NCBI RefSeq assembly: GCF_900101785.1
Contig: NZ_LT629688.1
Location: 1,550,001 to 1,614,000 of the forward strand
DNA: 64,000 nt
Reading direction: 5' to 3'
DNA from: Auraticoccus monumenti
GTDB lineage: Bacteria; Actinomycetota; Actinomycetes; Propionibacteriales; Propionibacteriaceae
In this document: positions 1-64,000 of the stretch, piece after piece
How positions within the stretch are numbered: position 1 is the stretch's first letter
How the letters are laid out: every line of letters begins with the position of its first letter
Notes under the pieces: model-generated
Told to the model about the DNA's origin: nothing
Database searches by the model: none
The model's input: only the letters and a program-made list of their open reading frames with translations
Position numbers and translations under genes: made by a program

Positions 1-1127
1 CCTTCATCAGCGGGATGGGGGCGTCGGGCAGCCGTGACCTGCTGGCGGCCGTCGGCGGCTCGATGCTCGGCGTCGCCGCCACCGCCTTCTCCATCACCAT
101 CTCGGTGATCGCCACCGCCAGCTCCACCTACGGGCCGCGCCTGGTGCGCAACTTCATGGCCGACCGGGGCAACCAGGTGGTCCTGGGCGTCTTCGGGGCC
201 ACCTTCATCTACACCCTGATGGTGCTGCGGACGGTGCGCGCCGAGGAGGGCGACACCTTCGTGCCGCACCTCGCCGTCACGCTGGCCATCGGGCTGGCCG
301 TGGTGGACGTGGCCGTGCTCGTCTACTTCATCCACCACATCGCCGACTCGATCCAGGTGCCGACCCTGGTCTCGCAGGTGCTGGGCGACCTGCAGCGGTG
401 CTCGGTGGGGGAGGACCCGCGACCCAGCCGCCAGGTCGAGCAGCTGCCCGGGGGCGCCCCGACGACCACCGTCCGGGCCGAGCACCACGGGTTCCTGCGC
501 CACGTCGACCGCGCCTCGCTCGTGACCATGGCCGAGCGCCGGGACGCGCTCGTCCAGCTGCTGCCCGCCGTGGGGGACCACGTGATCGCCGGCGACGCGC
601 TCGCCCACGTCTGGGCGCGGGGTGACGGGGAGGAGGTGCAGGACCTCGAGCAGGGCGTCCGGCGCCACCTGACCTTCGGCCCCTCCCGCACCCCCGACCA
701 GGACCTCCGCTACGCCGCCCGGCAGCTGGTCGAGATGGCGGTCCGGGCGCTGTCCCCGAGCACCAACGACCCCTACACCGCCACCAACGCCGTCCTCGAG
801 CTGGGCACCGGCCTGGCGCCCCGGCTGGCGTCCGAGGACGTGGCCAACGGCTACGAGCAGGGCGGCGAGCTGCGGCTGGTCGACTCCCCGGTACCGGCGG
901 TGGAGCTCGTCCGCGGCGTGTTCGACCAGCTCCGCCCGCACGCGGCCAGCTCGCCGGAGATGGTGCTCGCGCTGCTGGACCTGAAGCGGGTGCTGGCCAC
1001 GGGCACCGAGCGGGGTGACGTCCTGGCCGAGCTGCACCGGCAGGAGGCGGTGCTGCGCCGGGCCTTCGCCGCGACCGGTCCCGACCCCTACGACCGGGAG
1101 CGGGTGGAGCAGCACCGCACCCGCTGA
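1..1127 (+). CDS. DUF2254 family membrane protein (5' partial)
   Basis: The reading frame is open from base 3, so the N-terminus lies outside the window. The visible part starts in a membrane segment (AVGGSMLGVAATAFSITISV), followed by the family-like stretch RNFMADRGNQVVLGVF and two more hydrophobic helices ending in IHHIADSIQVP. The remaining two thirds is soluble and probably cytoplasmic, with a conserved AVRALSPSTNDPYTA segment. DUF2254 proteins are predicted inner-membrane proteins of unknown function with an N-terminal membrane half and a C-terminal cytoplasmic half. The order seen here fits. It ends 13 bp before a convergent glycosyltransferase. Family assignment is from recall of the family pattern; function is unknown. 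Confidence 0.8.
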   Translation, partial: FISGMGASGSRDLLAAVGGSMLGVAATAFSITISVIATASSTYGPRLVRNFMADRGNQVVLGVFGATFIYTLMVLRTVRAEEGDTFVPHLAVTLAIGLAVVDVAVLVYFIHHIADSIQVPTLVSQVLGDLQRCSVGEDPRPSRQVEQLPGGAPTTTVRAEHHGFLRHVDRASLVTMAERRDALVQLLPAVGDHVIAGDALAHVWARGDGEEVQDLEQGVRRHLTFGPSRTPDQDLRYAARQLVEMAVRALSPSTNDPYTATNAVLELGTGLAPRLASEDVANGYEQGGELRLVDSPVPAVELVRGVFDQLRPHAASSPEMVLALLDLKRVLATGTERGDVLAELHRQEAVLRRAFAATGPDPYDRERVEQHRTR

Positions 1128-1140
1128 CCGGCGGCGGACC

Positions 1141-2031
1141 TCAGGCGGCGGCCTCGCCCGGTTCGGGCGTGCCGACCAGCAGGGTGCGTCCGATCCGGGC
1201 CGGCCAGTAGATGCCCCGCAGCACCCGCGGCGGGACCCGCAGGTGCCAGTGGCTGACGTCGTGCTGGGCGTAGGTCCGCTCGAAGCGGTGGGTGTAGTCC
1301 CAGTAGGAGGCCGGGGGGGTGTACAGGCGGCGGAGCGAGACGCCGGCCCGCACCATCGGGGCGTAGGTCACCCGGAGGCCGGCCTGGTAGAGGTGGATGG
1401 CGAGGTCGATGTCCTCGTGCAGGAGGTCGTCGGGGTCGAGGCAGGCGGTCGGCTCGATGGTGCGCCAGGCGCTGGCCCGGATGGCCATGTTGCTGCCGTA
1501 GAGGAAGGGGTACTGCGTGCCCAGCCCGTGCAGGGCCCGGCGGACCGGGTGGTCCGACAGCCGGTGGGCCAGGCGGAGCGGGACGTCGTAGTAGCTGACC
1601 GGTCCGGTCAGCGCCGCGGTGCCGGGGTCGCTCATCCGCTCGGCCACCCGCTGCACCCAGTCCGGGGCGACCACGGTGTCGGCGTCGATCCGCCCCAGCA
1701 CGTCACCGGTCGCGGCGGCGAAGCCGGCGTTGCGGGTGGGGACCAGCCCCTGCAGGACGTCCTGGTGCACCAGCCGGATCGGTGCCCACGGGTGCTCGGC
1801 GGCCAGCCGGCGGACGACCTCGGCGGTCCGGTCGGTGGAGCGGTTGTCCACCACCAGCACCTCGGCCGGGAGCACCGTCTGGTGGACCGCGGCCAGCACG
1901 CACCGCTCGATCACGGCCTCCTCGTCGTAGGCCGGGATGACGACGGAGACGGTCGGGAGGGTCCGCGAGGGGAGGCGCTGAGGTGACCGTCGGCGCCTCG
2001 TCGCGCGGCTCTGCTCGAGCCTGGTGGTCAT
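1141..2031 (-). CDS. family 2 glycosyltransferase
   Basis: A 296-residue GT-A fold sugar transferase. The nucleotide-sugar binding start SVVIPAYDEE is at about residues 29-38, the metal-binding DAD at 116-118 (RIDADT) and a catalytic-type ED at 206-207 (LLHEDIDL). A basic, Ser/Arg-rich N-terminus precedes the domain. The C-terminus has no clear multi-spanning membrane region, so it is probably cytoplasmic or peripheral, adding a sugar to a cell-surface polymer, lipid or small molecule. The acceptor cannot be told from the sequence. No other polysaccharide genes are nearby. The ATG at 2031 is chosen because the GT core begins soon after it. Confidence 0.88.
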   Translation of the reverse strand: MTTRLEQSRATRRRRSPQRLPSRTLPTVSVVIPAYDEEAVIERCVLAAVHQTVLPAEVLVVDNRSTDRTAEVVRRLAAEHPWAPIRLVHQDVLQGLVPTRNAGFAAATGDVLGRIDADTVVAPDWVQRVAERMSDPGTAALTGPVSYYDVPLRLAHRLSDHPVRRALHGLGTQYPFLYGSNMAIRASAWRTIEPTACLDPDDLLHEDIDLAIHLYQAGLRVTYAPMVRAGVSLRRLYTPPASYWDYTHRFERTYAQHDVSHWHLRVPPRVLRGIYWPARIGRTLLVGTPEPGEAAA

Positions 2032-2213
2032 GGTCTCGTCCTCCCGGGGGCCACGGCGCAGACGGCCTGCGGGTCCACGGCCCCATCATGGCCCACCGGA
2101 GCACCACCGCCCGGTCAGCAGGACCGGTGGGTCCGTGACGGACCGGTGAACGGCCGGCGCCGGGCCGTCGCGGCGGGGCGGTCGTGGTGTGACTGCCCTC
2201 GCTACGCTGGGAG

Positions 2214-2229
2214 TTGACGTCGGCGTCAA
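2214..2229. promoter_or_regulatory. inverted repeat upstream of merR-type gene (possible operator)
   Basis: TTGACG-N4-CGTCAA is a 16-bp dyad that ends 41 bp before the GTG start of the MerR-type gene. Read on the minus strand, TTGACG is followed after 19 bp by TAGCGA, a long spacer of the kind MerR proteins act on. It could serve autoregulation or the glycosyltransferase on the minus strand. The dyad is seen; the function is inferred. Confidence 0.45.
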
Positions 2230-2270
2230 GGGCAAGCAGGGAGCCGCGGGCTCGGACGAGGGGGAGAGAC

Positions 2271-2654
2271 GTGCGGATCGGCGAGGTCGCGACGGCGGCG
2301 GGAGTGAGCACCAGGGCGCTGCGCTACTACGAGGAGCAGGGGCTGCTGCACTCGGTGCGGAGCCCGAGCGGGCAGCGCCACTACGCCGACTCCGCGGTCG
2401 ACCGGGTGCAGTGGATCCAGGCGCTGTACGCCGCCGGGCTCGGCAGCCGGGCCATCGTGGGGTTCCTGCCCTGCATCGAGACCGGGGTCCCCACCCCTGC
2501 CATGCTCGACCGGCTCGCCACCGAGCGGGACCGGATCGACGCGCAGGTGCGGGAGCTGAGCGCCACCCGGGACCGGCTGGACGCCGTCATCGACGCCGCC
2601 CGCGGCATGGCCGAGGACTCCAGCCGGGCCTGCAGCTCCGTCGCCGCCGGCTGA
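2271..2654 (+). CDS. MerR family transcriptional regulator
   Basis: A 127-residue one-domain MerR protein. The N-terminal winged helix-turn-helix is typical (VRIGEVATAAGVSTRALRYY, then EEQGLL and RSPSGQRHY), followed by a dimerisation coiled coil at about residues 75-115. There is no effector domain, and only two cysteines at the end of the protein, not arranged like a metal-binding loop. So the signal is unknown. GTG at 2271 is preferred because GGGGGAGAG lies just upstream and the domain starts right at it; an upstream in-frame ATG would add 19 unrelated residues. It is convergent with the SDR gene, which it might control. Confidence 0.88.
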   Translation: MRIGEVATAAGVSTRALRYYEEQGLLHSVRSPSGQRHYADSAVDRVQWIQALYAAGLGSRAIVGFLPCIETGVPTPAMLDRLATERDRIDAQVRELSATRDRLDAVIDAARGMAEDSSRACSSVAAG

Positions 2655-2673
2655 GTCGTCTCGCGGGCCGACG

Positions 2674-3426
2674 TCACCAGGGGACGTCCACGCCCTCCCA
2701 GAGCGTGAAGGTGCCGGTCGGCCCGTCCGGTCCCAGCCGGGCCACGCGCACCACCTCGCGGGCGGCGTCCTCCACCGACTCGGTCCCCTCGAAGTTGACC
2801 AGTGCCGTGCTGGCGAAGCCCGGTGAGACCAGGTTGACCTTGATGTCGGTCCCCTCGAGCTCGACCATCATGGCCAGCGTGACGGCGTTGAGCGCCGCCT
2901 TCGACGCGGCGTAGGCGGGCTCGAAGACCGAGCGGTACCCCGAGGTCGGTTCGGCGACCGTCGTCAGCGAACCGAGTCCGCTCGTCACGTTCACCACACG
3001 CGCGTCGGAGGAGAGGCGCAGCAGCGGCAGCACCGCCTGGTAGACCGCCAGCGGGCCGAAGACGTTGACCTCCCAGACGGCGCGCACCTCCTCGAGGGAG
3101 ACCGTGCTCGCCCGGGACCCGGCCCGCAGGGCGGCGAGGTCGACACCGGTGCGGGTGGAGGAGATGGCGGCGTTGTTGACCAGGAGGTCCAGACGCCCGG
3201 CCTCCTCGCCGATCCGTGCGGCGGCGGTGGCGATCGAGGCAGGGTCGGTCACGTCGAGCTGGAGGGCGGTGGTGCTGGCGCCGATCTCGGCGGCTGCGGC
3301 CTGCCCGCGGGCCAGGTCGCGGGACCCGAGGAAGACGGTGACGCCGTCGGCGGCCAGCTCCCGGGCCACGTGCCTGCCCATGCCCTGGTTGGCCCCGGTC
3401 ACGAGGGCGATGCGGTCGGTGGACAT
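2674..3426 (-). CDS. short-chain dehydrogenase/reductase (SDR)
   Basis: A 250-residue classical SDR, probably a cytosolic NAD(P)-dependent carbonyl/alcohol oxidoreductase. Visible are the cofactor motif TGANQGMG (10-17), NNA (84-86), the structural Asn (N121), catalytic Ser149, and Tyr172/Lys176 in YAASK. The length is that of a complete family member. Between the NNA motif and N121 there is a slightly long insertion (about residues 89-107). ATG 3426 is chosen since GGAG lies 7 bp upstream; an in-frame start 22 codons earlier has no such site. An XRE regulator is transcribed divergently from 3581, a common regulator-target layout. The substrate is unknown. Confidence 0.9.
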   Translation of the reverse strand: MSTDRIALVTGANQGMGRHVARELAADGVTVFLGSRDLARGQAAAAEIGASTTALQLDVTDPASIATAAARIGEEAGRLDLLVNNAAISSTRTGVDLAALRAGSRASTVSLEEVRAVWEVNVFGPLAVYQAVLPLLRLSSDARVVNVTSGLGSLTTVAEPTSGYRSVFEPAYAASKAALNAVTLAMMVELEGTDIKVNLVSPGFASTALVNFEGTESVEDAAREVVRVARLGPDGPTGTFTLWEGVDVPW

Positions 3427-3580
3427 GGGGACTCCTCGAGGTGCGGCTGCGGTGGACGACGCGTGCCTCCCGGCGCTGCGTCTGCCACCCACTCTCCGCG
3501 TCCTCGACCGGCGCGGGGAGACCCGCTGGGGACTGGTACCGGCAGGGCCAGCCCGAGGACGTCCGGAGCATGATGGTCTC

Positions 3581-4369
3581 GTGCCGACCGGAATCAGGAC
3601 CGACCTGGGGAGGTACCTGCGCGCCCGGCGGGGGACGATGCCGGCGCCCGCGTGCCCGGCCGGTGGCCGGACGTCGCGCCGGCAGGTGCCGGGGCTGCGA
3701 CGCCAGGAGCTGGCTGTGTCGGCGGGTATCTCGGTGGAGTACTACACCCGTCTCGAGCAGGGGCGGGCTCCCCGGCCGTCGCGGGAGGTGCTGACCGCGC
3801 TGGCCGGGACGCTGGGTCTCACCCCGGCGGAGCGGGACCACCTGTTCCGGCTCGCCGGCGAGCTGCCACCCGAACCGCTCGCCCCGGACAGCGAGCTCCG
3901 CCCGGGGCTCCGCCGGCTGCTGGACGGACTCGACCACAGCCTGCCGGTGACCGTCCACGACGGCCGCCTCGACGTGGTGGCGCGCAACGGTGCAGCCACC
4001 GAGCTCCTCGGACCGCTCCCCGGTGCCGGCCGGTACCGGCGCAACATCGTGCACCAGGGGTTCACCGACGCGGCGCGTCAGGCCCTGGGGAACGAGGGAG
4101 CCGACCGCTACGCGGCGTGGGCGGCGGCCGAGCTGCGCTCGGCGATGGGTCGGTACCCCGAGGACGCGCAGCTCAGGTCGATGCAGGCGGAGCTGTCCAC
4201 GACCAGCGTGAGCTTCCGGGTGCACTGGGCGCGCGGCCAGGTCGCGACGGAGCGGTCCGGCGTGAAGCACCTGCGCCACCCGACCCGGGGCTGGCTCTCG
4301 TACCAGAGCGAGATGCTGCACGACCCCGAGCGGGACCACTGGGTCGTGATCTACGCCCCCGTCGGGTGA
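3581..4369 (+). CDS. XRE family regulator with MmyB-like ligand-binding domain
   Basis: A 262-residue DNA-binding regulator. It has an N-terminal XRE helix-turn-helix (about residues 10-80; GLRRQELAVSAGISVEYYTR LEQGR region) followed by a PAS-like domain of the MmyB type. That domain is recognised by LPVTVHDGRLDVVARN, the GRYRRNIVHQGF loop and the ending LSYQSEMLHDPERDHWVVIY. In related Actinobacteria such regulators repress a neighbouring dehydrogenase or reductase; the divergent SDR gene 155 bp away fits. GTG 3581 is taken as start because the HTH begins soon after; longer in-frame starts run back through the SDR promoter region and gene. Confidence 0.87.
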   Translation: MPTGIRTDLGRYLRARRGTMPAPACPAGGRTSRRQVPGLRRQELAVSAGISVEYYTRLEQGRAPRPSREVLTALAGTLGLTPAERDHLFRLAGELPPEPLAPDSELRPGLRRLLDGLDHSLPVTVHDGRLDVVARNGAATELLGPLPGAGRYRRNIVHQGFTDAARQALGNEGADRYAAWAAAELRSAMGRYPEDAQLRSMQAELSTTSVSFRVHWARGQVATERSGVKHLRHPTRGWLSYQSEMLHDPERDHWVVIYAPVG

Positions 4370-4396
4370 CCGCGGTCCTGGCCCGGGCGACGCGGG

Positions 4397-5581
4397 TCAG
4401 CGCCGGGTGCGCAGAGCGGCCAGCAGGGCGGCGCCGAGGACGGCCGTGACGCCGCCGACGACCAGGGGTCCGCTGGCGGCGACCCGGTCGACGACCAGCC
4501 CGCCCACCACGGCCCCGACGGCGATCCCGACGTTGCAGACGGCCACGATCAGCCCGCCGATCTGCTCGAGCCGGTTCGGCTCGGTCCGGGCGCCCCAGCT
4601 GAGCACGGCCGTGGGCACGCCGCCGAAGCCCAGGCCCCACACGGCCGCGGCCAGGAAGAGCCCGGTGGTCGAGCTGCCGGTGGTCTGCAGCAGGAGCATG
4701 CCCACGCCGAGCACCGAGGGGAAGAGCAGGACGCCCAGCCGTGGTGCCCGGTCGGCCAGCGGGCCGCTGACCAGCGTGCCGACGAGGCCGGCGACCCCGA
4801 AGACGAGCAGCAGCACGGCGAGGCCGCCGGCGCCGAGGTCGGACAGGCTCTCCACGGCGGTCCGGATGTAGGTGAACCCGCCGAAGTGGCCGGTGAAGAC
4901 CAGCAGCACCGCGACCAGCCCGACCGCCGCGACGCGGTTGCGCAGCACCGCCCCGAGCGCCCGGACCCCGTGCGCGGCGGTCGGTGCGACCCGCGGCAGC
5001 GTCAGGGCCTGCACCACCAGCGCCAGCACGGCCACGCCGGCCGCGAGCAGGAAGACACCACGCCAGCCCCAGACCTCACCGAGCCAGGACCCGAGCGGCA
5101 CGGCGGCGACGGTGGCGACGGAGACCCCGCTGTTGACGACGGTGAGCGCGCGCCCGAGGTGGTCCGACGGCACCAGGTGCGCGGCCATCGCGGTGGCCAT
5201 GGCCCAGAACCCGCCCAGCGCGATGCCCAGGAGCAGGCGGGCGGCCAGGAGGGTGAAGAGGTTCGGAGAGAGGGCGACGGCCACGTTGGACAGGACGGCC
5301 AGCGCGGTGAGCCCCATCATCACGTGACGCCGGTCCGCCCGGGGCAGGACCACGGCGATGAGCAGGGCCGAGGGCGCCGCGACGAGGGCCGTCATGGTGA
5401 CGCTCTGACCCGCGGCGCCGACGGAGACGGCCAGGTCCTCGGCGATCCGCGGCAGCAGGCTCGCGGGCAGGAACTCCGACATGACGATCGCGAAGATCCC
5501 CAGGCTGAGCGAGACGACACCGGCCCACGAGGCCGTGTGCGGCGCGCTCGGTGGGGCGGTGGGCGTCGAGGTGGTGGTCAC
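4397..5581 (-). CDS. MFS transporter, DHA1-type efflux permease
   Basis: A 394-residue protein with about twelve hydrophobic helices, the usual length for the DHA1/AraJ-like drug or sugar efflux group. Helix 1 is SLGIFAIVMSEFLPASLLP, with an acidic residue (E) as is typical of this group. The loop 2-3 motif is degenerate (PRADRRHVMMG), and PLGSWLGEVWGWRGVFLL matches the motif at helix 5. Proton-driven export of a small molecule across the cytoplasmic membrane is the likely role; the substrate cannot be predicted. It is convergent with the XRE gene and divergent from the sugar porter. Confidence 0.87.
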   Translation of the reverse strand: MTTTSTPTAPPSAPHTASWAGVVSLSLGIFAIVMSEFLPASLLPRIAEDLAVSVGAAGQSVTMTALVAAPSALLIAVVLPRADRRHVMMGLTALAVLSNVAVALSPNLFTLLAARLLLGIALGGFWAMATAMAAHLVPSDHLGRALTVVNSGVSVATVAAVPLGSWLGEVWGWRGVFLLAAGVAVLALVVQALTLPRVAPTAAHGVRALGAVLRNRVAAVGLVAVLLVFTGHFGGFTYIRTAVESLSDLGAGGLAVLLLVFGVAGLVGTLVSGPLADRAPRLGVLLFPSVLGVGMLLLQTTGSSTTGLFLAAAVWGLGFGGVPTAVLSWGARTEPNRLEQIGGLIVAVCNVGIAVGAVVGGLVVDRVAASGPLVVGGVTAVLGAALLAALRTRR

Positions 5582-5816
5582 AGGTGCGTCCTCTTCGGTA
5601 CAGGGGCCCGGGTGGGTCCTTCCTGCGAACGTAGGAGCGTCCGCGGGCGTGGGGGAGAGCCCCGTCGGGCCGGGGGTGCGGCGGGACCCCCGCTGCGGTG
5701 CGCGGGGGTGGGTTGCGGCGGCGACGACCCCCGGGTTCTGTCGGGCAGGCTGCTGTTAATGTCCGCTGAGGGTCTCCACAGCCGTGGCCCCACCCGGCCC
5801 GAACGAGGAGCTCTCC

Positions 5817-7259
5817 ATGGCCGCACCCACCACGCGCGACGACGTCCAGGGCAGCGCACGCCTGACCGGCTCGATCGTCGTCGTCGCCCTCGTCTCGGCG
5901 ATCTCGGGTCTGCTCTACGGCTACGACACCGGCATCATCTCCGGCGCCCTGCTGCAGATCACCGACGAGTTCGGCATCGGCGACGGCATGAAGCAGGTCA
6001 TCGCAGCCTCGATCCTGCTCGGCGCGGTGATCGGTGCCCTGACCTGCAGCCGGCTCTCGGAGTCCCAGGGTCGTCGCAAGACGCTGCTGCTGGTCGCGGT
6101 CGTCTTCGTCGTCGGGGCGCTGTGGGCGGCGCTGGCCCCGAACCCGACGATGCTGGTCCTCGGACGCCTGGTCCTCGGCTTCGCCGTCGGCGGTGCCACC
6201 CAGACCGCCCCGATCTACGTCGCCGAGCTGAGCCCGACGAAGTTCCGCGGCCGGCTGGTGCTGTTCTTCCAGATCGCCATCGGCGTCGGCATCGTCATCT
6301 CCACGATCGTGGGCGCGACCGAGGTGATCGACTGGCGGATCGCCGTCGGGGCCGCCTCGGTGCCCGCGGCCTTCATGCTGATCATGATGCTGCGGCTGCC
6401 GGAGAGCCCGCGCTGGCTGGCCAAGACCGGGGACGCCGACGGTGCGCGCACGGCCCTGGAGCGGGTCCGTCCGCACGGGCTCGACGTCGGACCGGAGCTG
6501 GACGAGGTCCGCGAGGCCGTCCGGGCCGAGGAGGAGCAGAGCACGCGGGGCTGGCGAGGACTGCGTGAGGCCTGGGTGCGCCCGGCGCTGGTCGTCGGCT
6601 GCGGGGTGGCGATCTTCACCCAGCTGTCCGGCATCGAGATGATCATCTACTACTCCCCGACGATCCTCACCGACAACGGGTTCTCCACCTCGGTCGCGCT
6701 ACGGGTGTCGGTGGCCCTGGGCGTCACCTACCTGGTCACCCAGCTGATCGGGCTGGCCATCATCGACCGGGTGGGACGTCGCCGCCTGACGCTGATCACC
6801 CTGCCGGGGGCGGCGCTGGCCCTGATCGTGCTCGGGACGTTCTTCGTCACCGGCAACTCCGGCCCGGAGATGGTGCCCTGGATCATCGCCACGCTGATCG
6901 TGTTCATGGCCTTCACCGCCGGCGGGATCCAGCTGATGGGCTGGCTGACCGGCTCGGAGATCTACCCCCTGGCCACCCGGGCCGCGGGTGCCGCCGCGCA
7001 GTCGGCGTCGCTGTGGGGCACGAACCTGCTGATCACGCTCACGCTGCTGAGCATCATCAACACCATCGGCACCGGGCAGACCTTCTGGCTGTACGCCGCG
7101 TTCAACGTCATCGCGTTCGTGTTCCTGTGGCGCAAGATGCCGGAGCTGACCGGGCGCAGCCTGGAGCAGATCGAGGGGAACCTGCGGCGGGGCGAGTTCA
7201 CGCCCGCCGACTTCGCCCGCCAGCCCACCGACGACAGCGCCCCCACCGCCCCTCGGTGA
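5817..7259 (+). CDS. MFS sugar porter (SP family)
   Basis: A 480-residue sugar/H+ symporter-type permease with twelve membrane helices and a central cytoplasmic loop. Family signatures are visible: SGLLYGYDTGIISGAL in helix 1, ESQGRRKTLL after helix 2, LPESPRWLAK before the central loop, QLSGIEMIIYYSP in helix 7 and DRVGRRRLTL after helix 8. These are typical of the glucose/xylose/inositol subfamily. ATG 5817 follows GAGGAG by 6 bp; an in-frame ATG 33 bp upstream lacks a site and would add non-conserved residues. No catabolic genes are adjacent, so the sugar is unassigned. Confidence 0.92.
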   Translation: MAAPTTRDDVQGSARLTGSIVVVALVSAISGLLYGYDTGIISGALLQITDEFGIGDGMKQVIAASILLGAVIGALTCSRLSESQGRRKTLLLVAVVFVVGALWAALAPNPTMLVLGRLVLGFAVGGATQTAPIYVAELSPTKFRGRLVLFFQIAIGVGIVISTIVGATEVIDWRIAVGAASVPAAFMLIMMLRLPESPRWLAKTGDADGARTALERVRPHGLDVGPELDEVREAVRAEEEQSTRGWRGLREAWVRPALVVGCGVAIFTQLSGIEMIIYYSPTILTDNGFSTSVALRVSVALGVTYLVTQLIGLAIIDRVGRRRLTLITLPGAALALIVLGTFFVTGNSGPEMVPWIIATLIVFMAFTAGGIQLMGWLTGSEIYPLATRAAGAAAQSASLWGTNLLITLTLLSIINTIGTGQTFWLYAAFNVIAFVFLWRKMPELTGRSLEQIEGNLRRGEFTPADFARQPTDDSAPTAPR

Positions 7260-7272
7260 GCTCCGGCGGGCG

Positions 7273-8184
7273 TCAGCGATCGCCTCGCTCGGCGATGGTC
7301 GCGATGTCGAGGAGCTCCTGGGCGGGGCGGCTGGTGCGCCGGTCGCTGGGCCAGACGGCACGGAGCAGCCGGGTCAGGTCCGCGCCCCTGATGGGTACCT
7401 CAAGCAGCCGGCCGTGGTCCAGGTCGTCCTGCACCGCCAGGTGACTGAGCACGGCGGGGCCGGCGCCGGCCGCCGTGGCGGAGCGGACGGCGGTCGACGT
7501 CGACAGCTCCAGCAGCGGCGTGGCCAGGGGGCCGTGCTCGGCGAGCGCGGCGGCGAGGGCGGTGCGGGTGCCGGAGGTGGGTTCGCGCTGGACGAGTCGG
7601 GTGGCGGCGAGCTCGGCGGCGTCCACGCGTCGTCGCCGTGCCCAGGGGTGGGTCGGGGCCACGACGACGACGAGCCGGTCGTGGGCGACCACGCGGTCGT
7701 CGAGCCCGGGACCGACGTCGGGTCCTTCGACGAAGCCGAGATCGACCTGGTCGGCGAGCACGGCCTGCTCCACCTGGGTGGAGTTCATCGCCTGCAGGCT
7801 CACGGCGGTCCGGGGTCGGTCGGCGGCGAGCCGGACCAGCCACCGGGGCAGCAGGTGCTCGGCGACGGTCATGCTGGCGGCCACCCGGAGGTGCTGGTCC
7901 TGGTCGGCGCGCAGCGAGGTGATCCCGGCGTCCAGCATCTCCGCGGCGGTCAGCACCTCCCGGGCCCACCCCGCCACCAGGACCCCCGCCGCGGTGAGGG
8001 AGGAACCCCGTGGGCTGCGCTCGACCAGGGGCACCCCGACCAGGGCCTCCATGGTCCGCAGCCGTGCCGACACGGCCGGCTGGCTGAGCCCGTGGGCGGT
8101 CGCCGCCCGGCCGAGCGACCCCGTCACGGCGATCTCCAGCAGGAGCTGGAGGCTGTCCAGGTCGGGAACACGCGGCGAGACCAT
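7273..8184 (-). CDS. LysR family regulator (probably of the divergent yeiH-type gene)
   Basis: A 303-residue LTTR. The N-terminal winged helix is LDSLQLLLEIAVTGSLGRAATAHGLSQPAVSARLRTMEAL in pieces, followed by a periplasmic-binding-like effector domain (about residues 95-300). It is divergently transcribed from a YeiH-type transporter gene. The same arrangement occurs in enterobacteria, where YeiE is the LysR partner. A 9-bp inverted repeat covers its own start codon and the intergenic region, consistent with autorepression plus activation of the neighbour. The effector is unknown; the partner family suggests a sulfur compound or anion. Confidence 0.9.
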   Translation of the reverse strand: MVSPRVPDLDSLQLLLEIAVTGSLGRAATAHGLSQPAVSARLRTMEALVGVPLVERSPRGSSLTAAGVLVAGWAREVLTAAEMLDAGITSLRADQDQHLRVAASMTVAEHLLPRWLVRLAADRPRTAVSLQAMNSTQVEQAVLADQVDLGFVEGPDVGPGLDDRVVAHDRLVVVVAPTHPWARRRRVDAAELAATRLVQREPTSGTRTALAAALAEHGPLATPLLELSTSTAVRSATAAGAGPAVLSHLAVQDDLDHGRLLEVPIRGADLTRLLRAVWPSDRRTSRPAQELLDIATIAERGDR

Positions 8185-8222
8185 CAGCGGAGTCTATCGG
8201 TGGCCATCGGTGTCGCTGATGG
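8181..8222. promoter_or_regulatory. inverted repeat between lysR and yeiH-type gene (operator candidate)
   Basis: CCATCAGCG (8181-8189) and CGCTGATGG (8214-8222) are exact inverted copies separated by 24 bp. Between them lies a direct repeat ATCGGTG-N3-ATCGGTG. The left arm includes the LysR start codon. This suits an LTTR activation/repression site pair. Binding is inferred. Confidence 0.55.
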
Positions 8223-8344
8223 GTCGATCAGGTCGAGCCCTCTACTACGCCGCGTCCTGGGGGGCCAGGCTCGGGGTCATGACCATCCCGACCGTGACGA
8301 AGGTGGCGCGGAGCCGCTGTCGTCCTGACTGCGACCTGGCGCCG

Positions 8345-9385
8345 ATGAGTCCGCGCCACCTCCTGGGTCACCACCAGCCGGGTCAGGGCCGGACCCCGGC
8401 CGTGCTGCCGGGCCTGGTCGCCGTGGCGGCGGCGACGGCGGTCGCCTTCGGGGTCGCGCACCTGGTGCCGGCGGTCCACCCGGCCACCGTCGCGGTGGTG
8501 CTCGGCGCCCTCGCCGCGAACCTCGGGCTGCACCGGCCGGTGCTGCACGCCGGCACCCACGTCGCCTCGCACCGTCTGCTCCGGATCGCGGTGGTCCTCC
8601 TCGGTCTGCAGCTGGGGCTGCCGCAGCTCGTCGACCTCGGCCTCGGCGGGCTGGCCGTCGTGGTGGCCACGGTCGCCGTCACCTTCGTCGGCACCCGGCT
8701 GCTCGGCCGTGCCCTCCGGGTGCCCCGTGCCCGGGCCCTGCTGGTCGCGACCGGCTTCTCCATCTGCGGTGCCTCGGCCGTCGCGGCCATGTCCGACGTC
8801 GCGGACGGTGACGAGGACGACACCGCGGTCGCGATCGCGCTCGTCACCCTGTGCGGCAGCCTCGCCATCGTGGTGCTGCCCCTCCTGCGTGGGCCGCTCG
8901 GCCTGGACCCCGCCGACTTCGGCCGCTGGGTCGGCGCCAGCGTCCACGACGTCGGCCAGAGCGTCGCCACCGCCAACCAGGTTCCCGGGGCGCTGACCAC
9001 CGCCGTGGTGGTCAAGCTCAGCCGCGTCGTCCTCCTCGCGCCCCTGGTGGCCGGCGTCGGGCTCGCGGCCCGCCGCCGTGCCCGCCAGGTGACCTCGGGA
9101 GGACCGGTGCCCGGGAGCCGTCGACCCCCGGTGGTGCCGCTGTTCGTCGTCGGCTTCCTCGCCGCCATCGCCGTGGCCAGCACCCACCTGGTGCCCTCCG
9201 CGGTCCTCGCCGGCGCCCAGCAGGTGCAGGAGGTGCTGCTGACCGCAGCCCTCGTCGGACTCGGCACCGGCATCCACGTGTCCACCCTCCGCCGCACCGG
9301 GGGTCGGGCCCTGCTCCTCGGCCTCGGCTCCTGGGTCCTCGTCGCCGGCACCGCCTACCTCGGCGTCCGCCTCCTCCAGCTCTGA
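8345..9385 (+). CDS. YeiH-type putative sulfate exporter family membrane protein
   Basis: A 346-residue polytopic protein of the PSE (putative sulfate exporter, UPF0324) family with about ten hydrophobic helices. Recognisable segments are VVLGALAANLG, LLRIAVVLLGLQLGLPQL, the conserved VATGFSICGASAVAAM stretch, and VGASVHDVGQSVATAN. The last two are the strongest family markers. The exported substrate has not been clearly proven for the family; sulfate, sulfite or taurine derivatives have been proposed. ATG 8345 is selected because the conserved region starts soon after; the frame is open far upstream through the LysR gene. Divergent from its likely LysR regulator. Confidence 0.87.
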   Translation: MSPRHLLGHHQPGQGRTPAVLPGLVAVAAATAVAFGVAHLVPAVHPATVAVVLGALAANLGLHRPVLHAGTHVASHRLLRIAVVLLGLQLGLPQLVDLGLGGLAVVVATVAVTFVGTRLLGRALRVPRARALLVATGFSICGASAVAAMSDVADGDEDDTAVAIALVTLCGSLAIVVLPLLRGPLGLDPADFGRWVGASVHDVGQSVATANQVPGALTTAVVVKLSRVVLLAPLVAGVGLAARRRARQVTSGGPVPGSRRPPVVPLFVVGFLAAIAVASTHLVPSAVLAGAQQVQEVLLTAALVGLGTGIHVSTLRRTGGRALLLGLGSWVLVAGTAYLGVRLLQL

Positions 9386-9538
9386 CACGCGTGGATCCGT
9401 CGGCTGGGCGGAGGCGCGAGGGACGTCGGACCGCAATCACCCTCCCGTGGCCGGGCCGGCGGTGCCCTGACGTGGACCACCGACCTGGCGAGGGGGGGTC
9501 CCTGCCGGTGCGGATGGTGGTTCACGGAGAGTGCCGTG

Positions 9539-9577
9539 TGGTGGGCCCCGTGGGGATCGAACCCACAACCCGCGGAT
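9539..9577. repeat. attL: 39-bp copy of tRNA-Lys 3' end
   Basis: Identical over 39 bp to 21413-21451, the CCA end through the anticodon-stem 3' arm of tRNA-Lys. The identity stops exactly after GCGGAT. The 5' half of a tRNA is absent here, so this is a duplication remnant, not a working gene. Together with 21413-21451 it defines the ends of the element. The 9386-9724 interval otherwise holds only this site and the AGTCCCCA pair. Confidence 0.93.
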
Positions 9578-9668
9578 CTGTTTCCTGGGCTGTAGAAGGG
9601 CCGCTTGATCAGCGAGGTCAACGGGTCGGCATCTGCCCCGATTGCGCCCGGGAGGTCATGGTCGACGG

Positions 9669-9693
9669 GCATTAGTCCCCATATGAGTCCCCA
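9669..9693. repeat. left AGTCCCCA repeat pair (possible integrase arm sites)
   Basis: GCATTAGTCCCCA at 9669-9681 is followed by a second AGTCCCCA at 9685-9692. The same 13-mer and a second AGTCCCCA occur just inside the right end (21343-21367) in the same orientation. Paired short repeats inside both ends suggest arm-type binding sites of the tyrosine integrase. This role is inferred. Confidence 0.5.
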
Positions 9694-9724
9694 CGGCGCT
9701 CCTGCTTCGTAGACACTGCTCGTC

Positions 9725-10114
9725 ATGGCACTCCGACGCGACCACGACCCGGGACTTGACCCGTTCCGGGAGGGCGTGGCTGTGCTACGAGATCTCGACG
9801 GTGCAGTGGTTGGTCACCTGGCGGCGATCGTGGAGCACTTCTGGTCCCCGTTCAGCCCTCTGACTTGGCAGGAGTGCGTCTGGCTCCTCGTGACCTGGAC
9901 CGACGGAGAGGGGGAACCGATCATCGAGGACTACCCCCCGTGGACGGCGGTCGATGAGGTCCGGATGGGTCAGATCGAGGTAGAGCGCATGTCAACTGGC
10001 ATCAGCGGGACGTTCTCGGTCGAGTGGCTTGAAGGCTCGGAGCGCGACGCTGCTTGGACTCGATGCGGTATCAAGGAGCCGGCTGGCTACTACCTAGGCG
10101 GCTACCACTTGTGA
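9725..10114 (+). CDS. hypothetical protein, AICE cargo
   Basis: A 129-residue acidic protein I do not recognise. It has no signal peptide, membrane segment or cysteine cluster. Aromatic residues are frequent (HFWSPFSPLTWQECVWLLVTWTD) and it ends in YYLGGYHL. No ribosome-binding site precedes the ATG. A TAGACA hexamer 7 bp upstream could be a -10 box giving a leaderless mRNA. It lies at the left end of the cargo, on the same strand as the helicase 75 bp downstream, so it may belong to the same functional unit. Function unknown. Confidence 0.6.
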   Translation: MALRRDHDPGLDPFREGVAVLRDLDGAVVGHLAAIVEHFWSPFSPLTWQECVWLLVTWTDGEGEPIIEDYPPWTAVDEVRMGQIEVERMSTGISGTFSVEWLEGSERDAAWTRCGIKEPAGYYLGGYHL

Positions 10115-10189
10115 GCGACGCCTCACGAGGCCGTCCCTCCCTACGCTAGCTGCCGACCTAGGCGACCCTTGGGAAGGCCATGTGCCATC

Positions 10190-12343
10190 ATGCACGACAT
10201 GGCTCTGGACGTGGTGTACGGCGAGACCCGCAATCCCGAGGTCAGTCGCCGTGTCATAGAAGCGTTGTCGACGCTCGGTTTGACCGGTACAGCTTATGTG
10301 GGCTACCCAGTGCTGGCAGGTGCCGACGGCAAGGTGCCAGTGGACGTTCTGCTGGTTTCCAGTGATACCGGGATTGTTACTTTCACCCTAACCGCTGCAT
10401 CAGATGCGACGAACGTAGACGCCATAGTGCACGATCAAGACAACCTGGCTAGCGTCCTTGAAAGCTCGTTGAGCCGATATCCGGCACTGCGGACGGGACG
10501 TCGATTTGCGGTGCCCATTACGACGGTGGTCGTGGGTCCCGATAGTGTGGAGTCAGATGCTTTGTTGAAGCAGAATGACGTGACGTTTGTTCCCGTGAAC
10601 CAAGTGGCAGCTGCCGTACCCGTCGAACAACACATCGACGATGTTCGATTGCATGCACTAGAGGCAGCGCTACAAAGGGTCACGACAATAAAGCCTCCCC
10701 GCCGTCGCACTGAGGTTACCGACAATGGCTCGTACGGGGGCATTATTCGGCGGATTGAGGCCGAGATTGCTAATCTGGACGCGTGGCAGAAGCAAGCGGC
10801 TATTGAAAGCCCTCTGGGCCCGCAACGGATCCGCGGGCTCGCGGGATCGGGAAAGACCGTCGTCTTGGCACTGAAGGCGGCTTATTGGCATGTGCAACAT
10901 CCAGAATGGCGCATTGCGCTCACCTTTCAGACGAGATCCCTATACCACCAACTCGAGGACCTGACGACTAGGTTCACTTTCGCGCATGGCGAGGACGCGC
11001 CGGATCGTGACAAGCTACAGATTCTGCACGCTTGGGGTGCTAGTCGCCGTGGCGGCCTATACCAAGTGATGGCGGACCACGTAGGCGCTCCCATTCGCGA
11101 CTACAACTACGCGCGAGCGCAATTTGGGATGGAGAATGCTTTCGACGGCGTGTGTAGGGAGTTGCTAGATCATTGCGCGGGAATCAACGTTGACCCCATA
11201 TTCGATGCTATTTTGATTGACGAGGCTCAGGACCTACCTCCCACCTTCTTCAAACTTGTATACCTATTTACCAAGAAGCCGAAGCGTGTCGTGTGGGCAT
11301 ACGACGAACTTCAGATTCTCTCAGAGGCATCCATGCCGTCAACTGAGGAACTGTTCGGAAAAGATGCCAACGGCGACGCCCTCGTCACTCTAAGAAACAG
11401 GTCGGGCAGTCCGCAAGAGGACATCGTTCTACCCAAGTGCTACAGAAATACCCCCTGGGCACTTACTGCGGCACACGCCATCGGGTTCGGCTTGTATCGT
11501 GACGAGTTGGTTCAACACTTCGATAACCCTCAGTTGTGGGCTGATATTGGTTATGAAGTGGAAAAGGGTCACCTGAGCCTGGGTTCCCACGTTGTGCTGG
11601 ATCGTAAGGCGAAGAGTGCTCCGAGTTTCTTCTTCGAACTTTTGACACCAGAGGATGCAGTACAATTCATTCCGTTTCAGGCAACAAGTGATCAGGATAA
11701 CTGGATAGCCGAAAGCGTCGCGCGGGACATATCGGAGCACGAGTTAAGGCATGAAGACGTACTGATTGTGCTTCCTGAACCGTACGTCGCCCGTTCGCGA
11801 TTTGCAGGACTTAAGGCGGTTCTCTGGTCGCGCGGTCTGCAGGCTCACATGCCAAGCGTGAATGCTGGCGTGGACAGTCTCTTTCTCGAGAATTCCATTG
11901 CAGTCACGCACGTATTCCGGGCGAAAGGCAACGAGGCGGCTATGGTGTACGTTGTCGATGCAGAATTCGGCAACGGTGGGTCTAACCTGGTGACGCGCAG
12001 AAACACCATTTTCACGGCTATTACGAGAAGTAGGGCTTGGGTGCGCGTAACCGGTCGCGGCGAGAATTTCCAAGCATTGGTTGCTGAGTACGAGCAGGTC
12101 AAGAGTCGTGACTTCGTTCTGGACTTTACGCTGCCGACTGAACGTGAGTTGGCGGCGATGAACCGCCTCAACCAGGAACGAGCTGCCGGGGAGCAAGCCA
12201 ACGACGCCGTGCTGCAAAGCCTGGAGGAGGCGTTAGCCATGGTTGAACAAGGCCGGTTGAGGTTGAATGATCTGACGCCGCGGCAGCGAACCCTTCTAGC
12301 GCGGCTTACCCGCGATCGGTTGAACGATGGCCCCGAGTTCTGA
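10190..12343 (+). CDS. superfamily 1 helicase with degenerate nuclease-like N-terminus
   Basis: A 717-residue ATP-dependent helicase/translocase. Walker A GLAGSGKT is at 216-223, Walker B DEAQD at 344-348, motif III near VVWAYDELQIL, a motif IV-like CYRNTPWAL, a motif V-like FRAKGNEAAMVYVVDAE and motif VI TAITRSRAW at about 609. These place it among UvrD/Rep-like SF1 proteins. Residues 1-170 resemble a restriction-like or NERD-type fold: D52 in VPVDVLLV, then TGIVTFTLT where an E-x-K would be expected, so catalysis is probably lost. ATG 10190 is preferred (GGGAAGG about 12 bp upstream); a TTG at 10169 and an ATG at 10199 are alternatives. The DUF2290-like gene overlaps its end by 17 bp. Base composition is clearly AT-richer than the chromosome. 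Probable phage-defence effector (inference). Confidence 0.85.
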   Translation: MHDMALDVVYGETRNPEVSRRVIEALSTLGLTGTAYVGYPVLAGADGKVPVDVLLVSSDTGIVTFTLTAASDATNVDAIVHDQDNLASVLESSLSRYPALRTGRRFAVPITTVVVGPDSVESDALLKQNDVTFVPVNQVAAAVPVEQHIDDVRLHALEAALQRVTTIKPPRRRTEVTDNGSYGGIIRRIEAEIANLDAWQKQAAIESPLGPQRIRGLAGSGKTVVLALKAAYWHVQHPEWRIALTFQTRSLYHQLEDLTTRFTFAHGEDAPDRDKLQILHAWGASRRGGLYQVMADHVGAPIRDYNYARAQFGMENAFDGVCRELLDHCAGINVDPIFDAILIDEAQDLPPTFFKLVYLFTKKPKRVVWAYDELQILSEASMPSTEELFGKDANGDALVTLRNRSGSPQEDIVLPKCYRNTPWALTAAHAIGFGLYRDELVQHFDNPQLWADIGYEVEKGHLSLGSHVVLDRKAKSAPSFFFELLTPEDAVQFIPFQATSDQDNWIAESVARDISEHELRHEDVLIVLPEPYVARSRFAGLKAVLWSRGLQAHMPSVNAGVDSLFLENSIAVTHVFRAKGNEAAMVYVVDAEFGNGGSNLVTRRNTIFTAITRSRAWVRVTGRGENFQALVAEYEQVKSRDFVLDFTLPTERELAAMNRLNQERAAGEQANDAVLQSLEEALAMVEQGRLRLNDLTPRQRTLLARLTRDRLNDGPEF

Positions 12344-13013
12344 TTCAAAGTGGATCGTAAACGATCTTCGGAACATTCGCGATTTTTTCGTTGGCGCTGG
12401 TATCGCGATCGACGCGAATGATGTCTACGATGGAGAACGCGGAAGACTGACGTGGGCGCCAAGCCCAGGGGCCGGCTCCCTATTCCAGTTTGGAGTTCAT
12501 ACAACCCTCGAGGACTACCAGTACTGGTGCTTGGATCGACAGTACTCCTTGATGCTGCTGGACGGGTCGCTGCTGCAAGTTTCATACTTCTTCACCGATG
12601 GTCAGGTTTACTCTCACCGCCTGGCGTACATTCCGTTTCCTCTTGCCGGTGACCGGACGTTCGCATCAGCTTATGAAGTCACAGAGTTCGTTTCCAATAT
12701 GCACCCCGAACCGTCTGACGTGGCACTTCAGGCTGTTGTTCGGTTTGACTATGACCCATCAAATGCGCGCCCGGGTCACGCAGCAAGCCATTTGACCATC
12801 AACCGATCGAGCTGCCGTATTGAGGTCAGGACATGGGTGGCACTACCCACGTTCATTCAACTCGTTTTCCGCGAATTTTATCCGGAACTTTGGCAAGCTC
12901 ATGACTTCCTGAGGGGCTTGGGTACGGCCGCTCTTCTTGACCAACAGCCCACGTTCGGCGCTTACGACGCTCCGGCTGATCCGCACGTCAACTGGCGGCC
13001 AGCAGTGGCCTAA
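12327..13013 (+). CDS. DUF2290-like protein, helicase partner
   Basis: A 228-residue soluble protein. From recall it matches DUF2290: an early GxGSLFQFGVHTTLEDYQYWC segment, LLDGSLLQVSYFF, a YSHRLAYIPFP motif, VRFDYDPSNARPGHAASHL and a C-terminal FIQLVFREFYPELW. The family has no function known to me. Its start overlaps the helicase stop by 17 bp, which implies translational coupling and a fixed stoichiometry. A strong hairpin 6 bp after the stop codon closes the two-gene unit. Conserved His, Asp and Asn residues (DxDPxNA, HxASHL) could be catalytic or nucleic-acid binding; this is speculation. Confidence 0.75.
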   Translation: MAPSSDSKWIVNDLRNIRDFFVGAGIAIDANDVYDGERGRLTWAPSPGAGSLFQFGVHTTLEDYQYWCLDRQYSLMLLDGSLLQVSYFFTDGQVYSHRLAYIPFPLAGDRTFASAYEVTEFVSNMHPEPSDVALQAVVRFDYDPSNARPGHAASHLTINRSSCRIEVRTWVALPTFIQLVFREFYPELWQAHDFLRGLGTAALLDQQPTFGAYDAPADPHVNWRPAVA

Positions 13014-13018
13014 CGTCC

Positions 13019-13049
13019 GCCGCCGGAGGTCTGTAGTGCCTCCGGCGGC
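13019..13049 (+). terminator. hairpin terminator after helicase/DUF2290 pair
   Basis: GCCGCCGGAGG (13019-13029) and CCTCCGGCGGC (13039-13049) form an 11-bp perfect stem with a 9-base loop. There is no strong U-tract, as is usual in high-GC Actinobacteria. It separates the helicase operon from the repeat protein gene. Confidence 0.7.
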
Positions 13050-13193
13050 TCGTTCGAAGGGCGGAGGTCGCCGGGGACAGCGCCTTACTAGGTCCCTGCG
13101 GTCACCAACGGCGCTTACGCATGCCGGGCCTTGGCCGAGGCGACATGCCTTCGGGTTCGAGAGTTCTCGTGTCTGGCTGCCACGATAGGTGTC

Positions 13194-14579
13194 ATGGGAC
13201 CACACATGTGTGGCGCAAGGCGAGTTGACGGCCAACCCTGCCGGCGACGGGTTCGTGCTGCGCGCTGCCATCAGCATGTGCACCTGGAGAAGGACGGGGC
13301 AGGGGGATCCGAGACCCAGCCAGTACGAACGGCTCACTCAATCGCAGTGGACCCGAGCCGTAGTGCGACCCTCGCTGCCCAAGGGGGGATCGGACTCAAT
13401 CCGACTGCCTCACTGCTGGCGCAGAAGGGTATCAGCTCCCAGATGCAGAGCTTGGTCGCTGCCATGGCGCCCATCCAGTCCGGCGCCTCGATCCTGCGGG
13501 CTAACTCCGCCCTCAGCTCCCAGATGCAGAGCTTGGTCGCTGCCATGGCGCCCATCCAGTCAGCCGCGTCCTTTCTGCGGGCTAATTCCGCCGTCAGCTC
13601 CCAGATGCAGAGCCTGGTCGCTGCCATGGCGCCCATCCAGTCCGGCGCCTCGATTCTGCTCGCCAACTCCGCCGTCAGCTCTCAGATGCAGAGCCTGGTT
13701 GCTGCCATGGCGCCCATCCAGTCCGCCGCCTCGACTCTGCGGGCCAACTCGGCCATTCGATCAACCGGCTCCATCCTGGCCGACTACGGACTCAGCTCGA
13801 CTGCCTCACTGCTGGCGCAAGACGGGATCAGCTCCCAGATGCAGAGCCTGGTTGCTGCCTTGGCGCCCATCCAGTCCGCCGCCTCAATTCTGCGGGCTAA
13901 CTCCGGTATCAGCTCCCAGATGCAGAGCCTGGTCGCTGCTATGGCGCCCATCCAGTCCGCCGCTTCAATTCTGCGGGCTAACTCCGTTATCAGCTCCCAG
14001 ATGCAGAGCCTGGTCGCTGCCTTGGCGCCCATCCAGTCCGCCGCCTCAATTCTGCGGGCTAACTCCGTTATCAGCTCCAGTGCCGCACTGCTAGCCGGCG
14101 TTGGCAGCGGCTATTTTCCAAGTGGGGACCTCCCGGGAATGGCGGAGATTTATTCCGCCACAGCGCTACTCGCGGGCGAAGCTGCTTCCGGGAACTTCCT
14201 GGACGTATCGGCCGATCTGTATCTACCGACTGCCAGCACCTTGGACCGCGGCATCCGTGAGCAAAGCGAACGAGTGAATGAACTCGGCTTTCGTCTGCCA
14301 ACGCTTGCTGAGGTTCGAGCCTTCGGTCACGAGCGTGTAGGCCTGAACAAGGTCGGCGCTGGCATCATGGCCGTTATGCTCGCGCCGCTCCTTCTCGTTC
14401 CACAAGTCAGGTCGGTGCTCAGCACGGTGGACGATGTGTTCTTCCTGTACGCATTGGCGTTTTGGCTGTTGACACAGGTCGCTCCCACCGACCGCCCGCC
14501 GAGGACCGGCCCGCAGCGAGCGCCAGCGAGCGAGGACACGGACCGCAGGGGGGACGGCGCGGCGGAGCCGCGCTCTTGA
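13194..14579 (+). CDS. zinc-ribbon protein with 27-residue repeats and C-terminal membrane hairpin
   Basis: A 461-residue protein I do not recognise. A Cys/His knuckle lies at residues 6-28 (C6, C16, C25, H28; MCGARR..GQPC..CHQH), a pattern like CGAxTRxGxPC zinc motifs common in mobile-element genes. Residues 81-293 hold seven 27-residue repeats with core SSQMQSLVAAMAPIQS, then AASILRANS, interrupted once by a different 24-residue insert. These would form amphipathic helices. Two hydrophobic helices (about 388-404 and 414-430) near the C-terminus suggest membrane anchoring. The tail is charged. ATG 13194 is chosen over an upstream TTG because the zinc motif follows directly. It may be a membrane effector or surface-spanning stalk. 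Function unknown. Confidence 0.75.
   Translation: MGPHMCGARRVDGQPCRRRVRAARCHQHVHLEKDGAGGSETQPVRTAHSIAVDPSRSATLAAQGGIGLNPTASLLAQKGISSQMQSLVAAMAPIQSGASILRANSALSSQMQSLVAAMAPIQSAASFLRANSAVSSQMQSLVAAMAPIQSGASILLANSAVSSQMQSLVAAMAPIQSAASTLRANSAIRSTGSILADYGLSSTASLLAQDGISSQMQSLVAALAPIQSAASILRANSGISSQMQSLVAAMAPIQSAASILRANSVISSQMQSLVAALAPIQSAASILRANSVISSSAALLAGVGSGYFPSGDLPGMAEIYSATALLAGEAASGNFLDVSADLYLPTASTLDRGIREQSERVNELGFRLPTLAEVRAFGHERVGLNKVGAGIMAVMLAPLLLVPQVRSVLSTVDDVFFLYALAFWLLTQVAPTDRPPRTGPQRAPASEDTDRRGDGAAEPRS
13434..14072 (+). repeat. 81-bp in-frame tandem repeats (seven units)
   Basis: Units begin at 13434, 13515, 13596, 13677, 13830, 13911 and 13992. Six of the steps are 81 bp except 13677 to 13830 (153 bp), where a divergent insert sits. 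The units are nearly identical at DNA level, including third positions, so expansion is recent and copy number could vary by recombination. Each encodes 27 residues. Confidence 0.95.
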
Positions 14580-14631
14580 CTAAGTAGAGGCAGATTCGGC
14601 AGCCGGGTTGCTGGAGTCGATCGCGCGAGAC

Positions 14632-15141
14632 TCAGACTGGCGCGGGGCTGAGCATCGCCAGGGCAGGAACGACGCGACCGTTACCGGCGTCGTGCTCGGT
14701 GGCGCCGAGGCGAGTCCAGCCGAGTCGTTCGTACAGTCGAATGGCCGCCTGGTCCTTGGCCATGACGTCCAGGAGCAGACGGAGGTGTCGCTCTCGGGCG
14801 AAGTTCGCCGCAGCTTCCATCAGCTGGCGGGCAGCGCCGAGGCCGCGGGCATCTGAGACGACGAAGAGTCGACCGAGCATTCCGATGCTTTCGCCGGGAG
14901 CAGGGTGGTACAGCTCGGCAGCCGCGTCGCCTGTCTGGGGTCGTGTGATTGCGACATGGCCGACGATGCGTCCGTCCAGCTCGGCAACGAAAGCGGTCAG
15001 CAGGGCGTCGGATTGGAGCCACCCTTCGGGGTCAGACACTCCCTCGACTGGATAGCCGTCTGTCTCGTGGACGTTCACCAGAGCCCTGGCGGCTGCGGGC
15101 AGGTCCGCGTTAGTCCGTGGTCGGATGGTCAGGTTGTTCAC
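14632..15141 (-). CDS. GNAT family N-acetyltransferase
   Basis: A 169-residue acetyl-CoA-dependent acyltransferase. The core motif A region reads LGRLFVVSDARGLGAARQLMEAA (V-x-x-x-x-R-G-x-G-x-A-type pyrophosphate loop) and the C-terminal signature is AIRLYERLGWTRLG. The GTG start at 15141 overlaps the stop of the GntR gene by 4 bp (GTGA), with AAGGAG 8 bp upstream, so the two are one operon. In pSAM2 the regulatory block near pra carries a Nudix gene; here a GNAT gene holds that place. The substrate is unknown. Confidence 0.88.
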   Translation of the reverse strand: MNNLTIRPRTNADLPAAARALVNVHETDGYPVEGVSDPEGWLQSDALLTAFVAELDGRIVGHVAITRPQTGDAAAELYHPAPGESIGMLGRLFVVSDARGLGAARQLMEAAANFARERHLRLLLDVMAKDQAAIRLYERLGWTRLGATEHDAGNGRVVPALAMLSPAPV

Positions 15142-15941
15142 AGGCGGGACTCCTTGAGGCGCTGAGGGTCGGTCACGGGCATGGTGTAGTCCAGGCCGTT
15201 GAGATCGGCGCGCATGGTGAAGACGGTCACTTCGAACGGTCGGTGGTGCTGGTTCAGCCCTGTGTGGGTGACGACCAGGACGGGCACCCCGTCCGGCACC
15301 TGCAGCCGCCGGGACTCGTCAGGGCTTGGCATGCGCGCCGTGACTTCCTCGCGGATGGTGGTGATGCTGTGGCCGGTGTCTTCGAAGCGGGCGTAGAGGC
15401 TGCCTGGTCCGAGGTCGGCTGAGTTACCGAGAGGGCTGCCCTCGGCGATGTTCCAGGGGATCCAGGTGACGCCGTACTGCACCGGCTCGTCGTCGGCGTA
15501 GTACCAGTTCTCACGGCGGGCCACGGGGTCGCTTTGGTTCAGGCCCAAGCGTTCGGCTACGTCGGCGGGAGCAGGAGTCTGCTGGATTGACGTGCAGTCC
15601 ACTCGGGGGGTCCGGTGCTGCTGTGTGACCTCGGCCCGGAATGGGGAGAGGCCAGTCTCATCGCGCAGGGCGCGTGAGTAGCGCTCGGCTCCGAAGCGCA
15701 GCAGCTTGCGCGGGTGCCGGACGAAGACACCTCGCCCGTGTTGCACGTCCACGAGGCCTTGGTCTGCCAGCAGTCGGATCGCGGCTCGGGCGGTGTTGCG
15801 CGCCACTCGGTGCTCGCTCGCGAGGACACGCTCGGAGGGAAGACGGTCACCGGGCGCTAGTTCGCCCCGAGTGATGATGCCGCGCAGCAGCTCGGCCAGG
15901 AGATGGCTGGCTGGCTCACTTCGCTGCTGATCGTCGTCCAT
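15138..15941 (-). CDS. GntR/HutC-type repressor (KorSA-like)
   Basis: A 267-residue regulator. The N-terminal GntR winged helix spans about residues 8-75 (LLRGIITRGELAPGDRLPSERVL, then ARNTARAAIRLLADQGLV and HGRGVFVR), followed by a UTRA ligand-binding domain to the end. It lies divergently beside pra, like KorSA of pSAM2, which represses pra and thereby keeps the element integrated. Three TGGCTYAAGCCA palindromes lie between the two genes. ATG 15941 is chosen since the frame upstream is the operator region. Ligand unknown. Confidence 0.88.
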   Translation of the reverse strand: MDDDQQRSEPASHLLAELLRGIITRGELAPGDRLPSERVLASEHRVARNTARAAIRLLADQGLVDVQHGRGVFVRHPRKLLRFGAERYSRALRDETGLSPFRAEVTQQHRTPRVDCTSIQQTPAPADVAERLGLNQSDPVARRENWYYADDEPVQYGVTWIPWNIAEGSPLGNSADLGPGSLYARFEDTGHSITTIREEVTARMPSPDESRRLQVPDGVPVLVVTHTGLNQHHRPFEVTVFTMRADLNGLDYTMPVTDPQRLKESRL

Positions 15942-15959
15942 CCGGCGAGCATAACGAGG

Positions 15960-16034
15960 CTGGCTCAAGCCAGTCCTTGACATGGGCAAAGTCGACCCGC
16001 TGTACTGGCTTAAGCCACTACTGGCTCAAGCCAC
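15960..16034. promoter_or_regulatory. pra promoter with three GntR operators
   Basis: Palindromes TGGCTCAAGCCA (15961-15972), TGGCTTAAGCCA (16006-16017) and TGGCTCAAGCCA (16022-16033). A strong sigma-70-like promoter sits among them: TTGACA at 15977-15982 and TGTACT at 16001-16006, spacer 18 bp. The first operator lies just upstream of -35, the second overlaps the -10, and the third lies at the transcript start. Such an array fits tight repression of pra and autoregulation of the divergent repressor. Confidence 0.8.
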
Positions 16035-16051
16035 TACGAGAGGACTCGATC

Positions 16052-16468
16052 ATGGCCGTGCAGGGACCGTTCAAGGTCAACTTCAACGAGGTGTTCCCCT
16101 TCGGACTGGGTGTCGTGGGGGCGGTGTCGGCGCAGGCGGACTTCGACGCCTCGACCCGTGAGAACCGGGTGCAGCAGCGGGACAAGGACACCGGGGAGCC
16201 GGTGTGGGTGGTGGACGTCATGGACTTCGACCCCGAGGCCCGTGAGCGGACGTTCAAGGTGAAGATCACCGCCCCGGTGCAGCCGGTCCCGCCGGACGCG
16301 ATCGAAGGGCTGCCGGTCCGCCCGGTAGTGCTGGAGGGGCTGATGGTGACCCCGTACCTGAAGGAGGTCGGCAACGGGCGATCCCGGATCGCGTACTCGC
16401 TGCGGGCCACGGGCATGTCGGCTCCCCGCGGCAACCGTGTGCAGGGCGAGCACAATAAGGCGGCCTGA
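16052..16468 (+). CDS. pra: Pra-type activator of AICE replication, integration and excision
   Basis: A 138-residue soluble protein. It matches the family annotated as plasmid replication, integration and excision activator: N-terminal GPFKVNFNEVFPFG, central VWVVDVMDFDPEARE, FKVKITAPVQPVPP, then RPVVLEGLMVTPYL and the ending AYSLRATGMSAP. In pSAM2, Pra switches on rep, xis and int so that the element excises and replicates. Here it is the first gene after the operator-controlled promoter. Its stop lies 3 bp from the translocase start, so it heads the transfer/replication operon. ATG 16052 follows GAGAGGA. Confidence 0.82.
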   Translation: MAVQGPFKVNFNEVFPFGLGVVGAVSAQADFDASTRENRVQQRDKDTGEPVWVVDVMDFDPEARERTFKVKITAPVQPVPPDAIEGLPVRPVVLEGLMVTPYLKEVGNGRSRIAYSLRATGMSAPRGNRVQGEHNKAA

Positions 16469-16471
16469 GCC

Positions 16472-17932
16472 ATGAGCGCGCTCGCGTGGTCCCGCCGCGG
16501 TGCAGAGGAGGTGTGGTGGTGGCTGTCCCGGACAGCGGGCTACGGCTGGCGGCACAAGCGCCTCCTGCTTGTCGGGGGCTGGGCGGTGCTGTCGTCGTGG
16601 CTCCTCGACCTCGGGTGGCCGTGGCTGCCGCTGCTGGTGGTGTCGCCGGTGTTGGTGCTGCTGGTGTGGGAGCGGTGGTGGCCGGTCGCATTCCAGGTCC
16701 AGGTCACTGACCGGCTGTTCCGCTCCCGCACCCGTCGGTGGCTGCGGCGTCGGTGGGCGTCGGTGATGGAGGCGTGTGGGTTGGCCCGTCGGCTGCCGTC
16801 CAACCAGTCCGTGCAGGTCCCGGCGCTCGTAGGGCTGGCGTGGGAGGGGTCGCAGCTCGTGGCTTCCCCGAGGCTCCTGACCGGGCAGACCGTGGAGGAC
16901 TTCGAGGGCGCAGCGGAGCGGCTACGGGTAGCACTGGAGGCGAACCGGCTGCGCGTCATCGCAGACCCCGCCGCGACCGGCTGCCGTCTGGTCTGGTCCT
17001 TCGGCGACCCGCTCGCCGCCGCGTTCGCCTGGCCGGTCCCTGAGGACCAGGCGATCAACCTCGAATGGCTAACCCTGGGCCGCACCGAGGACGGGCAGAC
17101 CTGGCGACTGCCGCTACGGGTGTCCACCCTCGTGGCCGGGTCGACCGGTGCCGGGAAGGGCTCGGTGCTGTGGGGCACGGTCCTCTCGCTGGCCCCGGCT
17201 GTCCGTGCGGGGTTGGTGCAGCTGCACGGGGTGGACCTCAAGGGCGGGATGGAACTCGGTCTCGGCAAGCCACTCTTCACCCGCTACGCCACCGACGCCG
17301 GCGAGGCCGTGATCATGCTCGAGGAGGCCGTGACCGCGTGTGAGGAGCGGGCCAAGCGGCTGGCCGGGAACTCACGCCTCCACGCTCCCACGACCGACGA
17401 GCCCCTGATCATCTTCGTAATCGACGAACTGGCCTCGCTGGTGGCCTACCTCCCGGATCGGGACCTGCTCAAGCGGGCGGAGGCGGCCCTCTCGCGGCTG
17501 CTGTCCATCGGGAGAGCACCCGGCTTCTACGTGTATGCGTTCCTGCAGGACCCGCGCAAGGAGACGGTGCGGATGCGGCACCTGTTCACCCAGTCCATGG
17601 GGCTCCGGCTGCGGGACCGGGAAGAGTCGGCCATGGTCCTTGGTGACGGCGCGGTCGCTTCCGGTGCTGCCTGCCACAAGATCCACCGCTCGATGCCCGG
17701 CGTCGGCTACGCGGTCGGTGAAGACGGCCTGATCGTCAAGGTCCGTGCCGGGTTCGTGGCCGACGACACCATCCGCGCCACCGCCGCGCGATTCCCCACC
17801 CCGGTCCAGGTGCCGATCGTCCAGGCCGTGCCCGATGAGGGCGAGGAGGCTCCTGCCCCGGCTGCTGCTCGTGCACCGCGCAAGCCCCGGACGAGCCGTC
17901 GCCGTACGGAGAACGTGGGGGCTGACTCGTGA
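16472..17932 (+). CDS. FtsK/SpoIIIE-type DNA translocase (TraSA-like)
   Basis: A 486-residue membrane-linked ATPase that should pump double-stranded element DNA between mycelial or mating cells. Two N-terminal hydrophobic helices (about residues 32-70) are followed by the motor domain. Walker A is GSTGAGKGS (K229) and Walker B is LIIFVIDELASL (D318, E319). A basic Pro/Ala/Arg tail follows at about 460-486. In AICEs a single such hexameric ATPase replaces a full type IV system. It starts 3 bp after pra and overlaps the next gene by 4 bp. Confidence 0.9.
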   Translation: MSALAWSRRGAEEVWWWLSRTAGYGWRHKRLLLVGGWAVLSSWLLDLGWPWLPLLVVSPVLVLLVWERWWPVAFQVQVTDRLFRSRTRRWLRRRWASVMEACGLARRLPSNQSVQVPALVGLAWEGSQLVASPRLLTGQTVEDFEGAAERLRVALEANRLRVIADPAATGCRLVWSFGDPLAAAFAWPVPEDQAINLEWLTLGRTEDGQTWRLPLRVSTLVAGSTGAGKGSVLWGTVLSLAPAVRAGLVQLHGVDLKGGMELGLGKPLFTRYATDAGEAVIMLEEAVTACEERAKRLAGNSRLHAPTTDEPLIIFVIDELASLVAYLPDRDLLKRAEAALSRLLSIGRAPGFYVYAFLQDPRKETVRMRHLFTQSMGLRLRDREESAMVLGDGAVASGAACHKIHRSMPGVGYAVGEDGLIVKVRAGFVADDTIRATAARFPTPVQVPIVQAVPDEGEEAPAPAAARAPRKPRTSRRRTENVGADS

Positions 17933-18201
17933 CTGGTCCCGCCGCCGGCCTGGACCCGGTGCAGCTGCACTACCGGGCCCTGGTGCTGCAGTGCTCCCAC
18001 CCCGGCAGCGTGGACGAGCCCAACGAGCTCGTGATGGCGCTGTGGACCGACGACCACACCGCGGTTGTGGCAGGGATGACCCGTGCCGAGCGCGAGGACC
18101 TGTGGGCGGACCTGGAGGCGCTGGCGGAGCGGCTGGACCCGTGGATCACCCACCAGGCCAAGCCCACCCAACCGGCCGCAGCCAACGGCACCGCGGCCTG
18201 A
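17929..18201 (+). CDS. small AICE backbone protein, unknown function
   Basis: A 90-residue acidic protein without membrane segments or recognisable domain. A mostly helical middle (EREDLWADLEALAERLDPWI) may form a coiled coil. The GTG start overlaps the translocase stop by 4 bp (GTGA) and the initiator gene follows after 9 bp with GAGGAGGA before it, so it is clearly within the operon. Proteins of this size commonly lie between tra and rep genes of AICEs; a role in transfer or replication is inferred only from position. Confidence 0.75.
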   Translation: MTGPAAGLDPVQLHYRALVLQCSHPGSVDEPNELVMALWTDDHTAVVAGMTRAEREDLWADLEALAERLDPWITHQAKPTQPAAANGTAA

Positions 18202-18210
18202 GGAGGACTG

Positions 18211-19755
18211 GTGCAGCAGCTGGAGACCATGGCGGCCGTGACGCCGGTCATGGCGCGTGAACTGGCGGTGGCGCAGAAGGTGTGCGTGCGACCGATCATG
18301 CGCCGCGTCATCGACCGCGATACCGACACCGACCAGCGGGTGGCCATACCGTGCGGGTCGACTCGTGAGTCGGTGTGCCCGTCGTGTGCGCACAAGGCAC
18401 GGATCTTGCGGATGCAGCAGTGCGCTGAGGGCTGGCATCGCACTGAGGAGCCCGAGCAGGATTCGGCTACGGCTACGGCGACGCGACCTGATGACCTGCT
18501 AGAAGAGGGGGAACCCGGTCCTGACCCAGTCCGGGGGGAGGACAGTCAGGACCGGGCCCGACGAGCGCGTAGTACCCGGCGCCGTGACGATGTTTGCGAA
18601 CTCCCCCGAGTCACGCCTAGCAGCACCACGGTGGGGGCCGTGTACTCAGCACCCAACGGGCGAGAGTACCGGCCTTCGATGTTCCTCACGATGACTCTGC
18701 CGTCCTACGGGGCGGTCGGCTCTGGTGGCATCCCGCTGGACCCGGACCGCTACGACTACCGTCGCGCCGCGCTCGACGCGCTGCACTTCGCCAAGCTGGT
18801 CGACCGGTTCTGGCAGAACCTGCGCCGCTGCGCCGGGTTCAAGGTGCAGTACTTCGCCACCGTCGAACCCCAAGCCCGCCTCGCGGCTCACCTTCACGCC
18901 GCGGTCCGTGGTGCGATTCCTCGGCAGCTGCTTCGCCAGGTCATCCGCGCCACCTACGTCCAGGTGTGGTGGCCGTCGTTCGACCGAGCCGTCTACGTCG
19001 ACCGGCTGCCGGTCTGGGACGGTGAGGAGTACGTCGATCCTGACACCGGCGCCGCGCTGCCGACGTGGGATGAGGCGCTGGCCCAGGTCGACGCCGACCC
19101 TGACGCCCGACCGGTGCACGTGGCCCGGTTTGGGAAGCAGGCCGACATGCGCGGCATCATCGCTCCTTCCGCCGATGCTGAGCGGGCTGTGCGGTACCTG
19201 ACCAAGTACCTCACCAAGGCCGTGGCCGATCCGATCAGCGACGACGCCGACGAGTGGGACCCGGCTCGGGAAGCGCACATCGACCGTTTGCACACCGAGC
19301 TGCGGTACCTACCGTGCTCACCGCAGTGCGCCAACTGGTTGCGGTACGGGTTGCAGCCGAAGAGCCCTGGCGCTGGCCTGGCCCCCGGACGGTGTCCGGC
19401 CAAAGCTCACGACCGTGAACACCTCGGCCTCGGCGGTCGTCGCGTCCTTGTCTCGCGGCAGTGGTCCGGTAAGACACTGGCCGGTCACCGCGCCGACCGC
19501 GCCACCGTCGTCCGCCAAGCCCTCCTCACCGCCGGGGTCCTGGCCCCCGACGTCGAACGTCTCGCGGCCGACACGCTGTCCGCTGACGGGCACCCGCGCT
19601 TCGTGTGGACTGACACCAAGACCGACCCGATCAGCTACTCCCGGGTGATCTTGGAGTCGATCGCGGAGCGGCAGCGCTGGCGCACGCAGTACGAGCAGGC
19701 CAAGGCCGCCGGCGGGTCTGTGGATGACCGTTCGGCAACTGCTCAGCCACCGTGA
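18211..19755 (+). CDS. RepSA-like replication initiator
   Basis: A 514-residue initiator of the pSAM2 RepSA type, which nicks a double-strand origin for rolling-circle replication. An N-terminal cysteine cluster (CPSC, 56-59) is likely zinc-binding. The HUH-type metal motif is HLH at 227-229 (AAHLHAAVRGAIP), and the tyrosine region YLTKYLTK (from Y329) holds the likely nicking Tyr. GTG 18211 follows GAGGAGGA. It is in the Pra-headed operon. A strong inverted repeat follows the gene. Between the zinc cluster and the catalytic core there is a low-complexity charged stretch (about residues 85-130). Confidence 0.85.
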   Translation: MQQLETMAAVTPVMARELAVAQKVCVRPIMRRVIDRDTDTDQRVAIPCGSTRESVCPSCAHKARILRMQQCAEGWHRTEEPEQDSATATATRPDDLLEEGEPGPDPVRGEDSQDRARRARSTRRRDDVCELPRVTPSSTTVGAVYSAPNGREYRPSMFLTMTLPSYGAVGSGGIPLDPDRYDYRRAALDALHFAKLVDRFWQNLRRCAGFKVQYFATVEPQARLAAHLHAAVRGAIPRQLLRQVIRATYVQVWWPSFDRAVYVDRLPVWDGEEYVDPDTGAALPTWDEALAQVDADPDARPVHVARFGKQADMRGIIAPSADAERAVRYLTKYLTKAVADPISDDADEWDPAREAHIDRLHTELRYLPCSPQCANWLRYGLQPKSPGAGLAPGRCPAKAHDREHLGLGGRRVLVSRQWSGKTLAGHRADRATVVRQALLTAGVLAPDVERLAADTLSADGHPRFVWTDTKTDPISYSRVILESIAERQRWRTQYEQAKAAGGSVDDRSATAQPP

Positions 19756-19795
19756 CTGCGCCACAGCTGCGGCATCCCCGGATGACTGCCGAGCC

Positions 19796-19880
19796 GTGGT
19801 CAGGGCCCGCGCGGTCAGGGGTGAGCGAAGCGAATCACGTAGTGACACGAAGTGCCCTTGACGGCGCGGGCACTGACCAC
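19796..19880. other. large hairpin between rep and xis (origin or terminator candidate)
   Basis: GTGGTCAGGGCCCGCGC (19796-19812) pairs with GCGCGGGCACTGACCAC (19864-19880), with one mismatch in 17. The 51-base loop holds inner short dyads (GTCAGGG against CCCTTGAC; TCAC-N3-GTGA). Such a structure right after an initiator gene could be a replication origin or a transcription terminator. There is no U-tract. Confidence 0.5.
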
Positions 19881-19939
19881 ACCTTCCATGATCAATTCGG
19901 GGATGCCGCTCCCTCGGGCACCTATGAAAGGCGAGGACG

Positions 19940-20185
19940 ATGACACGCAGGGCAGGGACGCAAGGGGCGGCTAGTGAGGCTGGGACGGCTCGCGCAGTAA
20001 AAGTCGAAGCGCTGTGGACGGTCCAGGACGTCAGCTCGTACTTGGGGGTGCCAGCGTGCACGGTCTACGCCTGGCGCAGTGCCGGGACGGGTCCTCCGGG
20101 TCGCCTGGTGGGTCGACGGCTCCGTTACCGTCCCGAGGACGTTCTCGAGTGGGTTGATCAGCTGCCGACAGCGGTGGTGTCGTGA
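19940..20185 (+). CDS. xis: excisionase-like helix-turn-helix protein
   Basis: An 81-residue protein with a MerR-like excisionase HTH: ALWTVQDVSSYLGVPACTVYAWRSAG, wing PGRLVGRRLRYRPEDVLEWV. Such proteins bend DNA at attachment sites and direct the integrase to excision. The stop overlaps the integrase GTG by 4 bp, so the two are translationally coupled, as in other AICEs. AGGCGAGGA precedes the ATG. Gene symbol by position and fold. Confidence 0.85.
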   Translation: MTRRAGTQGAASEAGTARAVKVEALWTVQDVSSYLGVPACTVYAWRSAGTGPPGRLVGRRLRYRPEDVLEWVDQLPTAVVS

Positions 20186-21339
20186 AGCCGATTGGCTTGG
20201 GCGAGCACGGGCAGGTGACGGTGCGTCAGGAGGGCGGTCACCACGTCGCCTACGTGCGGTATCGCGACTACGGGGGGCGCCTGCGCCGGATCAAGCGGCT
20301 GGGTAGCTCGAAGGCGGATGCTTCTCGGCGGGCGCTGGCTGCGGTGGCGGAGTCGGTGGCGGCGGGGGTTGGCGGTGACTTCACGCGGTCGAGCAAGTTG
20401 GCCGCTGGGCTGGAGGGCTGGCTGGCGATGTTCGACGGCCTGGTCGAGCGGGGCCGCCGATCTCCGACGACTCGTGATCTGTACGCCGGTGTGACGGGCC
20501 GGCTGATCGTTCCGGCGATCGGTGGTCTGCGGCTGGGGGAGTTGACCGCGCCGACTCTCGACCGGTTCCTGCAGGCGATCTTGCGGGAGAAGGGTCCTGC
20601 GACGGCCAAGCTCTGCCGTGCGGTGCTCTCGGGTGCCTGTGGCTGGCTGGTTCGCCAGGGTGGCTTGGTCACGAATCCAGTGCGTGATCTGACGCCGATC
20701 GAGTTGGAGGGCGGGCGTGCCGCGAAGGCGTTGACGATGCAGGAGGTGCGGCGCTGGCTGGCGCATCTTGATGCTGATGAGTTCGCTCGCCGTCACGACC
20801 TGCCCGAGCTAGCCCGGTTCATGCTGGCCACCGGGCTCCGAGTTGGTGAAGCGGTCGGGGTGACGTGGGCGGACGTCGACCTGGACGCTGGGGTCGTCAT
20901 GGTGCAACGGACGATCGTCCCGGTTGCAGGGAAGGGGCTCCTGGCGAAGCGGGTGAAGTCGAAGGCGTCTGAGCGTGGGTTGATCATGCCCGCGTGGTGC
21001 GTGACGTTACTGCGAGCGAGACGGGTTCGCCTTGGTGCGTTCGAAGGTCCGGTGTTCCCCGACTCGCGGGGTGGTTGGCGCGACCGGGGCAACGTGGGTA
21101 AGGCCTTCCGCCGTGTGCGCGGCGACGACTTCAACTGGGTCACGACGCACACATTTCGCAAGACGGTCGCGACGCTGCTGGACGAGAGTGGAGCGACGGC
21201 TCGCATGATCGCTGACCAGCTCGGGCACTCGCGGGTGTCGATGACTCAGGACGTCTACTTGGGTCGTCGTGCTGCGAACGCTCCGAACGCGGTGGCTCTG
21301 GAGGCCTACGATCCTGACGCCGCCACCCCGTCGAGCTGA
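20182..21339 (+). CDS. int: tyrosine site-specific integrase
   Basis: A 385-residue phage-type tyrosine recombinase. An N-terminal arm-binding domain (about 1-65) and a SAM-like core-binding domain (about 70-170) precede the catalytic domain. Visible catalytic residues are R220 (TGLRVGEA), H323 and R326 (HTFRK), H349 (LGHSRVS) and the nucleophile Y359 (DVYLG). All are present, so it should be active. It lies 74 bp from attR and catalyses recombination within the tRNA-Lys 3' end. The GTG start overlaps xis. Confidence 0.93.
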   Translation: MKPIGLGEHGQVTVRQEGGHHVAYVRYRDYGGRLRRIKRLGSSKADASRRALAAVAESVAAGVGGDFTRSSKLAAGLEGWLAMFDGLVERGRRSPTTRDLYAGVTGRLIVPAIGGLRLGELTAPTLDRFLQAILREKGPATAKLCRAVLSGACGWLVRQGGLVTNPVRDLTPIELEGGRAAKALTMQEVRRWLAHLDADEFARRHDLPELARFMLATGLRVGEAVGVTWADVDLDAGVVMVQRTIVPVAGKGLLAKRVKSKASERGLIMPAWCVTLLRARRVRLGAFEGPVFPDSRGGWRDRGNVGKAFRRVRGDDFNWVTTHTFRKTVATLLDESGATARMIADQLGHSRVSMTQDVYLGRRAANAPNAVALEAYDPDAATPSS

Positions 21340-21342
21340 CCT

Positions 21343-21368
21343 GCATTAGTCCCCACACTAGTCCCCAT
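21343..21368. repeat. right AGTCCCCA repeat pair (possible integrase arm sites)
   Basis: GCATTAGTCCCCA at 21343-21355, followed by CTAGTCCCCAT at 21358-21368. The first 13 bases match 9669-9681 exactly and in direct orientation. It lies between the integrase stop and attR, the usual place for arm sites. Function inferred. Confidence 0.5.
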
Positions 21369-21412
21369 CTGGGGTGGTGGCTGGTCATGGGATGCCCGCA
21401 ATGGTGCGGTTC

Positions 21413-21451
21413 TGGTGGGCCCCGTGGGGATCGAACCCACAACCCGCGGAT
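21413..21451. repeat. attR: 39-bp core within tRNA-Lys
   Basis: Exact copy of 9539-9577, running from the CCA end to the 3' side of the anticodon stem. The crossover must lie inside this 39-bp identity. Confidence 0.93.
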
Positions 21452-21488
21452 TAAAAGTCCGCTGCTCTGCCAGTTGAGCTAGAGGCCC
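21413..21488 (-). tRNA. tRNA-Lys (UUU)
   Basis: A 76-base gene including encoded CCA. The acceptor stem GGGCCTC pairs with GGGGCCC with one G-U pair. The D arm contains AGCTCAACTGGCAGAGC, the anticodon loop CTTTTAA gives anticodon TTT, and the T loop GTTCGATCC is standard. The 3' 39 bases form attR of the AICE. The tRNA remains complete because the element carries the matching 3' end. Confidence 0.95.
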
Positions 21489-21611
21489 AGGTCGGGTGGC
21501 GACGGAGGCTGGAGGTCCGCGGCAGTCACGACCCGGCGGCTCCCGAGGGGTCCGCGCAGCGCCGACGCTACCGCACGACCCGAGCCGCTCGGAGCGACCG
21601 GGCGGGCGGCG

Positions 21612-22067
21612 TCACGGGGTGGCAGGTGCGGCGAGGGCCGTGACGCAGGCGGTCAGGCTGGCGCGCAGTCCTCGCACCTGGTCAGGCTCGAGGTCGGCGA
21701 CCATCTGCTGCTCGACGGCGTGGACGGCCGTGCTGGCCGCCTCCAGCTGTCGGCGGCCGTGGTCGGTCAGCCGGGTCGGCAGCGCCCTCCCGTGGGGCGC
21801 CGTCTCCTCCCGGGTGACCAGGCCCCGGTCACGCAGCCCTCGGAGCACCCCGTCCATGGCCTGGCGGGTGACGAAGACGCGGCGCGCGAGCTCGGCGTTC
21901 GACAACCCCTCGGTCTGGCCCAGCACCTCCAGGCAGGAGTACTGGGACACCGTCAGGTCCATCGTCCGCAGCGCGGCGTCCATGCTGCCGCGCAGTGCCG
22001 TCGACGCGCGCTTCAGCAGGTAGCCCACGGACTGCTCGAGGTCACCCACCGTCTCCAGTTGACTCAT
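21612..22067 (-). CDS. MarR family regulator
   Basis: A 151-residue winged-helix dimer. Typical segments are TVSQYSCLEVLGQTEGLSNAEL, RRVFVTRQAMDGVLRGLRDR (recognition helix) and GLVTREETAPHGRALPTRLT (wing). A DNA-binding repressor with an unknown small ligand. ATG 22067 is chosen because two palindromic operators follow immediately upstream; the longer frame would run through them. Divergent from the VOC-family gene, which is the likely target. Confidence 0.9.
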   Translation of the reverse strand: MSQLETVGDLEQSVGYLLKRASTALRGSMDAALRTMDLTVSQYSCLEVLGQTEGLSNAELARRVFVTRQAMDGVLRGLRDRGLVTREETAPHGRALPTRLTDHGRRQLEAASTAVHAVEQQMVADLEPDQVRGLRASLTACVTALAAPATP

Positions 22068-22107
22068 GTCAACATCCTGACACATACTCCATGTCAGGAA
22101 CCTGACA
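22067..22107. promoter_or_regulatory. two MarR operators and promoter of the VOC gene
   Basis: TGTCAACATCCTGACA (22067-22082) and TGTCAGGAACCTGACA (22092-22107) share TGTCA-N6-TGACA, with starts 25 bp apart. The second is a perfect dyad apart from its two centre bases. TTGACT (22059-22064) and CATACT (22083-22088), 18 bp apart, may be the promoter of the rightward gene, covered by the first operator. Confidence 0.72.
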
Positions 22108-22127
22108 TACGATCTGAGGAGAACTCC

Positions 22128-22496
22128 ATGACCATCACCGGACCCGACTTCATCGCCCTGCAGGTACGTGACCTCGAGCGTGCCGCCTCGTTCTACGAGA
22201 ACCACCTCGGGCTGCGCCGCGCGTCCGTCGCCCCACCGCACGCCGTCGTCTTCGACACCGCACCGATCGCCTTCGCGGTGCGCGAGCCGATGCCCGGGGT
22301 CGACCTCGACTCAGTCACCCAGCCCGGTCTCGGGGTGGCCCTGTGGTTGCACGCCGACGACGCCCAGGCCCTGCACGACTCCCTCGCTGCCGCCGGTGTG
22401 CCCATCGTCGCGCCGCCGGTCGACGGGCCCTTCGGGCGCACCTTCACCTTCACCGACCCCGACGGCTACGCCGTCACGCTGCACGACCAGGTGTGA
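22128..22496 (+). CDS. VOC family (glyoxalase/bleomycin-resistance-type) protein
   Basis: A 122-residue protein with the two beta-alpha-beta-beta-beta modules of the vicinal oxygen chelate fold. The first module is DFIALQVRDLERAASFYENHLGLRR. The end is FGRTFTFTDPDGYAVTLHD, with the usual DPDGY turn. It may bind a metal and act as a small lyase or dioxygenase, or sequester a toxic compound. ATG follows GAGGAG by 7 bp. It is divergent from a MarR repressor with operators in between, suggesting induction by the substrate. Its 3' end overlaps the convergent hydrolase by 23 bp. Confidence 0.87.
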   Translation: MTITGPDFIALQVRDLERAASFYENHLGLRRASVAPPHAVVFDTAPIAFAVREPMPGVDLDSVTQPGLGVALWLHADDAQALHDSLAAAGVPIVAPPVDGPFGRTFTFTDPDGYAVTLHDQV

Positions 22497-23343
22497 CGCG
22501 GTCCAGGAGATCCAGCACCAGGGTGGCCACCTCGTCCAGGTGGCTCTCCAGCAGGAAGTGACCGCCGTCGAGCAGCTCGACCTGGGCGTCCGGGAGGTCG
22601 CGGCTGAACGCGGTCGCCCCCGCGGGGGCGAAGATCTCGTCGTTGCGGCCCCACACCGCCAGCAGCGGGACCTGGCTCTCCCGGAACCACCGCTGCACCT
22701 CGGGGTAGAGGGCGACGTTGCTGACGTAGTCGGCGAAGAGCGCGAGCTGGACGCGGTCGTTGCCGGGCCGCGACACCAGCGCGGTGTCGTGGTGCCAGGT
22801 CTCCGGGTCCACCGTCTCGGGGTCGGGGACGCCGTGGGTGTACTGCCAGCGGATGGCGTCGATCCCCAGTGCCGGTCGGAGCTCGGCCTCGGCGCCGGCG
22901 TCCTCCGCGTAGCGCCAGATCGGCGCCCAGAAGTCCTCGACGAAACCGTCCTCGTAGGCGTTGCCGTTCTGGCTGACCACCGCCGTCACGTGGTCGGGGT
23001 CGGCCAGAGCGAGCCGCCAGCCGATCGGCGCGCCGTAGTCCTGCACGTAGATGGCGTACCGGTCGACACCCAGCTGCTCGAGCAGCCCGCGGGTCAGGTC
23101 GGCCAGTGCGTCGAAGCTGTACTCGAAGTCCTCCACCGGCGGGGCGTCGGAGAAGCCGAAGCCCAGGTGGTCCGGCGCGATCACCCGGCAGCGCGTGGCG
23201 AGCAGCGGGATGAGCCGGCGGAACATGAACGAGCTCGTCGGGTAGCCGTGCAGCAGCACGATCACCGGCGCGTCGGCCGGCCCGGACTCCTGGTAGTGCA
23301 GCCGGTGTCCGTCGACGACCCGCTGGCGGTAGTGGATGACCAT
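22474..23343 (-). CDS. alpha/beta hydrolase, haloalkane dehalogenase/epoxide hydrolase type
   Basis: A 289-residue alpha/beta hydrolase. The oxyanion segment is LLHGYPTSSFMFR, and the nucleophile elbow VQDYGAPIG carries Asp instead of Ser. This is typical of haloalkane dehalogenases and epoxide hydrolases. A late acidic residue (VWGRNDEIF) and a His (GGHFLLESH) complete the triad. No signal peptide. The second of two adjacent ATGs is used. It is divergent from a CGNR-type regulator and shares a patterned operator region with it. The substrate is unknown. Confidence 0.87.
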   Translation of the reverse strand: MVIHYRQRVVDGHRLHYQESGPADAPVIVLLHGYPTSSFMFRRLIPLLATRCRVIAPDHLGFGFSDAPPVEDFEYSFDALADLTRGLLEQLGVDRYAIYVQDYGAPIGWRLALADPDHVTAVVSQNGNAYEDGFVEDFWAPIWRYAEDAGAEAELRPALGIDAIRWQYTHGVPDPETVDPETWHHDTALVSRPGNDRVQLALFADYVSNVALYPEVQRWFRESQVPLLAVWGRNDEIFAPAGATAFSRDLPDAQVELLDGGHFLLESHLDEVATLVLDLLDRVTPGRAA

Positions 23344-23346
23344 CAC

Positions 23347-23425
23347 CTAACCCCTTCGATTGGTTTGACTGGTTAGAAGTAGGTCACATGGATACCTAAC
23401 CTGTCAAGCGTGCTGATACGGTTAG
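23347..23425. promoter_or_regulatory. duplicated CTAACC-N18-GGTTAG operator between hydrolase and CGNR genes
   Basis: CTAACC at 23347 and 23396, and GGTTAG at 23371 and 23420, form two identical 30-bp dyads (23347-23376 and 23396-23425). The half-sites are spaced 24, 25 and 24 bp apart, placing them on nearly one face of the helix. They span both start regions, so one regulator could control both genes. Confidence 0.7.
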
Positions 23426-23428
23426 AGC

Positions 23429-23941
23429 ATGCAGATGGAGACCTGGGACGGCACGCCGGAGGAGCTGGTGCTGGAGGTGCTGAACACGACGCCCACCGTC
23501 GACGGCACCCAGCGCGACCTGCTGTCCGGCGAGGAGGGGGCGGCCCTGGTGCGGCGCTGGGGTGGGACGGGTGAGGGTGACCGGCGCAACCTGGTGGCGG
23601 CCCGCGACGCCGTCCAGCAGATCGTGACGACCGGTCGGACCGACGTCGACCTCCACGCTCTGCTCGACGAGGTGGTGCAGCGCCCGCGGCTGGGGACTGA
23701 CGGACTGACCTGGCGACTGGACGCCCCGCCCGCCGCCGTGCTGGCCCTGGAGTTCCTCGCTACCTGGACCCGTCTCACGACCGAGCACCCCGGCCGGCTC
23801 CGGCGCTGCGCCAACGACGAGTGCTCGCGCTACCTGCTGGACCGCAGCAACGCCAACGCGCGGCAGTGGTGCTCGATGAGCAGCTGCGGGAACCGGATGA
23901 AGGCCCGTCGGCACCACCGCCGGAGCGCGGCCCGGGGCTGA
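23429..23941 (+). CDS. CGNR zinc-finger transcriptional regulator
   Basis: A 170-residue protein with an N-terminal helical ligand-binding-like region (ABATE type) and a C-terminal CGNR zinc finger at about residues 125-165 (RRCANDECSRYLLDRS, then WCSMSSCGNRMKARRH). Four cysteines bind zinc and the basic tail binds DNA. The family is common in Actinobacteria, usually next to an enzyme it controls. Here the divergent hydrolase is the candidate. ATG 23429 begins 3 bp after the last GGTTAG half-site, so autoregulation is likely. Confidence 0.9.
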   Translation: MQMETWDGTPEELVLEVLNTTPTVDGTQRDLLSGEEGAALVRRWGGTGEGDRRNLVAARDAVQQIVTTGRTDVDLHALLDEVVQRPRLGTDGLTWRLDAPPAAVLALEFLATWTRLTTEHPGRLRRCANDECSRYLLDRSNANARQWCSMSSCGNRMKARRHHRRSAARG

Positions 23942-24043
23942 TAATCCGGGTAGGGGGTGGGGGTCCGACGCGGACGTGCTCATGCGCGCACGACGGCGCC
24001 GTGGTGCGGTCAGCGTGCGCGCATGGACACGGTCGTGCTGCCC

Positions 24044-24805
24044 TCAGCCGGCGACGAGGCCGAGGGTCCGGTGGTGGCTGCGGTAGATGGCCGTGCGGAG
24101 CTCGATGGCGTACGCGTCGGTCTCGGGCATGCCGGTGGAGCGAGTCCCGGCGATCTCGGCCTCGACGTCGTAGTCGAGCCGCACGACCTCCAGGTCGAAG
24201 GGACCGTCGTCGGCGTCGGGCACGCCCGTGAGGAGGACGTAGGCGGCCGACGGCTCGTCCAGGGCGTTGCCGACGCTGCCGGCGTTGAACAGGGTGCGGT
24301 CGCCGACCACCTCGACGAAGGCGTCGTGGACGTCGCCGTAGCCGACCACGGTCGGGTCGGGTCCGGGGCCGGTGAAGTCGTTGCTGACGAACATGCCGGC
24401 GAACTGCTCTGCCGTGTGCCGGGCGTGCACGCGGTGGAACTCGCTGGTCGCCGAGGCGTGGAACAACCGGACCCTGCGGCCGCTCAGCACCAGGTCGTGG
24501 CTGTTGGGCAGCGCCGCCAGCCAGGCGCGGTCCTCGCCGGTCAGCTCCTCGCTCCACCAGCTCGAGGACTCCCAGCGCTCCTCGGCGGGCCGGCTGAGGA
24601 AGACGTCCCAGTTCCCGCGGACCGTGACCTCGCACCGCTCCCGGGTCAGGGCCACGCAGGCCGAGCCCCGCGGGCCCTTGCCCGCCACGTCGCCCAGGTT
24701 GAGCACCCGGGTGACGCCGCGGCGCTCGAGGTCGTCCAGCACCGCCCGGTAGGCGGTCAGGTTGCCGTGGACGTCCGAGACGACCCCGATCTGCTCCGCG
24801 CTCAC
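24044..24805 (-). CDS. metallophosphoesterase
   Basis: A 253-residue calcineurin-type phosphoesterase of the YfcE/MJ0936 group. Metal ligands are visible: D-x-H in VVSDVHGNLTAY, GD in LNLGDVAG, GN in VRGNWD, a His in RLFHASATSEFH and a late GYGDVH. It hydrolyses phosphodiester or phosphomonoester bonds with two metal ions. The physiological substrate is unknown. The GTG at 24805 is taken as start because the first conserved strand follows after four residues. No operon partner is evident. A 56-bp palindromic repeat lies upstream. Confidence 0.87.
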   Translation of the reverse strand: MSAEQIGVVSDVHGNLTAYRAVLDDLERRGVTRVLNLGDVAGKGPRGSACVALTRERCEVTVRGNWDVFLSRPAEERWESSSWWSEELTGEDRAWLAALPNSHDLVLSGRRVRLFHASATSEFHRVHARHTAEQFAGMFVSNDFTGPGPDPTVVGYGDVHDAFVEVVGDRTLFNAGSVGNALDEPSAAYVLLTGVPDADDGPFDLEVVRLDYDVEAEIAGTRSTGMPETDAYAIELRTAIYRSHHRTLGLVAG

Positions 24806-24874
24806 CTGCTGAACCCTACGACCGGCCGGTGCTCGCCCCCGACGGTGCTCACCCGGGTGCGAGCCGCGCAGAAA

Positions 24875-24930
24875 CGGTCGCTCAGCTGACATCACTCCAC
24901 CTGTGCGCAGAGACGTCTGCTGAGGGACCG
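24875..24930. repeat. 56-bp interspersed palindromic repeat, copy A
   Basis: Arms CGGTCGCTCAGCTGAC (24875-24890) and GTCTGCTGAGGGACCG (24915-24930) pair with two mismatches in 16. A second copy of the same length and layout is at 36426-36481. The 24-base centres are also related when one copy is inverted. Lies between two minus-strand genes. A REP-like element. Confidence 0.7.
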
Positions 24931-24958
24931 GTCCTGCGCAGCACCACCGACGAGCGGG

Positions 24959-26863
24959 TCAGGCGGTGCCCGCGAGCGCGGACCACACCGCCACGGCCGC
25001 GGCCGCGGACCAGGCCTGCGGCCGGCAGGCGGCGGGGTAGGGGACCGGGGTGGGTGAGACGCGGCGGGCGTCCCCGGCGTGCAGCTCCGGCATCCGGTGG
25101 TCGAAGGCGGGGGCCGCGGCCAGCAACCCCTCGGCCAGCAGCGCGGCCTCGGCGTGGAACCCGGCCCGGGCCAGCCCGGTCACGGCGATCGCGGTGTCGT
25201 GGGTCCACACCGACCCGCCGTGGTAGGACAGCGGCCAGAAGCCGGTGTCGAGCGAGGAGAGGGTGCGGAGCCCGAAGCCCTCGGCGAGCACCGGGTCGAC
25301 CAGCCGACCCGCCACCAGCGCCTCCTCCTCGGCGTCGAGCAGACCGGTGCCCAGCAGGTGCCCGATGTTGCTGGTCAGGGAGTCCACCGGCCGCTTGGCC
25401 GCGTCCAGGGCGATCGCGGGGTAGGGGCCGTCCTCGTCGCTCACCCAGAACGCCTCGCGGAAGCGGTCGGCCAACCGAGCCGCCCACGCCCGGCTCTCTG
25501 CCGCCCCCGGACGTCCGAACGCCTCGAGCAGGTCGGCCCCGTGGGTGGCGGCCTCGTAGGCGTAGGCCTGCACCTCGCACAACGCGATCGGGCCCTCGGC
25601 CAGCCGGCCGTCACGGAACTGGACGCTGTCGCCGCTGTCCTTCCAGCCCTGGTTGGCCAGCCCCTGGCCGGTCTCGTCGACGTACTCCAGCAGGCCGTCG
25701 CCGTCGGAGTCGCCGTGCTCGCGCAGCCACACCAGCGCGGCCTCCAGGTGCGGCAGCAGCGCCTGCACCTGGTCCTCGGGCAGCCCGTGGCGCCACGCGT
25801 CGTGCAGCAGGCAGACCCACAGCGCGGTGGCGTCGATGGTGCCGTAGTAGAGCGGGGGGAGGGTGAAGCCCCCGCCGTGCAGCACCAGTGGCTGCTGACG
25901 GAGCTCGTGCATGATCTTGCCGGGCTGCTCGGCCGTGGCCGGGTCCGTCTCCGCGCCCTGCAGGGCAGCCAGCACCCGGAGCGTCCCGCCGGCCACCTCC
26001 AGCCCCCGGTCCAGGGGCAGCAGGAAGCGCGCCGCCCAGATCGAGTCGCGGCCGAACAGGGTCAGGAACCACGGCGCCCCCGCAGCCATGAATACGTCCG
26101 CACCACCCGGACGACGAAGCCGGAGCGCCTCCAGGTCCGCCAGGGCCTGCTGCAGCCAGCGCGCCAGCCGGTCGTCGGTCGGTGCGGGCTCGGGGGCCCC
26201 GAACGACGCCGGTCGCTCCACCCCGAGCACCACCGCCCCCGGGTGCTCCCCGTGCAGCCGGAGCACCACCTCCGTCGACCCGCGGGCCGGCACCTCCACC
26301 TCCCAGCGGGCGGTCACCGTGTCCGAGTCCACCTCGACGCGGGCGCCGGGGGCGGACAGCGCCACCTCGACCGACCCGGAGGTCCAGCGCGCCCCCTCGT
26401 CGTCCAGCTCGACCGGCCCGGCCGGCGCCGGCCCGAGGCCGGCCCTGGCGGCGTCCATGCCGGTGGCGTCGGGGACGACCGAGAGCTCCACCACGGCCGT
26501 GACCACCCGGTCCAGCCGCGAGGTGATCCGCACCGTCTCGGTGACCCCGGCGATGCCGACCTCGCGGACGGTGGAGACGCGGACGTCGACGTCGGCGCCC
26601 GGGTCGCCGAGGTCGCGCAGCATCCCCTCCAGCTGCACCACCGACGGCCCCAGCGGGACGGTCGCCACGTGCTCGGGGGCGACACCGTCGACCCGCAGCC
26701 ACAGCGCCCGCAGGTAGCGGGTATCACCCAGCCAGGCGCCCTGCACGGCGGCGCCGCTGCCCCCGCCGCTCCGGCCTACCTCGCCGCTCCGGGCCGACCA
26801 CACCTGCGAGGGCGCGCGCAGCACCACGAGCTGGTCGTGCAGGAACGGTTGGCGTGACGTCAT
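24959..26863 (-). CDS. glycogen debranching-type (amylo-alpha-1,6-glucosidase-like) enzyme
   Basis: A 634-residue two-domain protein. The N-terminal beta-sandwich is of the GDE_N type (about 1-220; AVQGAWLGDTRYLRALWLRV). The rest is an (alpha/alpha)6 barrel with the family signature LFGRDSIWAARFLLP, YYGTIDATALWVCLL, GLANQGWKDSGDSV and GFWPLSYHGGSVWTHDTAI. Related proteins are annotated as amylo-alpha-1,6-glucosidases acting on alpha-glucans, though similar barrels occur in rhamnosidases and other glycosidases. An L-rhamnose mutarotase is divergently adjacent, which leaves a rhamnoside role possible. ATG 26863 has GGAGGA 8 bp upstream. No signal peptide. Confidence 0.82.
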   Translation of the reverse strand: MTSRQPFLHDQLVVLRAPSQVWSARSGEVGRSGGGSGAAVQGAWLGDTRYLRALWLRVDGVAPEHVATVPLGPSVVQLEGMLRDLGDPGADVDVRVSTVREVGIAGVTETVRITSRLDRVVTAVVELSVVPDATGMDAARAGLGPAPAGPVELDDEGARWTSGSVEVALSAPGARVEVDSDTVTARWEVEVPARGSTEVVLRLHGEHPGAVVLGVERPASFGAPEPAPTDDRLARWLQQALADLEALRLRRPGGADVFMAAGAPWFLTLFGRDSIWAARFLLPLDRGLEVAGGTLRVLAALQGAETDPATAEQPGKIMHELRQQPLVLHGGGFTLPPLYYGTIDATALWVCLLHDAWRHGLPEDQVQALLPHLEAALVWLREHGDSDGDGLLEYVDETGQGLANQGWKDSGDSVQFRDGRLAEGPIALCEVQAYAYEAATHGADLLEAFGRPGAAESRAWAARLADRFREAFWVSDEDGPYPAIALDAAKRPVDSLTSNIGHLLGTGLLDAEEEALVAGRLVDPVLAEGFGLRTLSSLDTGFWPLSYHGGSVWTHDTAIAVTGLARAGFHAEAALLAEGLLAAAPAFDHRMPELHAGDARRVSPTPVPYPAACRPQAWSAAAAVAVWSALAGTA

Positions 26864-27004
26864 CGGCGGGTCCTCCGGGAGGGCGGTGGTCGGGTGGTCG
26901 GTGTACGACAGGACACCAGCATGGTCCACGGTCCCGGGTGGTGCGCCGCGAGCCTCTCGGGCGGGACCGATAGCGTCGGTGCTCCCCGACGAAGGAGAGA
27001 GCTG

Positions 27005-27334
27005 ATGGTCGTGACCCTGCACTCGGTCGTCCGCGAGGGGCTGGAGCTGGACTACGACCGGGAGCACCGGGTGATTCCCGACGACCTCGTGGAGGACTTC
27101 GCCCGCTTCGGCATCACCGGGTGGGAGATCTGGCGGGTGGGGCGGCACCTGTTCCACCGCGTCGAGTGCGAGGACTGGGACAGGGCGAACGAGGCGCTGG
27201 CCGGCTCGGCGGCGAACCGGCGGTGGCAGCAGCACATCAACCAGGTGGTCGACCACTTCGACCCGGTGGACGAGCGCGGCGTGCCGCAGCCGCTGGACCG
27301 GGTCTGGAGCCTCTCGGAGCAGCGCGACGGATGA
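27005..27334 (+). CDS. L-rhamnose mutarotase family protein
   Basis: A 109-residue ferredoxin-like protein. The pattern matches RhaM-type mutarotases, which speed alpha/beta interconversion of L-rhamnose or related sugars: DYDREHRVIPDDL with the catalytic-type His, ITGWEIWRVGRHLFHRVEC, and ANRRWQQHINQVVD. AAGGAGAGA precedes the ATG. It is divergent from the debranching-type enzyme by 141 bp. A pair of strong hairpins follows the gene. No other rhamnose genes are nearby. Confidence 0.82.
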   Translation: MVVTLHSVVREGLELDYDREHRVIPDDLVEDFARFGITGWEIWRVGRHLFHRVECEDWDRANEALAGSAANRRWQQHINQVVDHFDPVDERGVPQPLDRVWSLSEQRDG

Positions 27335-27350
27335 GCCCTGGGGTGCCGGC

Positions 27351-27417
27351 GGTTGGGCCATGGCCTCCCCCGAGGCGCCACAGCCCAACCCCCGAACCTG
27401 CTCCACTGTAGGAGCAG
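27351..27417 (+). terminator. tandem hairpins after the mutarotase gene
   Basis: GGTTGGGC (27351-27358) pairs with GCCCAACC (27383-27390), with an inner stem GCCTC/GAGGC around CCCC. A second hairpin CTGCTCC (27398-27404) / GGAGCAG (27411-27417) follows. Both are perfect. They likely end the mutarotase transcript. Confidence 0.65.
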
Positions 27418-27523
27418 TCGCTTCACTCTCCTCAGCACTCCTGTGAAGGCCGCGCTGCGCGTCACGCCACCCCTGCGTCGCAAAGCGCACTTCTTCTTGC
27501 GTTCTCGCGGCACACTGGCTGAT

Positions 27524-28414
27524 GTGCACCCCTTCACGTCTGCCTTCGCCGAGGCCCTGGACCGACGCGGTGCGACGCTGAGCTGGCTGCACGAGCAGCT
27601 GGTCGAGCGCGGCAACCCGGTCAGCGTGGCGAGCCTGAGCTACTGGCGCTCCGGCCAGCGGGTGCCCGAGCGCGCCAGCTCCCGCGACGCCCTGCCCGAC
27701 CTCGAGGACCTGCTCCACCTGCCGCAGGGCCACCTCTCCCGCACCGTGTCGACCTCCCGTCGGGTGGCCCCGCAGCGGCCGGGGGTGATGATCGGCACGC
27801 TGGAGCAGGCGCGCGAGCCGATCCGGCGGGCGCTGGCCGAGCTCGACCTGGAGGACCCGCTGAACGGGCTCCAGGAGGTGCACGTCCACTCCGTCCTCGA
27901 CATCGGCGCGGATGGGCGGCCACGGCGCAACAGCCTGCGCCGGTTGTTCCGGGCCACCCGCCCCGACATCGACCGCTTCGCTCACGTCGAGGTGGTGGAC
28001 CCCCGTTCCGGGGCGAGGCCGCGCCTGCTGGACCTGCTGGAGTGCGCCGAGGGACGGGTGGTCTCCTACCCCGAGTCGGGGGTGCACGTGACCGAGATGC
28101 TGCTGCCCCGACCGCTGGGTCAGGGGGAGACCGCCCTGGTGCAGCACGACGCCGACCTGAGCGAGGTCTGGCCCGCGGCGCCCGAGCTCTCCCAGCACGT
28201 GCTCCGGCCGGTCCGTGAGCTGCTGCTGTGGGTGCGTTTCGACCCGGACTGGGTGCCGGGCACCTGGGAGACCCGGGTGCAGACCACCACGGACCTCACC
28301 GTGCTCCCGCGCGACACCGTCGCCGAGAGCGCCGTCCACCTGGCGCTGCGCAACTTCGGGCCCGGTCAGGCCGTCGTCCGCTGGAGCGTCGAGCCCAGGC
28401 CGCAGCCGGCCTGA
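27524..28414 (+). CDS. putative HTH-containing regulator, function unknown
   Basis: A 296-residue soluble protein. The N-terminus (FTSAFAEALDRRGATLSWLH, then EQLVERGNPVSVASLSYWRSGQRVPER) resembles a small XRE-like DNA-binding helix-turn-helix, in which the recognition helix is followed by the SYWRSGxR-type turn. The rest has no recognisable domain: an alpha/beta region that could bind a ligand, with several YPESGVHVTEMLLPR-type strands. GTG 27524 is chosen because the HTH begins a few residues later, while the longer frame reads through the hairpins. It stands alone. I do not recognise a named family. Confidence 0.65.
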   Translation: MHPFTSAFAEALDRRGATLSWLHEQLVERGNPVSVASLSYWRSGQRVPERASSRDALPDLEDLLHLPQGHLSRTVSTSRRVAPQRPGVMIGTLEQAREPIRRALAELDLEDPLNGLQEVHVHSVLDIGADGRPRRNSLRRLFRATRPDIDRFAHVEVVDPRSGARPRLLDLLECAEGRVVSYPESGVHVTEMLLPRPLGQGETALVQHDADLSEVWPAAPELSQHVLRPVRELLLWVRFDPDWVPGTWETRVQTTTDLTVLPRDTVAESAVHLALRNFGPGQAVVRWSVEPRPQPA

Positions 28415-28548
28415 GGCCGTCGCGCGGGCAAGCAGCGGAGGACGACGTCGCAGCAGGGCGTCCACCCGGTGTCCTCAGGATGAACGTTTACGGTAGGACC
28501 AGGCGGTCACGGAGCAGTGGCTGTGGTGGCAGGACGGAGGTGCAGGCG

Positions 28549-29505
28549 GTGGCGGCCCCCATGATCGTGCGCTCGCACTCGACGAACGTCGCCGAGGAGG
28601 CCTCGGAGTACATCCGCGACGTCTACGTCGACCACGAGCTGGTGGTCAACGCCGTCGACGAGCGCTTCACCTTCGAGCAGCGTTCGGCCCAGGTCGCCGA
28701 CCTGCTGCTGGACGACCTGAGCCTCGGCATGGACGCCACCTTCCCCACCGTCGGGGAGGGGCTCGCCCAGCCGACCCTCGTCCAGGTGCGCAGGGGCGAC
28801 CCGCTGACGATGGAGATCGGGGGTGAGGGCGTCACGGTGGCCCCGGGGGAGTCCGTCCTGATGCGCCCGAGCACCCCGTACACGGTCCGCTGGCGCTACT
28901 CCTCGCTGCGCCTCACGGTGCTGCCCGGTGCCGTGCTGACGGACTGCTGGTCCGGCCGGGGCCTCGACGCGAGATCCCGGCTGCCCCGCCGACCCGTCGG
29001 CCGCGGGGCCGCGGAGCACCTCGCCGACGTCGACCGGCTGGTCCGCCGGCTGGCCACCTCCCCGGTGGAGCTGGGACCCGTGGCCCGCGCCGAGATGGTG
29101 CGGATGTACAGCAGCGCGGCGGAGGTCTGCTTCGCCGGCTGCGGCGAGACCGTGGCGTCCTCACCAGCCGTGCCGGCGGCCGTGCGCCGGGCGGCTGCCT
29201 TCGTCGAGGACCACGCCCACGAGCCGATCGGGCTGGCGGAGATCGCCGCCGCGGCCGGGCTGAGCACCCGGGGCACCCAGGCGGCCTTCCGCCGACACCT
29301 CGGCACCACCCCGCTGGAGCACCTGCGACGCACCCGTCTGGCCGGCGCGCACCGCGTCCTGCAGGAGGCGGCCCGCGAGGACGGGGTGACGGTGGCGGCG
29401 ACGGCCCTCGACTGGGGCTTCCTGCACGCCGGACGCTTCTCCCAGTGGTACCGGCGCAGCTACGGGTGCAGCCCGCAGCAGACGCTGGACGCCCCGCCCT
29501 CCTGA
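28549..29505 (+). CDS. AraC family transcriptional regulator
   Basis: A 318-residue regulator. The N-terminal half resembles a cupin-like sensing domain (VRRGDPLTMEIGGEGVTVAP, RPSTPYTVRW). The C-terminal double HTH spans about residues 215-318: PIGLAEIAAAAGLSTRGTQAAFRRHLGTTP and the family signature ALDWGFLHAGRFSQWYRRSYGCSP. GTG 28549 follows GGAGG by 8 bp; an in-frame ATG lies four codons later. No adjacent target is obvious; the next gene is an RNA helicase on the same strand, 231 bp away. Confidence 0.88.
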   Translation: MAAPMIVRSHSTNVAEEASEYIRDVYVDHELVVNAVDERFTFEQRSAQVADLLLDDLSLGMDATFPTVGEGLAQPTLVQVRRGDPLTMEIGGEGVTVAPGESVLMRPSTPYTVRWRYSSLRLTVLPGAVLTDCWSGRGLDARSRLPRRPVGRGAAEHLADVDRLVRRLATSPVELGPVARAEMVRMYSSAAEVCFAGCGETVASSPAVPAAVRRAAAFVEDHAHEPIGLAEIAAAAGLSTRGTQAAFRRHLGTTPLEHLRRTRLAGAHRVLQEAAREDGVTVAATALDWGFLHAGRFSQWYRRSYGCSPQQTLDAPPS

Positions 29506-29736
29506 CCCTCCGCGCTCGGGCCTCAGCACGGCACGTCCAGGGGTCCTCGCGTCGGTCGCACGGCCGCTGGGCGCCGTCGGCTACAGTTGCTGCAGCAGTC
29601 CGGCCAGTCTCGCCTCGGGCTGTCGGTGACGTCGAGCCTCCTGCTCCTCCCCTCCCAGACCCATCTCCCCGCTCACCCCGGTGTGCGTCGATGGTTGCAG
29701 CCGTCCGGCGGGACGCCAGGAATGTGACAACCACTC

Positions 29737-31248
29737 GTGACCTCTGCTTTCAGCCGCCTCGGCGTGCCCTCCTCCCTCGACGCCGTGCTGGCGGAGAGGG
29801 GGATCACCATCCCCACCGCGATCCAGTCCGCCACGCTGGCCGACTCCCTGGCCGGACGCGACGTCCTCGGCCGCGGACCGACCGGGTCGGGCAAGACCTA
29901 CGCCTTCCTGCTGCCCCTGGTGACCAGGCTGGCCGCCTCCGGCACCACCCGCCGCGCCCGCTCCCCGCGGGCCCTGATCCTGGCCCCCACCCGTGAGCTC
30001 GTCGGCCAGATCGAGGCCGCGCTCAAGCCGCTGGCCGCGACCGCCGGCCTGCGCACCCTGACCGTCTTCGGCGGGGTCGGCCAGAACCCGCAGGTCCAGG
30101 GTCTGCGCAACGGCGTCGACATCGTGCTGGCCTGCCCGGGCCGGCTCGAGGACCTGATCAAGCAGAAGGCCTGCAGCCTGGCCGAGGTCGAGATCACCAT
30201 CCTCGACGAGGCCGACCACATGGCCGACCTGGGCTTCCTCCCCGCGGTCAAGCGGCTGCTGGACCAGACCCGCCGCGACGCCCAGCGCCTGCTCTTCTCC
30301 GCCACCCTGGACTCCGGGGTGGACGTGCTGGTCAAGCGCTACCTGCGCAGCCCCGTCACCCACCAGACCGACGGCGCCGACCAGGCCGCCCCGGTGATCG
30401 CCCACCACGTGCTGCACCTGCCCAAGGAGCAGCGCGTCCCGGTCCTCGCCGACCTGGCCAGCGCGCCCGGCCGCACGGTCGTCTTCACCCGCACCAAGCA
30501 CGGCGCCAAGGCGCTGGCCCGTCAGCTCAACGGCCGCGGCGTCCCCACGGTGGAGCTGCACGGCAACCTGAGCCAGAACGCCCGCACCCGCAACATGGAC
30601 GCCTTCCACGCCGGCCGCGCCCAGACGCTGGTGGCGACCGACATCGCGGCCCGCGGCATCCACGTCGACGACGTCGCCCTGGTCGTGCACGCCGACCCGC
30701 CGGCCGAGCACAAGGCCTACCTGCACCGCTCCGGGCGCACCGCCCGGGCCGGCAACGAGGGCATCGTGGTCACGCTGATGACCGACGCCCAGGTCTCCGA
30801 CGTCCGCTCCCTCACCCGGGCGGCCAAGATCACCGCGGCCACCACCCGCGTCAACGGCACCGACCACCCGATCCTGCGCGAGCTGGCCCCGGGTGAGCGG
30901 ACCCTCGTCGCCGGCGGGCTCGCCCCCAGCGGCCCCGAGGAGCAGGACGTCGCCCCCGGTGCCTCCCGCGGTGGTGGCGGTGGCGGTCGCCGCCGTCGTC
31001 CCGCCTCCGGTCGTGGCGCGCAGCCCGGTCAGGCTGGCGCTCCGGCCGGTCGTCCCTCGGGCGGTCGCCGTGGTCAGGGTGGGGGCGCTTCGCGCTCCGA
31101 GCCCGCCGGTGAGGGCAGCCGTCCCGGTGGCTCGCGCCGTCGTCGCCCCAGCGGCTCGGCCGGCTCCGCCCCGGCGGCCGCCGCGGCCCCCAGCCGTCAG
31201 GGTGGCCACAGCGCCTCCGACTTCAGCGGTCGCCGTCGCGGTCGCTGA
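29737..31248 (+). CDS. DEAD-box ATP-dependent RNA helicase
   Basis: A 503-residue RNA helicase. Order: Q motif (TAIQ, 27-30), Walker A GPTGSGKT (47-54), PTRELVGQI, DEAD (ILDEADHMADLG), SAT (FSATLDSG), then the second RecA domain with ARGIHVDDV and HRSGRTARAG. The last 100 residues are low-complexity Gly/Arg/Ser/Pro, typical of the RNA-binding tails of actinobacterial cold-shock helicases. It should remodel mRNA or rRNA, especially in the cold. The 231-bp upstream gap has no gene and could be a regulated leader. A strong hairpin follows. Confidence 0.93.
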   Translation: MTSAFSRLGVPSSLDAVLAERGITIPTAIQSATLADSLAGRDVLGRGPTGSGKTYAFLLPLVTRLAASGTTRRARSPRALILAPTRELVGQIEAALKPLAATAGLRTLTVFGGVGQNPQVQGLRNGVDIVLACPGRLEDLIKQKACSLAEVEITILDEADHMADLGFLPAVKRLLDQTRRDAQRLLFSATLDSGVDVLVKRYLRSPVTHQTDGADQAAPVIAHHVLHLPKEQRVPVLADLASAPGRTVVFTRTKHGAKALARQLNGRGVPTVELHGNLSQNARTRNMDAFHAGRAQTLVATDIAARGIHVDDVALVVHADPPAEHKAYLHRSGRTARAGNEGIVVTLMTDAQVSDVRSLTRAAKITAATTRVNGTDHPILRELAPGERTLVAGGLAPSGPEEQDVAPGASRGGGGGGRRRRPASGRGAQPGQAGAPAGRPSGGRRGQGGGASRSEPAGEGSRPGGSRRRRPSGSAGSAPAAAAAPSRQGGHSASDFSGRRRGR

Positions 31249-31270
31249 CCCAGCCGTCCCCTGAGGGACC

Positions 31271-31305
31271 CAGGACGCGTCGCCCCACCGGGGCGGCGCG
31301 TCCTG
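31271..31305. terminator. bidirectional hairpin between RNA helicase and cutinase genes
   Basis: CAGGACGCG-T-CGCCCC (31271-31286) pairs with GGGGCG-G-CGCGTCCTG (31290-31305), a 16-bp stem with one T-G wobble and a 3-base loop. It lies between convergent genes, so it can stop transcription from both sides. Confidence 0.88.
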
Positions 31306-31350
31306 CTGCGTCCGGGGCCGGGAGCCCGGCCGGGGCCGGTCCTCGGGGCC

Positions 31351-32538
31351 TCAGCCGCCGGAGGTGGAGCGCGGGGTGCGACGCCGGCGCCACCACCACG
31401 CGGCCGCCAGCACGACGCCGAGCACCCCCAGGCCGGCGGCCACCAGCGTCTCGGCGCCGACCGCGACCGGCTCGGGTGCTGGCGGGGCAGGGGCCGGGGG
31501 CGGGAGCCGCTCCGGCAGCGCGGAGACGATGGCCCGGGCGGCCGGTCGCAGGTCGCCGGCGCGGTACCCACCGTGGACCGGACGGGTCCGCGCCAGCTCA
31601 GCCTCCAGCGCGCTCTGGCCGAGCGCCATCCGCAGCAGCGCCGGACCGGCGTCGCAGACCAGGTCACCGGCCCGGCACACCGACACCACCACCGGGCTCA
31701 CCGGCAGGTCCAGGTCGTGGTCGGCGGCCGCGGCCAGCATCCGCGTGCGGTCGGTCTCCCCGACGCCGACCTCGATCACCGAGCGCACCATGGTGGCGGC
31801 CCCCTCGGGGTCCTCCCCGGAGTCGCGACCACGGGCCACCGCGTCCCGCACGTACCGCAGCGTGGCCACCAGGCCGGTGGCCTCCGGGACCGCGGTGGAG
31901 GTGCGCACGACCGCCTGCCCCGGGTGCAGGGCCGGGTCGCCGACCAGGACCGCCCCCGCCAGCCGCCAGTCGTCGGTGCGTCGGCTCAGTGTGGACGTCA
32001 CCACCTGCGCCCCCTGCGAGAACCCGGCCAGCACCCAGCGCTCGTCGGGGCAGCGGGCGGCGGAGTCGTCGAGCACCTGGCTCAGCTGCTGCACCCCGAT
32101 GTCGACGCTGTGCAGGTAGCCGGTGGTCGGCAGCTCCGGCTCCAGCAGCAGCCGGTCCAGCCCCACCTCGGTCAGCGTGTGCGGGTCCACGGCCGGGAAG
32201 TCCAGCCAGACCTCGCGGGCGACCACGTCGCGCCCGGTGCCGTCGGCGGCGGCGTCGGCCAGGGCCTGCCGGGTGCGCTCGACCGTGCGGCCGTAGGGCG
32301 GGTCCTCACCGGACCCGCGGGCGCCGACGAAGAGCAGGTCGGCGCACGGGGCACCGGGTCGGGAGGAGGCTGTCGGCCCACCCGGGCGCCAGTCCAGACG
32401 GGGGCCGGAGGGCTCGGCGCCGGCGGTGGGCGCCGCGGACGTCGCCAGCAGCAGACCGGCCAGGAGCACCGCGGCCGAGCGCGCCAGCCGTCGTCGGGAC
32501 CCGGCGGGGGAGCGGGGGCGGGACGGCCGGGTGTGCAT
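31351..32538 (-). CDS. secreted, membrane-anchored cutinase-family hydrolase
   Basis: A 395-residue exported alpha/beta hydrolase. A Sec signal peptide (SAAVLLAGLLLATSAAPTAGA, about 22-43) is followed by a cutinase-type domain: oxyanion-side LLFVGARGSGEDP, nucleophile GFSQG, the disulfide/Asp segment CRAGDLVCD and catalytic His in VHGGY. A Pro-rich linker (PPPAPAPPAPEP) leads to one transmembrane helix and a basic Arg tail, so it stays anchored on the outer face. Mycobacterial relatives cleave lipid or polyester esters. It is longer than fungal cutinases because of an insert (about 230-300) and the anchor. Confidence 0.87.
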   Translation of the reverse strand: MHTRPSRPRSPAGSRRRLARSAAVLLAGLLLATSAAPTAGAEPSGPRLDWRPGGPTASSRPGAPCADLLFVGARGSGEDPPYGRTVERTRQALADAAADGTGRDVVAREVWLDFPAVDPHTLTEVGLDRLLLEPELPTTGYLHSVDIGVQQLSQVLDDSAARCPDERWVLAGFSQGAQVVTSTLSRRTDDWRLAGAVLVGDPALHPGQAVVRTSTAVPEATGLVATLRYVRDAVARGRDSGEDPEGAATMVRSVIEVGVGETDRTRMLAAAADHDLDLPVSPVVVSVCRAGDLVCDAGPALLRMALGQSALEAELARTRPVHGGYRAGDLRPAARAIVSALPERLPPPAPAPPAPEPVAVGAETLVAAGLGVLGVVLAAAWWWRRRRTPRSTSGG

Positions 32539-32561
32539 CGCGACCAGTCAATCAGCCGTCC

Positions 32562-33734
32562 TCAAGCCGACAGGGCCGCGTCCACCGCCTCGACCGAGAA
32601 CACGGCGCGACGGACCAGGCGCACGGCGCCGGCGATCGCGCCCCGGCCGTCGGTGGAGGCGGTGGCCACCTGCACGGTGGACAGCACCGGCGGGTGCAGG
32701 TTCTCCCGCAGCCCCTCCCGGACGGCGTCGGTGAACAGCTCGTCGGAGGCGGCGAGGTCCCCGCCGACCAGCAGCCGCTCGGGACCGAGCACCGCCACCG
32801 CCCCGGCCAGCACGCCCCCCAGGCTGCGTCCGGCCCGCTGCAGGAGCTCCCGGGCAGCGGCGTCCCCGGAACGGGCCAGCGCGGTGACGTCGCGAGGGGT
32901 GGTGACGTCGACGCCCTGCTCGCGCAACCGGTCCACCAGCACCCGCCCGGTGGCCACCGTCGCCAGGCAGCCGGTCCGCCCGCACAGGCATAGCTCGTCC
33001 GCACCGGGCACCCGGACGTGGTCCAGCTCGCCCTCCAGCGAGGACCGGGCGTGGTGGAGCTCGCCGTCGACGACCAGCCCGGCCCCGACCCCGAAGCCGG
33101 CCTTCACCAGCAGGGTGGTGTGGGCGTCGGGGTGGTGCGTGGTCACCTCACCCAGGGCCATCACGTTGGCGTCGTTGTCGACCAGCACCGGGACCGGCCA
33201 GCGCGCGGTGAGGGTGCTGCGCAGGTCCATGCCGTTCCAGCCCGTCAGCCAGATGCTGCTCTCGACCCGTCCGTCGACCGAGCAGACCGGCCCCGGGACG
33301 GTCAGCCCGACCCCGCACAGCGTCGAGGGGTCCCGTCCGCTGGAGGTCAGCAGCTCCTGGAGCCGGTCCACCGCCTGGCCGAGGACGGGACCGGGACCGT
33401 CGGTGATCGCGTGGTCGTAGCTGGTGGTCGCCAGCACCGTCCCGGCCGCGTCGGTCACCGCGAGCTGGGCCTGGGTGTGGCCGAGGGCGGCGACCAGCAC
33501 GGTCCGCTCCACGTCCTTGACCCGCAGCCGGCCGGCCGGGCGCCCGGGACGTCCGGTGCCCCCGGCGACCTCCTCCACCAGCAGGTCGAGGCTGATCAGC
33601 GCGTCGAGGCGGCCCAGCAGGGTGGTGCGGGAGATCCCGGTCAGGTCCAGCAGCTGCGCGCGCGTCAGCAGAGGGGTCTCGATGATCAGCCCGAGGAGCT
33701 GGCCGGCCGTGGCCACACCGGAGATGTGTCGCAT
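32562..33734 (-). CDS. ROK family transcriptional regulator
   Basis: A 390-residue regulator of the NagC/XylR type. An N-terminal winged helix (LLTRAQLLDLTGISRTTLLGRLDALI) precedes a ROK sugar-kinase-like domain. That domain has VGLTVPGPV, the catalytic-type DNDANVMALGE, an EGELDHVRV zinc-ligand His site and the CLCGRTGCL zinc motif. Such proteins repress sugar genes and respond to a sugar or sugar phosphate. ATG 33734 has GGAAGG upstream; a much longer open frame upstream is not conserved in character. No sugar genes adjoin, so the target is unknown. Confidence 0.9.
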   Translation of the reverse strand: MRHISGVATAGQLLGLIIETPLLTRAQLLDLTGISRTTLLGRLDALISLDLLVEEVAGGTGRPGRPAGRLRVKDVERTVLVAALGHTQAQLAVTDAAGTVLATTSYDHAITDGPGPVLGQAVDRLQELLTSSGRDPSTLCGVGLTVPGPVCSVDGRVESSIWLTGWNGMDLRSTLTARWPVPVLVDNDANVMALGEVTTHHPDAHTTLLVKAGFGVGAGLVVDGELHHARSSLEGELDHVRVPGADELCLCGRTGCLATVATGRVLVDRLREQGVDVTTPRDVTALARSGDAAARELLQRAGRSLGGVLAGAVAVLGPERLLVGGDLAASDELFTDAVREGLRENLHPPVLSTVQVATASTDGRGAIAGAVRLVRRAVFSVEAVDAALSA

Positions 33735-33998
33735 GTCGCCTTCCTGGTTCCGGCGGTCGCGGGGCACGCTCGGCTCCGGACTCGTTGCACACGCCGGGGG
33801 GTGGCGACGTCGGACGTCCCCCGTCGGGACGCCGACGGGGAGGGGCTCGCCGCCCCCTCCCCCGAGTGGAGCGGCGAGCGGCTTCCAACGTAGGACATAT
33901 TGATCAGCAGGGTCGGCGAAACGCAGAAATCCACCGAACCCGCACGGGTCGGGGGTTCGCACCGCGGATAGACTGCGTCGACCGCCGAGAGGAGCTCC

Positions 33999-34643
33999 AT
34001 GACCGCCTTCTTCGTGATCGGCCTGGCCGGGCTCGCCCTCCTCGTCGCGTCCCTGATCGCCGGTGAGGTGCTCGAGGGTCTCTTCGACGGCATCGGCGGG
34101 GACTGGCTCTCCGGCGCCGGGCTCGCCGGCTTCCTCGGCGCCTTCGGCTTCGCCGGTGCCCTCGCCTACGACCTCAGCGAGTCCCTCGCCGTCGCGATCG
34201 TGGTGGGGCTGGTCGTCGGCGTGCTGATCGGGGTGCTGGTCGCGCTCGGCACCCGGTTCCTGCAGCGCGGTGGCAGCGACTCCACCGTGCGGACCGCGTC
34301 CCTGGTCGGGCGGGCCGGGTCGGTCAGCACCCCGGTGCCCGCCGACGGCTACGGCGAGATCACCCTGGTCGCGGCCGGGCACATCACCCGCCTGAACGCG
34401 CGTTCCGGCGCCCCGGTGCCGGCCGGCACCCGCGTCACCATCACCGAGGTGCTGTCGGCCACCGCCGTGATGGTGGAGCCGGCGGTCAGCGTCCCCCCGG
34501 CCGTCGGTGAGGAGGTGGCCCTGGACCAGGTGCCCCCACCCCCCGCCGGGGTCGAGCCCGACCCGGGGACCCCGCACCCGGGCCCGCAGTTCACCCAGCC
34601 GCCGCAGACCTGGTCGCCCTGGGAGGACCCGGACCGGCGCTGA
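33999..34643 (+). CDS. NfeD-like membrane protein
   Basis: A 214-residue protein with three to four hydrophobic helices (about 3-88), then an OB-fold NfeD-type C-terminal domain (SLVGRAGSVSTPVPADGYGEI, GTRVTITEVLSATAVMVEP), ending in a Pro-rich tail. Short NfeD proteins of this kind are nearly always encoded beside flotillin-like genes and act in the same membrane microdomains. Here flotillin follows 142 bp downstream on the same strand, matching the yuaF-floT arrangement of Bacillus. GAGGAG precedes the ATG. Confidence 0.85.
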   Translation: MTAFFVIGLAGLALLVASLIAGEVLEGLFDGIGGDWLSGAGLAGFLGAFGFAGALAYDLSESLAVAIVVGLVVGVLIGVLVALGTRFLQRGGSDSTVRTASLVGRAGSVSTPVPADGYGEITLVAAGHITRLNARSGAPVPAGTRVTITEVLSATAVMVEPAVSVPPAVGEEVALDQVPPPPAGVEPDPGTPHPGPQFTQPPQTWSPWEDPDRR

Positions 34644-34785
34644 GCCCGATGTCGTGGCCCCTGCGGGTGGCGACGGGTCCCGCGACGGCGGTGGGAACCG
34701 ACCCCCGCGGATGAGAGACTTCCTTGCGACACCCTCCTGCTGCCGTTCGTCCTGACGACCGGGAGCGTCCGCACAGAAGGAAACC

Positions 34786-36333
34786 ATGATCGAACTCCTG
34801 GGCACCCCGCTCCTGGCCATCATCGGTCTCATCGTCCTGGTGGTGCTGATCGGTCTGCTGATCACCACCCGCTACAAGGTCGCCGGCCCGAACGAGGCCT
34901 TCATCGTCACCGGCCGCAAGGGCAAGGAGGTGAAGAACCCCGAGACGGGCATCGTCTCCACCGACCTCTCCGGCCAGAAGGTCGTGATGGGTGGTGGCGT
35001 GTTCGTGCTGCCCTTCGTGCAGCGCCGCCACGTCCTCGACCTGTCCAGCCGCCGGATCATGATCCAGATCCGGGGTGCGGTCTCCGGACAGGGCGTGAAG
35101 CTCAACCTCGACGGCGTCGCCATCGTCAAGGTCGGTGGCAACGAGGACTCAATCCGCGCCGGTGCCCAGCGCTTCCTCTCCCAGCAGGAGGAGATCGAGA
35201 CCTTCACCCAGGAGACGCTGGCCGGCTCGCTCCGCTCCATCGTGGGCTCGCTGTCGGTGGAGCAGATCATCCGTGACCGCGCCGCCTTCGCCCAGCGGGT
35301 GGCCGACGAGGCGGAGTCCTCGCTGACCGGCCAGGGCCTGGTGCTCGACACCTTCCAGATCCAGGACATCACCGACGACGGCTCCTACCTCTCCGACCTG
35401 GGACGCCCGGAGTCGGCCCGCGTCGGTCAGGTCGCGGCCATCGCCGAGGCCAACGCCACCCAGGCCGCCCAGCAGGCCCGCCTCGCCGCCGAGCAGGAGA
35501 TCGCGATCTCGGAGCGGGCGCTGAACCTGAAGCAGGCCGAGATCCGGGCCGAGACCGACGCCGCAGGCGCCCAGGCCGCTGCCGCTGGACCGCTGGCCCA
35601 GGCCGACCGGGACCAGGCCATCCTCGCCGAGCAGGAGAAGGTGGCCGTCCGTCAGGCGGCGCTGAAGGAGCGCCAGCTCGACACCGAGGTCCGCAAGCCC
35701 GCCGACGCCGAGCGGTACCGGGTCGAGACCGAGGCCCAGGGTCGTCGTCAGTCCGCGATCTTCCAGGCCGACGCCCAGCGCCAGGCCTCCATCGCCGCCG
35801 CCGAGGCCGACGCCGAGAAGGCCCGTCTGACCGGTGAGGGTGACAAGTCGCGGCGTTCGGCGCTGGCCGAGGCCGAGGCGATCGAGGGTGCCAAGCGCGG
35901 TGAGGCCGAGAAGGCCCGTCGTGTGGCCGAGGCCGAGGCGACCCGCGCCGAGGGTGAGGCGGAGGCCGCCGCCATCCTGGCCAAGGGCCAGGCCGAGGCC
36001 GAGGCGATGAACCAGCGCGCCGCCGCCTTCGCCCGGTACAACGACGCGGCCGTGCTGCAGATGCTGATCGAGGTGCTGCCCCAGGTGGCCCGCGAGGTGG
36101 CCGCCCCGATGGCTGCCATCGACAAGCTCACCGTGATCAGCACCGACGGCGCGGGCGAGCTGCCCAAGCAGGTCACCAGCAACATCGTCCAGGCCATGGA
36201 GCTGGTCAAGAACAGCACCGGCATCGACCTGACCAAGCTGGTCGAGCGCTTCAGCGAGGAGGGCGACCGCGGTGGCCGGGCCGCCGCCGTCAGCGGACCG
36301 GTCAGCGACGGGAACGGCAGCACCAGCAGCTGA
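34786..36333 (+). CDS. flotillin-like SPFH protein
   Basis: A 515-residue membrane scaffold. One N-terminal membrane helix (about 7-25, LLAIIGLIVLVVLIGLLI) is followed by an SPFH domain (about 30-200; GPNEAFIVTGRKGKE, VLPFVQRRHVLDLSSR, GSLRSIVGSLSVEQIIRDR). A long Ala/Glu-rich coiled coil (about 220-430) carries many EAEA repeats. The C-terminal LPQVAREVAAPMAAIDKLTVIS region is conserved in flotillins. It should oligomerise at the cytoplasmic face and organise membrane domains. It pairs with the upstream NfeD-like gene. AGAAGGAAA precedes the ATG, and a perfect 14-bp hairpin follows the stop. Confidence 0.92.
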   Translation: MIELLGTPLLAIIGLIVLVVLIGLLITTRYKVAGPNEAFIVTGRKGKEVKNPETGIVSTDLSGQKVVMGGGVFVLPFVQRRHVLDLSSRRIMIQIRGAVSGQGVKLNLDGVAIVKVGGNEDSIRAGAQRFLSQQEEIETFTQETLAGSLRSIVGSLSVEQIIRDRAAFAQRVADEAESSLTGQGLVLDTFQIQDITDDGSYLSDLGRPESARVGQVAAIAEANATQAAQQARLAAEQEIAISERALNLKQAEIRAETDAAGAQAAAAGPLAQADRDQAILAEQEKVAVRQAALKERQLDTEVRKPADAERYRVETEAQGRRQSAIFQADAQRQASIAAAEADAEKARLTGEGDKSRRSALAEAEAIEGAKRGEAEKARRVAEAEATRAEGEAEAAAILAKGQAEAEAMNQRAAAFARYNDAAVLQMLIEVLPQVAREVAAPMAAIDKLTVISTDGAGELPKQVTSNIVQAMELVKNSTGIDLTKLVERFSEEGDRGGRAAAVSGPVSDGNGSTSS

Positions 36334-36349
36334 CCTACGCACCACCAGT

Positions 36350-36381
36350 GACGGCCCCCGGCGACCACGCCGGGGGCCGTC
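36350..36381 (+). terminator. hairpin terminator after flotillin gene
   Basis: GACGGCCCCCGGCG (36350-36363) and CGCCGGGGGCCGTC (36368-36381) make a perfect 14-bp stem with an ACCA loop, 17 bp after the stop codon. Confidence 0.88.
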
Positions 36382-36425
36382 CTGCGTCCCGGGGGCCTTC
36401 GTCCCGCCGGGTCCGCCTGCAGAGC

Positions 36426-36481
36426 CGGTCGCTGAGCAGACGGCTCTCCCACATCAGTCAGCGATGTCTGCTGAGCGTCCG
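36426..36481. repeat. 56-bp interspersed palindromic repeat, copy B
   Basis: Arms CGGTCGCTGAGCAGAC (36426-36441) and GTCTGCTGAGCGTCCG (36466-36481), 16 bp with two mismatches around a 24-base centre. Same length and plan as copy A at 24875-24930, with the centres related in inverted orientation. It lies between flotillin and a small membrane protein gene. Confidence 0.7.
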
Positions 36482-36529
36482 GTTGTGCACACGGGGCGCG
36501 GCTGCCGGAGGACCGAGGTCCCGGGCGGG

Positions 36530-36826
36530 ATGACACGGCTGACCAGCAGGATCACCGCCGTGACCCTGCTGCAACGCCCAGGCCGGCTGACCCAGGCCGT
36601 CGGCGGCGTCCTGACCGTCCTCGGGGTGGCGGGCTTCCTGCTCTCACCGACGGTGGGGACGGTGGTCATCGGCTACGGCATGCCCGTCGGACCGGACTCG
36701 GCGGTGCTGCTGTGGGGTCTGGCCAGGACCGTCTCGGCCGTGGTGACCGTGGTGGGCCTGCTGGTGCTGGCGTTCGGCACGGGCCACCACCTGGCGGCTC
36801 GCGCGCCCGGTCGGGTCCCGCGCTGA
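36530..36826 (+). CDS. small membrane protein, unknown
   Basis: A 98-residue basic protein with two or three hydrophobic helices: AVGGVLTVLGVAGFLLSP and AVLLWGLARTVSAVVTVVGLLVLAFGT. I do not recognise a family. The ATG at 36530 is a guess; the ribosome-binding site is weak (GGGCGG). The short-hydrophobic pattern and G/C bias at third positions support coding. Stands alone between two hairpin-rich regions. Confidence 0.55.
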   Translation: MTRLTSRITAVTLLQRPGRLTQAVGGVLTVLGVAGFLLSPTVGTVVIGYGMPVGPDSAVLLWGLARTVSAVVTVVGLLVLAFGTGHHLAARAPGRVPR

Positions 36827-36930
36827 CCCGAGCTCGTGCGGTGAGGAGCGTGTCCTGTTCCGGCCACAGCCGGTTTCGGACACGGACCGCTCTGGCTGGG
36901 GACGGGGACGGTTGCTTAGGTTCTTCACAG

Positions 36931-37006
36931 GCAGGGGATTGCACTCCCTGCAAATGAAGCGGTCCGCCCCTCCCACCCCCAGGGGCGGGCCGCTCGTGAT
37001 CACGAG
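36931..37006 (+). promoter_or_regulatory. structured leader upstream of the secreted peptidase
   Basis: Three dyads in a row: GCAGGG/CCCTGC (36931-36951); AGCGGTCCGCCCCT/AGGGGCGGGCCGCT (36958-36971 and 36981-36994, one mismatch); and the perfect palindrome CTCGTGATCACGAG (36993-37006), which overlaps the second stem. They end 21 bp before the ATG. An attenuator or an operator is possible. I do not recognise a known riboswitch class. Confidence 0.5.
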
Positions 37007-37027
37007 CCGAAGACCTGAGAAAGGACC

Positions 37028-39004
37028 ATGTCCATGGTTTCTGTGCCGTCCTCGATCCGCCGCACCGGCAGGATCGCGGCTGCGGCCGGGGTGGTGGGCG
37101 CGCTGTGCGTCACCGGCCTCGCCGTCCCCGCCCAGGCGAAGACGCCGACCCACTCCGAGCCGATCGTGCAGGACCTGGTCAGCAAGCAGCTCCGCACCCA
37201 GCAGCTGGCCTGGGAGGCGTGCGAGTTCGCCGACGTCGCCGAGCCGACCCGCTCGCGGCTGCTGGCCACCCCGGGTCTGCAGTGCGCCACCATCACGGTG
37301 CCGCGCGACTGGTACCACGCCAAGGACGGCAACACGATCGAGGTCGAGATCTCCAAGGTGCCCGCGGCGGACCCGGCGAAGCGGCGCGGCATCATGCTGA
37401 TCAACCCCGGCGGCCCGGGCGGTTCGGGTCTGCCGTGGAGCGCGTCGATGGCCCAGCGCTCGCCGGACGTCCACCAGGTCTACGACACCGTCGGCTTCGA
37501 CCCGCGCGGCGTGGGGGAGAGCACCGAGCTGGTCTGCACCTACGACGCCAACGCCGAGACGCAGGTCGAGTTCGCCCGCAACTACGCCGAGGGCTGCCTG
37601 GACAACCCGCTGACCCCGTTCATCACCACCCGGCAGACCACGCTGGACATGGACTTCATCCGGCACCTGCTCGGCGAGAAGAAGATGAACTACGTCGGCT
37701 ACTCCTACGGGACCTGGCTGGGCGGCAGCTACGCGGCCACCTTCCCGTCCAAGACCGACCGCTTCATCCTCGACTCCGCCACCGACATGTCCACCGGGAC
37801 GCTGGAGCGCACCTGGGACCTGCAGCCGGCCACCCGCGACCGCCAGATGCAGGACATGCTGATGCCCTACATCGCCCGCCACGACGACGTCTACGGCATG
37901 GGCGACACCGCGATCGAGGCCCGGCGGGCCTTCGAGGAGGCCGGCGGCTTCGACAACTTCATCAACCTGATCATCGGCGTCAACACCGTGATCCAGGCCA
38001 TGTACTCCACCGAGCTGTACCCCGAGGCCGCGGCGGTCCTCTCCGCGCTGGCCGAGGTCAACGCCGGCGGGGTCCGCGAGGACTTCCGCCTGCCCTACAG
38101 CGACGAGGCCCAGGCCGCGATGACGGAGTACCTCGGTCAGATCAAGGAGCACGTCGACGGTCTGGACATCCCCGCCGAGTCCAAGAAGTCGGTGGCCGCC
38201 AAGCTCGACCAGGCCCTGGAGGTCTACGCCCAGAACGCCCTGGCGGTGAACGGCCAGATCGACGGCCAGATCGCCGAGCAGCTCGAGGGCCAGATCAGCG
38301 ACGGGCAGATCAGCGACGGGCAGATCAGCGACGGGCAGATCAGCGACGGGCAGATCAGCGACGGGCAGATCGCCGACGCGCCGCAGCTGACCACCGACCT
38401 GGGTGCGTTCGAGGCGATCCGGTGCCAGGACGGGCAGTGGACCACCGACATCGAGACCTGGGAGGCCAAGCTCACCGAGGGCTTCCAGAAGGCGCCGCTG
38501 ACCGGCATGCTCAACTCCATCCCGGTCTGCGCCTTCTGGCCGGCCCAGGAGAAGGGCTTCCCCGAGGTCAAGAACAAGGACCTGCCGGGCGTGCTCTTCC
38601 TGCAGTCGGAGTTCGACGCGGCCACCGCCTACGAGGGGGCCGAGGCGTCGATCAAGAAGTTCAAGAAGTCCAAGGCCGTCGTGGTCGACAACGAGGGCAG
38701 CCACGGTCTCTTCCCCTACGGCACCGAGTGCGTCGACGACCCGGCCCTGACCTGGCTGATCGACGGCCGGCTGCCGAAGCAGAAGTGGAACGGCTGCGTC
38801 GGCGTCCCGCTGCCCGGGGAGATCTACACCTACAACGTCGGTGGCAGCATCAACCAGAAGGGCCGGCTGCGCGGCTTCAAGATGGAGTCGAAGTCGGTGA
38901 AGGAGGCCAACGAGATGGTCGCCGAGCTGCGCCGCGAGGCCGGCATCACCGACATCCCGGGTGCCGAGGACGCCACCCTGGCCGCCGCCCTTCCGGTGAG
39001 CTGA
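37028..39004 (+). CDS. secreted S33-type (tripeptidyl aminopeptidase-like) alpha/beta hydrolase
   Basis: A 658-residue exported hydrolase. A signal peptide with a twin-Arg-poor Sec pattern (IRRTGRIAAAAGVVGALCVTGLAVPAQA) ends near residue 38. The oxyanion loop is NPGGPGGSG (about 127), the nucleophile S226 lies in GYSYGTW, and a late His is in NEGSHGLFPYG. The C-terminal TAP-like domain has the Cys/Trp segment PVCAFWPAQ. Relatives release N-terminal tripeptides or prolyl peptides outside the cell. A pentapeptide tract (GQISD)5 with diverged flanks (about residues 410-450) is inserted before the last domain. AGAAAGGA precedes the start. Confidence 0.87.
   Translation: MSMVSVPSSIRRTGRIAAAAGVVGALCVTGLAVPAQAKTPTHSEPIVQDLVSKQLRTQQLAWEACEFADVAEPTRSRLLATPGLQCATITVPRDWYHAKDGNTIEVEISKVPAADPAKRRGIMLINPGGPGGSGLPWSASMAQRSPDVHQVYDTVGFDPRGVGESTELVCTYDANAETQVEFARNYAEGCLDNPLTPFITTRQTTLDMDFIRHLLGEKKMNYVGYSYGTWLGGSYAATFPSKTDRFILDSATDMSTGTLERTWDLQPATRDRQMQDMLMPYIARHDDVYGMGDTAIEARRAFEEAGGFDNFINLIIGVNTVIQAMYSTELYPEAAAVLSALAEVNAGGVREDFRLPYSDEAQAAMTEYLGQIKEHVDGLDIPAESKKSVAAKLDQALEVYAQNALAVNGQIDGQIAEQLEGQISDGQISDGQISDGQISDGQISDGQIADAPQLTTDLGAFEAIRCQDGQWTTDIETWEAKLTEGFQKAPLTGMLNSIPVCAFWPAQEKGFPEVKNKDLPGVLFLQSEFDAATAYEGAEASIKKFKKSKAVVVDNEGSHGLFPYGTECVDDPALTWLIDGRLPKQKWNGCVGVPLPGEIYTYNVGGSINQKGRLRGFKMESKSVKEANEMVAELRREAGITDIPGAEDATLAAALPVS
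38291..38380 (+). repeat. 15-bp in-frame tandem repeat in the peptidase gene
   Basis: CAGATCAGCGACGGG is repeated exactly five times (38291-38365) and a diverged sixth unit follows (38366-38380). It encodes GQISD repeats. Length change by replication slippage would keep the frame. Confidence 0.95.
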
Positions 39005-39019
39005 CCCGCCCCCCCCCTG

Positions 39020-39055
39020 CGAGCGCCCCGGTTCCCCCTCGGACCGGGGCGCTCG
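39020..39055 (+). terminator. hairpin terminator after the peptidase gene
   Basis: CGAGCGCCCCGGT (39020-39032) and ACCGGGGCGCTCG (39043-39055) form a perfect 13-bp stem with a 10-base loop, 15 bp after the stop codon. Confidence 0.87.
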
Positions 39056-39417
39056 TGCGTCCTGACCCGGCCGTCCGCCAGCGCTGACGTCCCGGTCACC
39101 TCCCTCGACCGACGTCCCGCCCCCCACGCCCCTGGACGGCTGTATGTCGTCGCGGTCACGGCCGGGGTGTCGCGGCGTGTCGGCGGGTGGGGAGCCGATG
39201 ACCGACACGCGTGCAGGGCCGTGGATCCTCGGTGCGCTGAAGGCGGTCCGTCGGACGGGTCCCCGGAGCGGTCGTCCAGGTGCGGCCCCCGGGCCCCTCT
39301 CCAGGACGGCCGTACCGCCGGGAACCGGACGTCGCCCTGAGTTCGTGTACGCCGTCCGCTCCGTAGACCCCGACCCGCCGCGACACGCCGGGTGTGACGG
39401 GGACGAGATACAGCGGA
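39056..39417. other. 362-bp interval with no supported gene
   Basis: Lies between the convergent peptidase and HTH genes. Short open frames exist on both strands, but none has a ribosome-binding site, a recognisable motif or clear codon bias. No repeat or RNA was recognised. Confidence 0.6.
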
Positions 39418-40392
39418 TCAGGGGGCGAGGGTTCCGGCCCGGACCAGGGCGGCGCCGAGCTGGAGCCGGGTCCGGACGCGGTGCTGGTCCATCAGCTCCG
39501 AGACCCACCGGCGCACGGAGCGCTCGCTGACGCCGAGCTGGCCGGCGATGGCGGAGTCGGTGCTGCCGCTCATCAGCAGCTGGATCAGGTGCTCGGTGCG
39601 GTCCCGGCCGCCGTGGTCGGCGGAGTCGCTGAAGGCGGGCAGCGCCGCCTCCCAGGCCCGCTCGAACAGCCACTGCAGGGCCTCGACCAGCGCCTGGTTG
39701 TTGAGCACCGAGGCACGCACCGGGCCGTCCTCGACGTAGGAGCTCATCGTCGGGATCATCGCGTAGGTGCCGTCGATCAGGAGCATCTTGAGCGGCACCC
39801 GGCCGATCCGCGCCTCCTCGCCCTGGGCCGCGAACTCGTTCATCACCGCGAGCCGGCGCTCGTCGAAGCCCGGGTGGTAGACGGTGCGCATCCGGACCCC
39901 GCGGCGCAGCGCCCGGAACTCCGGCGACTCCTGCTCCATCTCCGCGGCGTCCTCGTGCGGGGAGACGTCGGTGGCGTAGGGCGGCTGGTCCAGGATGCAG
40001 ACCTCGTGCTCGGCGCGGTCGCAGAGGTCGGCCGAGGCGGCCTGCATGGCCTCCCGGCCCACCAGGCTGACGATGCCGTTCTCGTCGGCGGACAGCCGCG
40101 CGGCGGTGATCTGGCGCTCGAAGCTCTCCGCCGCGAGGACGGCGGCGTCCAGCTCGTGCTGCCTGGCCTGGCGCAGGGCGGTGACCACCATGCCCAGGGG
40201 CAGCGCGCGGTAGGCGCCGTCGGGGAGGAGGCTGACCAGTCCCAGCCCGCCCAGCTCGGCCAGCCCGGCCGCCACGTGCTCCGGCCGCAGCCCGGACCCG
40301 GCGGTCAGGTCGTCGGGACGGGCGCTGGGTACGGGGGCGAGCAGGGAGTACAGCGACTCCGCCTGGGGACTGATGCCCAGCGACTGGAGCAT
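39418..40392 (-). CDS. TrmB-like/LuxR-type helix-turn-helix regulator
   Basis: A 324-residue regulator. The N-terminal 80 residues look like a TrmB-type winged helix (LGISPQAESLYSLLAPVPSARPDDL, RPEHVAAGLAELGGLGLV). The middle resembles a PLD-like sensing module of such proteins (VCILDQPPYA, RGVRMRTVYHPGF). The C-terminus is a LuxR-like HTH (LLMSGSTDSAIAGQLGVSERSVRRWV). This layout is common in Actinobacteria and often linked to morphology or secondary metabolism. It starts 4 bp after the PLDc_N gene, so the two form an operon. Confidence 0.8.
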   Translation of the reverse strand: MLQSLGISPQAESLYSLLAPVPSARPDDLTAGSGLRPEHVAAGLAELGGLGLVSLLPDGAYRALPLGMVVTALRQARQHELDAAVLAAESFERQITAARLSADENGIVSLVGREAMQAASADLCDRAEHEVCILDQPPYATDVSPHEDAAEMEQESPEFRALRRGVRMRTVYHPGFDERRLAVMNEFAAQGEEARIGRVPLKMLLIDGTYAMIPTMSSYVEDGPVRASVLNNQALVEALQWLFERAWEAALPAFSDSADHGGRDRTEHLIQLLMSGSTDSAIAGQLGVSERSVRRWVSELMDQHRVRTRLQLGAALVRAGTLAP

Positions 40393-40396
40393 CGGC

Positions 40397-40651
40397 TCAG
40401 AGCCGGCGCAGGAAGTCGGGGTCGTCGTCGGGGTAGCGGGGAGGGGTCGTGCCACCGGAGCCGCCGCTGTTGCGGGTGGGCCGGCCGAGCACCAGCCAGC
40501 AGATGGGCCCGACGATGGGGACGACCACGATGACGGTCAGCCACAGCCAACGGGGCGCGCGCCGCACGACGTCGCCCTGGGTCTGGGCGACGTCCACGAT
40601 GCAGTAGACCATCAGCGCCAGGGCGATGAAGATCGGCAGGTAGCGGACCAT
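40397..40651 (-). CDS. PLDc_N domain small membrane protein
   Basis: An 84-residue protein with two membrane helices: PIFIALALMVYCIVDVAQT and LWLTVIVVVPIVGPICWLVLGRP. The RAPRWLWLTVIVVVPIVGPICWL pattern is that of the phospholipase D N-terminal-like (PLDc_N) motif found in many actinobacterial membrane peptides. The C-terminus is polar (PPRYPDDDPDFLRRL). No catalytic domain, so it is not a phospholipase. Cotranscribed with the downstream HTH gene and just downstream of menA's stop. Confidence 0.82.
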   Translation of the reverse strand: MVRYLPIFIALALMVYCIVDVAQTQGDVVRRAPRWLWLTVIVVVPIVGPICWLVLGRPTRNSGGSGGTTPPRYPDDDPDFLRRL

Positions 40652-40683
40652 GGGCGAAGTGTAGTCACCGCACCCAGCGGTTC

Positions 40684-41577
40684 TCAGCCGATCGCCAGAC
40701 CTGCCAGCAGCCCGGCGGCGCCGACCAGCTCGGCCACGCCGGTCTGCTGCAGCACGGGCAGCAGACCCCGCCCACCCGCGCCGCCCAGGACGGTCCGCAG
40801 CGCCGGCACCAGCGGGACCAGCAGGACCAGGCCCAGCAGCGCCCACCAGGTGCTGGTCGCCGCCACCACGACCACCCCGGCCACCGCCACCAGCACCAGC
40901 ACCAGGTAGCCGACCCGGGTGCCGCGGTCGCCCAGCCGGGTGGCCAGCGTCCGCTTCCCGACCTCCCGGTCACCGACCAGGTCACGCAGGTTGTTGGCCA
41001 CCAGGATGGCGCAGGCCAGCGCCCCGACCGAGACCGCGGCGGCCACCGTGGGGACGTCCACCTGCCCCGTCTGCACGTAGGTGGTCCCGCAGACCGCGAC
41101 CAGACCGAAGAAGACGAAGACGAAGACCTCACCCAGACCGTGGTAGCCGTAGGGGTGGCGACCGCCGGTGTAGAACCAGGCGGCGGCGATCGAGGCGGCG
41201 CCGACCAGCAGCAGCCACCAGTGCCCCGACAGCACGACCAGGGCCAGACCGGCCAGGGCAGCGACGGCGAAGCAGACGAACGCGGCCCGCTTCACCGCCG
41301 CCGGGCTGGCCGTCCCGGACCCCACCAGCCGCAGCGGACCGACCCGGTCCGCGTCGGTCCCGCGGATGCCGTCGGAGTAGTCGTTGGCGTAGTTCACCCC
41401 GACCTGCAGGGCCAGGCTGACCACCAGGGCGAGCAGGGCCAGGGCCCAGCGCTGCCCGCCGGCGAAGACGGCCGTGCCGGTGCCCGCGAGCACCGGCGAC
41501 AGCGCCGCCGGCAGCGTGCGCGGACGGGCGCCGGCCACCCAGGCGGACAGGCCGGGGGTCGGGGTGGTGGTGCTCAT
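40684..41577 (-). CDS. menA: 1,4-dihydroxy-2-naphthoate polyprenyltransferase
   Basis: A 297-residue UbiA-family integral membrane enzyme that prenylates dihydroxynaphthoate to demethylmenaquinone. Marks are ARPRTLPAALSPVLAGTG at the N-terminus, the Mg-prenyl-diphosphate site NYANDYSDGIRGTD, the second Asp-rich site NNLRDLVGDREVGKRTLA, and about eight hydrophobic helices. The ATG overlaps the menE stop by 4 bp, so it is cotranscribed and coupled to the preceding step of the pathway. Confirms a menaquinone respiratory chain. Confidence 0.94.
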   Translation of the reverse strand: MSTTTPTPGLSAWVAGARPRTLPAALSPVLAGTGTAVFAGGQRWALALLALVVSLALQVGVNYANDYSDGIRGTDADRVGPLRLVGSGTASPAAVKRAAFVCFAVAALAGLALVVLSGHWWLLLVGAASIAAAWFYTGGRHPYGYHGLGEVFVFVFFGLVAVCGTTYVQTGQVDVPTVAAAVSVGALACAILVANNLRDLVGDREVGKRTLATRLGDRGTRVGYLVLVLVAVAGVVVVAATSTWWALLGLVLLVPLVPALRTVLGGAGGRGLLPVLQQTGVAELVGAAGLLAGLAIG

Positions 41578-42734
41578 CGGACCTCCGGGAGGACGTGGTC
41601 GGGGTGGCTGGCGGTGGCGCGCAGGGCCACCCGGTCGGTCTTGCCGCCGGGCAGCAGCGGCAGCACGGGGACGCGCAGCAGCTGCTTCGGCAGTGCGGCG
41701 GGGTCGGTGCGGGGACGCAGCAGCCCGCGCAGGTGCTCCAGGTCGACGTCCGGGGCCGGGGCGGCGAGCACGGCCACGACGCGGGCGCCCCACTCGGGGT
41801 CGGGCGCCGACGTGACCGCCACCTGGTCGGTGCCCAGGAGCTCTCGCAGCACCCCCTCCACCAGGGCGAGGTCGACGTTGCTGCCGCCGGAGACCACCAC
41901 GTCGTCCAGGCGCCCCAGGACCTGCAGCCGTCCGTCCGCCAGCCGGCCGCGGTCGGCGGTGAGCACGGTTCCCGGCCCGACCAGCACCTCGGCGGTGAGG
42001 TCGGGACGTCCGCGGTAGCCGCTGAAGGCGGTCGGGGTGGTGATCCGGATCCGCTGGTCGGCCGGGTCGCAGGTCACCGCGACCCCGTCCAGGGGCCGGC
42101 CGTCGTAGACGCAGCCGCCGCAGGTCTCGCTCATCCCGTAGGTGGTGACCAGCGGCACCCCGTGCTGACGGAGCGCGGCGAGCAGGGTGCCGTCGGTCGC
42201 GGCGCCGCCCACCAGGACGGTGTCGTAGCGGGCGAGACGCTCCAGCGCGGCCGGGTCGTCGCGGACCCGGTGGAGCTGGGTGGGCACGACGGAGAGGTGG
42301 TGCGGGCCGTCACCGACCGGGGTCAGGGCCGGGTCGGCGAGGTCGGCGGGGACACGGTGGAGGGTCGCCCCGGTGAGCGCGGCGCGGGCCACCACCATCA
42401 GACCGGCGACGCCGGAGACGGGGAGGGCCAGCGCCCAGCTGCCCGGGGCGCCGGTGCGGGCGGACGTCGCAGCCACCGAGGCCCGGACGGCTGCGGCGGA
42501 GAGCACCACCACCTTGGGCTCGCCGGTCGAGCCGGAGGTGGGGAGCAGCAGGGCGGCGTCCTCCTCGACCACCGGCTCGGACGGTCGGAGCGCCGTCCTG
42601 GTCCGAGCGGCGGCCACCGGGTCGGTGGGCAGCACGGACAGCGGGGCGCCCCCGTCCAGCGCACGGGCGACCGCCGTGGGAAGACCCGGGTCGTCGGCCT
42701 CCACCAGTCGTAGGGAGGGTCGACCGGGAGGCAC
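41574..42734 (-). CDS. menE: o-succinylbenzoate-CoA ligase
   Basis: A 386-residue AMP-forming acyl-CoA synthetase of the short actinobacterial MenE type. Visible: the P-loop LLPTSGSTGEPKVVVLS, TYGMSETCGGCVYDG, the DRGRLADGRLQVLGRLDDVVVSGG hinge, and the C-terminal catalytic Lys region LLPGGKTDRVALRA. It makes OSB-CoA in menaquinone synthesis. First gene of the menE-menA operon by a 4-bp overlap. The start is the first conserved-looking ATG; upstream lies repeat-rich DNA. Confidence 0.9.
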   Translation of the reverse strand: MPPGRPSLRLVEADDPGLPTAVARALDGGAPLSVLPTDPVAAARTRTALRPSEPVVEEDAALLLPTSGSTGEPKVVVLSAAAVRASVAATSARTGAPGSWALALPVSGVAGLMVVARAALTGATLHRVPADLADPALTPVGDGPHHLSVVPTQLHRVRDDPAALERLARYDTVLVGGAATDGTLLAALRQHGVPLVTTYGMSETCGGCVYDGRPLDGVAVTCDPADQRIRITTPTAFSGYRGRPDLTAEVLVGPGTVLTADRGRLADGRLQVLGRLDDVVVSGGSNVDLALVEGVLRELLGTDQVAVTSAPDPEWGARVVAVLAAPAPDVDLEHLRGLLRPRTDPAALPKQLLRVPVLPLLPGGKTDRVALRATASHPDHVLPEVR

Positions 42735-43016
42735 CTCGACATGCTAGTCCCGCAGGGAGTGCCCGGCCGTCGATGCGGCAGGCGCTCCGGTGCCACCACC
42801 GGTCCGGGTTGGTCTCGCGTCCGCGAGTGGGACCCCCGCCGCCCACCGGTCGCCCCTTGCCGCCCACCGGTCGCTTCGCCGCCCACCGCTCGTCCCTGCC
42901 GTCGCTGTCCCTGTCGCGCCAGTGGCTGCGGGACCTGGCGTCCGTGACGGCTCACACGTCAGCTCGCGGCATCAGACGTCGCATGCGCCGGTCCGTCGCC
43001 TCAGCCGTCGACCGGC
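42735..43016. other. menE upstream region without a supported gene
   Basis: Holds the menE promoter region. Repeats of CCGCCCACCGGTCGCTT/CTTGCCGCCCACCGGTCG type occur at 42836-42890 (three imperfect copies of GCCCACCGGTCG or GCCCACCGCTCG). No coding frame with a plausible start or codon bias. Confidence 0.55.
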
Positions 43017-43437
43017 GGGCGAGTGGCCCCAAGACGTTGGGACCCGTCTGCTGGTCGAGACGACATCTCGGGGCGAGTCGCCGCAGGGTGCTCGTCCTGA
43101 CCCGCCGGCTCTCGAGCGGCTGATGGGGCGAATCGCCGGGAGAGGTCGGGTCCGTGGTGCGGGTGGCGACATCTCGGGGCGAGTCGCCACAGGGTGCTGG
43201 TCCTGACCCGCCGGCTCTCGAGCGGCTGATGGGCGAGTCGCCGGGAGGGGTCGGGTCAGTGGTGGATGTGGCGACATCTCGGGGCGAGTCGCCGCGCGAC
43301 GCGTGAGCCTTCGACGCCCCGCCGACGTCGCCACCCGCCCTCGGGGCAGGTGCCGAGTGGCTCCGCTGCTGGGGCGAGTGGCCCCGAGAGGTCGGGTCCC
43401 TGGGGGTTGAGGCGACGTCTCGGGGCGAGTCGCCACC
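43017..43437. repeat. cluster of REP-like GGCGAC...GTCGCC palindromic repeats
   Basis: TCTCGGGGCGAGTCGCC occurs at about 43067, 43173, 43278 and 43419, each preceded by GGCGAC or CGAC plus AT/GT. The element therefore reads GGCGAC-N12-GTCGCC. Two consecutive units of 106 and 105 bp (43062-43167 and 43168-43272) are near-identical. Variants of GGGCGAGTSGCC followed by GAGAGGTCGGGTC lie between. Non-coding, between menE and the GH3 gene. Confidence 0.85.
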
Positions 43438-43462
43438 TACGGCCGGGGGAGGGGGAAGGGGG

Positions 43463-46246
43463 TCAGCGGGCGGTCACCTCCAGGAGCTGGGCAGGGCCAG
43501 TGAGGGTGACCTCGAGGTCGTGGGGGCCGGCGTCGGGGGCCTCGAGGACGAGCTCGCGCGGGATCCCGTCCGTGGTCGCCTCGACGACCTCGCCCCGCGA
43601 GCCGCGCAGCCGGGCCACCACCTGTCCCGCGCACGCGTCGGCGCCCTCGGCCGGCCGCAGCCGCAGCACCACCTGACCGGCGCCCTCGGTCCGGAGCCGG
43701 CCGTAGCGGGCCGTCCCGGAACGGTGGTCACGTGCCTGCAGGGCGTGCCCGCGGAGGTCCCCGGTGGCCACGATCTCCAGCCCGGACCAGCTGTCGAAGC
43801 ACTCCGCGCGCACCGGCCGGACCCGCGGCCGGTGCCAGCCGCGCTCGACGACCGGGACGTCCACCTCCAGCTCCGCCCGGACGTCGGAGGCCGAGGCCGC
43901 CACCTCCAGCCGGTGCCGCGCCGGGCGCCACCAGCCGTCCGCGGTGACGTCCCACAGCGACAGCCGCTCCAGCGGCACCTCGAGCTCCACCCGGACGGTC
44001 TCCCCGGGAGCCACGTCGACGCGGCGGTGGGCCAGCAGCCGCCGCGGTGCGTCCTCGGCCCCCAGCGCCCGGCCGTAGACCTGCACCACCTCCGGCGCCG
44101 TCCGCCCGCCACCGGACACCTCCACCTGCACCGTGACGACGCCGTCGCCGACCGAGGCCCGGGCGCCGTGCCAGGCGGTGGTCGCGTAGTGCAGGCCGTG
44201 GCCCAGCGCGAACCGCGGCTCCACCGGGGACCACCAGGTGGTCTGCCTGCCCAGCAGGTCGTAGTCGAAGCGGTCCCCGACGTCGGCCTCGTGCCGCGGC
44301 CAGGGCTGGGGGAGGCGGCCCCGCGGCTCGGCGTCGCCGGTGAGGACGTCCAGCACGGCGTGCCCGAGCTCCTGGCCGCCGTGGCTGCTCCACACCACCG
44401 GCAGCGCGGCCAGGTCGTCGTCCAGCACGTAGGGGTAGCTGGACACGACCACGAGCACCACCTGGCGCCCGGCCCGGACCAGCGCGCGGACCAGCGCCAC
44501 CTGGGTGGGTGGCAGCCGGAGGTCCGGCCGGTCCGCGGTCTCCCGGCCGTTGAGGTGCGGGTCGTTGCCCACCGCCACCAGCACGGTCTCAGCGCGTCCG
44601 GCCACCTCGACCGCCTCGGCCAGCCCGGAGCGGACCACCGACACCTCGAACCGGGCCGAGTGGCGCGCCGTCCGCGCACCGACCTCCGCCACGCCGTCGG
44701 GACGCAGGTGCACCCAGCGGCCGGTACCCAGGTGCAGCAGCGACGCGGTGCCGTCGGGGTGCCGCTCGACCCGGAAGCTCTGCTGCACCTCCCAGCCGCC
44801 GACCCGCTCCGCGTCGGCCACCAGGGCCCGTCCGTCGGGGGAGCCCAGCAGCCCGGTGGACGTCCGCAGCGTCAGCACGCCGTCGCCCCAGTCCCGCCAG
44901 CGCCACTCCGCCGCCCCGGCCAGCCCGGACGTCCGCAGCGTCGCCCGGGCGTCGAGGCCCAGCCAGCGCGGCGCCGCAGCCGCACCACCGGGCGCGGCCG
45001 CACCACCGGCTCCGGCCCCGTCGGCCACCCGCAGCACCACCAGGTCGTCGCCCGGGACGCTGGCCGGGGCGTCGGCATCGCGCTCGCGGACCGCGTCGGC
45101 CAGGCTGACCCGGTAGGGGAGGCTGCCGCTGTACCAGTCGGTCAGCACCTCGTCGGCCAGCGGGCCCACCACCGCCAGCCGGCGTCCCGCGGGCAGCGGG
45201 AGCGCGCCGCCGGGGTTGGTCAGCACCACCACCGCGGCGGTGGCGGCCTCCCGGGCCAGGGCCGCGTGCTCGGCCGAGGCCACGTGCTCGGCGCCCAGCG
45301 AGGCCCACGGGTCCTCCCCGTCCAGCTCCCCGGTGAGCTCGCGCAGCGACAGCACCCGGGCGGCCGCGCGGTCGACGTCCTCCTCGCTGAGCAGCCCGCG
45401 CTCCAGCGCCTGCCCCAGCCGCTCCAGCGTGGTGGCCGGGCGGTCGTCGTCCTCGGTGACGGAGTCCACCCCCGCCCGGACCACCAGGGCGAAGGCCTCG
45501 ACCGGGTCCAGCCCGGGCCGCTGCACCCGGAAGACGTTCCCGGGGGCGTAGGCGTCCGACACCACCGCCAGCGAGTGCGGGCTGGCCTCGCGGACGGCGT
45601 CGAGCAGGTCCGCCGACAGGTGCGCCGCCCGTCCGTTGACCAGGTTGTAGGAGGGCATCACCGCCCCCACCACCCCGGCCGACAGCGGGCCCAGGAAGGC
45701 GGGCAGCTCGTACTCGTGCAGCACCCGCGGCGGTACCTGCACCGACACCACGTCGCGGTGGTCCTCGACGTTGTAGGCGCAGAGGTGCTTCAGCGTCGGG
45801 GTCACCCGCCACCAGCGCGGGTGGTCCCCTCGCAGCCCGCCGGCGTAGGCGGTCGCCAGCTCGGCGGTGAGGTGCGGGTCCTCGCTGTAGCCCTCCTCGT
45901 TGCGTCCCCAGGCGGGGTGGCGCAGGGGGTTGACCACCGGCGCCCAGACGTTGAGCCCGACGCCCGGGTCGAGGTTGTGCATCGCCCGCGCCTCGGTGCC
46001 CACCGCCTCGCCGACCCGCCGCAGCAGGTCGGGGTCCCAGGTGGCGCCCAGCCCCACGGCCTGGCAGAAGACGGTGGCCCGACCGAGCCACGCCACGCCG
46101 TGCAGGGCCTCGTTGCCGGTGTGGGAGGCGGCCAGCCCGACGTGCTCCACGACCGGGGTCCGCTGGTGCAGCAGGGACACCTTCTCCGACGTGCTGAGCG
46201 CCTCCAGCAGGGCCCTCACCCGGGCGGACGGTCTCGGTTCGGTCAC
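43463..46246 (-). CDS. GH3 family beta-glycosidase (beta-glucosidase/xylosidase type)
   Basis: A 927-residue enzyme. The GH3 TIM-barrel domain (about 1-300) has the substrate-binding K153-H154 (TPTLKHLCAYN), GRNEEGYSEDP and nucleophile D231 in VVSDAYAPG. The alpha/beta sandwich domain follows with LPLPAGRRLAVVGPLAD, a fibronectin-like domain (VVQVYGR, LLAHRRVDVAPGETVRVELEVPL), and a C-terminal carbohydrate-binding-like module (about 800-927). A PA14-like insert may lie at about 440-540. No signal peptide, so it acts on imported oligosaccharides. Divergent from the ABC operon with a LacI operator between. Likely splits beta-1,4-glucosyl or xylosyl ends. Confidence 0.9.
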   Translation of the reverse strand: MTEPRPSARVRALLEALSTSEKVSLLHQRTPVVEHVGLAASHTGNEALHGVAWLGRATVFCQAVGLGATWDPDLLRRVGEAVGTEARAMHNLDPGVGLNVWAPVVNPLRHPAWGRNEEGYSEDPHLTAELATAYAGGLRGDHPRWWRVTPTLKHLCAYNVEDHRDVVSVQVPPRVLHEYELPAFLGPLSAGVVGAVMPSYNLVNGRAAHLSADLLDAVREASPHSLAVVSDAYAPGNVFRVQRPGLDPVEAFALVVRAGVDSVTEDDDRPATTLERLGQALERGLLSEEDVDRAAARVLSLRELTGELDGEDPWASLGAEHVASAEHAALAREAATAAVVVLTNPGGALPLPAGRRLAVVGPLADEVLTDWYSGSLPYRVSLADAVRERDADAPASVPGDDLVVLRVADGAGAGGAAAPGGAAAAPRWLGLDARATLRTSGLAGAAEWRWRDWGDGVLTLRTSTGLLGSPDGRALVADAERVGGWEVQQSFRVERHPDGTASLLHLGTGRWVHLRPDGVAEVGARTARHSARFEVSVVRSGLAEAVEVAGRAETVLVAVGNDPHLNGRETADRPDLRLPPTQVALVRALVRAGRQVVLVVVSSYPYVLDDDLAALPVVWSSHGGQELGHAVLDVLTGDAEPRGRLPQPWPRHEADVGDRFDYDLLGRQTTWWSPVEPRFALGHGLHYATTAWHGARASVGDGVVTVQVEVSGGGRTAPEVVQVYGRALGAEDAPRRLLAHRRVDVAPGETVRVELEVPLERLSLWDVTADGWWRPARHRLEVAASASDVRAELEVDVPVVERGWHRPRVRPVRAECFDSWSGLEIVATGDLRGHALQARDHRSGTARYGRLRTEGAGQVVLRLRPAEGADACAGQVVARLRGSRGEVVEATTDGIPRELVLEAPDAGPHDLEVTLTGPAQLLEVTAR

Positions 46247-46306
46247 GGTGGCTCCTCGTCGAGCAGGGGTCCTGTGGGCGGTGGGGCGAGCAGTTACAGT
46301 CCATCA

Positions 46307-46320
46307 TCGAAGCGCTTCGA
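46307..46320. promoter_or_regulatory. LacI-type operator
   Basis: TCGAAGCGCTTCGA is a perfect 14-bp palindrome with the central GCGC expected of LacI-family sites. It lies 60 bp from the GH3 start and 44 bp from the solute-binding-protein start, so it can repress both. The LacI gene at 50012-51016 is the likely binder. Confidence 0.82.
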
Positions 46321-46364
46321 CGACAAGGGGTCCCGAGGCGCACCGTCGTCACAAAGGAGTGATC

Positions 46365-48020
46365 GTGACCCAGTCATCGCCCTTCACCCAGGCCCGTCCC
46401 GAGCTGACCCGCCGCCGTTTCCTCGGCGCCGTCGGCATCGGCGCCTCGGCCCTGGCCGCCACCCCGCTGCTCAGCGGCTGCGCCACCGGTGAGGTCGTCC
46501 CGCAGCAGGCCCCGGTGGTCGACGACGCCGTGCTGCCGCGCTTCGTCCCCGTCGAGTACGCCACGCCCGACATCCCCTCGGTCAACGGGTCGATCCCCGG
46601 CTACACCAGCTGGCCCACCGAGGTCGTCCGGGCCGTGCCGACCCCGCCCGGGGACGGACGCACCATCAAGGCCATGACGCCGCTGTGGGGCACCATCCCC
46701 TCGGCCGACGGCAACCAGTACTACGAGGCCGTGAACGAGCTGATCGGCTCGAAGGTCGAGTTCCAGATCACCGACGGCAACGTCTACGGCGACAAGCTGG
46801 CCACCGTGCTGGCCTCGCCCCGCGACGTCCCGGACTGGGTCTCGGTCCCGGGGTGGAACTTCCCGCCGCGCTTCGGCTCCGAGATCGTCGGCAACGTCTT
46901 CGCCGACCTGACGCCCTTCCTGTCCGGTGACAAGGTGACGAAGTACCCGCACCTGGCCAACATCCCCACCGACTCGTGGAAGATGTGCGTCTTCAACGGC
47001 AAGCTCTACGGCCTGCCCTACCCCGACTCCATCGTCCGCGACGCGATCTTCTACCGCGACGACCTGATGGACGAGCTGGGCATCACCGTCTCGATCAGCT
47101 CCGCCGAGGACCTGCTGGAGCTGGCCCAGGAGGTCACCGACCCCTCTGCCAACCGCTGGGGCGCGGAGGACATGTGGAACGCCGCCGCCCAGATCTTCGG
47201 CGTGCCGCCGAAGTGGGCGATGGTCGACGGCACGCTGGTGAACCGGGTGGAGACCGAGGAGTACCGGGCCGCGCTGGACTGGACCACCCGTGTCTTCGCC
47301 TCCGGTGCCGTCCACCCCGACGCGGTGGCCGGGCAGACCGGTGAGGCCAAGCAGCGCTTCCAGGCCGGGCGCTCGCTGATCATGCCCGACGGCGTGGGCG
47401 GCTGGCACGAGGCGCTGCGGGACAACCTGGCGAACAACCCGACCTACTCCCAGACCCCGTTCCCGCCCTTCCCCGCCGACGGCGGGGAGATCGTCTACTG
47501 GAAGTCGCCCGGCGCGGGCATGTTCTCCTTCATCAAGAAGACCGACGACACGGCGATGATCGAGCAGATCCTGGCCGCCGCCGACGTCCTCGCCGCACCG
47601 TTCGGCACGCTGGAGTACCAGACCGTCAACTACGGCGTCGAGGGTGTGCACTGGGAGCGCGGCAGCAAGGGCACGCCGGAGCTGACCGACCTCGCGGCCA
47701 AGGAGCTGCAGCCGACCTACATCTTCCTGGCCGACCCGCCGGTGGTGGAGTCGAAGGTGCAGTACCCGGGCTACGTCGAGGCCATGACCGGCTGGATGGC
47801 CGAGGTCTCCGAGCACCTGCAGGAGCCGCCGTTCTACGGGATGCAGATCACCCCGCCGGCCCAGTACGCCTCGATCGACCAGCCGTTCACCGACCTCGAG
47901 GCCGACATCCCGCGGGGCCGCAAGACGCTGGCCGACCTGGACGAGGCCATCGAGACCTGGCGCTCGTCGGGCGGCGAGGAGCTGCGGGCCTTCCACCAGG
48001 ACCTGCTGGACCAGCAGTGA
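46365..48020 (+). CDS. ABC importer solute-binding lipoprotein
   Basis: A 551-residue extracellular sugar-binding protein. The signal has a twin-arginine motif (TRRRFLGAVG, about 16-25) and a lipobox LLSGC, so it is exported folded and lipid-anchored. The mature part resembles the large LipO/YtcQ-type family 1 binding proteins for oligosaccharides. These work with LplB/LplC-type permeases, which follow directly. GTG 46365 is preferred, with GGAG 5 bp upstream; an in-frame GTG two codons earlier is too close to that site. First gene of the operon, behind the LacI operator. Confidence 0.9.
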   Translation: MTQSSPFTQARPELTRRRFLGAVGIGASALAATPLLSGCATGEVVPQQAPVVDDAVLPRFVPVEYATPDIPSVNGSIPGYTSWPTEVVRAVPTPPGDGRTIKAMTPLWGTIPSADGNQYYEAVNELIGSKVEFQITDGNVYGDKLATVLASPRDVPDWVSVPGWNFPPRFGSEIVGNVFADLTPFLSGDKVTKYPHLANIPTDSWKMCVFNGKLYGLPYPDSIVRDAIFYRDDLMDELGITVSISSAEDLLELAQEVTDPSANRWGAEDMWNAAAQIFGVPPKWAMVDGTLVNRVETEEYRAALDWTTRVFASGAVHPDAVAGQTGEAKQRFQAGRSLIMPDGVGGWHEALRDNLANNPTYSQTPFPPFPADGGEIVYWKSPGAGMFSFIKKTDDTAMIEQILAAADVLAAPFGTLEYQTVNYGVEGVHWERGSKGTPELTDLAAKELQPTYIFLADPPVVESKVQYPGYVEAMTGWMAEVSEHLQEPPFYGMQITPPAQYASIDQPFTDLEADIPRGRKTLADLDEAIETWRSSGGEELRAFHQDLLDQQ

Positions 48021-49033
48021 GCACCCTCGACCAGGCCTCGGCGCGGGTGGCGCGCGCCGAGGCGGAGGAGCGGGAGGAGCGGCGGCGCGACGCGCGCGCC
48101 CCCGCCCCGCCACCGCAGGTGCGTCGTCGCACGCTGGCCACCCGCTGGCGCCGCGACCGGCCGCTGGTGCTGATGACGCTGCCCGCGGTGGTGCTGCTGG
48201 CGGTGTTCGCCTACGTGCCGATGCTGGGCAACATCGCGGCCTTCCAGCAGTACTCGCCCTACAGCGGGTTCCTGGCCAGCCCCTTCGTCGGCCTGCAGAA
48301 CTTCGCCCGGATCTTCACCAACGCCGCCTTCATCAACTCGGTGGTGAACACCCTGACGATCACCGTGTTCCAGCTGGTGTTCTTCTTCCCGGTGCCGATC
48401 GTGCTGGCGCTGCTGCTCAACAGCGTCATCTCGCCCAAGGTGCGGGTGTTCGTGCAGTCGGTGGTGTACCTGCCGCACTTCTTCAGCTGGGTGCTGGTGG
48501 TGACGATCTTCCAGCAGATCCTCGGCGGGGCCGGCCTGGTGTCGCAGACGCTGCGGGCCAACGGGTACTCCGGCTTCGACCTGATGACCAACCCCGACAC
48601 CTTCCTGGTGCTGATCACCCTGCAGTCGGTCTGGAAGGACGCCGGCTGGGGGATCATCATCTTCCTGGCCGCGCTGAGCACCGTCGACCCGGCGCTGCAC
48701 GAGGCCGCGGCCTCCGACGGTGCCGGTCGCTGGCGGCGGATGTGGCACATCACCCTGCCCGCGCTGAAGCCGGTGGTCATCCTGCTGCTGATCCTGCGCC
48801 TGGGTGACTCGCTCACCGTCGGCTTCGAGCAGCTGATCCTGCAGCGCGAGGCGGTGGGCGCCGACGTCTCGGAGGTCGTCGACACCTTCGTCTACTACCA
48901 GGGCGTCGTCTACGGCGACTGGAGCTTCGCCGCCGCAGCAGGCCTGGCCAAGGGCGTGGTCAGCCTGGCCCTGGTCCTGGGAGCCAACAAGCTGGCCCAC
49001 GTCCTCGGGGAGTCAGGGGTGTACCAACGATGA
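48017..49033 (+). CDS. ABC sugar permease, LplB type
   Basis: A 338-residue inner-membrane permease with six helices. A charged Arg/Glu-rich N-terminus is followed by LVLMTLPAVVLLAVFAYVPML. The EAA loop reads HEAAASDGAGRWRRMWHITLPALKP, which contacts the ATPase. It forms the channel with the next gene product. The GTG start overlaps the binding-protein stop by 4 bp. Imports the sugar bound by the lipoprotein. Confidence 0.92.
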   Translation: MSTLDQASARVARAEAEEREERRRDARAPAPPPQVRRRTLATRWRRDRPLVLMTLPAVVLLAVFAYVPMLGNIAAFQQYSPYSGFLASPFVGLQNFARIFTNAAFINSVVNTLTITVFQLVFFFPVPIVLALLLNSVISPKVRVFVQSVVYLPHFFSWVLVVTIFQQILGGAGLVSQTLRANGYSGFDLMTNPDTFLVLITLQSVWKDAGWGIIIFLAALSTVDPALHEAAASDGAGRWRRMWHITLPALKPVVILLLILRLGDSLTVGFEQLILQREAVGADVSEVVDTFVYYQGVVYGDWSFAAAAGLAKGVVSLALVLGANKLAHVLGESGVYQR

Positions 49034-50022
49034 CCACGTCCACCGGAGAGCAGACCGCCCCCGCGGCGGTCACCGCCACCGCGAAGACCGCCGGCGTCGG
49101 GCCGGGGTCACCACGCCGTCGCCGGCGCAACAGCCAGCGACCCGTCTGGGAGGAGCCGCCCAGCCCGCTCGGCCTCGGCCTCAAGGGGCTGGTGCTGGTC
49201 CTGGTGGTGCTGGCCGTGGCCTTCCCGCTCTACACCGTGGTGCTGACCAGCTTCTCCACCCAGGCGGAGACGCTGCGCACCGGTGGTCTGGTGGTGGTCC
49301 CCGGTGAGCTCACCGTGGAGGCCTACCGCCAGATCCTCGGCGGCGGCGTGGTCACCCGGGCGGCCGTGGTCAGCGTCGGCATCACCGCGGTCGGCACCGC
49401 CCTGTCCATGGTGGTCTCGGTGATGGCGGCCTACGGGCTGTCCCGACCGGGTTCGCTGCTGCACACCCCGCTGCTGTTCGTCTTCCTGGTCACCATGTTC
49501 TTCGGTGCCGGGCTGATCCCCACCTACCTGCTGGTCAGCGGGCTGGGGCTGATCGACAGCTACTGGGCGCTGATCCTCCCCGGGGCGGTGTCGGCGTTCA
49601 ACATCCTCATCCTGCGCAACTTCTTCATGGGCATCGAGGGCGCGATCCTCGACGCGGCCAGGATCGACGGGGCCAGCGAGTGGCGGATCCTGCTCCAGGT
49701 GGTCATCCCGCTGTCCGGCGCGGTGCTGGCGGTGGTGGCGCTCTTCTACGGCGTCGGCTACTTCAACGCCTTCTTCAACGCCGTGCTGTACATCAACGAC
49801 AACGCCAAGTGGCCGCTGCAGCTGGTGCTGCGCTCCTACGTGCTGCAGGGGGTGGCTCTCCCCGGCGGTGGTGACACCAGCGGTGCGGTCAGTGGGGCGG
49901 TGGCCGGGCTGCCGATCAAGATGGCCGTCGTGGTGCTGGCGGTGGTGCCCATCCTGATGGTCTACCCCTTCGTCCAGCGGCACTTCACCAAGGGAGTCAT
50001 CTTCGGTGCCATCAAGGGTTGA
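49030..50022 (+). CDS. ABC sugar permease, LplC type
   Basis: A 330-residue permease, partner of the preceding gene (4-bp ATGA overlap). Six helices; the EAA loop reads LDAARIDGASEWRILLQVVIPLSGA, and the end YPFVQRHFTKGVIFGAIKG is the typical LplC ending. The operon stops here without an ATP-binding subunit, so a shared MsiK-like ATPase encoded elsewhere must energise it (known for many actinobacterial sugar importers). It ends 11 bp into the convergent LacI gene. Confidence 0.92.
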   Translation: MTTSTGEQTAPAAVTATAKTAGVGPGSPRRRRRNSQRPVWEEPPSPLGLGLKGLVLVLVVLAVAFPLYTVVLTSFSTQAETLRTGGLVVVPGELTVEAYRQILGGGVVTRAAVVSVGITAVGTALSMVVSVMAAYGLSRPGSLLHTPLLFVFLVTMFFGAGLIPTYLLVSGLGLIDSYWALILPGAVSAFNILILRNFFMGIEGAILDAARIDGASEWRILLQVVIPLSGAVLAVVALFYGVGYFNAFFNAVLYINDNAKWPLQLVLRSYVLQGVALPGGGDTSGAVSGAVAGLPIKMAVVVLAVVPILMVYPFVQRHFTKGVIFGAIKG

Positions 50023-51016
50023 GCCGGTGGGCCCGGACGGTCGGTTCGAGCAGCCGCACCTCCGGGCCCGTGGCCCCGGCCAGTTGGGCGGTCACCATGT
50101 CCACGGCGATCTCCCCGATCCGGGCGCCCGGGACCTCGATCCAGTCGCAGTCGACCGGGACCGAACCGACCAGGTCGGCCGGGCAGACCAGCACCAGGGC
50201 GACGTCCTCGCGGCCGGCCCGGCGCAGCGCCTCCACCACCCCGGGCACCGCCAGCTCGTTGTGCACCACCAGCGCGTCCAGCGCCGGCTCGCGCTCCAGC
50301 AGCTCGGTGACCGCCGAGATGCCCCCGCCGCGGCTGCCCTGGGCCGCCACGGCGAGCGCCGGGGCGTCCAACCGGGCCACCGCCTCGCCGTAGCCGCGCA
50401 TCAGCCGCTCGGCGAAGGACGTCCGGCGGGCCAGCACGGTGGGCGCGGCCCCGATCAGGCCGATCCGACGACGACCGGCGGCGGCGAGGTGGGCCACCGC
50501 CTGGCGCCCCACGCTGACGAAGTCCAGGTCGACGCAGGCCAGCGGGCCGGGGTCGTCGGGCAGACCGATCAGCACCGCGGGCTGGCGCATCGCCCGGAGC
50601 TCGGGCAGCCGCGGGTCCTCGCGCTCGACGTCCATCACGATGGCGGCGTCGACCATCGAGCCCGACGCCACCCGGTCCAGGCTGTGGGGGTCGTCGTTGG
50701 TCAGCAGCAGGACGTCCAGGTCGTGGCTGCGGGCCCGGGTCACCACACCGGCCACGAACTGCAGGATCACGCTGACGTTGACGTCCACCCGCAGCGGGGC
50801 GACCAGCGCCAGCACGTGGGTGCGGCGCGAGGCCAGCGCCCGGGCACCCGCGTGCGGCCGGTAGCCCAGCCGGTCGACCGCGCTCTGGATCCGCTGGCGG
50901 GTGGCCTCGGAGATGGGGCGCTTCCCGCTGAGCGCGTAGGACACGGTGGACACCGACACCCCGGCCTCGCGGGCGACGTCGCCGATGGTGGCCTCGCCCG
51001 GACCGCTGGTCGTCAC
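50012..51016 (-). CDS. LacI family regulator of the glycoside locus
   Basis: A 334-residue repressor. The N-terminal LacI HTH is ATIGDVAREAGVSVSTVSYALSGKRPIS and the hinge is RLGYRPHAGARALAS. The ligand-binding domain is of the periplasmic-binding type (LALVAPLRVDVNVSVILQFVAGV, and the end EVRLLEPTVRAHRL). GTG 51016 is chosen because the HTH starts seven residues later. TAGAGT lies 7 bp upstream on the minus strand, a possible -10 box giving a leaderless mRNA. It sits between importer and glycosidase genes and should respond to an imported oligosaccharide. Confidence 0.9.
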   Translation of the reverse strand: MTTSGPGEATIGDVAREAGVSVSTVSYALSGKRPISEATRQRIQSAVDRLGYRPHAGARALASRRTHVLALVAPLRVDVNVSVILQFVAGVVTRARSHDLDVLLLTNDDPHSLDRVASGSMVDAAIVMDVEREDPRLPELRAMRQPAVLIGLPDDPGPLACVDLDFVSVGRQAVAHLAAAGRRRIGLIGAAPTVLARRTSFAERLMRGYGEAVARLDAPALAVAAQGSRGGGISAVTELLEREPALDALVVHNELAVPGVVEALRRAGREDVALVLVCPADLVGSVPVDCDWIEVPGARIGEIAVDMVTAQLAGATGPEVRLLEPTVRAHRLNP

Positions 51017-51059
51017 CGGCCAGACTCTAGTGGCGCGACGCCGCGGAAGGAGCACGACG

Positions 51060-53045
51060 ATGACCGGTCCTGACGCTGCACCCACCTGGTTCGGGGCGGA
51101 CTGGAACCCCGAGCAGTGGGACCGCGGCACCTGGCGCGAGGACGTCGAGCTGATGGTCCGGGCCGGGGTCAACCTGGCCACCGTGGGCGTCTTCAGCTGG
51201 TCCAGCCTCGAGCCGCGCCCCGGTGAGCTGACGCTGGACTGGCTGGTGGACGTCCTGGACCTGCTGCACGAGCACGGGATCACCGCCGACCTGGCCACCC
51301 CCACGGCCTCCCCGCCGCCCTGGCTGGGGGTGCGCTGGCCGGAGACCCGGTCGGTCACCGACACCGGCGTCCGGATGAGCCACGGCTCCCGCAACCACTT
51401 CTGCCCGTCCTCGCCGGTCTACCGGGAGCGGTGCCGCTGGATCGTGCAGGCCCTTCTCGACCGGTGTGCCGGCCACCCCGCGGTGGCGCTGTGGCACGTC
51501 GGGAACGAGTACGGCCAGACCTGCCACTGCGACCTCTGCGCCGCGGCCTTCCGCACCTGGCTGGCCGAGCGGTACGGCGACCTGGCGACGCTGAACCGCG
51601 CCTGGGGGACGGCGGTGTGGAGCCAGGGGTACGCCGGCTGGGACGAGGTGGTCCCGCCCCGGGCCGCCCCCTACGTGCACAACCCCGCCCAGCGGCTGGA
51701 CTTCCGGCGCTGGGTCTCAGACGCCCAGCTGGAGCTCTACCTGGAGCAGCGGAGGCTGATCCGGGAGGTCGATCCGGTGACGCCGGTGACCACCAACTTC
51801 ATGGGCTTCTTCCCCGGGATCGACTACCGCCGCTGGGCCCCGCACCTGGACGTGGTCAGCGACGACTCCTACCCCGACCCGGCCGACCCCGGCTCGGTCG
51901 TCGGCAGCGCGATGACCGCGGACCTGATGCGCGGGCTGGCCGGCGACCGGCCCTGGATGCTGATGGAGCAGGCCTGGAGCTCGGTCAGCTGGCGCGAGCA
52001 CAACGTGGCCAAGACCCCGGCCCGGATGCGGCGCGAGGCCTTCCAGGCCCTGGCCCGCGGCGCGGTCGGGCTGTGCTGGTTCCAGTGGCGCCAGGCCGCC
52101 GACGGCCCGGAGCGGTTCCACTCCGCGCTGCTGCCCGCCACCGGACCCGACACCCGCTCCCACCGGGCCGTCCGCGAGCTGGGGGCGGAGGTGGCCCGGC
52201 TGGGACCGCTGGGCGGACGTCCGGTGGCCGAGGTCTGCCTGGTCCTCGACTGGCCGTCGTGGTGGGCCGGCACCGAGCGGGGGCTGCCCAGCACCCGGCT
52301 CGACCCGCTGGAGCAGCTCCGCCGCTGGTACGCCGCCTGCTGGGCCGCCGGGGTGACGGTCGACCTGCGCGGGGTCGAGGACGACCTGTCCGGCTACCGC
52401 GTGGTGCTGGCCCCCTCGGCCTTCCTGCTGGAACCGGCCGCGGCGGCGGGTCTCCGTGAGCGCGTCACCGCCGGGGCGCACCTGGTGCTCGGCCCGTTCA
52501 GCGGCGTGGTCGACGCCCGCAGCCGGATCCTGCCGCCCCCGCTGCCGGCCGGGCTGGCCGAGCTGCTGGGGGCCCGGGTGGAGGAGTGGCTCCCGCTGCC
52601 GGAGCCGGTGGCACTGCGTCCCGGACCGGACGCCGACCTGGCCGGCGGCACCGCCACCACCTGGGCGGAGTGGCTCAGCACCGACGGTGCGGAGGTGTGG
52701 CTGACCTTCGAGGGCGGCCCCGCCGACGGCGGCCCCGCCCTGGTCAGCCGCGCCTCCGGAGCCGGCCGGATCAGCTACCTGGCCTGCGTCCCCGACGAGG
52801 ACCTGCTCTCCCGGTGGCTGCTCGGCTGCCTGCGCACCGCCGGGGTGGCGGTGGCCGAGGACCACCCCGAGGGCGTGGAGGTGGTCCGCCGCGGCGAGCA
52901 CCTGGTCGTCGTCAACCACGCCCCCGGGCCCCGCCTGCTCCCGCTCGCCCGACCCGCCACCGACCGCCTGACCGGACGACGCCACGAGGGCGTCGTCCCG
53001 CTGGACCCCGACGCCGTGTGCGTCCTGATCGAGGAGGACTCGTGA
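51060..53045 (+). CDS. GH42 beta-galactosidase
   Basis: A 661-residue cytoplasmic glycosidase. The TIM barrel has acid/base E150 (WHVGNEYGQ) and nucleophile E303 (LMEQAWSS). The zinc-site cysteines CHCDLC follow the acid/base, as in GH42. A trimerisation domain (about 390-600) and a small C-terminal beta domain complete the family layout. It removes terminal beta-galactose. GGAAGGAGC precedes ATG 51060. Its stop overlaps the alpha-xylosidase start by 4 bp, tying the two activities together. Confidence 0.92.
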   Translation: MTGPDAAPTWFGADWNPEQWDRGTWREDVELMVRAGVNLATVGVFSWSSLEPRPGELTLDWLVDVLDLLHEHGITADLATPTASPPPWLGVRWPETRSVTDTGVRMSHGSRNHFCPSSPVYRERCRWIVQALLDRCAGHPAVALWHVGNEYGQTCHCDLCAAAFRTWLAERYGDLATLNRAWGTAVWSQGYAGWDEVVPPRAAPYVHNPAQRLDFRRWVSDAQLELYLEQRRLIREVDPVTPVTTNFMGFFPGIDYRRWAPHLDVVSDDSYPDPADPGSVVGSAMTADLMRGLAGDRPWMLMEQAWSSVSWREHNVAKTPARMRREAFQALARGAVGLCWFQWRQAADGPERFHSALLPATGPDTRSHRAVRELGAEVARLGPLGGRPVAEVCLVLDWPSWWAGTERGLPSTRLDPLEQLRRWYAACWAAGVTVDLRGVEDDLSGYRVVLAPSAFLLEPAAAAGLRERVTAGAHLVLGPFSGVVDARSRILPPPLPAGLAELLGARVEEWLPLPEPVALRPGPDADLAGGTATTWAEWLSTDGAEVWLTFEGGPADGGPALVSRASGAGRISYLACVPDEDLLSRWLLGCLRTAGVAVAEDHPEGVEVVRRGEHLVVVNHAPGPRLLPLARPATDRLTGRRHEGVVPLDPDAVCVLIEEDS

Positions 53046-55327
53046 GATTCACCGACGGCTACTGGCAGCTCCTGCCCGGGGTCAGCGTGCTGCGGCCCAG
53101 GCTCGTGGAGCAGGTGGACCAGGGTCCCGGCCGGCTGGTGCTGCACTGCCCGACGGCCCCCATCCGGCACCGCGGGGACACCCTCAACCGCCCGGTCGTC
53201 ACGGTCACCGTCGACTCCCCGGCCGAGGACGTGATCGGGGTCCGGATCGAGCACCACACCGGACGCCGGCCCCGACGCCCCTCCTTCGAGATCAGCACCG
53301 ACACCGACGTCGACGTCCGGGTCACCGAGGACGAGGAGACCGTCACCCTCACCTCCGGCGGGCTCAGCGCCCGGTTCCGGCGCGACGCCTGGGGCTGTGA
53401 CTTCCTGGCCGGGGACCGGGTGCTGACCAGCTCCACACCCCGCAGCATCGGGGTGGTCACCGACGGCGAGGGACGCTCCTTCGTGCACGAGCAGCTCGGC
53501 CTCGGCGTCGGCGAGCACGTGTTCGGGCTGGGGGAGCGGTTCGGCGCCTTCGTCCGCAACGGGCAGTCGGTCGACACCTGGAACGCCGACGGCGGGACGT
53601 CCTCGGACCAGTCCTACAAGAACGTCCCCTTCTACCTCTCCGACCGCGGCTACGGCGTCTTCGTCGCCCACCCCGAGCGGGTCAGCTTCGAGGTCGGCAC
53701 CGAGGTGGTCTCACGGACCCAGTTCTCCGTCGAGGGCCAGCACCTGCAGTACTACGTCATCCACGGACCGACGCCGGCGGAGATCCTCAAGCGCTACACC
53801 GCGCTGACCGGGCGCCCGGCCACCGTCCCGGACTGGTCCTACGGGCTGTGGCTGTCGACCTCCTTCACCACCGAGTACGACGAGGCGACCGTCACCTCCT
53901 TCATCGACGGCATGGCCGAGCGCGACCTGCCGCTCAGCGTCTTCCACTTCGACTGCTTCTGGATGCGTCAGTTCCACTGGTGCGACTTCGTCTGGGACCC
54001 GGCGACGTTCCCCGACCCGGCCGGCATGCTGGGCCGGCTGCGCGAGAAGGGGCTGCGCATCTCCGCCTGGATCAACCCCTACATCGCCCAGCGCTCGGAG
54101 CTCTTCGCCGAGGGGGCCGAGAACGGCTACCTGCTGCGCACCACCGAGGGCGACGTCTGGCAGTGGGACATGTGGCAGGCCGGGATGGGCCTGGTCGACT
54201 TCACCAACCCCGACGCCGTTGAGTGGTACACCTCCAAGCTCAAGACGCTGCTGGACCAGGGGGTCGACGCCTTCAAGACCGACTTCGGCGAGCGGATCCC
54301 CACCGAGGGTGTCCGCTGGCACGACGGCTCGGACCCGCAGCGGATGCACAACTGGTACGCCCAGCTGTACAACAAGGCGGTCCACGAGCTGCTGGCCACG
54401 CAGCGGGGGGCCGACCAGGCCGTGCTCTTCGCCCGCTCGGCCACCGCCGGCGGCCAGGCCTACCCGGTGCACTGGGGCGGGGACTGCGAGTCCACCTTCG
54501 TCTCGATGGCGGAGTCGCTGCGCGGCGGGCTCTCGCTGGGGCTCTCGGGCTTCGGCTACTGGTCCCACGACATCGGCGGCTTCGAGGGCACCCCGGACCC
54601 TGCCGTGTTCAAGCGCTGGGTGGCCTTCGGGCTGCTCTCCTCGCACTCCCGGCTGCACGGCTCCAGCTCCTACCGGGTGCCCTGGGCCTTCGACGAGGAG
54701 GCGGTGGAGGTCACCCGACTCTTCACCCGGCTCAAGATGTCGCTGATGCCCTACCTCTCCCGGGTGGGTCGCGAGGCGCACGAGGAGGGGCTGCCGATGA
54801 TGCGGGCGATGGTGCTGCAGTACCCGCACGACCGCTCCGCCGTCACCGTCGACACCCAGTACATGCTGGGTGACGACCTGCTGGTGGCACCGGTCTTCGA
54901 CCTTGAGGGATGGGCCGACTACTACCTCCCCGACGGCACCTGGACGCACCTGCTGACCGGGGAGCAGCGGCAGGGGCCTGGGTGGCACCGCGAGCGGTAC
55001 CCGATGGACTCGCTGCCGGTCTTCGTCCGCCCGGGGGCCGTGCTGCCCCGCGGTGCCGTCCAGGACCGGCCGGACTACGGCCACCACGACGGCGTGACCC
55101 TGGAGGTGCGCGAGCTGGCCGACGGTCAGAGCACCACCGTGACCGTGCCGGTCGGGGACCAGCAGGCCCGCTGGGTGGTCTCGCGCTCCGGGGACACGCT
55201 GACCGCCTCGGCGGAGGGCACCGACCGTCCCTGGCGGCTGGTGCTGGTGGGGGCCGGTGGGGCGCCGTCGGCCGGGGTCAGTGCCTCGGGGGCGACGTCG
55301 GTCACCCTCCGGCAGCCGGCTGGCTGA
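53042..55327 (+). CDS. GH31 alpha-xylosidase (YicI type)
   Basis: A 761-residue enzyme. The N-terminal beta-sandwich contains GLGERFGAFVRNGQSVDTWN, a YicI-type substrate loop. The barrel has SVFHFDCFWMRQFHWCDFVWD, nucleophile D414 in AFKTDFGERIP and acid/base D481 in HWGGDCEST. The KTDFGE and WMR/WCDF segments distinguish alpha-xylosidases from alpha-glucosidases. It releases alpha-1,6-xylose from xyloglucan oligosaccharides or isoprimeverose. GTG start overlaps the GH42 stop (GTGA). No signal peptide. Confidence 0.93.
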   Translation: MRFTDGYWQLLPGVSVLRPRLVEQVDQGPGRLVLHCPTAPIRHRGDTLNRPVVTVTVDSPAEDVIGVRIEHHTGRRPRRPSFEISTDTDVDVRVTEDEETVTLTSGGLSARFRRDAWGCDFLAGDRVLTSSTPRSIGVVTDGEGRSFVHEQLGLGVGEHVFGLGERFGAFVRNGQSVDTWNADGGTSSDQSYKNVPFYLSDRGYGVFVAHPERVSFEVGTEVVSRTQFSVEGQHLQYYVIHGPTPAEILKRYTALTGRPATVPDWSYGLWLSTSFTTEYDEATVTSFIDGMAERDLPLSVFHFDCFWMRQFHWCDFVWDPATFPDPAGMLGRLREKGLRISAWINPYIAQRSELFAEGAENGYLLRTTEGDVWQWDMWQAGMGLVDFTNPDAVEWYTSKLKTLLDQGVDAFKTDFGERIPTEGVRWHDGSDPQRMHNWYAQLYNKAVHELLATQRGADQAVLFARSATAGGQAYPVHWGGDCESTFVSMAESLRGGLSLGLSGFGYWSHDIGGFEGTPDPAVFKRWVAFGLLSSHSRLHGSSSYRVPWAFDEEAVEVTRLFTRLKMSLMPYLSRVGREAHEEGLPMMRAMVLQYPHDRSAVTVDTQYMLGDDLLVAPVFDLEGWADYYLPDGTWTHLLTGEQRQGPGWHRERYPMDSLPVFVRPGAVLPRGAVQDRPDYGHHDGVTLEVRELADGQSTTVTVPVGDQQARWVVSRSGDTLTASAEGTDRPWRLVLVGAGGAPSAGVSASGATSVTLRQPAG

Positions 55328-55359
55328 GGTGCGAAGGGGCCCCACGTCGATCCAGCCGG
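55316..55359 (+). terminator. weak hairpin after the alpha-xylosidase gene
   Basis: CCGGCTGG (55316-55323) can pair with CCAGCCGG (55352-55359) around a 28-base loop that holds GGGGCCCC. It overlaps the stop codon. A possible terminator. Confidence 0.35.
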
Positions 55360-55434
55360 TCTGAGTGGGTGCCGGTCGGAGGGGTACCTGAGGTCGAGGC
55401 CCGAGACCGTCCGGGCCAACGACAGGAGTCACAG

Positions 55435-55992
55435 ATGCCCAACACCGTTTCACGCGCTCTGCACGACGTCGGCCTGTCCGCCTGGTTCGGCGGGACCCTG
55501 GCCAACGCGGTCGGTCTCAACCGGGCCGCCGGCGCGGCCGACAGCCCCGAGGCCGTCGGCCGGGTGGCCAACGCCGGCTGGGACGCCTGGACGCCGGTCA
55601 ACGCGGCCGCCATCGGCGCCCACCTGGTCGGCTCGGTCGGCCAGCTCGTCGGCAACAAGGAGCGGGTCGCCGCCCAGCAGGGGGTGGGCACCATGTCGGT
55701 GGTCAAGACGGTGCTGACCGTCGCCGCCCTCGGCGTCACCGCCTACAGCCGCGTCCTCGGCGCCAAGGTCTCCAAGGACCAGGCCCCGCCGGCCGAGTCC
55801 GGCACGGACCCGTCGATCGGGACCTCCGACGAGGTCGCCGGCGCGCAGAGCCAGCTCAAGGCCCTGCAGTGGGTCATCCCGGCCCTGACCGGCACCCTGG
55901 TCGTGCTGAGCAGCTTCGCGGGCGAGCAGCAGCGTCCCGAGGCCGTCGCCGAGGGCGTGCGTCGTCGCGCCTTCTCGCGTCGCAGCAGCTGA
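55435..55992 (+). CDS. conserved membrane protein, unknown
   Basis: A 185-residue protein with about four weak hydrophobic helices: SAWFGGTLANAVGLN, VNAAAIGAHLVGSVGQL, VVKTVLTVAALGVTAYSRVLGAK and LKALQWVIPALTGTLVVLSSF. The overall pattern (SxWFGGxLxGAVGxN start) recurs in actinobacterial membrane proteins of unknown role. AGGAG precedes the ATG. The polar tail ends RRRAFSRRSS. Followed by a strong terminator hairpin, so monocistronic. Confidence 0.75.
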   Translation: MPNTVSRALHDVGLSAWFGGTLANAVGLNRAAGAADSPEAVGRVANAGWDAWTPVNAAAIGAHLVGSVGQLVGNKERVAAQQGVGTMSVVKTVLTVAALGVTAYSRVLGAKVSKDQAPPAESGTDPSIGTSDEVAGAQSQLKALQWVIPALTGTLVVLSSFAGEQQRPEAVAEGVRRRAFSRRSS

Positions 55993-56000
55993 TACCGTCG

Positions 56001-56037
56001 CGGCCCCGACCCTGCGTACCGCAGCAGGTCGGGGCCG
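56001..56037 (+). terminator. hairpin terminator
   Basis: CGGCCCCGACC (56001-56011) pairs with GGTCGGGGCCG (56027-56037). An inner stem CTGCG/CGCAG around TAC lies inside. Follows the membrane protein gene by 9 bp. Confidence 0.85.
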
Positions 56038-56092
56038 TCGTCGCACCCGGCCCCCGGGCCGCCGCACCGCCCGGCCGTCGAAGGAGACACCC

Positions 56093-56461
56093 GTGACCGA
56101 TCCCGTCCACCCGACGTCGACGGGACCCGGGGCCCAGGACGTCCTCGCGCAACGCGTCCGCGACCTGGTCCCGGCCGGCCGGGAGGTCCGGGAGGTGCGC
56201 ATGTTCGGCGGGCTGTCGTTCATGGTGGACGAGCGGATGGCGGTGGCGGCGGGTCGCGACGGCAGCCTCCTGGTGCGCACCGACGCCGGTCGCCACGAGG
56301 AGCTGCTCGGCCGCGGCGCCCAGCCCGCGACCATGGGGCCGGACCGGCCGATGGGCCGTGGGTGGCTCACCGTACCTGCACCGCTGGTCGACGACGACCG
56401 CGAGCTCGGGTTCTGGATCCAGGTGGGCATCGACTCCCGCGACGCCCCCGCCAGCCCCTGA
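56093..56461 (+). CDS. TfoX N-terminal domain protein
   Basis: A 122-residue protein matching the TfoX/Sxy N-terminal domain: VREVRMFGGLSFMVDERMAVAA, LLVRTDAGRHEELL and a conserved-type GRGWLTVP. In gamma-proteobacteria TfoX regulates competence. Stand-alone domains in Actinobacteria are of unknown role, so no competence function is claimed. GAAGGAGA precedes GTG 56093. Convergent with the Dabb gene. Confidence 0.85.
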   Translation: MTDPVHPTSTGPGAQDVLAQRVRDLVPAGREVREVRMFGGLSFMVDERMAVAAGRDGSLLVRTDAGRHEELLGRGAQPATMGPDRPMGRGWLTVPAPLVDDDRELGFWIQVGIDSRDAPASP

Positions 56462-56471
56462 CCGGGCCTCC

Positions 56472-56765
56472 TCAGACGTCGAAGACGAGGACGCGCTCCG
56501 CGTGGTCGCCGATCATCCCCGCCACCACCTGGTGGTGGGGATGCGGCAGGTAGGCGTCGCGGGCGGACGCGTCCTTGAAGGTGATCACGAACCCGTAGTC
56601 GTACCCGTCCTCCTTGCCCTCGGGGCTGGAGGAGCGGCCCTCGACCAGGCTGACGATGCCGGGGACGGACCTGCCCAGCTCTCGCAGGGCGGGTCCGACT
56701 CTGGCGTCGGCCGTTTCGTGCCCGTTCTTCCAGGCGACGAGCACGACGTGGGTGATCTGGGTCAT
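56472..56765 (-). CDS. Dabb family (stress-responsive A/B barrel) protein
   Basis: A 97-residue dimeric ferredoxin-like barrel. Marks: ITHVVLVAWKNG start, VEGRSSSPEGKEDGYDYGFVITF, and the C-terminal YLPHPHHQVVAGMI with clustered His residues. Family members act as small monooxygenases, cyclases or binding proteins in varied pathways. No linked pathway here. Confidence 0.87.
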   Translation of the reverse strand: MTQITHVVLVAWKNGHETADARVGPALRELGRSVPGIVSLVEGRSSSPEGKEDGYDYGFVITFKDASARDAYLPHPHHQVVAGMIGDHAERVLVFDV

Positions 56766-56840
56766 GCAGCGATGCTACGGACCTGGTGCCGCCGGGGCGA
56801 CGCCGCCCACCCCGGGTGGTCGGCGTCCTCCCGGCAGCGG

Positions 56841-57776
56841 TCAGGCCACGGTGATGACGGTCTTGCCGCGGAGGCGGCCGGCGGCCGCGTCGGCGTGGAC
56901 CCCGGCCAGCTGGTCCAGCGGCCGGCGGTCGACGACGCGCAGCGTCACCCGACCGGCGTCGACACGCTCGACGAGGTCGGCCAGGTGGGCACCGTTCGGG
57001 GTCACCCAGACGTCCGCCGTCCGCACCGAGCGGGCCTCGTCGGCGGGCACCGCCCCGGCAGAGCTGACGGCGATGCCGCCGTCAGCCACGTAGGACGTCA
57101 GCCGGGCGAGCTCCTCCGGCGCCAGGCGGACGTGGTTGACCACCACGTCGAACGGGCCACCGACAGCGGCCGGGCCCGCGTCGAGGTCGAGCGGGTCGAC
57201 CACCTCCGTCGCGCCGTGCTCACGCAGCCGCCCCGCGTGCTGCGGTCCGTCGACCGCGGTCACGGTGGCCCCGGCGTCGGAGGCCAGCTGCACGACCAGG
57301 CTGCCGACGGCGCCGCCGGCACCGTTGACCAGCACCGTCTGCCCTGCTTCCACGCAGGCCAGCTCGATCGTGGCCTGCCGGGCCGCCAGCCCCGCCAGCG
57401 GCAGCGCCGCGGCGTCGGCCAGCGGGACCGTGCGTGGTGCGGCGGCCACCAGGTCGGCGGCGATCACCGCGTACTCCGCGGCGCCACCGTGCTCGTCGAG
57501 GGGGAACATGCCGACGACGTCGTCGCCCACAGCGATCCCCTGGACACCCTCGCCCAGACCCACCACGGTCCCGGACAGGTCGAGGCCGGGGGTGATGGGC
57601 AGGGGCGTCGGGATCATCCCCGCGAGCACGCCGAGCCTGATGTGGTCGTCGACCGGGTTGAACGAGGTGGCGGCGACCTGGACCAGGACCTGACCGGGTC
57701 CGGGCGTGGGGGTGTCCACCTCCTCCTCGCGCAGCACCTCGGTGCCGCCGAACTGGTGGTAGCGGATGGCCTTCAC
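56841..57776 (-). CDS. NADP-dependent zinc-free oxidoreductase (MDR, quinone oxidoreductase type)
   Basis: A 311-residue medium-chain reductase. The N-terminal GroES-like domain starts MKAIRYHQFGGTEVLREEE and contains FNPVDDHIRLG and ITPGLDLSGTVVGLGEGV. The Rossmann part has VLVNGAGGAVGSLVVQLA. No structural zinc cysteines are present, so it is of the quinone oxidoreductase group. GTG 57776 follows GAGGA. Divergent from a MarR gene with two mirrored operators in between, which suggests induction by a reactive or toxic compound. Confidence 0.88.
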   Translation of the reverse strand: MKAIRYHQFGGTEVLREEEVDTPTPGPGQVLVQVAATSFNPVDDHIRLGVLAGMIPTPLPITPGLDLSGTVVGLGEGVQGIAVGDDVVGMFPLDEHGGAAEYAVIAADLVAAAPRTVPLADAAALPLAGLAARQATIELACVEAGQTVLVNGAGGAVGSLVVQLASDAGATVTAVDGPQHAGRLREHGATEVVDPLDLDAGPAAVGGPFDVVVNHVRLAPEELARLTSYVADGGIAVSSAGAVPADEARSVRTADVWVTPNGAHLADLVERVDAGRVTLRVVDRRPLDQLAGVHADAAAGRLRGKTVITVA

Positions 57777-57888
57777 GGTTCCTCCTCGTGGGTGCTGCTC
57801 GTGGTGCCTGCGGGTGCCGCAGGACCGCTGCCGCGACGTCTGGCTCCTGTCGGGGCGGCTCTCGGTCGCCGGCGCCGCGCACAAGCGC

Positions 57889-57936
57889 ACTTGCCTAGGC
57901 AACTGAGCCGAGCATGTCTGAGTTGCCTAGGCAAGT
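57889..57936. promoter_or_regulatory. two mirrored MarR operators
   Basis: ACTTGCCTAGGCAACT (57889-57904) and AGTTGCCTAGGCAAGT (57921-57936) are exact reverse complements of each other. Each centres on the perfect palindrome TTGCCTAGGCAA. Centres are 32 bp apart, about three helical turns. The second lies upstream of TAAGGT (57957-57962), a possible -10 box for a leaderless marR mRNA. Confidence 0.82.
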
Positions 57937-57970
57937 CAAACCGGGCTCCCCGGTGGTAAGGTCACCGCCC

Positions 57971-58471
57971 ATGACCACCCCGCCCCGATGGCTCGACGAG
58001 GACCAGCAGGCGACGTGGCAGGACCTGCTCACCGTCGTCATCGCCCTGCCGTCCCTGCTGGACCGTCAGCTGGAGCGTGACGCCGGCATGTCCAACTTCG
58101 AGTACAGCGTCCTCGCGCGCCTGTCCATGGCCGAGGACCACACGATGCGGCTGAGCGAGCTGGCGGCGCAGTGCAACAGCACCCAGCCCCGGCTGTCGAA
58201 GGTGATGGTGCGCTTCGAGGAGCGCGGGTGGGTCACGCGGCGCCCCGACGCGCAGAACGGGCGGTTCACGCTGGCCACGCTGACCGGGACGGGCCTGCAC
58301 GAGGTCGTGCAGAGTGCTCCCGGCCACGCCGAACGCGTCCGGCAGCTGGTGTTCGACCCGCTCAGCAGCGCCCAGCAGCGCAGCCTGGGTGTGGCCCTCG
58401 CCCGGGTCGCCGCCACCGTCCGGCAGGAGCTAGGGAGCGCCGGCCCCGAGGCGGGCGCCCCGCGCGGCTGA
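57971..58471 (+). CDS. MarR family regulator
   Basis: A 166-residue winged-helix repressor: MSNFEYSVLARLSMAEDHTMRLSEL, QCNSTQPRLSKVMVRFEERGW (recognition helix) and RRPDAQNGRFTLATLT (wing). ATG 57971 is chosen because a TAAGGT box 8 bp upstream fits leaderless initiation and the longer frame runs through the operator. It probably represses itself and the divergent oxidoreductase. Its last 110 bp overlap the convergent CPBP gene. Confidence 0.88.
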   Translation: MTTPPRWLDEDQQATWQDLLTVVIALPSLLDRQLERDAGMSNFEYSVLARLSMAEDHTMRLSELAAQCNSTQPRLSKVMVRFEERGWVTRRPDAQNGRFTLATLTGTGLHEVVQSAPGHAERVRQLVFDPLSSAQQRSLGVALARVAATVRQELGSAGPEAGAPRG

Positions 58472-59426
58472 ACGACCCGGGTCCGGGGGTCAGGAGCGGT
58501 CCCGACCGGCGTGTCCGCCACCAGACCGCCGCCGTGATGACGGCGAGGGCGCCGGTGGGCACCAGCAGCAGCGCGTCCCCGCCGGTCGACCGCTCCTGCA
58601 GGGAGGGGAAGTCGGAGTGCATGAGGGTGTCGAAGAGGAAGAGCAGGGTGTTGTTCAGGGCGTGCACGGCGACCGCGACCTCCAGCCCGCCGGTGCGCCA
58701 GGTGATGATGGCGAAGCTCACGGCCGGAGCGAGGTAGTAGAGGTTGCGCCACGGGTCGGAGGACAGGTGGAGGCCCACGAACACCACGCTGGAGACCAGG
58801 ACACCGACCACCAGTCCCGCTCGTGGCCCCCGGCTCCAGCTCCCGGCCACCCGGAAGACCAGTCCGCGCAGCCCGTACTCCTCACCCGCCGACTGCAGCG
58901 GGGTCAGGATGATGGTGAGGGCGAACATCGTCACGAGATCGGCAGGGGACCAGGGCACCTGGTCAGGCACCGCCGTGCTCGTCACCACCACGAGGACCCA
59001 GAGGGGGGTGACGAGGACGACCGCCCGCCCGAGCACCTCGAACCGGAACCGCGAGGAGACCGAGTGCAGGGAGGCAGCCGGCACCCGGTAGAGCCAGCGG
59101 TGGATGATCGCGCTCCAGGGCACGAGCAGGGCCAGCGACAGCATGTTCCCGGCCTGGTACACCGGCGTGACGTCGGTACCGCCCCACGTCGGGTTGGTCC
59201 GGCCCAGCTGCTGGTCGACCAGGGCCGCGCCCTGGGAGACGAGGAAGCCGAGGACGAGCATCCCTCCCAGGAGCAGCAGGATCGCGAGGACACCGCGGCC
59301 GATGCGGCGCTCGTCCCCGGCCAGCACCCGGTGGAACTCCACGCCAGGTGGGACCGGGAGCGACTCGCGGCGGTGCGGAGAGCCTGCTGCCGGTGACGGC
59401 GCAGGAGGCGTGGGGTGGTGGTCCAT
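58362..59426 (-). CDS. CPBP family intramembrane metalloprotease
   Basis: A 354-residue polytopic protein with about eight hydrophobic helices. The CPBP (Abi/CAAX protease) motifs are present: EEYGLRGLVF (motif 1, EE-x3-R), FVGLHLSSD (motif 2 His) and VHALNNTLL (motif 3). It may cleave prenylated or other membrane substrates. The last 45 residues are a Pro/Arg/Gly-rich tail encoded opposite the MarR 3' end. This is unusual and could stem from a lost stop codon. The start is the first ATG of the conserved frame; the N-terminal 30 residues are Pro-rich. Confidence 0.83.
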   Translation of the reverse strand: MDHHPTPPAPSPAAGSPHRRESLPVPPGVEFHRVLAGDERRIGRGVLAILLLLGGMLVLGFLVSQGAALVDQQLGRTNPTWGGTDVTPVYQAGNMLSLALLVPWSAIIHRWLYRVPAASLHSVSSRFRFEVLGRAVVLVTPLWVLVVVTSTAVPDQVPWSPADLVTMFALTIILTPLQSAGEEYGLRGLVFRVAGSWSRGPRAGLVVGVLVSSVVFVGLHLSSDPWRNLYYLAPAVSFAIITWRTGGLEVAVAVHALNNTLLFLFDTLMHSDFPSLQERSTGGDALLLVPTGALAVITAAVWWRTRRSGPLLTPGPGSFSRAGRPPRGRRSLAPAGRWRRPGRGPHPGCAAGRC

Positions 59427-59675
59427 GACCGGAGCTCTTCCCTCGTGGGTGCAGGTGTGTGGGTGCCGGCCCGAGCCGGTGACCGCAGTCCAGACCCTGT
59501 TCCCCGGACGAGGTCAAGCCGAGGAGCTTGGGCGTCCCTGCGGTTGCGACGAAGGTCGTAGCGGAAGTGCCCACCTGCGTCCGATGTGGTGCCGGCGCAG
59601 ACGCAGCAGGCTGGGAGCGCCGGAGGTGGTGCTCAGCGGACGTACGTCCCGACACCCCGGGCCGAGGAGCTTCCG

Positions 59676-59954
59676 ATGCGTGATCACCCGGTCGTCCCCA
59701 GGGCGATAGGTCCCGGTCAGCGGCTGCTGCGGAGCGCCCTCGTCGTCCTCGCGGCGCTCGCCACGCTGACGACCCTGGCCGCGTGCCGCGGGGCGACCGA
59801 GACCACGCCGCTGCCCGCGACGCGACCAGCGGGCGCGAGGTCGGAGCAGGTCGACGTCGAGGCGTGGCTGAACGGGGTGCTGCCCCGGGGCCCTGGACCG
59901 GGAGCCGGAGCTGTCGGCTTGACCCTGTTCCAGGAGCATGGTCTGGAGTGGTGA
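59676..59954 (+). pseudogene. truncated lipoprotein, possible serine-hydrolase remnant
   Basis: A 92-codon frame with a lipoprotein signal (VVLAALATLTTLAAC; Cys about residue 36) after GAGGAGC. The short mature part contains VDVEAWLNGVLPRG, which resembles the start of CubicO/beta-lactamase-like serine hydrolases, but the frame stops 30 codons later without any catalytic SxxK motif. It may be a decayed gene or a genuine small lipoprotein. The next gene starts 57 bp later. Confidence 0.4.
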
Positions 59955-60010
59955 CCGGCCGCGGGACGCACGCCCCGGTCGTCCTCACAGCGATCACGGA
60001 GCCACGACGC

Positions 60011-60634
60011 ATGCCGATCATCCGCAGACCCCTCGAGATCATCCGCGACGACCTCCGGCCCTTCCTGGTCCTCAACGCCATCGCCTTCGGGCTGTTCCTG
60101 GTCGGCTTCGTGCTCGGCCTGGTCTACCCCGGGCTGGTGCAGGCGCAGTCGGTGGACTTCGAGGCGTCCGGGCAGACGGACCTGGTGCTCGAGGTGTTCA
60201 AGAACCCGTGGCTGTTCGGCCTCGTGATCTTCGCGGTCAACACCTTCACGGTCGGCGCGGCGATGATCGTGCTGCCCTCGATGGTCGTCCCCTTCCTGGG
60301 CATCCCCCTGTTCGCCTGGAAGGCCGTGAACATCGGCATGGCCATCGCCCCGACCAGCCCCACCCTCTGGGTGGGGTTCATCCCCCACTCGCTCACGCTG
60401 GTCGTCGAGTTCGAGGCCTACGTGCTGCTGATGCTCGGTGCCTGGATCCTCGGACGTTCCTGGCTGCGCCCGGCGACCACCGGCGCCGCCAGCCGCAGAC
60501 AGGGCTACCTCCGCGGTCTGCAGCGTCTGGGCTGGCTGGGTCTCGCCGCGCTGGTGCTGCTCGTCGTGGGTGCCGTCTGGGAGGCGTGGTCGCTCACCCA
60601 GCTGTTCCCGTGGCTGGTCCACGTGCTGCTGTGA
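60011..60634 (+). CDS. SpoIIM-like (stage II sporulation protein M family) membrane protein
   Basis: A 207-residue protein with about five membrane helices. The layout fits the SpoIIM/DUF95 family: FLVLNAIAFGLFLVGFVLGL, a long outer loop, VFKNPWLFGLVIFAVNTFTVGAAM (an asparagine-rich NxxxF pattern), and PHSLTLVVEFEAYVLLMLGAW, the most conserved stretch. In non-sporulating Actinobacteria the role is unknown and membrane or transport related. ATG 60011 has GGAG 9 bp upstream; a GTG at 59951 would add 20 residues. Confidence 0.78.
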   Translation: MPIIRRPLEIIRDDLRPFLVLNAIAFGLFLVGFVLGLVYPGLVQAQSVDFEASGQTDLVLEVFKNPWLFGLVIFAVNTFTVGAAMIVLPSMVVPFLGIPLFAWKAVNIGMAIAPTSPTLWVGFIPHSLTLVVEFEAYVLLMLGAWILGRSWLRPATTGAASRRQGYLRGLQRLGWLGLAALVLLVVGAVWEAWSLTQLFPWLVHVLL

Positions 60635-60778
60635 CCGCCGCCCGCGACAACCGTGTCAACATCCTTGCGCATTGTGGCATTGCTGCCACTGGAGCGGCTG
60701 GGACGCGCGCCCGAGACTGAGAGGGAACCGCCGTCCCGGCGCCCCACGGCCCGAGGACCCACGATGAGGAGCACCCCC

Positions 60779-61786
60779 ATGACCGATCCGATGAAGGCCG
60801 TCGTGCTGACCCGTTTCGGAGGGGTCGACGCCTTCGAGCTGCGCGACGTCCCCGTACCGCAGGTCGGACCCCGCCAGGTGCGGGTGCGGATCCACGCGAC
60901 CGCCGTCAACCCGCTCGACGTCCAGATCCGTCGCGGGGACTACCCGGACCAGGTGCCGCTCCCGGCGATCACCGGGCACGACGTCTCGGGCGTGGTGGAG
61001 GAAATCGGGTCCCACGTGAGGGAGTTCCGCGTCGGCGACGCCGTGTACTACACCCCCCGGATCTTCGGCGGCCCCGGCTCCTACGCCGAGCAGCACGTCG
61101 TCGACGTCGACCTCGTCGGCCGGAAGCCGGAGAACCTCAGTCACCTGGAGGCCGCCAGCCTGACCCTCGTCGGCGGGACGGTCTGGGAGGCGCTGGTGAC
61201 GCGGGCGCAGCTCACCGTGGGGGAGACGATCCTCGTCCACGGCGGCTCCGGCGGTGTCGGCACGATCGCGATCCAGGTCGCGAGGGCGATCGGCGCACGG
61301 GTGATCACCACCGCGCGAGCCGGCGAGCACGAGCTGGTGCGCTCCCTGGGGGCGGACGAGGCGATCGACTACAGCTCCGCGGACTACGTCGACGCGGTGG
61401 ATGCGATGACCCACGGCAAGGGGGTCGACGTCGTCCTCGACACGATCGGCGGCGACGCGCTCACCCGGAGCCCGCTGACGCTGGCCGACTCCGGACGCGT
61501 CGTCAGCGTCGTGGACATCGCGCAGCCGCAGAACCTCATCGAGGCGTGGGGCAGGAACGCCGCCTACCACTTCGTCTTCACCCGGCAGAACCGGGGGAAG
61601 CTGGACGCCCTCACCGCGCTGGTCGAGCGCGGGCTCGTGAAGCCGGTCCTCGGCGCCACCCTCCCGCTCGCCCGGGTGGGCGAGGCGCACGAGCTGCTGG
61701 AGAACAGGCGCTCCTACGCACTGCGCGGCAAGATCGCGATCGACGTGGCGGGGGAGACCGTCGCGCTGCCCCTCCGTGCCGCGTAG
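60779..61786 (+). CDS. zinc-free MDR family oxidoreductase
   Basis: A 335-residue quinone oxidoreductase-type reductase. It has [56 protein letters not shown], the nucleotide motif [17 protein letters not shown], and RGKIAIDV at the end, the usual terminal pattern. It uses NADPH to reduce enones, quinones or similar compounds. GAGGAG precedes the ATG. A DUF1330 gene follows 61 bp downstream on the same strand, probably in the same operon. Confidence 0.9.
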
Positions 61787-61847
61787 CGGGAGGCTCCGGA
61801 GCCAGTCCGAGCACCACCAGACGATCCAGCCGACGGAGGCCGAAGGC

Positions 61848-62147
61848 ATGACCGCTTACATCGTGTTCCAGCGAGAGACCACCCAGGACCAGCAGGCCCT
61901 CGACCGGTACTCCGCACGCGCCGACGCCACCTTCGCCGGCCACGACGTGCAGGTCCTCGTCGACTACGGCAGGCACGACGTGCTCGAGGGACCCCCGGTC
62001 GAGGGCGTCGTCGTCCTGAGGTTCCCGGACGCGGCGGCGGCCAGGGGCTGGTACCTCAGCGAGCAGTACCAGGAGGTGGTGCAGGACCGCCTCCAGGGAG
62101 CGAGCTACCGGGCCGTGCTCGTGGACGGGGTGGACGCCGGAGCCTGA
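61848..62147 (+). CDS. DUF1330 family protein
   Basis: A 99-residue ferredoxin-like barrel protein: TAYIVFQRETTQDQQALDRYSA, DYGRHDVLEGPPVEGVVVLRFPD and GWYLSEQYQEVVQDRL. DUF1330 proteins have a Dabb-like fold and unknown role, often near oxidoreductases. GGAGG precedes the ATG. Downstream of the MDR reductase and convergent with the GlxA-type regulator. Confidence 0.87.
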   Translation: MTAYIVFQRETTQDQQALDRYSARADATFAGHDVQVLVDYGRHDVLEGPPVEGVVVLRFPDAAAARGWYLSEQYQEVVQDRLQGASYRAVLVDGVDAGA

Positions 62148-62172
62148 TCGAGCCCCGGGCTGACGGCGGTGG

Positions 62173-63123
62173 TCAGCTCCGCCCGGAGAAGGTGGCGCGG
62201 TACTCCGAGGGTGACACCCCCAGGAGCCGGCGGAAGTGCAGCCGCAGGTTCGACCCGGTTCCCAGGCCGACCTGCTCCGCGACGCGGTCCACCGACAGTC
62301 GGGTGCCCTCCAGCAGCTCGCGGGCGGTGTCGACCCGTGCCCGGAGGATCCACTGCAGCGGGGTGCTGCCGGTCTCCTCGGCGAAGCGGCGCAGGAAGGT
62401 GCGGGGCGACATCTGCGCGTGCGCGGCGAGCCCGGCGATCGTGAGCGGCTCGTCCAGCCGCGTCAGCGCCCACTCGCGCGTCGCGGCGAGGGTCTCCCCG
62501 TGGGTCGCCGAGCTGGTCCTCGGCAGGTACTGGGCCTGGCCCCCGCTCCGGTAGGGCGCGGTGACGAGCCCTCGTGCGATCTCGTTCGCCGCACCCACGC
62601 CGAGGTCGCGCCGGACGATGTGCAGGCACAGGTCGAGACCCGCAGCGGCACCGGCGGAGGTGAGGACGGACCCCTCGTCGACGAAGAGCACGTTCGGCTC
62701 CACCGTGATCTGCGGGTGCCGCTGCGCGAGCAGCTCCGCCGCGTCCCAGTGCGTCGTCGCCCGCAGACCGTCCAGCAGGCCGGCTTCCGCGAGGGCGAAG
62801 GCGCCGTAGCAGATCGAGGCGATGCGTGCCCCGCGGGTTGCGGCGTCCCGGAGCGCGTCGCGCACCGCCACCGGTACCGGCCGACCCGCCGGGGCGTAGC
62901 CCGGGACGACGACCGTGTCCGCCTCGGCGAGCGCGTCCAGACCTCGTGGGACCGCGTAGCCGAAGGACCCGTGGGACGGCACCGTCCCGGCGCTGACCCC
63001 GCAGGCCGACACCACGTAGGGGAACCCCGTCTCCGGGTGGAACACCTCCGAGGGGATCCCGACGTCCAGCGGGAGCGCCCCGTCGAGCACGAGGACCACC
63101 ACCCGGTGCGGTCGCTGCATCAC
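62173..63123 (-). CDS. GlxA family transcriptional regulator (DJ-1/PfpI plus AraC)
   Basis: A 316-residue regulator. The N-terminal DJ-1/PfpI-like domain (about 5-175) starts VVVLVLDGALPLDVGIPSEVF and has the nucleophile-elbow ASICYGAFALAEAGLLDGLRA with a Cys. The C-terminal AraC double HTH (about 215-315) contains LTIAGLAAHAQMSPRTFLRRFAEETGSTP and VAEQVGLGTGSNLRLHFRRLLGVSP. Such proteins often control the neighbouring oxidoreductase or isonitrile hydratase; the MDR/DUF1330 pair is the nearest candidate. Confidence 0.92.
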   Translation of the reverse strand: MMQRPHRVVVLVLDGALPLDVGIPSEVFHPETGFPYVVSACGVSAGTVPSHGSFGYAVPRGLDALAEADTVVVPGYAPAGRPVPVAVRDALRDAATRGARIASICYGAFALAEAGLLDGLRATTHWDAAELLAQRHPQITVEPNVLFVDEGSVLTSAGAAAGLDLCLHIVRRDLGVGAANEIARGLVTAPYRSGGQAQYLPRTSSATHGETLAATREWALTRLDEPLTIAGLAAHAQMSPRTFLRRFAEETGSTPLQWILRARVDTARELLEGTRLSVDRVAEQVGLGTGSNLRLHFRRLLGVSPSEYRATFSGRS

Positions 63124-63200
63124 CCGCCTCCGATCCGGTCTCGTGCCGACCCGTCGTCAGCATGCTCGCACGTGCGGGCACCTCGGCCGGCAGCACCGGA

Positions 63201-63533
63201 TCACGTCTGGTCCTGCTCGCCGGGCAGGCGGGCGTCACGTCCGGGAGTCACCCGACCTCGACCGACGTCGCTCGAATGGCGCCAGGCCTGCGCCGCCATC
63301 AGGATGATGCACCCGGTGAGCGCGGCGATGACGACGGCATCGGTGGCCTGCCCGGAGCGGAGGACGCCGGCGACCACGAGCAGGGAGACGGCGAACGCAC
63401 CGACGCACAGGCCGACGTACAGCCGGTTCTGCACGCGCGCCCGGAGCGGTGGGTGGGCGGCGGTGCGGGCGTCCAGGAACAGGGCGATCATCAGCACCGG
63501 GACGACCTGCAGGGCGATCTCGTACAGAGCCAT
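63201..63533 (-). CDS. small membrane protein, unknown
   Basis: A 110-residue protein with three hydrophobic helices: ALYEIALQVVPVLMIALFLDA, LYVGLCVGAFAVSLLVVAGVL and AVVIAALTGCIILMAAQAW, then a basic-acidic tail. I do not recognise a family. ATG 63533 is taken because the first helix follows at once. It is preceded by a TTGACC-N19-TTGGAT promoter candidate on the minus strand and is divergent from the last gene of the window. Confidence 0.7.
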   Translation of the reverse strand: MALYEIALQVVPVLMIALFLDARTAAHPPLRARVQNRLYVGLCVGAFAVSLLVVAGVLRSGQATDAVVIAALTGCIILMAAQAWRHSSDVGRGRVTPGRDARLPGEQDQT

Positions 63534-63583
63534 CAGGGGGGTCCTCGATCTGGTCGGGTGGGGACGGACGTCGGTCCTCACCG

Positions 63584-63672
63584 ATCCAAGGGGGTGTTCC
63601 GGCCACAGGGTCAACCGTCGGGGTGCCCGCCGCCCCGGGAGTTGACCCTGTGCCGACGACACGGTGTCCGAT
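63584..63672. promoter_or_regulatory. divergent promoters with 19-bp spacers and shared inverted repeat
   Basis: CACAGGGTCAAC (63604-63615) and GTTGACCCTGTG (63641-63652) are exact inverted copies. Each carries a TTGACC -35-like box. After exactly 19 bp come TTGGAT (minus strand, 63589-63584) and TCCGAT (plus strand, 63667-63672). GTG-N7-CAC occurs in both spacers. The long spacers suggest control by a MerR-type activator. Confidence 0.55.
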
Positions 63673-63701
63673 GGGATCTCCAGACCCGAGGAGATGACCT
63701 G

Positions 63702-64000
63702 ATGACCGTCGACGGCGCCACCCGCTCCCCCCACGACGCGTCCGCCCCCGACCCCGGCTCCCGCGCCCGGGTCGCCCGCCCCGGCTGGCCGGAGATCGCC
63801 GTCGGGGTGATCGCCCTGGTGGCGGCCGGGGCGGTCCTCCCGCTGGCTCGTCCGCTCACGGCGGAGATGGATCCCGTGGCCTACGGGCTCGTGCTGACCG
63901 CCTGGTCCGGGGTGGTGGGGCTGGTCGGCTTCACCGCGGCTGCGCTGGTCAGGATCCGCTCCTGGGCCGCGTTCAGCGTTCGCCGCACGACGTGGCGCTG
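63702..64000 (+). CDS. membrane protein, probably CPBP family (3' partial)
   Basis: Open from ATG 63702 through the window's right edge (99 codons visible). After a polar Pro/Ala/Asp N-terminus come two hydrophobic helices (GWPEIAVGVIALVAAGAVL and YGLVLTAWSGVVGLVGFTAAALV) and RIRSWAAFSVRRTTWRW. This last stretch resembles the lead-in (FGVRRTxWRW) of CPBP-type intramembrane proteases; motifs would lie outside the window. GAGGAG is 8 bp upstream. Divergent from the 110-residue membrane protein with mirrored promoters. Confidence 0.6.
   Translation, partial: MTVDGATRSPHDASAPDPGSRARVARPGWPEIAVGVIALVAAGAVLPLARPLTAEMDPVAYGLVLTAWSGVVGLVGFTAAALVRIRSWAAFSVRRTTWR

Follow-up and report, generated by a model that had tools for sequence, protein, structure and literature searches.

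A predicted Gram-positive ABC-type locus for the use of xyloglucan oligosaccharides in Auraticoccus monumenti

Which sugar is served by a group of seven genes in Auraticoccus monumenti that combines three glycoside hydrolases with a transport system and a regulator? The genes occupy positions 43463-55327 of the analysed window (the whole 64,000-nucleotide stretch of contig NZ_LT629688.1) and encode, in this order, GH3, a solute-binding lipoprotein (SBP), a pair of permeases, a LacI-family regulator, GH42 and GH31. The sequence-only reading of this DNA had placed GH31, GH42 and GH3 together with an importer and a LacI protein, and all seven genes were recovered where it had put them. Sequence comparison, together with analogy to characterised systems, makes it quite probable that the group serves the use of oligosaccharides from xyloglucan, a major hemicellulose of primary walls, and that it is of the ABC type known from Gram-positive bacteria.

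The best-defined product is that of the last gene (53042..55327, plus strand). It matched the NCBIfam alpha-xylosidase model NF007940 over residues 1-737 of 761 with 1219 bits (curated cut-off 606) and PF01055 with 310 bits; at E 0.001 no other protein of the genome matches this Pfam family. The four best sequences of solved structures are all named yicI (YicI structures, 924-945 bits), and the motifs KTDFGE, HWGGDC, FDCFW and STSFTT, which we take to be the active-site motifs of YicI, are intact. By these sequence criteria the protein is clearly a YicI-type alpha-xylosidase, as had been proposed from the nucleotide sequence: its score is twice the NF007940 cut-off and the YicI motifs are kept. 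An assignment as alpha-glucosidase was ruled out, the NCBIfam alpha-glucosidase models giving only about 260 bits. The same difference in score argues against a generic galactoside/glucoside scavenging cluster with no single substrate, in which GH31 would act on alpha-glucosides; such a cluster would suit the presumably often broad specificity of GH42, GH3 and GH1 enzymes, but we consider it highly improbable.

The stop codon of the GH42 gene (51060..53045, plus strand) is overlapped by the GTG start of the GH31 gene. Its product matched PF02449 with 433 bits (cut-off 21) as well as PF08532, and contains HVGNEYG and LMEQA, presumably the catalytic-site motifs. GH42 enzymes use many galactosides as substrates, a point against the specific role predicted for this beta-galactosidase, which is to release galactose from L side chains. 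The GH3 gene (43463..46246, minus strand; PF00933, PF01915, PF14310) encodes an exo-glycosidase with the motifs VVSD (residues 228-231) and GRETADR (567-573), which we assume to be those of the nucleophile and the acid/base, respectively, and with an insert of about 150 residues, matching no Pfam family, inside the C-terminal GH3 domain. We predict a beta-glucosidase acting on de-xylosylated backbone glucose. On the seven listed NCBIfam GH3 models the protein scored at most 296 bits, far under every cut-off; the best of them was xylan 1,4-beta-xylosidase Xyl3A. In the PDB it is closest to an entry named beta-xylosidase (192 bits) and one named xylosidase (189 bits), with the GH3 enzyme CcBgl3B (175 bits) next. 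These matches would fit a locus for some other imported oligosaccharide with alpha-xylose and beta-galactose or beta-xylose, in which GH3 would be a beta-xylosidase or other exo-enzyme and xyloglucan a minor substrate. The PDB list is, however, not decisive on specificity, because isoprimeverose-producing GH3 enzymes are also on it (121-124 bits).

No signal-like N-terminus was seen by eye in GH3, GH42 or GH31, and the peak 12-residue hydropathy within the first 45 residues was 0.82, 1.42 and 0.91, respectively, compared with 1.88 for the SBP. The earlier statement that the enzymes lack signal peptides is thus borne out, and digestion by all three is predicted to be cytoplasmic.

The SBP gene (46365..48020, plus strand; alternative start 46359; PF01547) encodes a protein of 551 aa with a twin-arginine RRRF, a lipobox LSGC and a match to TAT_signal_seq (20.1 bits, cut-off 16.7). 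It is followed on the same strand by two CUT1-type sugar permease genes, at 48017..49033 (PF00528, EAAASDG motif) and 49030..50022 (PF00528, DAARIDGA motif). An ATPase gene is absent from the locus, and the next recognised genes on both sides belong to other families. An AlphaFold model of the SBP (pLDDT 89) was built from a hand-picked alignment of 66 sequences, comprising the window, L043, L044 and 63 of the 80 named loci found via this protein; an earlier model from ten sequences (pLDDT 60) was set aside. The fold matches of the model include 5GUB, AlgQ1/AlgQ2, FusA and 5GX8 (Z 20.0-22.1), the entries for AlgQ1/2 covering Z of 20.3-21.4 and those for FusA 18.6-20.5 (417-440 residues, rmsd 4.0-5.0 A). 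The model thus suggests that the locus SBP shares the cluster G fold (AlgQ1/AlgQ2/FusA), although the match extends to a group wider than cluster G, because with Z 20.1 and rmsd 3.5 the N-glycan SBP NgtS is level with FusA. AlgQ1/2, FusA and 5GX8/5GUB are also the reported structural neighbours of Athe_2052, a xyloglucan SBP that binds XXXG at 14 nM (PMC12710961). Residues 259-264 of the locus SBP read DPSANR, which may be the counterpart of the EF-hand calcium motif DPNGNG; Athe_2052 is likewise without DPNGNG (PMC12710961). The PDB profile search and the list of 50 fold matches both lacked the xyloglucan SBP structure 9PMY, which is no argument against kinship. Xyloglucan oligosaccharides are the predicted ligand.

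The size and fold of the SBP bear on whether the locus mainly serves small fragments (isoprimeverose and small galactosides), its YicI-type enzyme acting on isoprimeverose only. Of 198 genomes of the family, 38 have a GH31 match with an E value no higher than 1e-100 (35 at 53% identity or more), while 9 have an SBP at least 50% identical, so the YicI-type enzyme also occurs in other settings. However, the SBP has 551 aa and a fold whose characterised members favour trimers or longer, according to the authors of the Athe_2052 study (PMC12710961), and isoprimeverose as substrate would leave the conserved GH42 and GH3 without a use. We therefore regard a small-fragment locus as very unlikely.

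Among the 80 named loci, GH3 was found in 69, GH42 in 63, LacI in 59 and GH31 in 49, and the three enzymes occur together in 42. The counts are not independent, since genomes and species recur: some species are present twice, and some genomes are represented outside the 80 as well (e.g. L077 and L034). The gene set is no chance grouping, because it recurs in dozens of genomes. Against the xyloglucan-oligosaccharide reading, a strong GH31 match was absent from the stretch examined in 31 of the 80 loci, in some through contig ends, and beside six SBP relatives GH3, GH42 and GH31 were all missing. Additional neighbours include a GH95 fucosidase (21/80 by direct match, 26/80 by clustering; five members Pfam-confirmed), GH1 (22/80; two Pfam-confirmed) and, in six Streptomyces-type relatives, a GH74 xyloglucanase taken to be secreted, with a twin-arginine leader recognised by eye; these six loci have no GH31 match of at least 100 bits. 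Of 17 PDB sequences matching one of the GH74 proteins, 12 have a name that includes xyloglucan or xyloglucanase. Some loci also contain sulfatases, an amylase-family enzyme or a GH5 whose closest match is a putative beta-xylosidase; in L041 this GH5 adjoins GH3, which again would suit an oligosaccharide other than xyloglucan. Against such a substrate, GH95, GH1 and GH74 fit fucosylated xyloglucan with a beta-glucan backbone, and no xylanase or arabinofuranosidase family was found in the ten cluster representatives scanned (of 30 clusters listed), so that we judge it improbable. The xyloglucan-oligosaccharide reading, already offered from the letters alone, is supported by the conserved GH31/GH42/GH3 set with its importer, by GH95, GH1 and GH74 in relatives, by the SBP fold and by a precedent in Ruminiclostridium cellulolyticum, described below.

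The LacI-family protein (50012..51016, minus strand; PF00356, PF13377; start placed from the position of the HTH) is the predicted repressor of the locus. The perfect 14-bp palindrome TCGAAGCGCTTCGA (46307..46320), in the divergent GH3/SBP promoter region, is its probable operator. The core TCGAANCGNTTCGA has a single copy in the 4.46 Mb genome, between GH3 and SBP. It is present in 62 of 65 divergent GH3/SBP gaps (own locus counted), these being drawn from 70 loci with a GH3 match after gaps of more than 1500 bases were dropped (L144, L145, L149, L150 and L153). Exact matches number 101 in 29,854 gap bases versus 26 in the remaining 1,606,920 bases of these loci; each of the 26 precedes one of the seven genes by no more than 500 bases. 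All nine genomes of the family with an SBP at least 50% identical (own included) have a site in the roughly 210 bases that precede the SBP match. The motif also occurs more widely, with at least one site in 78 of 198 family genomes. In ten of the 62 loci with a motif-bearing gap no LacI was found, two of these loci being incomplete. We also noted a one-mismatch site at G000:C1:1842215. Allowing three mismatches, the window contains 5 operator-like sites, a number within chance expectation (at least as many in 15 of 100 shuffles), and upstream of GH42-GH31 in the window no site was found; a promoter scan of 46200-46400 found no promoter. It is probable, judging from the conserved position of the palindrome, that it is the LacI operator. 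One exact operator-like site genome-wide would fit a narrow regulon, which is a further point against generic scavenging. In the open-licence PMC literature we found no paper carrying the operator strings and no description of a LacI xyloglucan regulon of Actinobacteria.

Among the families covered (GH74, GH5, GH12, GH9 and GH44), a secreted endo-xyloglucanase, suggested by the sequence-only reading as something to seek elsewhere, was not found except for one secreted GH9, nearest to a cellobiohydrolase. GH74, GH5 and GH12 gave no match in the genome, which counts against the xyloglucan-oligosaccharide reading, although the GH74 result by itself shows nothing; the same query gave one partial match in 198 family genomes. 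GH44 gave none either, but neither did the control genomes.

In the proposed mechanism, oligosaccharides of the XXXG, XXLG and XLLG kind would be made outside the cell by this bacterium or by other organisms. The lipoprotein SBP would bind them and pass them to the two CUT1 permeases for import, the energy coming from a shared ATPase presumably encoded elsewhere. Inside the cell, GH42 would take beta-galactose, GH31 the non-reducing-end alpha-xylose and GH3 the exposed backbone glucose, probably in turns. Without an inducer, which we assume to exist, LacI would occupy TCGAAGCGCTTCGA in the gap that separates the divergent genes for GH3 and SBP. A broader picture, which we offer as a possibility rather than an expectation, is an Actinobacteria-wide xyloglucan-oligosaccharide regulon, governed by an undescribed LacI-family regulator through TCGAANCGNTTCGA and extending from Cellulomonas and Arthrobacter as far as Auraticoccus. 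The operator would also serve Streptomyces-type loci with another or an unlinked regulator, and Auraticoccus, seemingly without a dedicated xyloglucanase, would scavenge its neighbours' oligosaccharides. Xyloglucan use in many soil Actinobacteria, including Cellulomonas, may be recognisable from the locus and its relatives as a genetic marker, together with a candidate pair of regulator and operator, and the Auraticoccus locus may be a test case for an organism that scavenges oligosaccharides but has no clear xyloglucanase itself. As far as the open-licence PMC literature searched goes, Gram-positive xyloglucan uptake has been worked out in Firmicutes only.

Among known systems, E. coli YicI shares the GH31 alpha-xylosidase family and the active-site motifs, but presumably has no oligosaccharide ABC importer beside it; we take the neighbour of yicI to be a symporter gene. 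The XyGULs of Bacteroidetes, as we understand them (cited in the excerpt of PMC4780118), follow the same side-chain logic of galactosidase, alpha-xylosidase and beta-glucosidase, but use SusC/D-type uptake, whereas the seven genes here include no SusC/SusD and encode an ABC importer, with cytoplasmic digestion predicted. The Bacteroidetes comparison drawn earlier was rejected, given an SBP and two BPD permeases here; it misses the Gram-positive precedent in R. cellulolyticum (excerpt of PMC4780118). The LacI-controlled cellobiose ABC operons of Actinobacteria (excerpt of PMC3377646) resemble the locus in their SBP, permeases, intracellular beta-glucosidase and LacI, but no GH31/GH42 pair is described in that excerpt. 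Their CelR-type sites are CG-centred palindromes (e.g. TGAGAGCGCTCTCA) with half-sites TGGGA/TGAGA versus TCGAA here; a partly similar motif, CNAA(T/A)CGNTTCNNNG, is given there upstream of cellulases in Cellulomonas flavigena. Anaerocellum bescii (Athe_2052-2054 and GH31 Athe_2057; PMC12710961, preprint) matches the locus in the length (551 aa) and structural neighbours of its SBP, in its pair of CUT1 permeases, in the lack of an adjoining ATPase gene and in having a GH31 alpha-xylosidase close by; it belongs to a different phylum, and the likeness of the SBPs is known from structural neighbours, not sequence identity.

The closest precedent is R. cellulolyticum Ccel_2451-2458, where, according to the excerpt of PMC4780118, Gal42A, Xyl31A and Glu3A with an ABC importer (SBP2458, TMD2456/2457) were shown to import and digest xyloglucan oligosaccharides. 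Both loci have (i) GH42, GH31 and GH3 enzymes that lack signal sequences and are cytoplasmic, here by prediction, (ii) a family-1 SBP with two permeases and no adjoining ATPase gene, and (iii) divergent clusters. The extracellular step differs, being performed there by cellulosomal GH9, GH44 and GH74, whereas no GH74 match was found here. Regulation differs as well: R. cellulolyticum relies on positive control by the two-component XygS/XygR (excerpt of PMC8576529), in contrast to LacI and the TCGAANCGNTTCGA palindrome, and a two-component sensor and AraC-like regulator are present in all clusters of Fig. 12a of PMC4780118. These are absent from the Auraticoccus locus and LacI stands in their place, which makes it a variant rather than a member of the clostridial group. 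The new element with respect to R. cellulolyticum is most likely a LacI-type switch on an otherwise known gene set.

The genome is complete (4.46 Mb), and the window occupies its positions 1550001-1614000. Family matches identified seven genes at window 43463-55327, arranged in two divergent arms, which bears out the gene content proposed in the sequence-only reading. The left arm consists of the GH3 gene, and the right arm encodes a solute-binding protein (SBP), followed by permease 1 and permease 2. The LacI gene, located on the minus strand, lies tail to tail with permease 2 and is followed by the GH42 and GH31 genes, the stop codon of the former overlapping the start codon of the latter. 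The nearest recognised genes on either side are unrelated by family: UbiA and an AMP-binding enzyme flank the left arm, and a zinc dehydrogenase follows GH31. Imperfect tandem repeats of 51-54 bp separate the AMP-binding gene from the GH3 gene (43070-43294). The closest named relative by SBP is Auraticoccus cholistanensis (82% identity).

Elsewhere, the window contains what is probably an actinomycete-type integrative element (10000-21488), in which GC falls to 0.56 at 10-12 kb, with frames named by eye as DNA-translocase-like (16472-17932), replication-like (18211-19755) and phage-type integrase (20182-21339), and, adjoining the last of these, a tRNA-Lys (21413-21488). About 8 in-frame copies of an 81-bp unit (13431-14078) encode a 27-aa repeat within a 482-aa frame at the border of the low-GC stretch. 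A perfect 15-bp repeat (38284-38378; 5.4 copies) encodes an SDGQI repeat within a hydrolase-like gene (37028-39004).

GH31, the sole PF01055 match in the whole genome, scored 1219 bits against the curated alpha-xylosidase model (cut-off 606), and only about 260 bits against two alpha-glucosidase models. Its alignment with YicI covers nearly the full length, and it retains the segments KTDFGE, HWGGDC, FDCFW and STSFTT, which we take to correspond to the YicI nucleophile, acid/base and -1 subsite residues. GH42 contains both of its presumably catalytic motifs. Both domains expected of a GH3 protein, N- and C-terminal, are present, with approx. 150 additional residues within the latter, and the protein falls far under the cut-off of every listed GH3 model. 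Its top hits in the PDB bear the names beta-xylosidase, xylosidase and GH3 enzyme CcBgl3B, and enzymes that produce isoprimeverose rank lower on the list. By eye, none of the three enzymes has a signal-like N-terminus, in agreement with the earlier claim that they lack signal peptides.

Using the SBP as a query, we gathered 80 named loci (from Cellulomonas, Oerskovia, Sanguibacter, Isoptericola, Arthrobacter, Kineococcus, Microlunatus, Occultella, Streptomyces and others), in which gene presence was scored by tblastn with fixed score limits. Both permeases were found in 78 loci, GH3 in 69, GH42 in 63, LacI in 59 and GH31 in 49; GH3, GH42 and GH31 occurred together in 42. Leftover reading frames were clustered to reveal recurrent neighbours, ten representatives were scanned, and further members were checked. 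A GH95 fucosidase lies near the SBP in 26 loci by clustering (21 by direct match) and GH1 in 22. Six loci encode a beta-propeller protein that belongs to GH74 and, judged by eye, starts with a twin-arginine leader; 12 of the 17 PDB matches of one of them (E 1e-10) are named with xyloglucan or xyloglucanase. The remaining scanned neighbours (NucS, ATP synthase, amidohydrolase, YndJ, a ROK protein and a TPP enzyme) appear to be ordinary flanking genes. Since GH95, GH74 and a beta-glucan exo-enzyme occur in related loci, the substrate is most likely xyloglucan, as originally proposed from the sequence.

Several observations point away from this substrate. A strong GH31 match is absent from 31 of the 80 loci, in part because of contig ends, and in none of the six GH74 loci does a GH31 match reach 100 bits. 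Six SBP relatives lack GH3, GH42 and GH31 alike. Within the same family, single loci have as neighbours a GH5 enzyme closest to a putative beta-xylosidase (L041), two sulfatases (L038) or an amylase-family enzyme (L037). Among 198 genomes of the Propionibacteriaceae, YicI-type GH31 occurs in 38 (E 1e-100; at least 53% identity in 35 of these) and the SBP reaches 50% identity in 9; GH31 is thus also found without the SBP.

A perfect palindrome, TCGAAGCGCTTCGA, is located in the GH3/SBP gap (46307-46320) and is the inferred binding site of the LacI protein. Including the window, 65 loci have a usable divergent gap; TCGAANCGNTTCGA is exact in 62 of these and present with at most one mismatch in 64. 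The motif occurs 101 times in 29,854 gap bases versus 26 times in the remaining 1,606,920 bases of these loci, and each of the latter 26 copies precedes one of the seven genes by no more than 500 bases. Motif and LacI usually, not always, go together: 52 gaps have both, 2 have LacI without the exact motif (L122, L127), 1 has neither (L129), and in 10 the motif was found without LacI (L081 and L118, which are stretches cut short, and eight of Streptomyces or Dactylosporangium type). Such loci, together with the GH5 neighbour, slightly lower our confidence. The gap copy is the only exact one in the host genome. Counting the host, 9 family genomes have an SBP that is 50% or more identical, and in all 9 the motif lies upstream of it. 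At least one copy occurs anywhere in 78 of the 198 family genomes, versus 14 for the reversed pattern (counted from the listing), and similar sites probably serve further genes as well. Because the genomes are related, these motif counts are non-independent. No such site precedes GH42-GH31 within the window; several Cellulomonas loci have the motif ahead of GH31 or GH42. In two family genomes (G013:C1:2951052 and G018:C27:45275) the palindrome begins 26 bases ahead of a second, more distant GH31 match (56% identity), and these sites suggest that it may mark alpha-xylosidase genes more broadly. Part of the palindrome resembles the motif CNAA(T/A)CGNTTCNNNG, described upstream of cellulases of Cellulomonas flavigena (PMC3377646).

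At its N-terminus the SBP carries a twin-arginine motif and a lipobox, and its sequence is remote from every solved structure. A structure predicted from a 66-sequence alignment (pLDDT 89) gave as top matches 5GUB (Z 22.1), AlgQ1 and AlgQ2 (21.4) and FusA (20.5), with the N-glycan SBP NgtS (20.1) tied with FusA, and 5GX8 at 20.0; Foldseek ranked alginate SBPs, 5GX8 and FusA highest. According to a preprint (PMC12710961), Athe_2052 of Anaerocellum bescii, a 551-aa xyloglucan-binding SBP, binds XXXG at 14 nM and has AlgQ2, AlgQ1, FusA and 5GX8 as structural neighbours. The window SBP model shares these fold neighbours, which is no proof of a shared ligand. Desertihabitans carries a second such importer (L042:7477-11047), with an SBP of 48-49% identity; neither GH3, GH42 nor GH31 lies next to it within the fetched stretch. 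The same genome holds two remoter SBP paralogues (L043:6670-10351, 33% identity; L044:9437-11047, 30-32%), one of which adjoins a DUF2264 protein.

The secreted endo-xyloglucanase that the sequence-only reading suggested looking for elsewhere did not appear as a GH74, GH5 or GH12 match in the host genome. The GH5 and GH12 searches were positive in control genomes; the GH74 search of the host genome had no positive control, and the same query gave one partial match among the 198 family genomes. GH44 had no match in the host genome, yet the control genomes gave none either. The host has one GH9, which carries CBM_4_9 modules and whose N-terminus resembles a signal sequence by eye; it is closest to a cellobiohydrolase (484 bits), the xyloglucanase BoGH9A being more distant (202 bits). 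Because xyloglucanase activity is known for GH9 enzymes of Ruminiclostridium cellulolyticum (PMC4780118), the host GH9 stays a candidate for cleavage outside the cell, and scavenging of oligosaccharides is the alternative.

The precedent of R. cellulolyticum had been overlooked in the earlier reading, which stands as to gene content and, most likely, substrate. In that species Gal42A, Xyl31A, Glu3A and an ABC importer were shown to take up and digest xyloglucan oligosaccharides (PMC4780118). The authors also mention comparable clusters in Gram-positive bacteria that are less closely related, without naming them in the main text available, and a term search of the paper found no Actinobacteria, Cellulomonas or Streptomyces. 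As in the present locus, the importer loci of A. bescii and R. cellulolyticum have no ATPase gene. The R. cellulolyticum system is regulated by XygS/XygR (PMC8576529); the window locus would work in the same way, and differs from it in phylum, regulator and extracellular partner. The locus is therefore best called a putative LacI-controlled variant of the proven R. cellulolyticum system.
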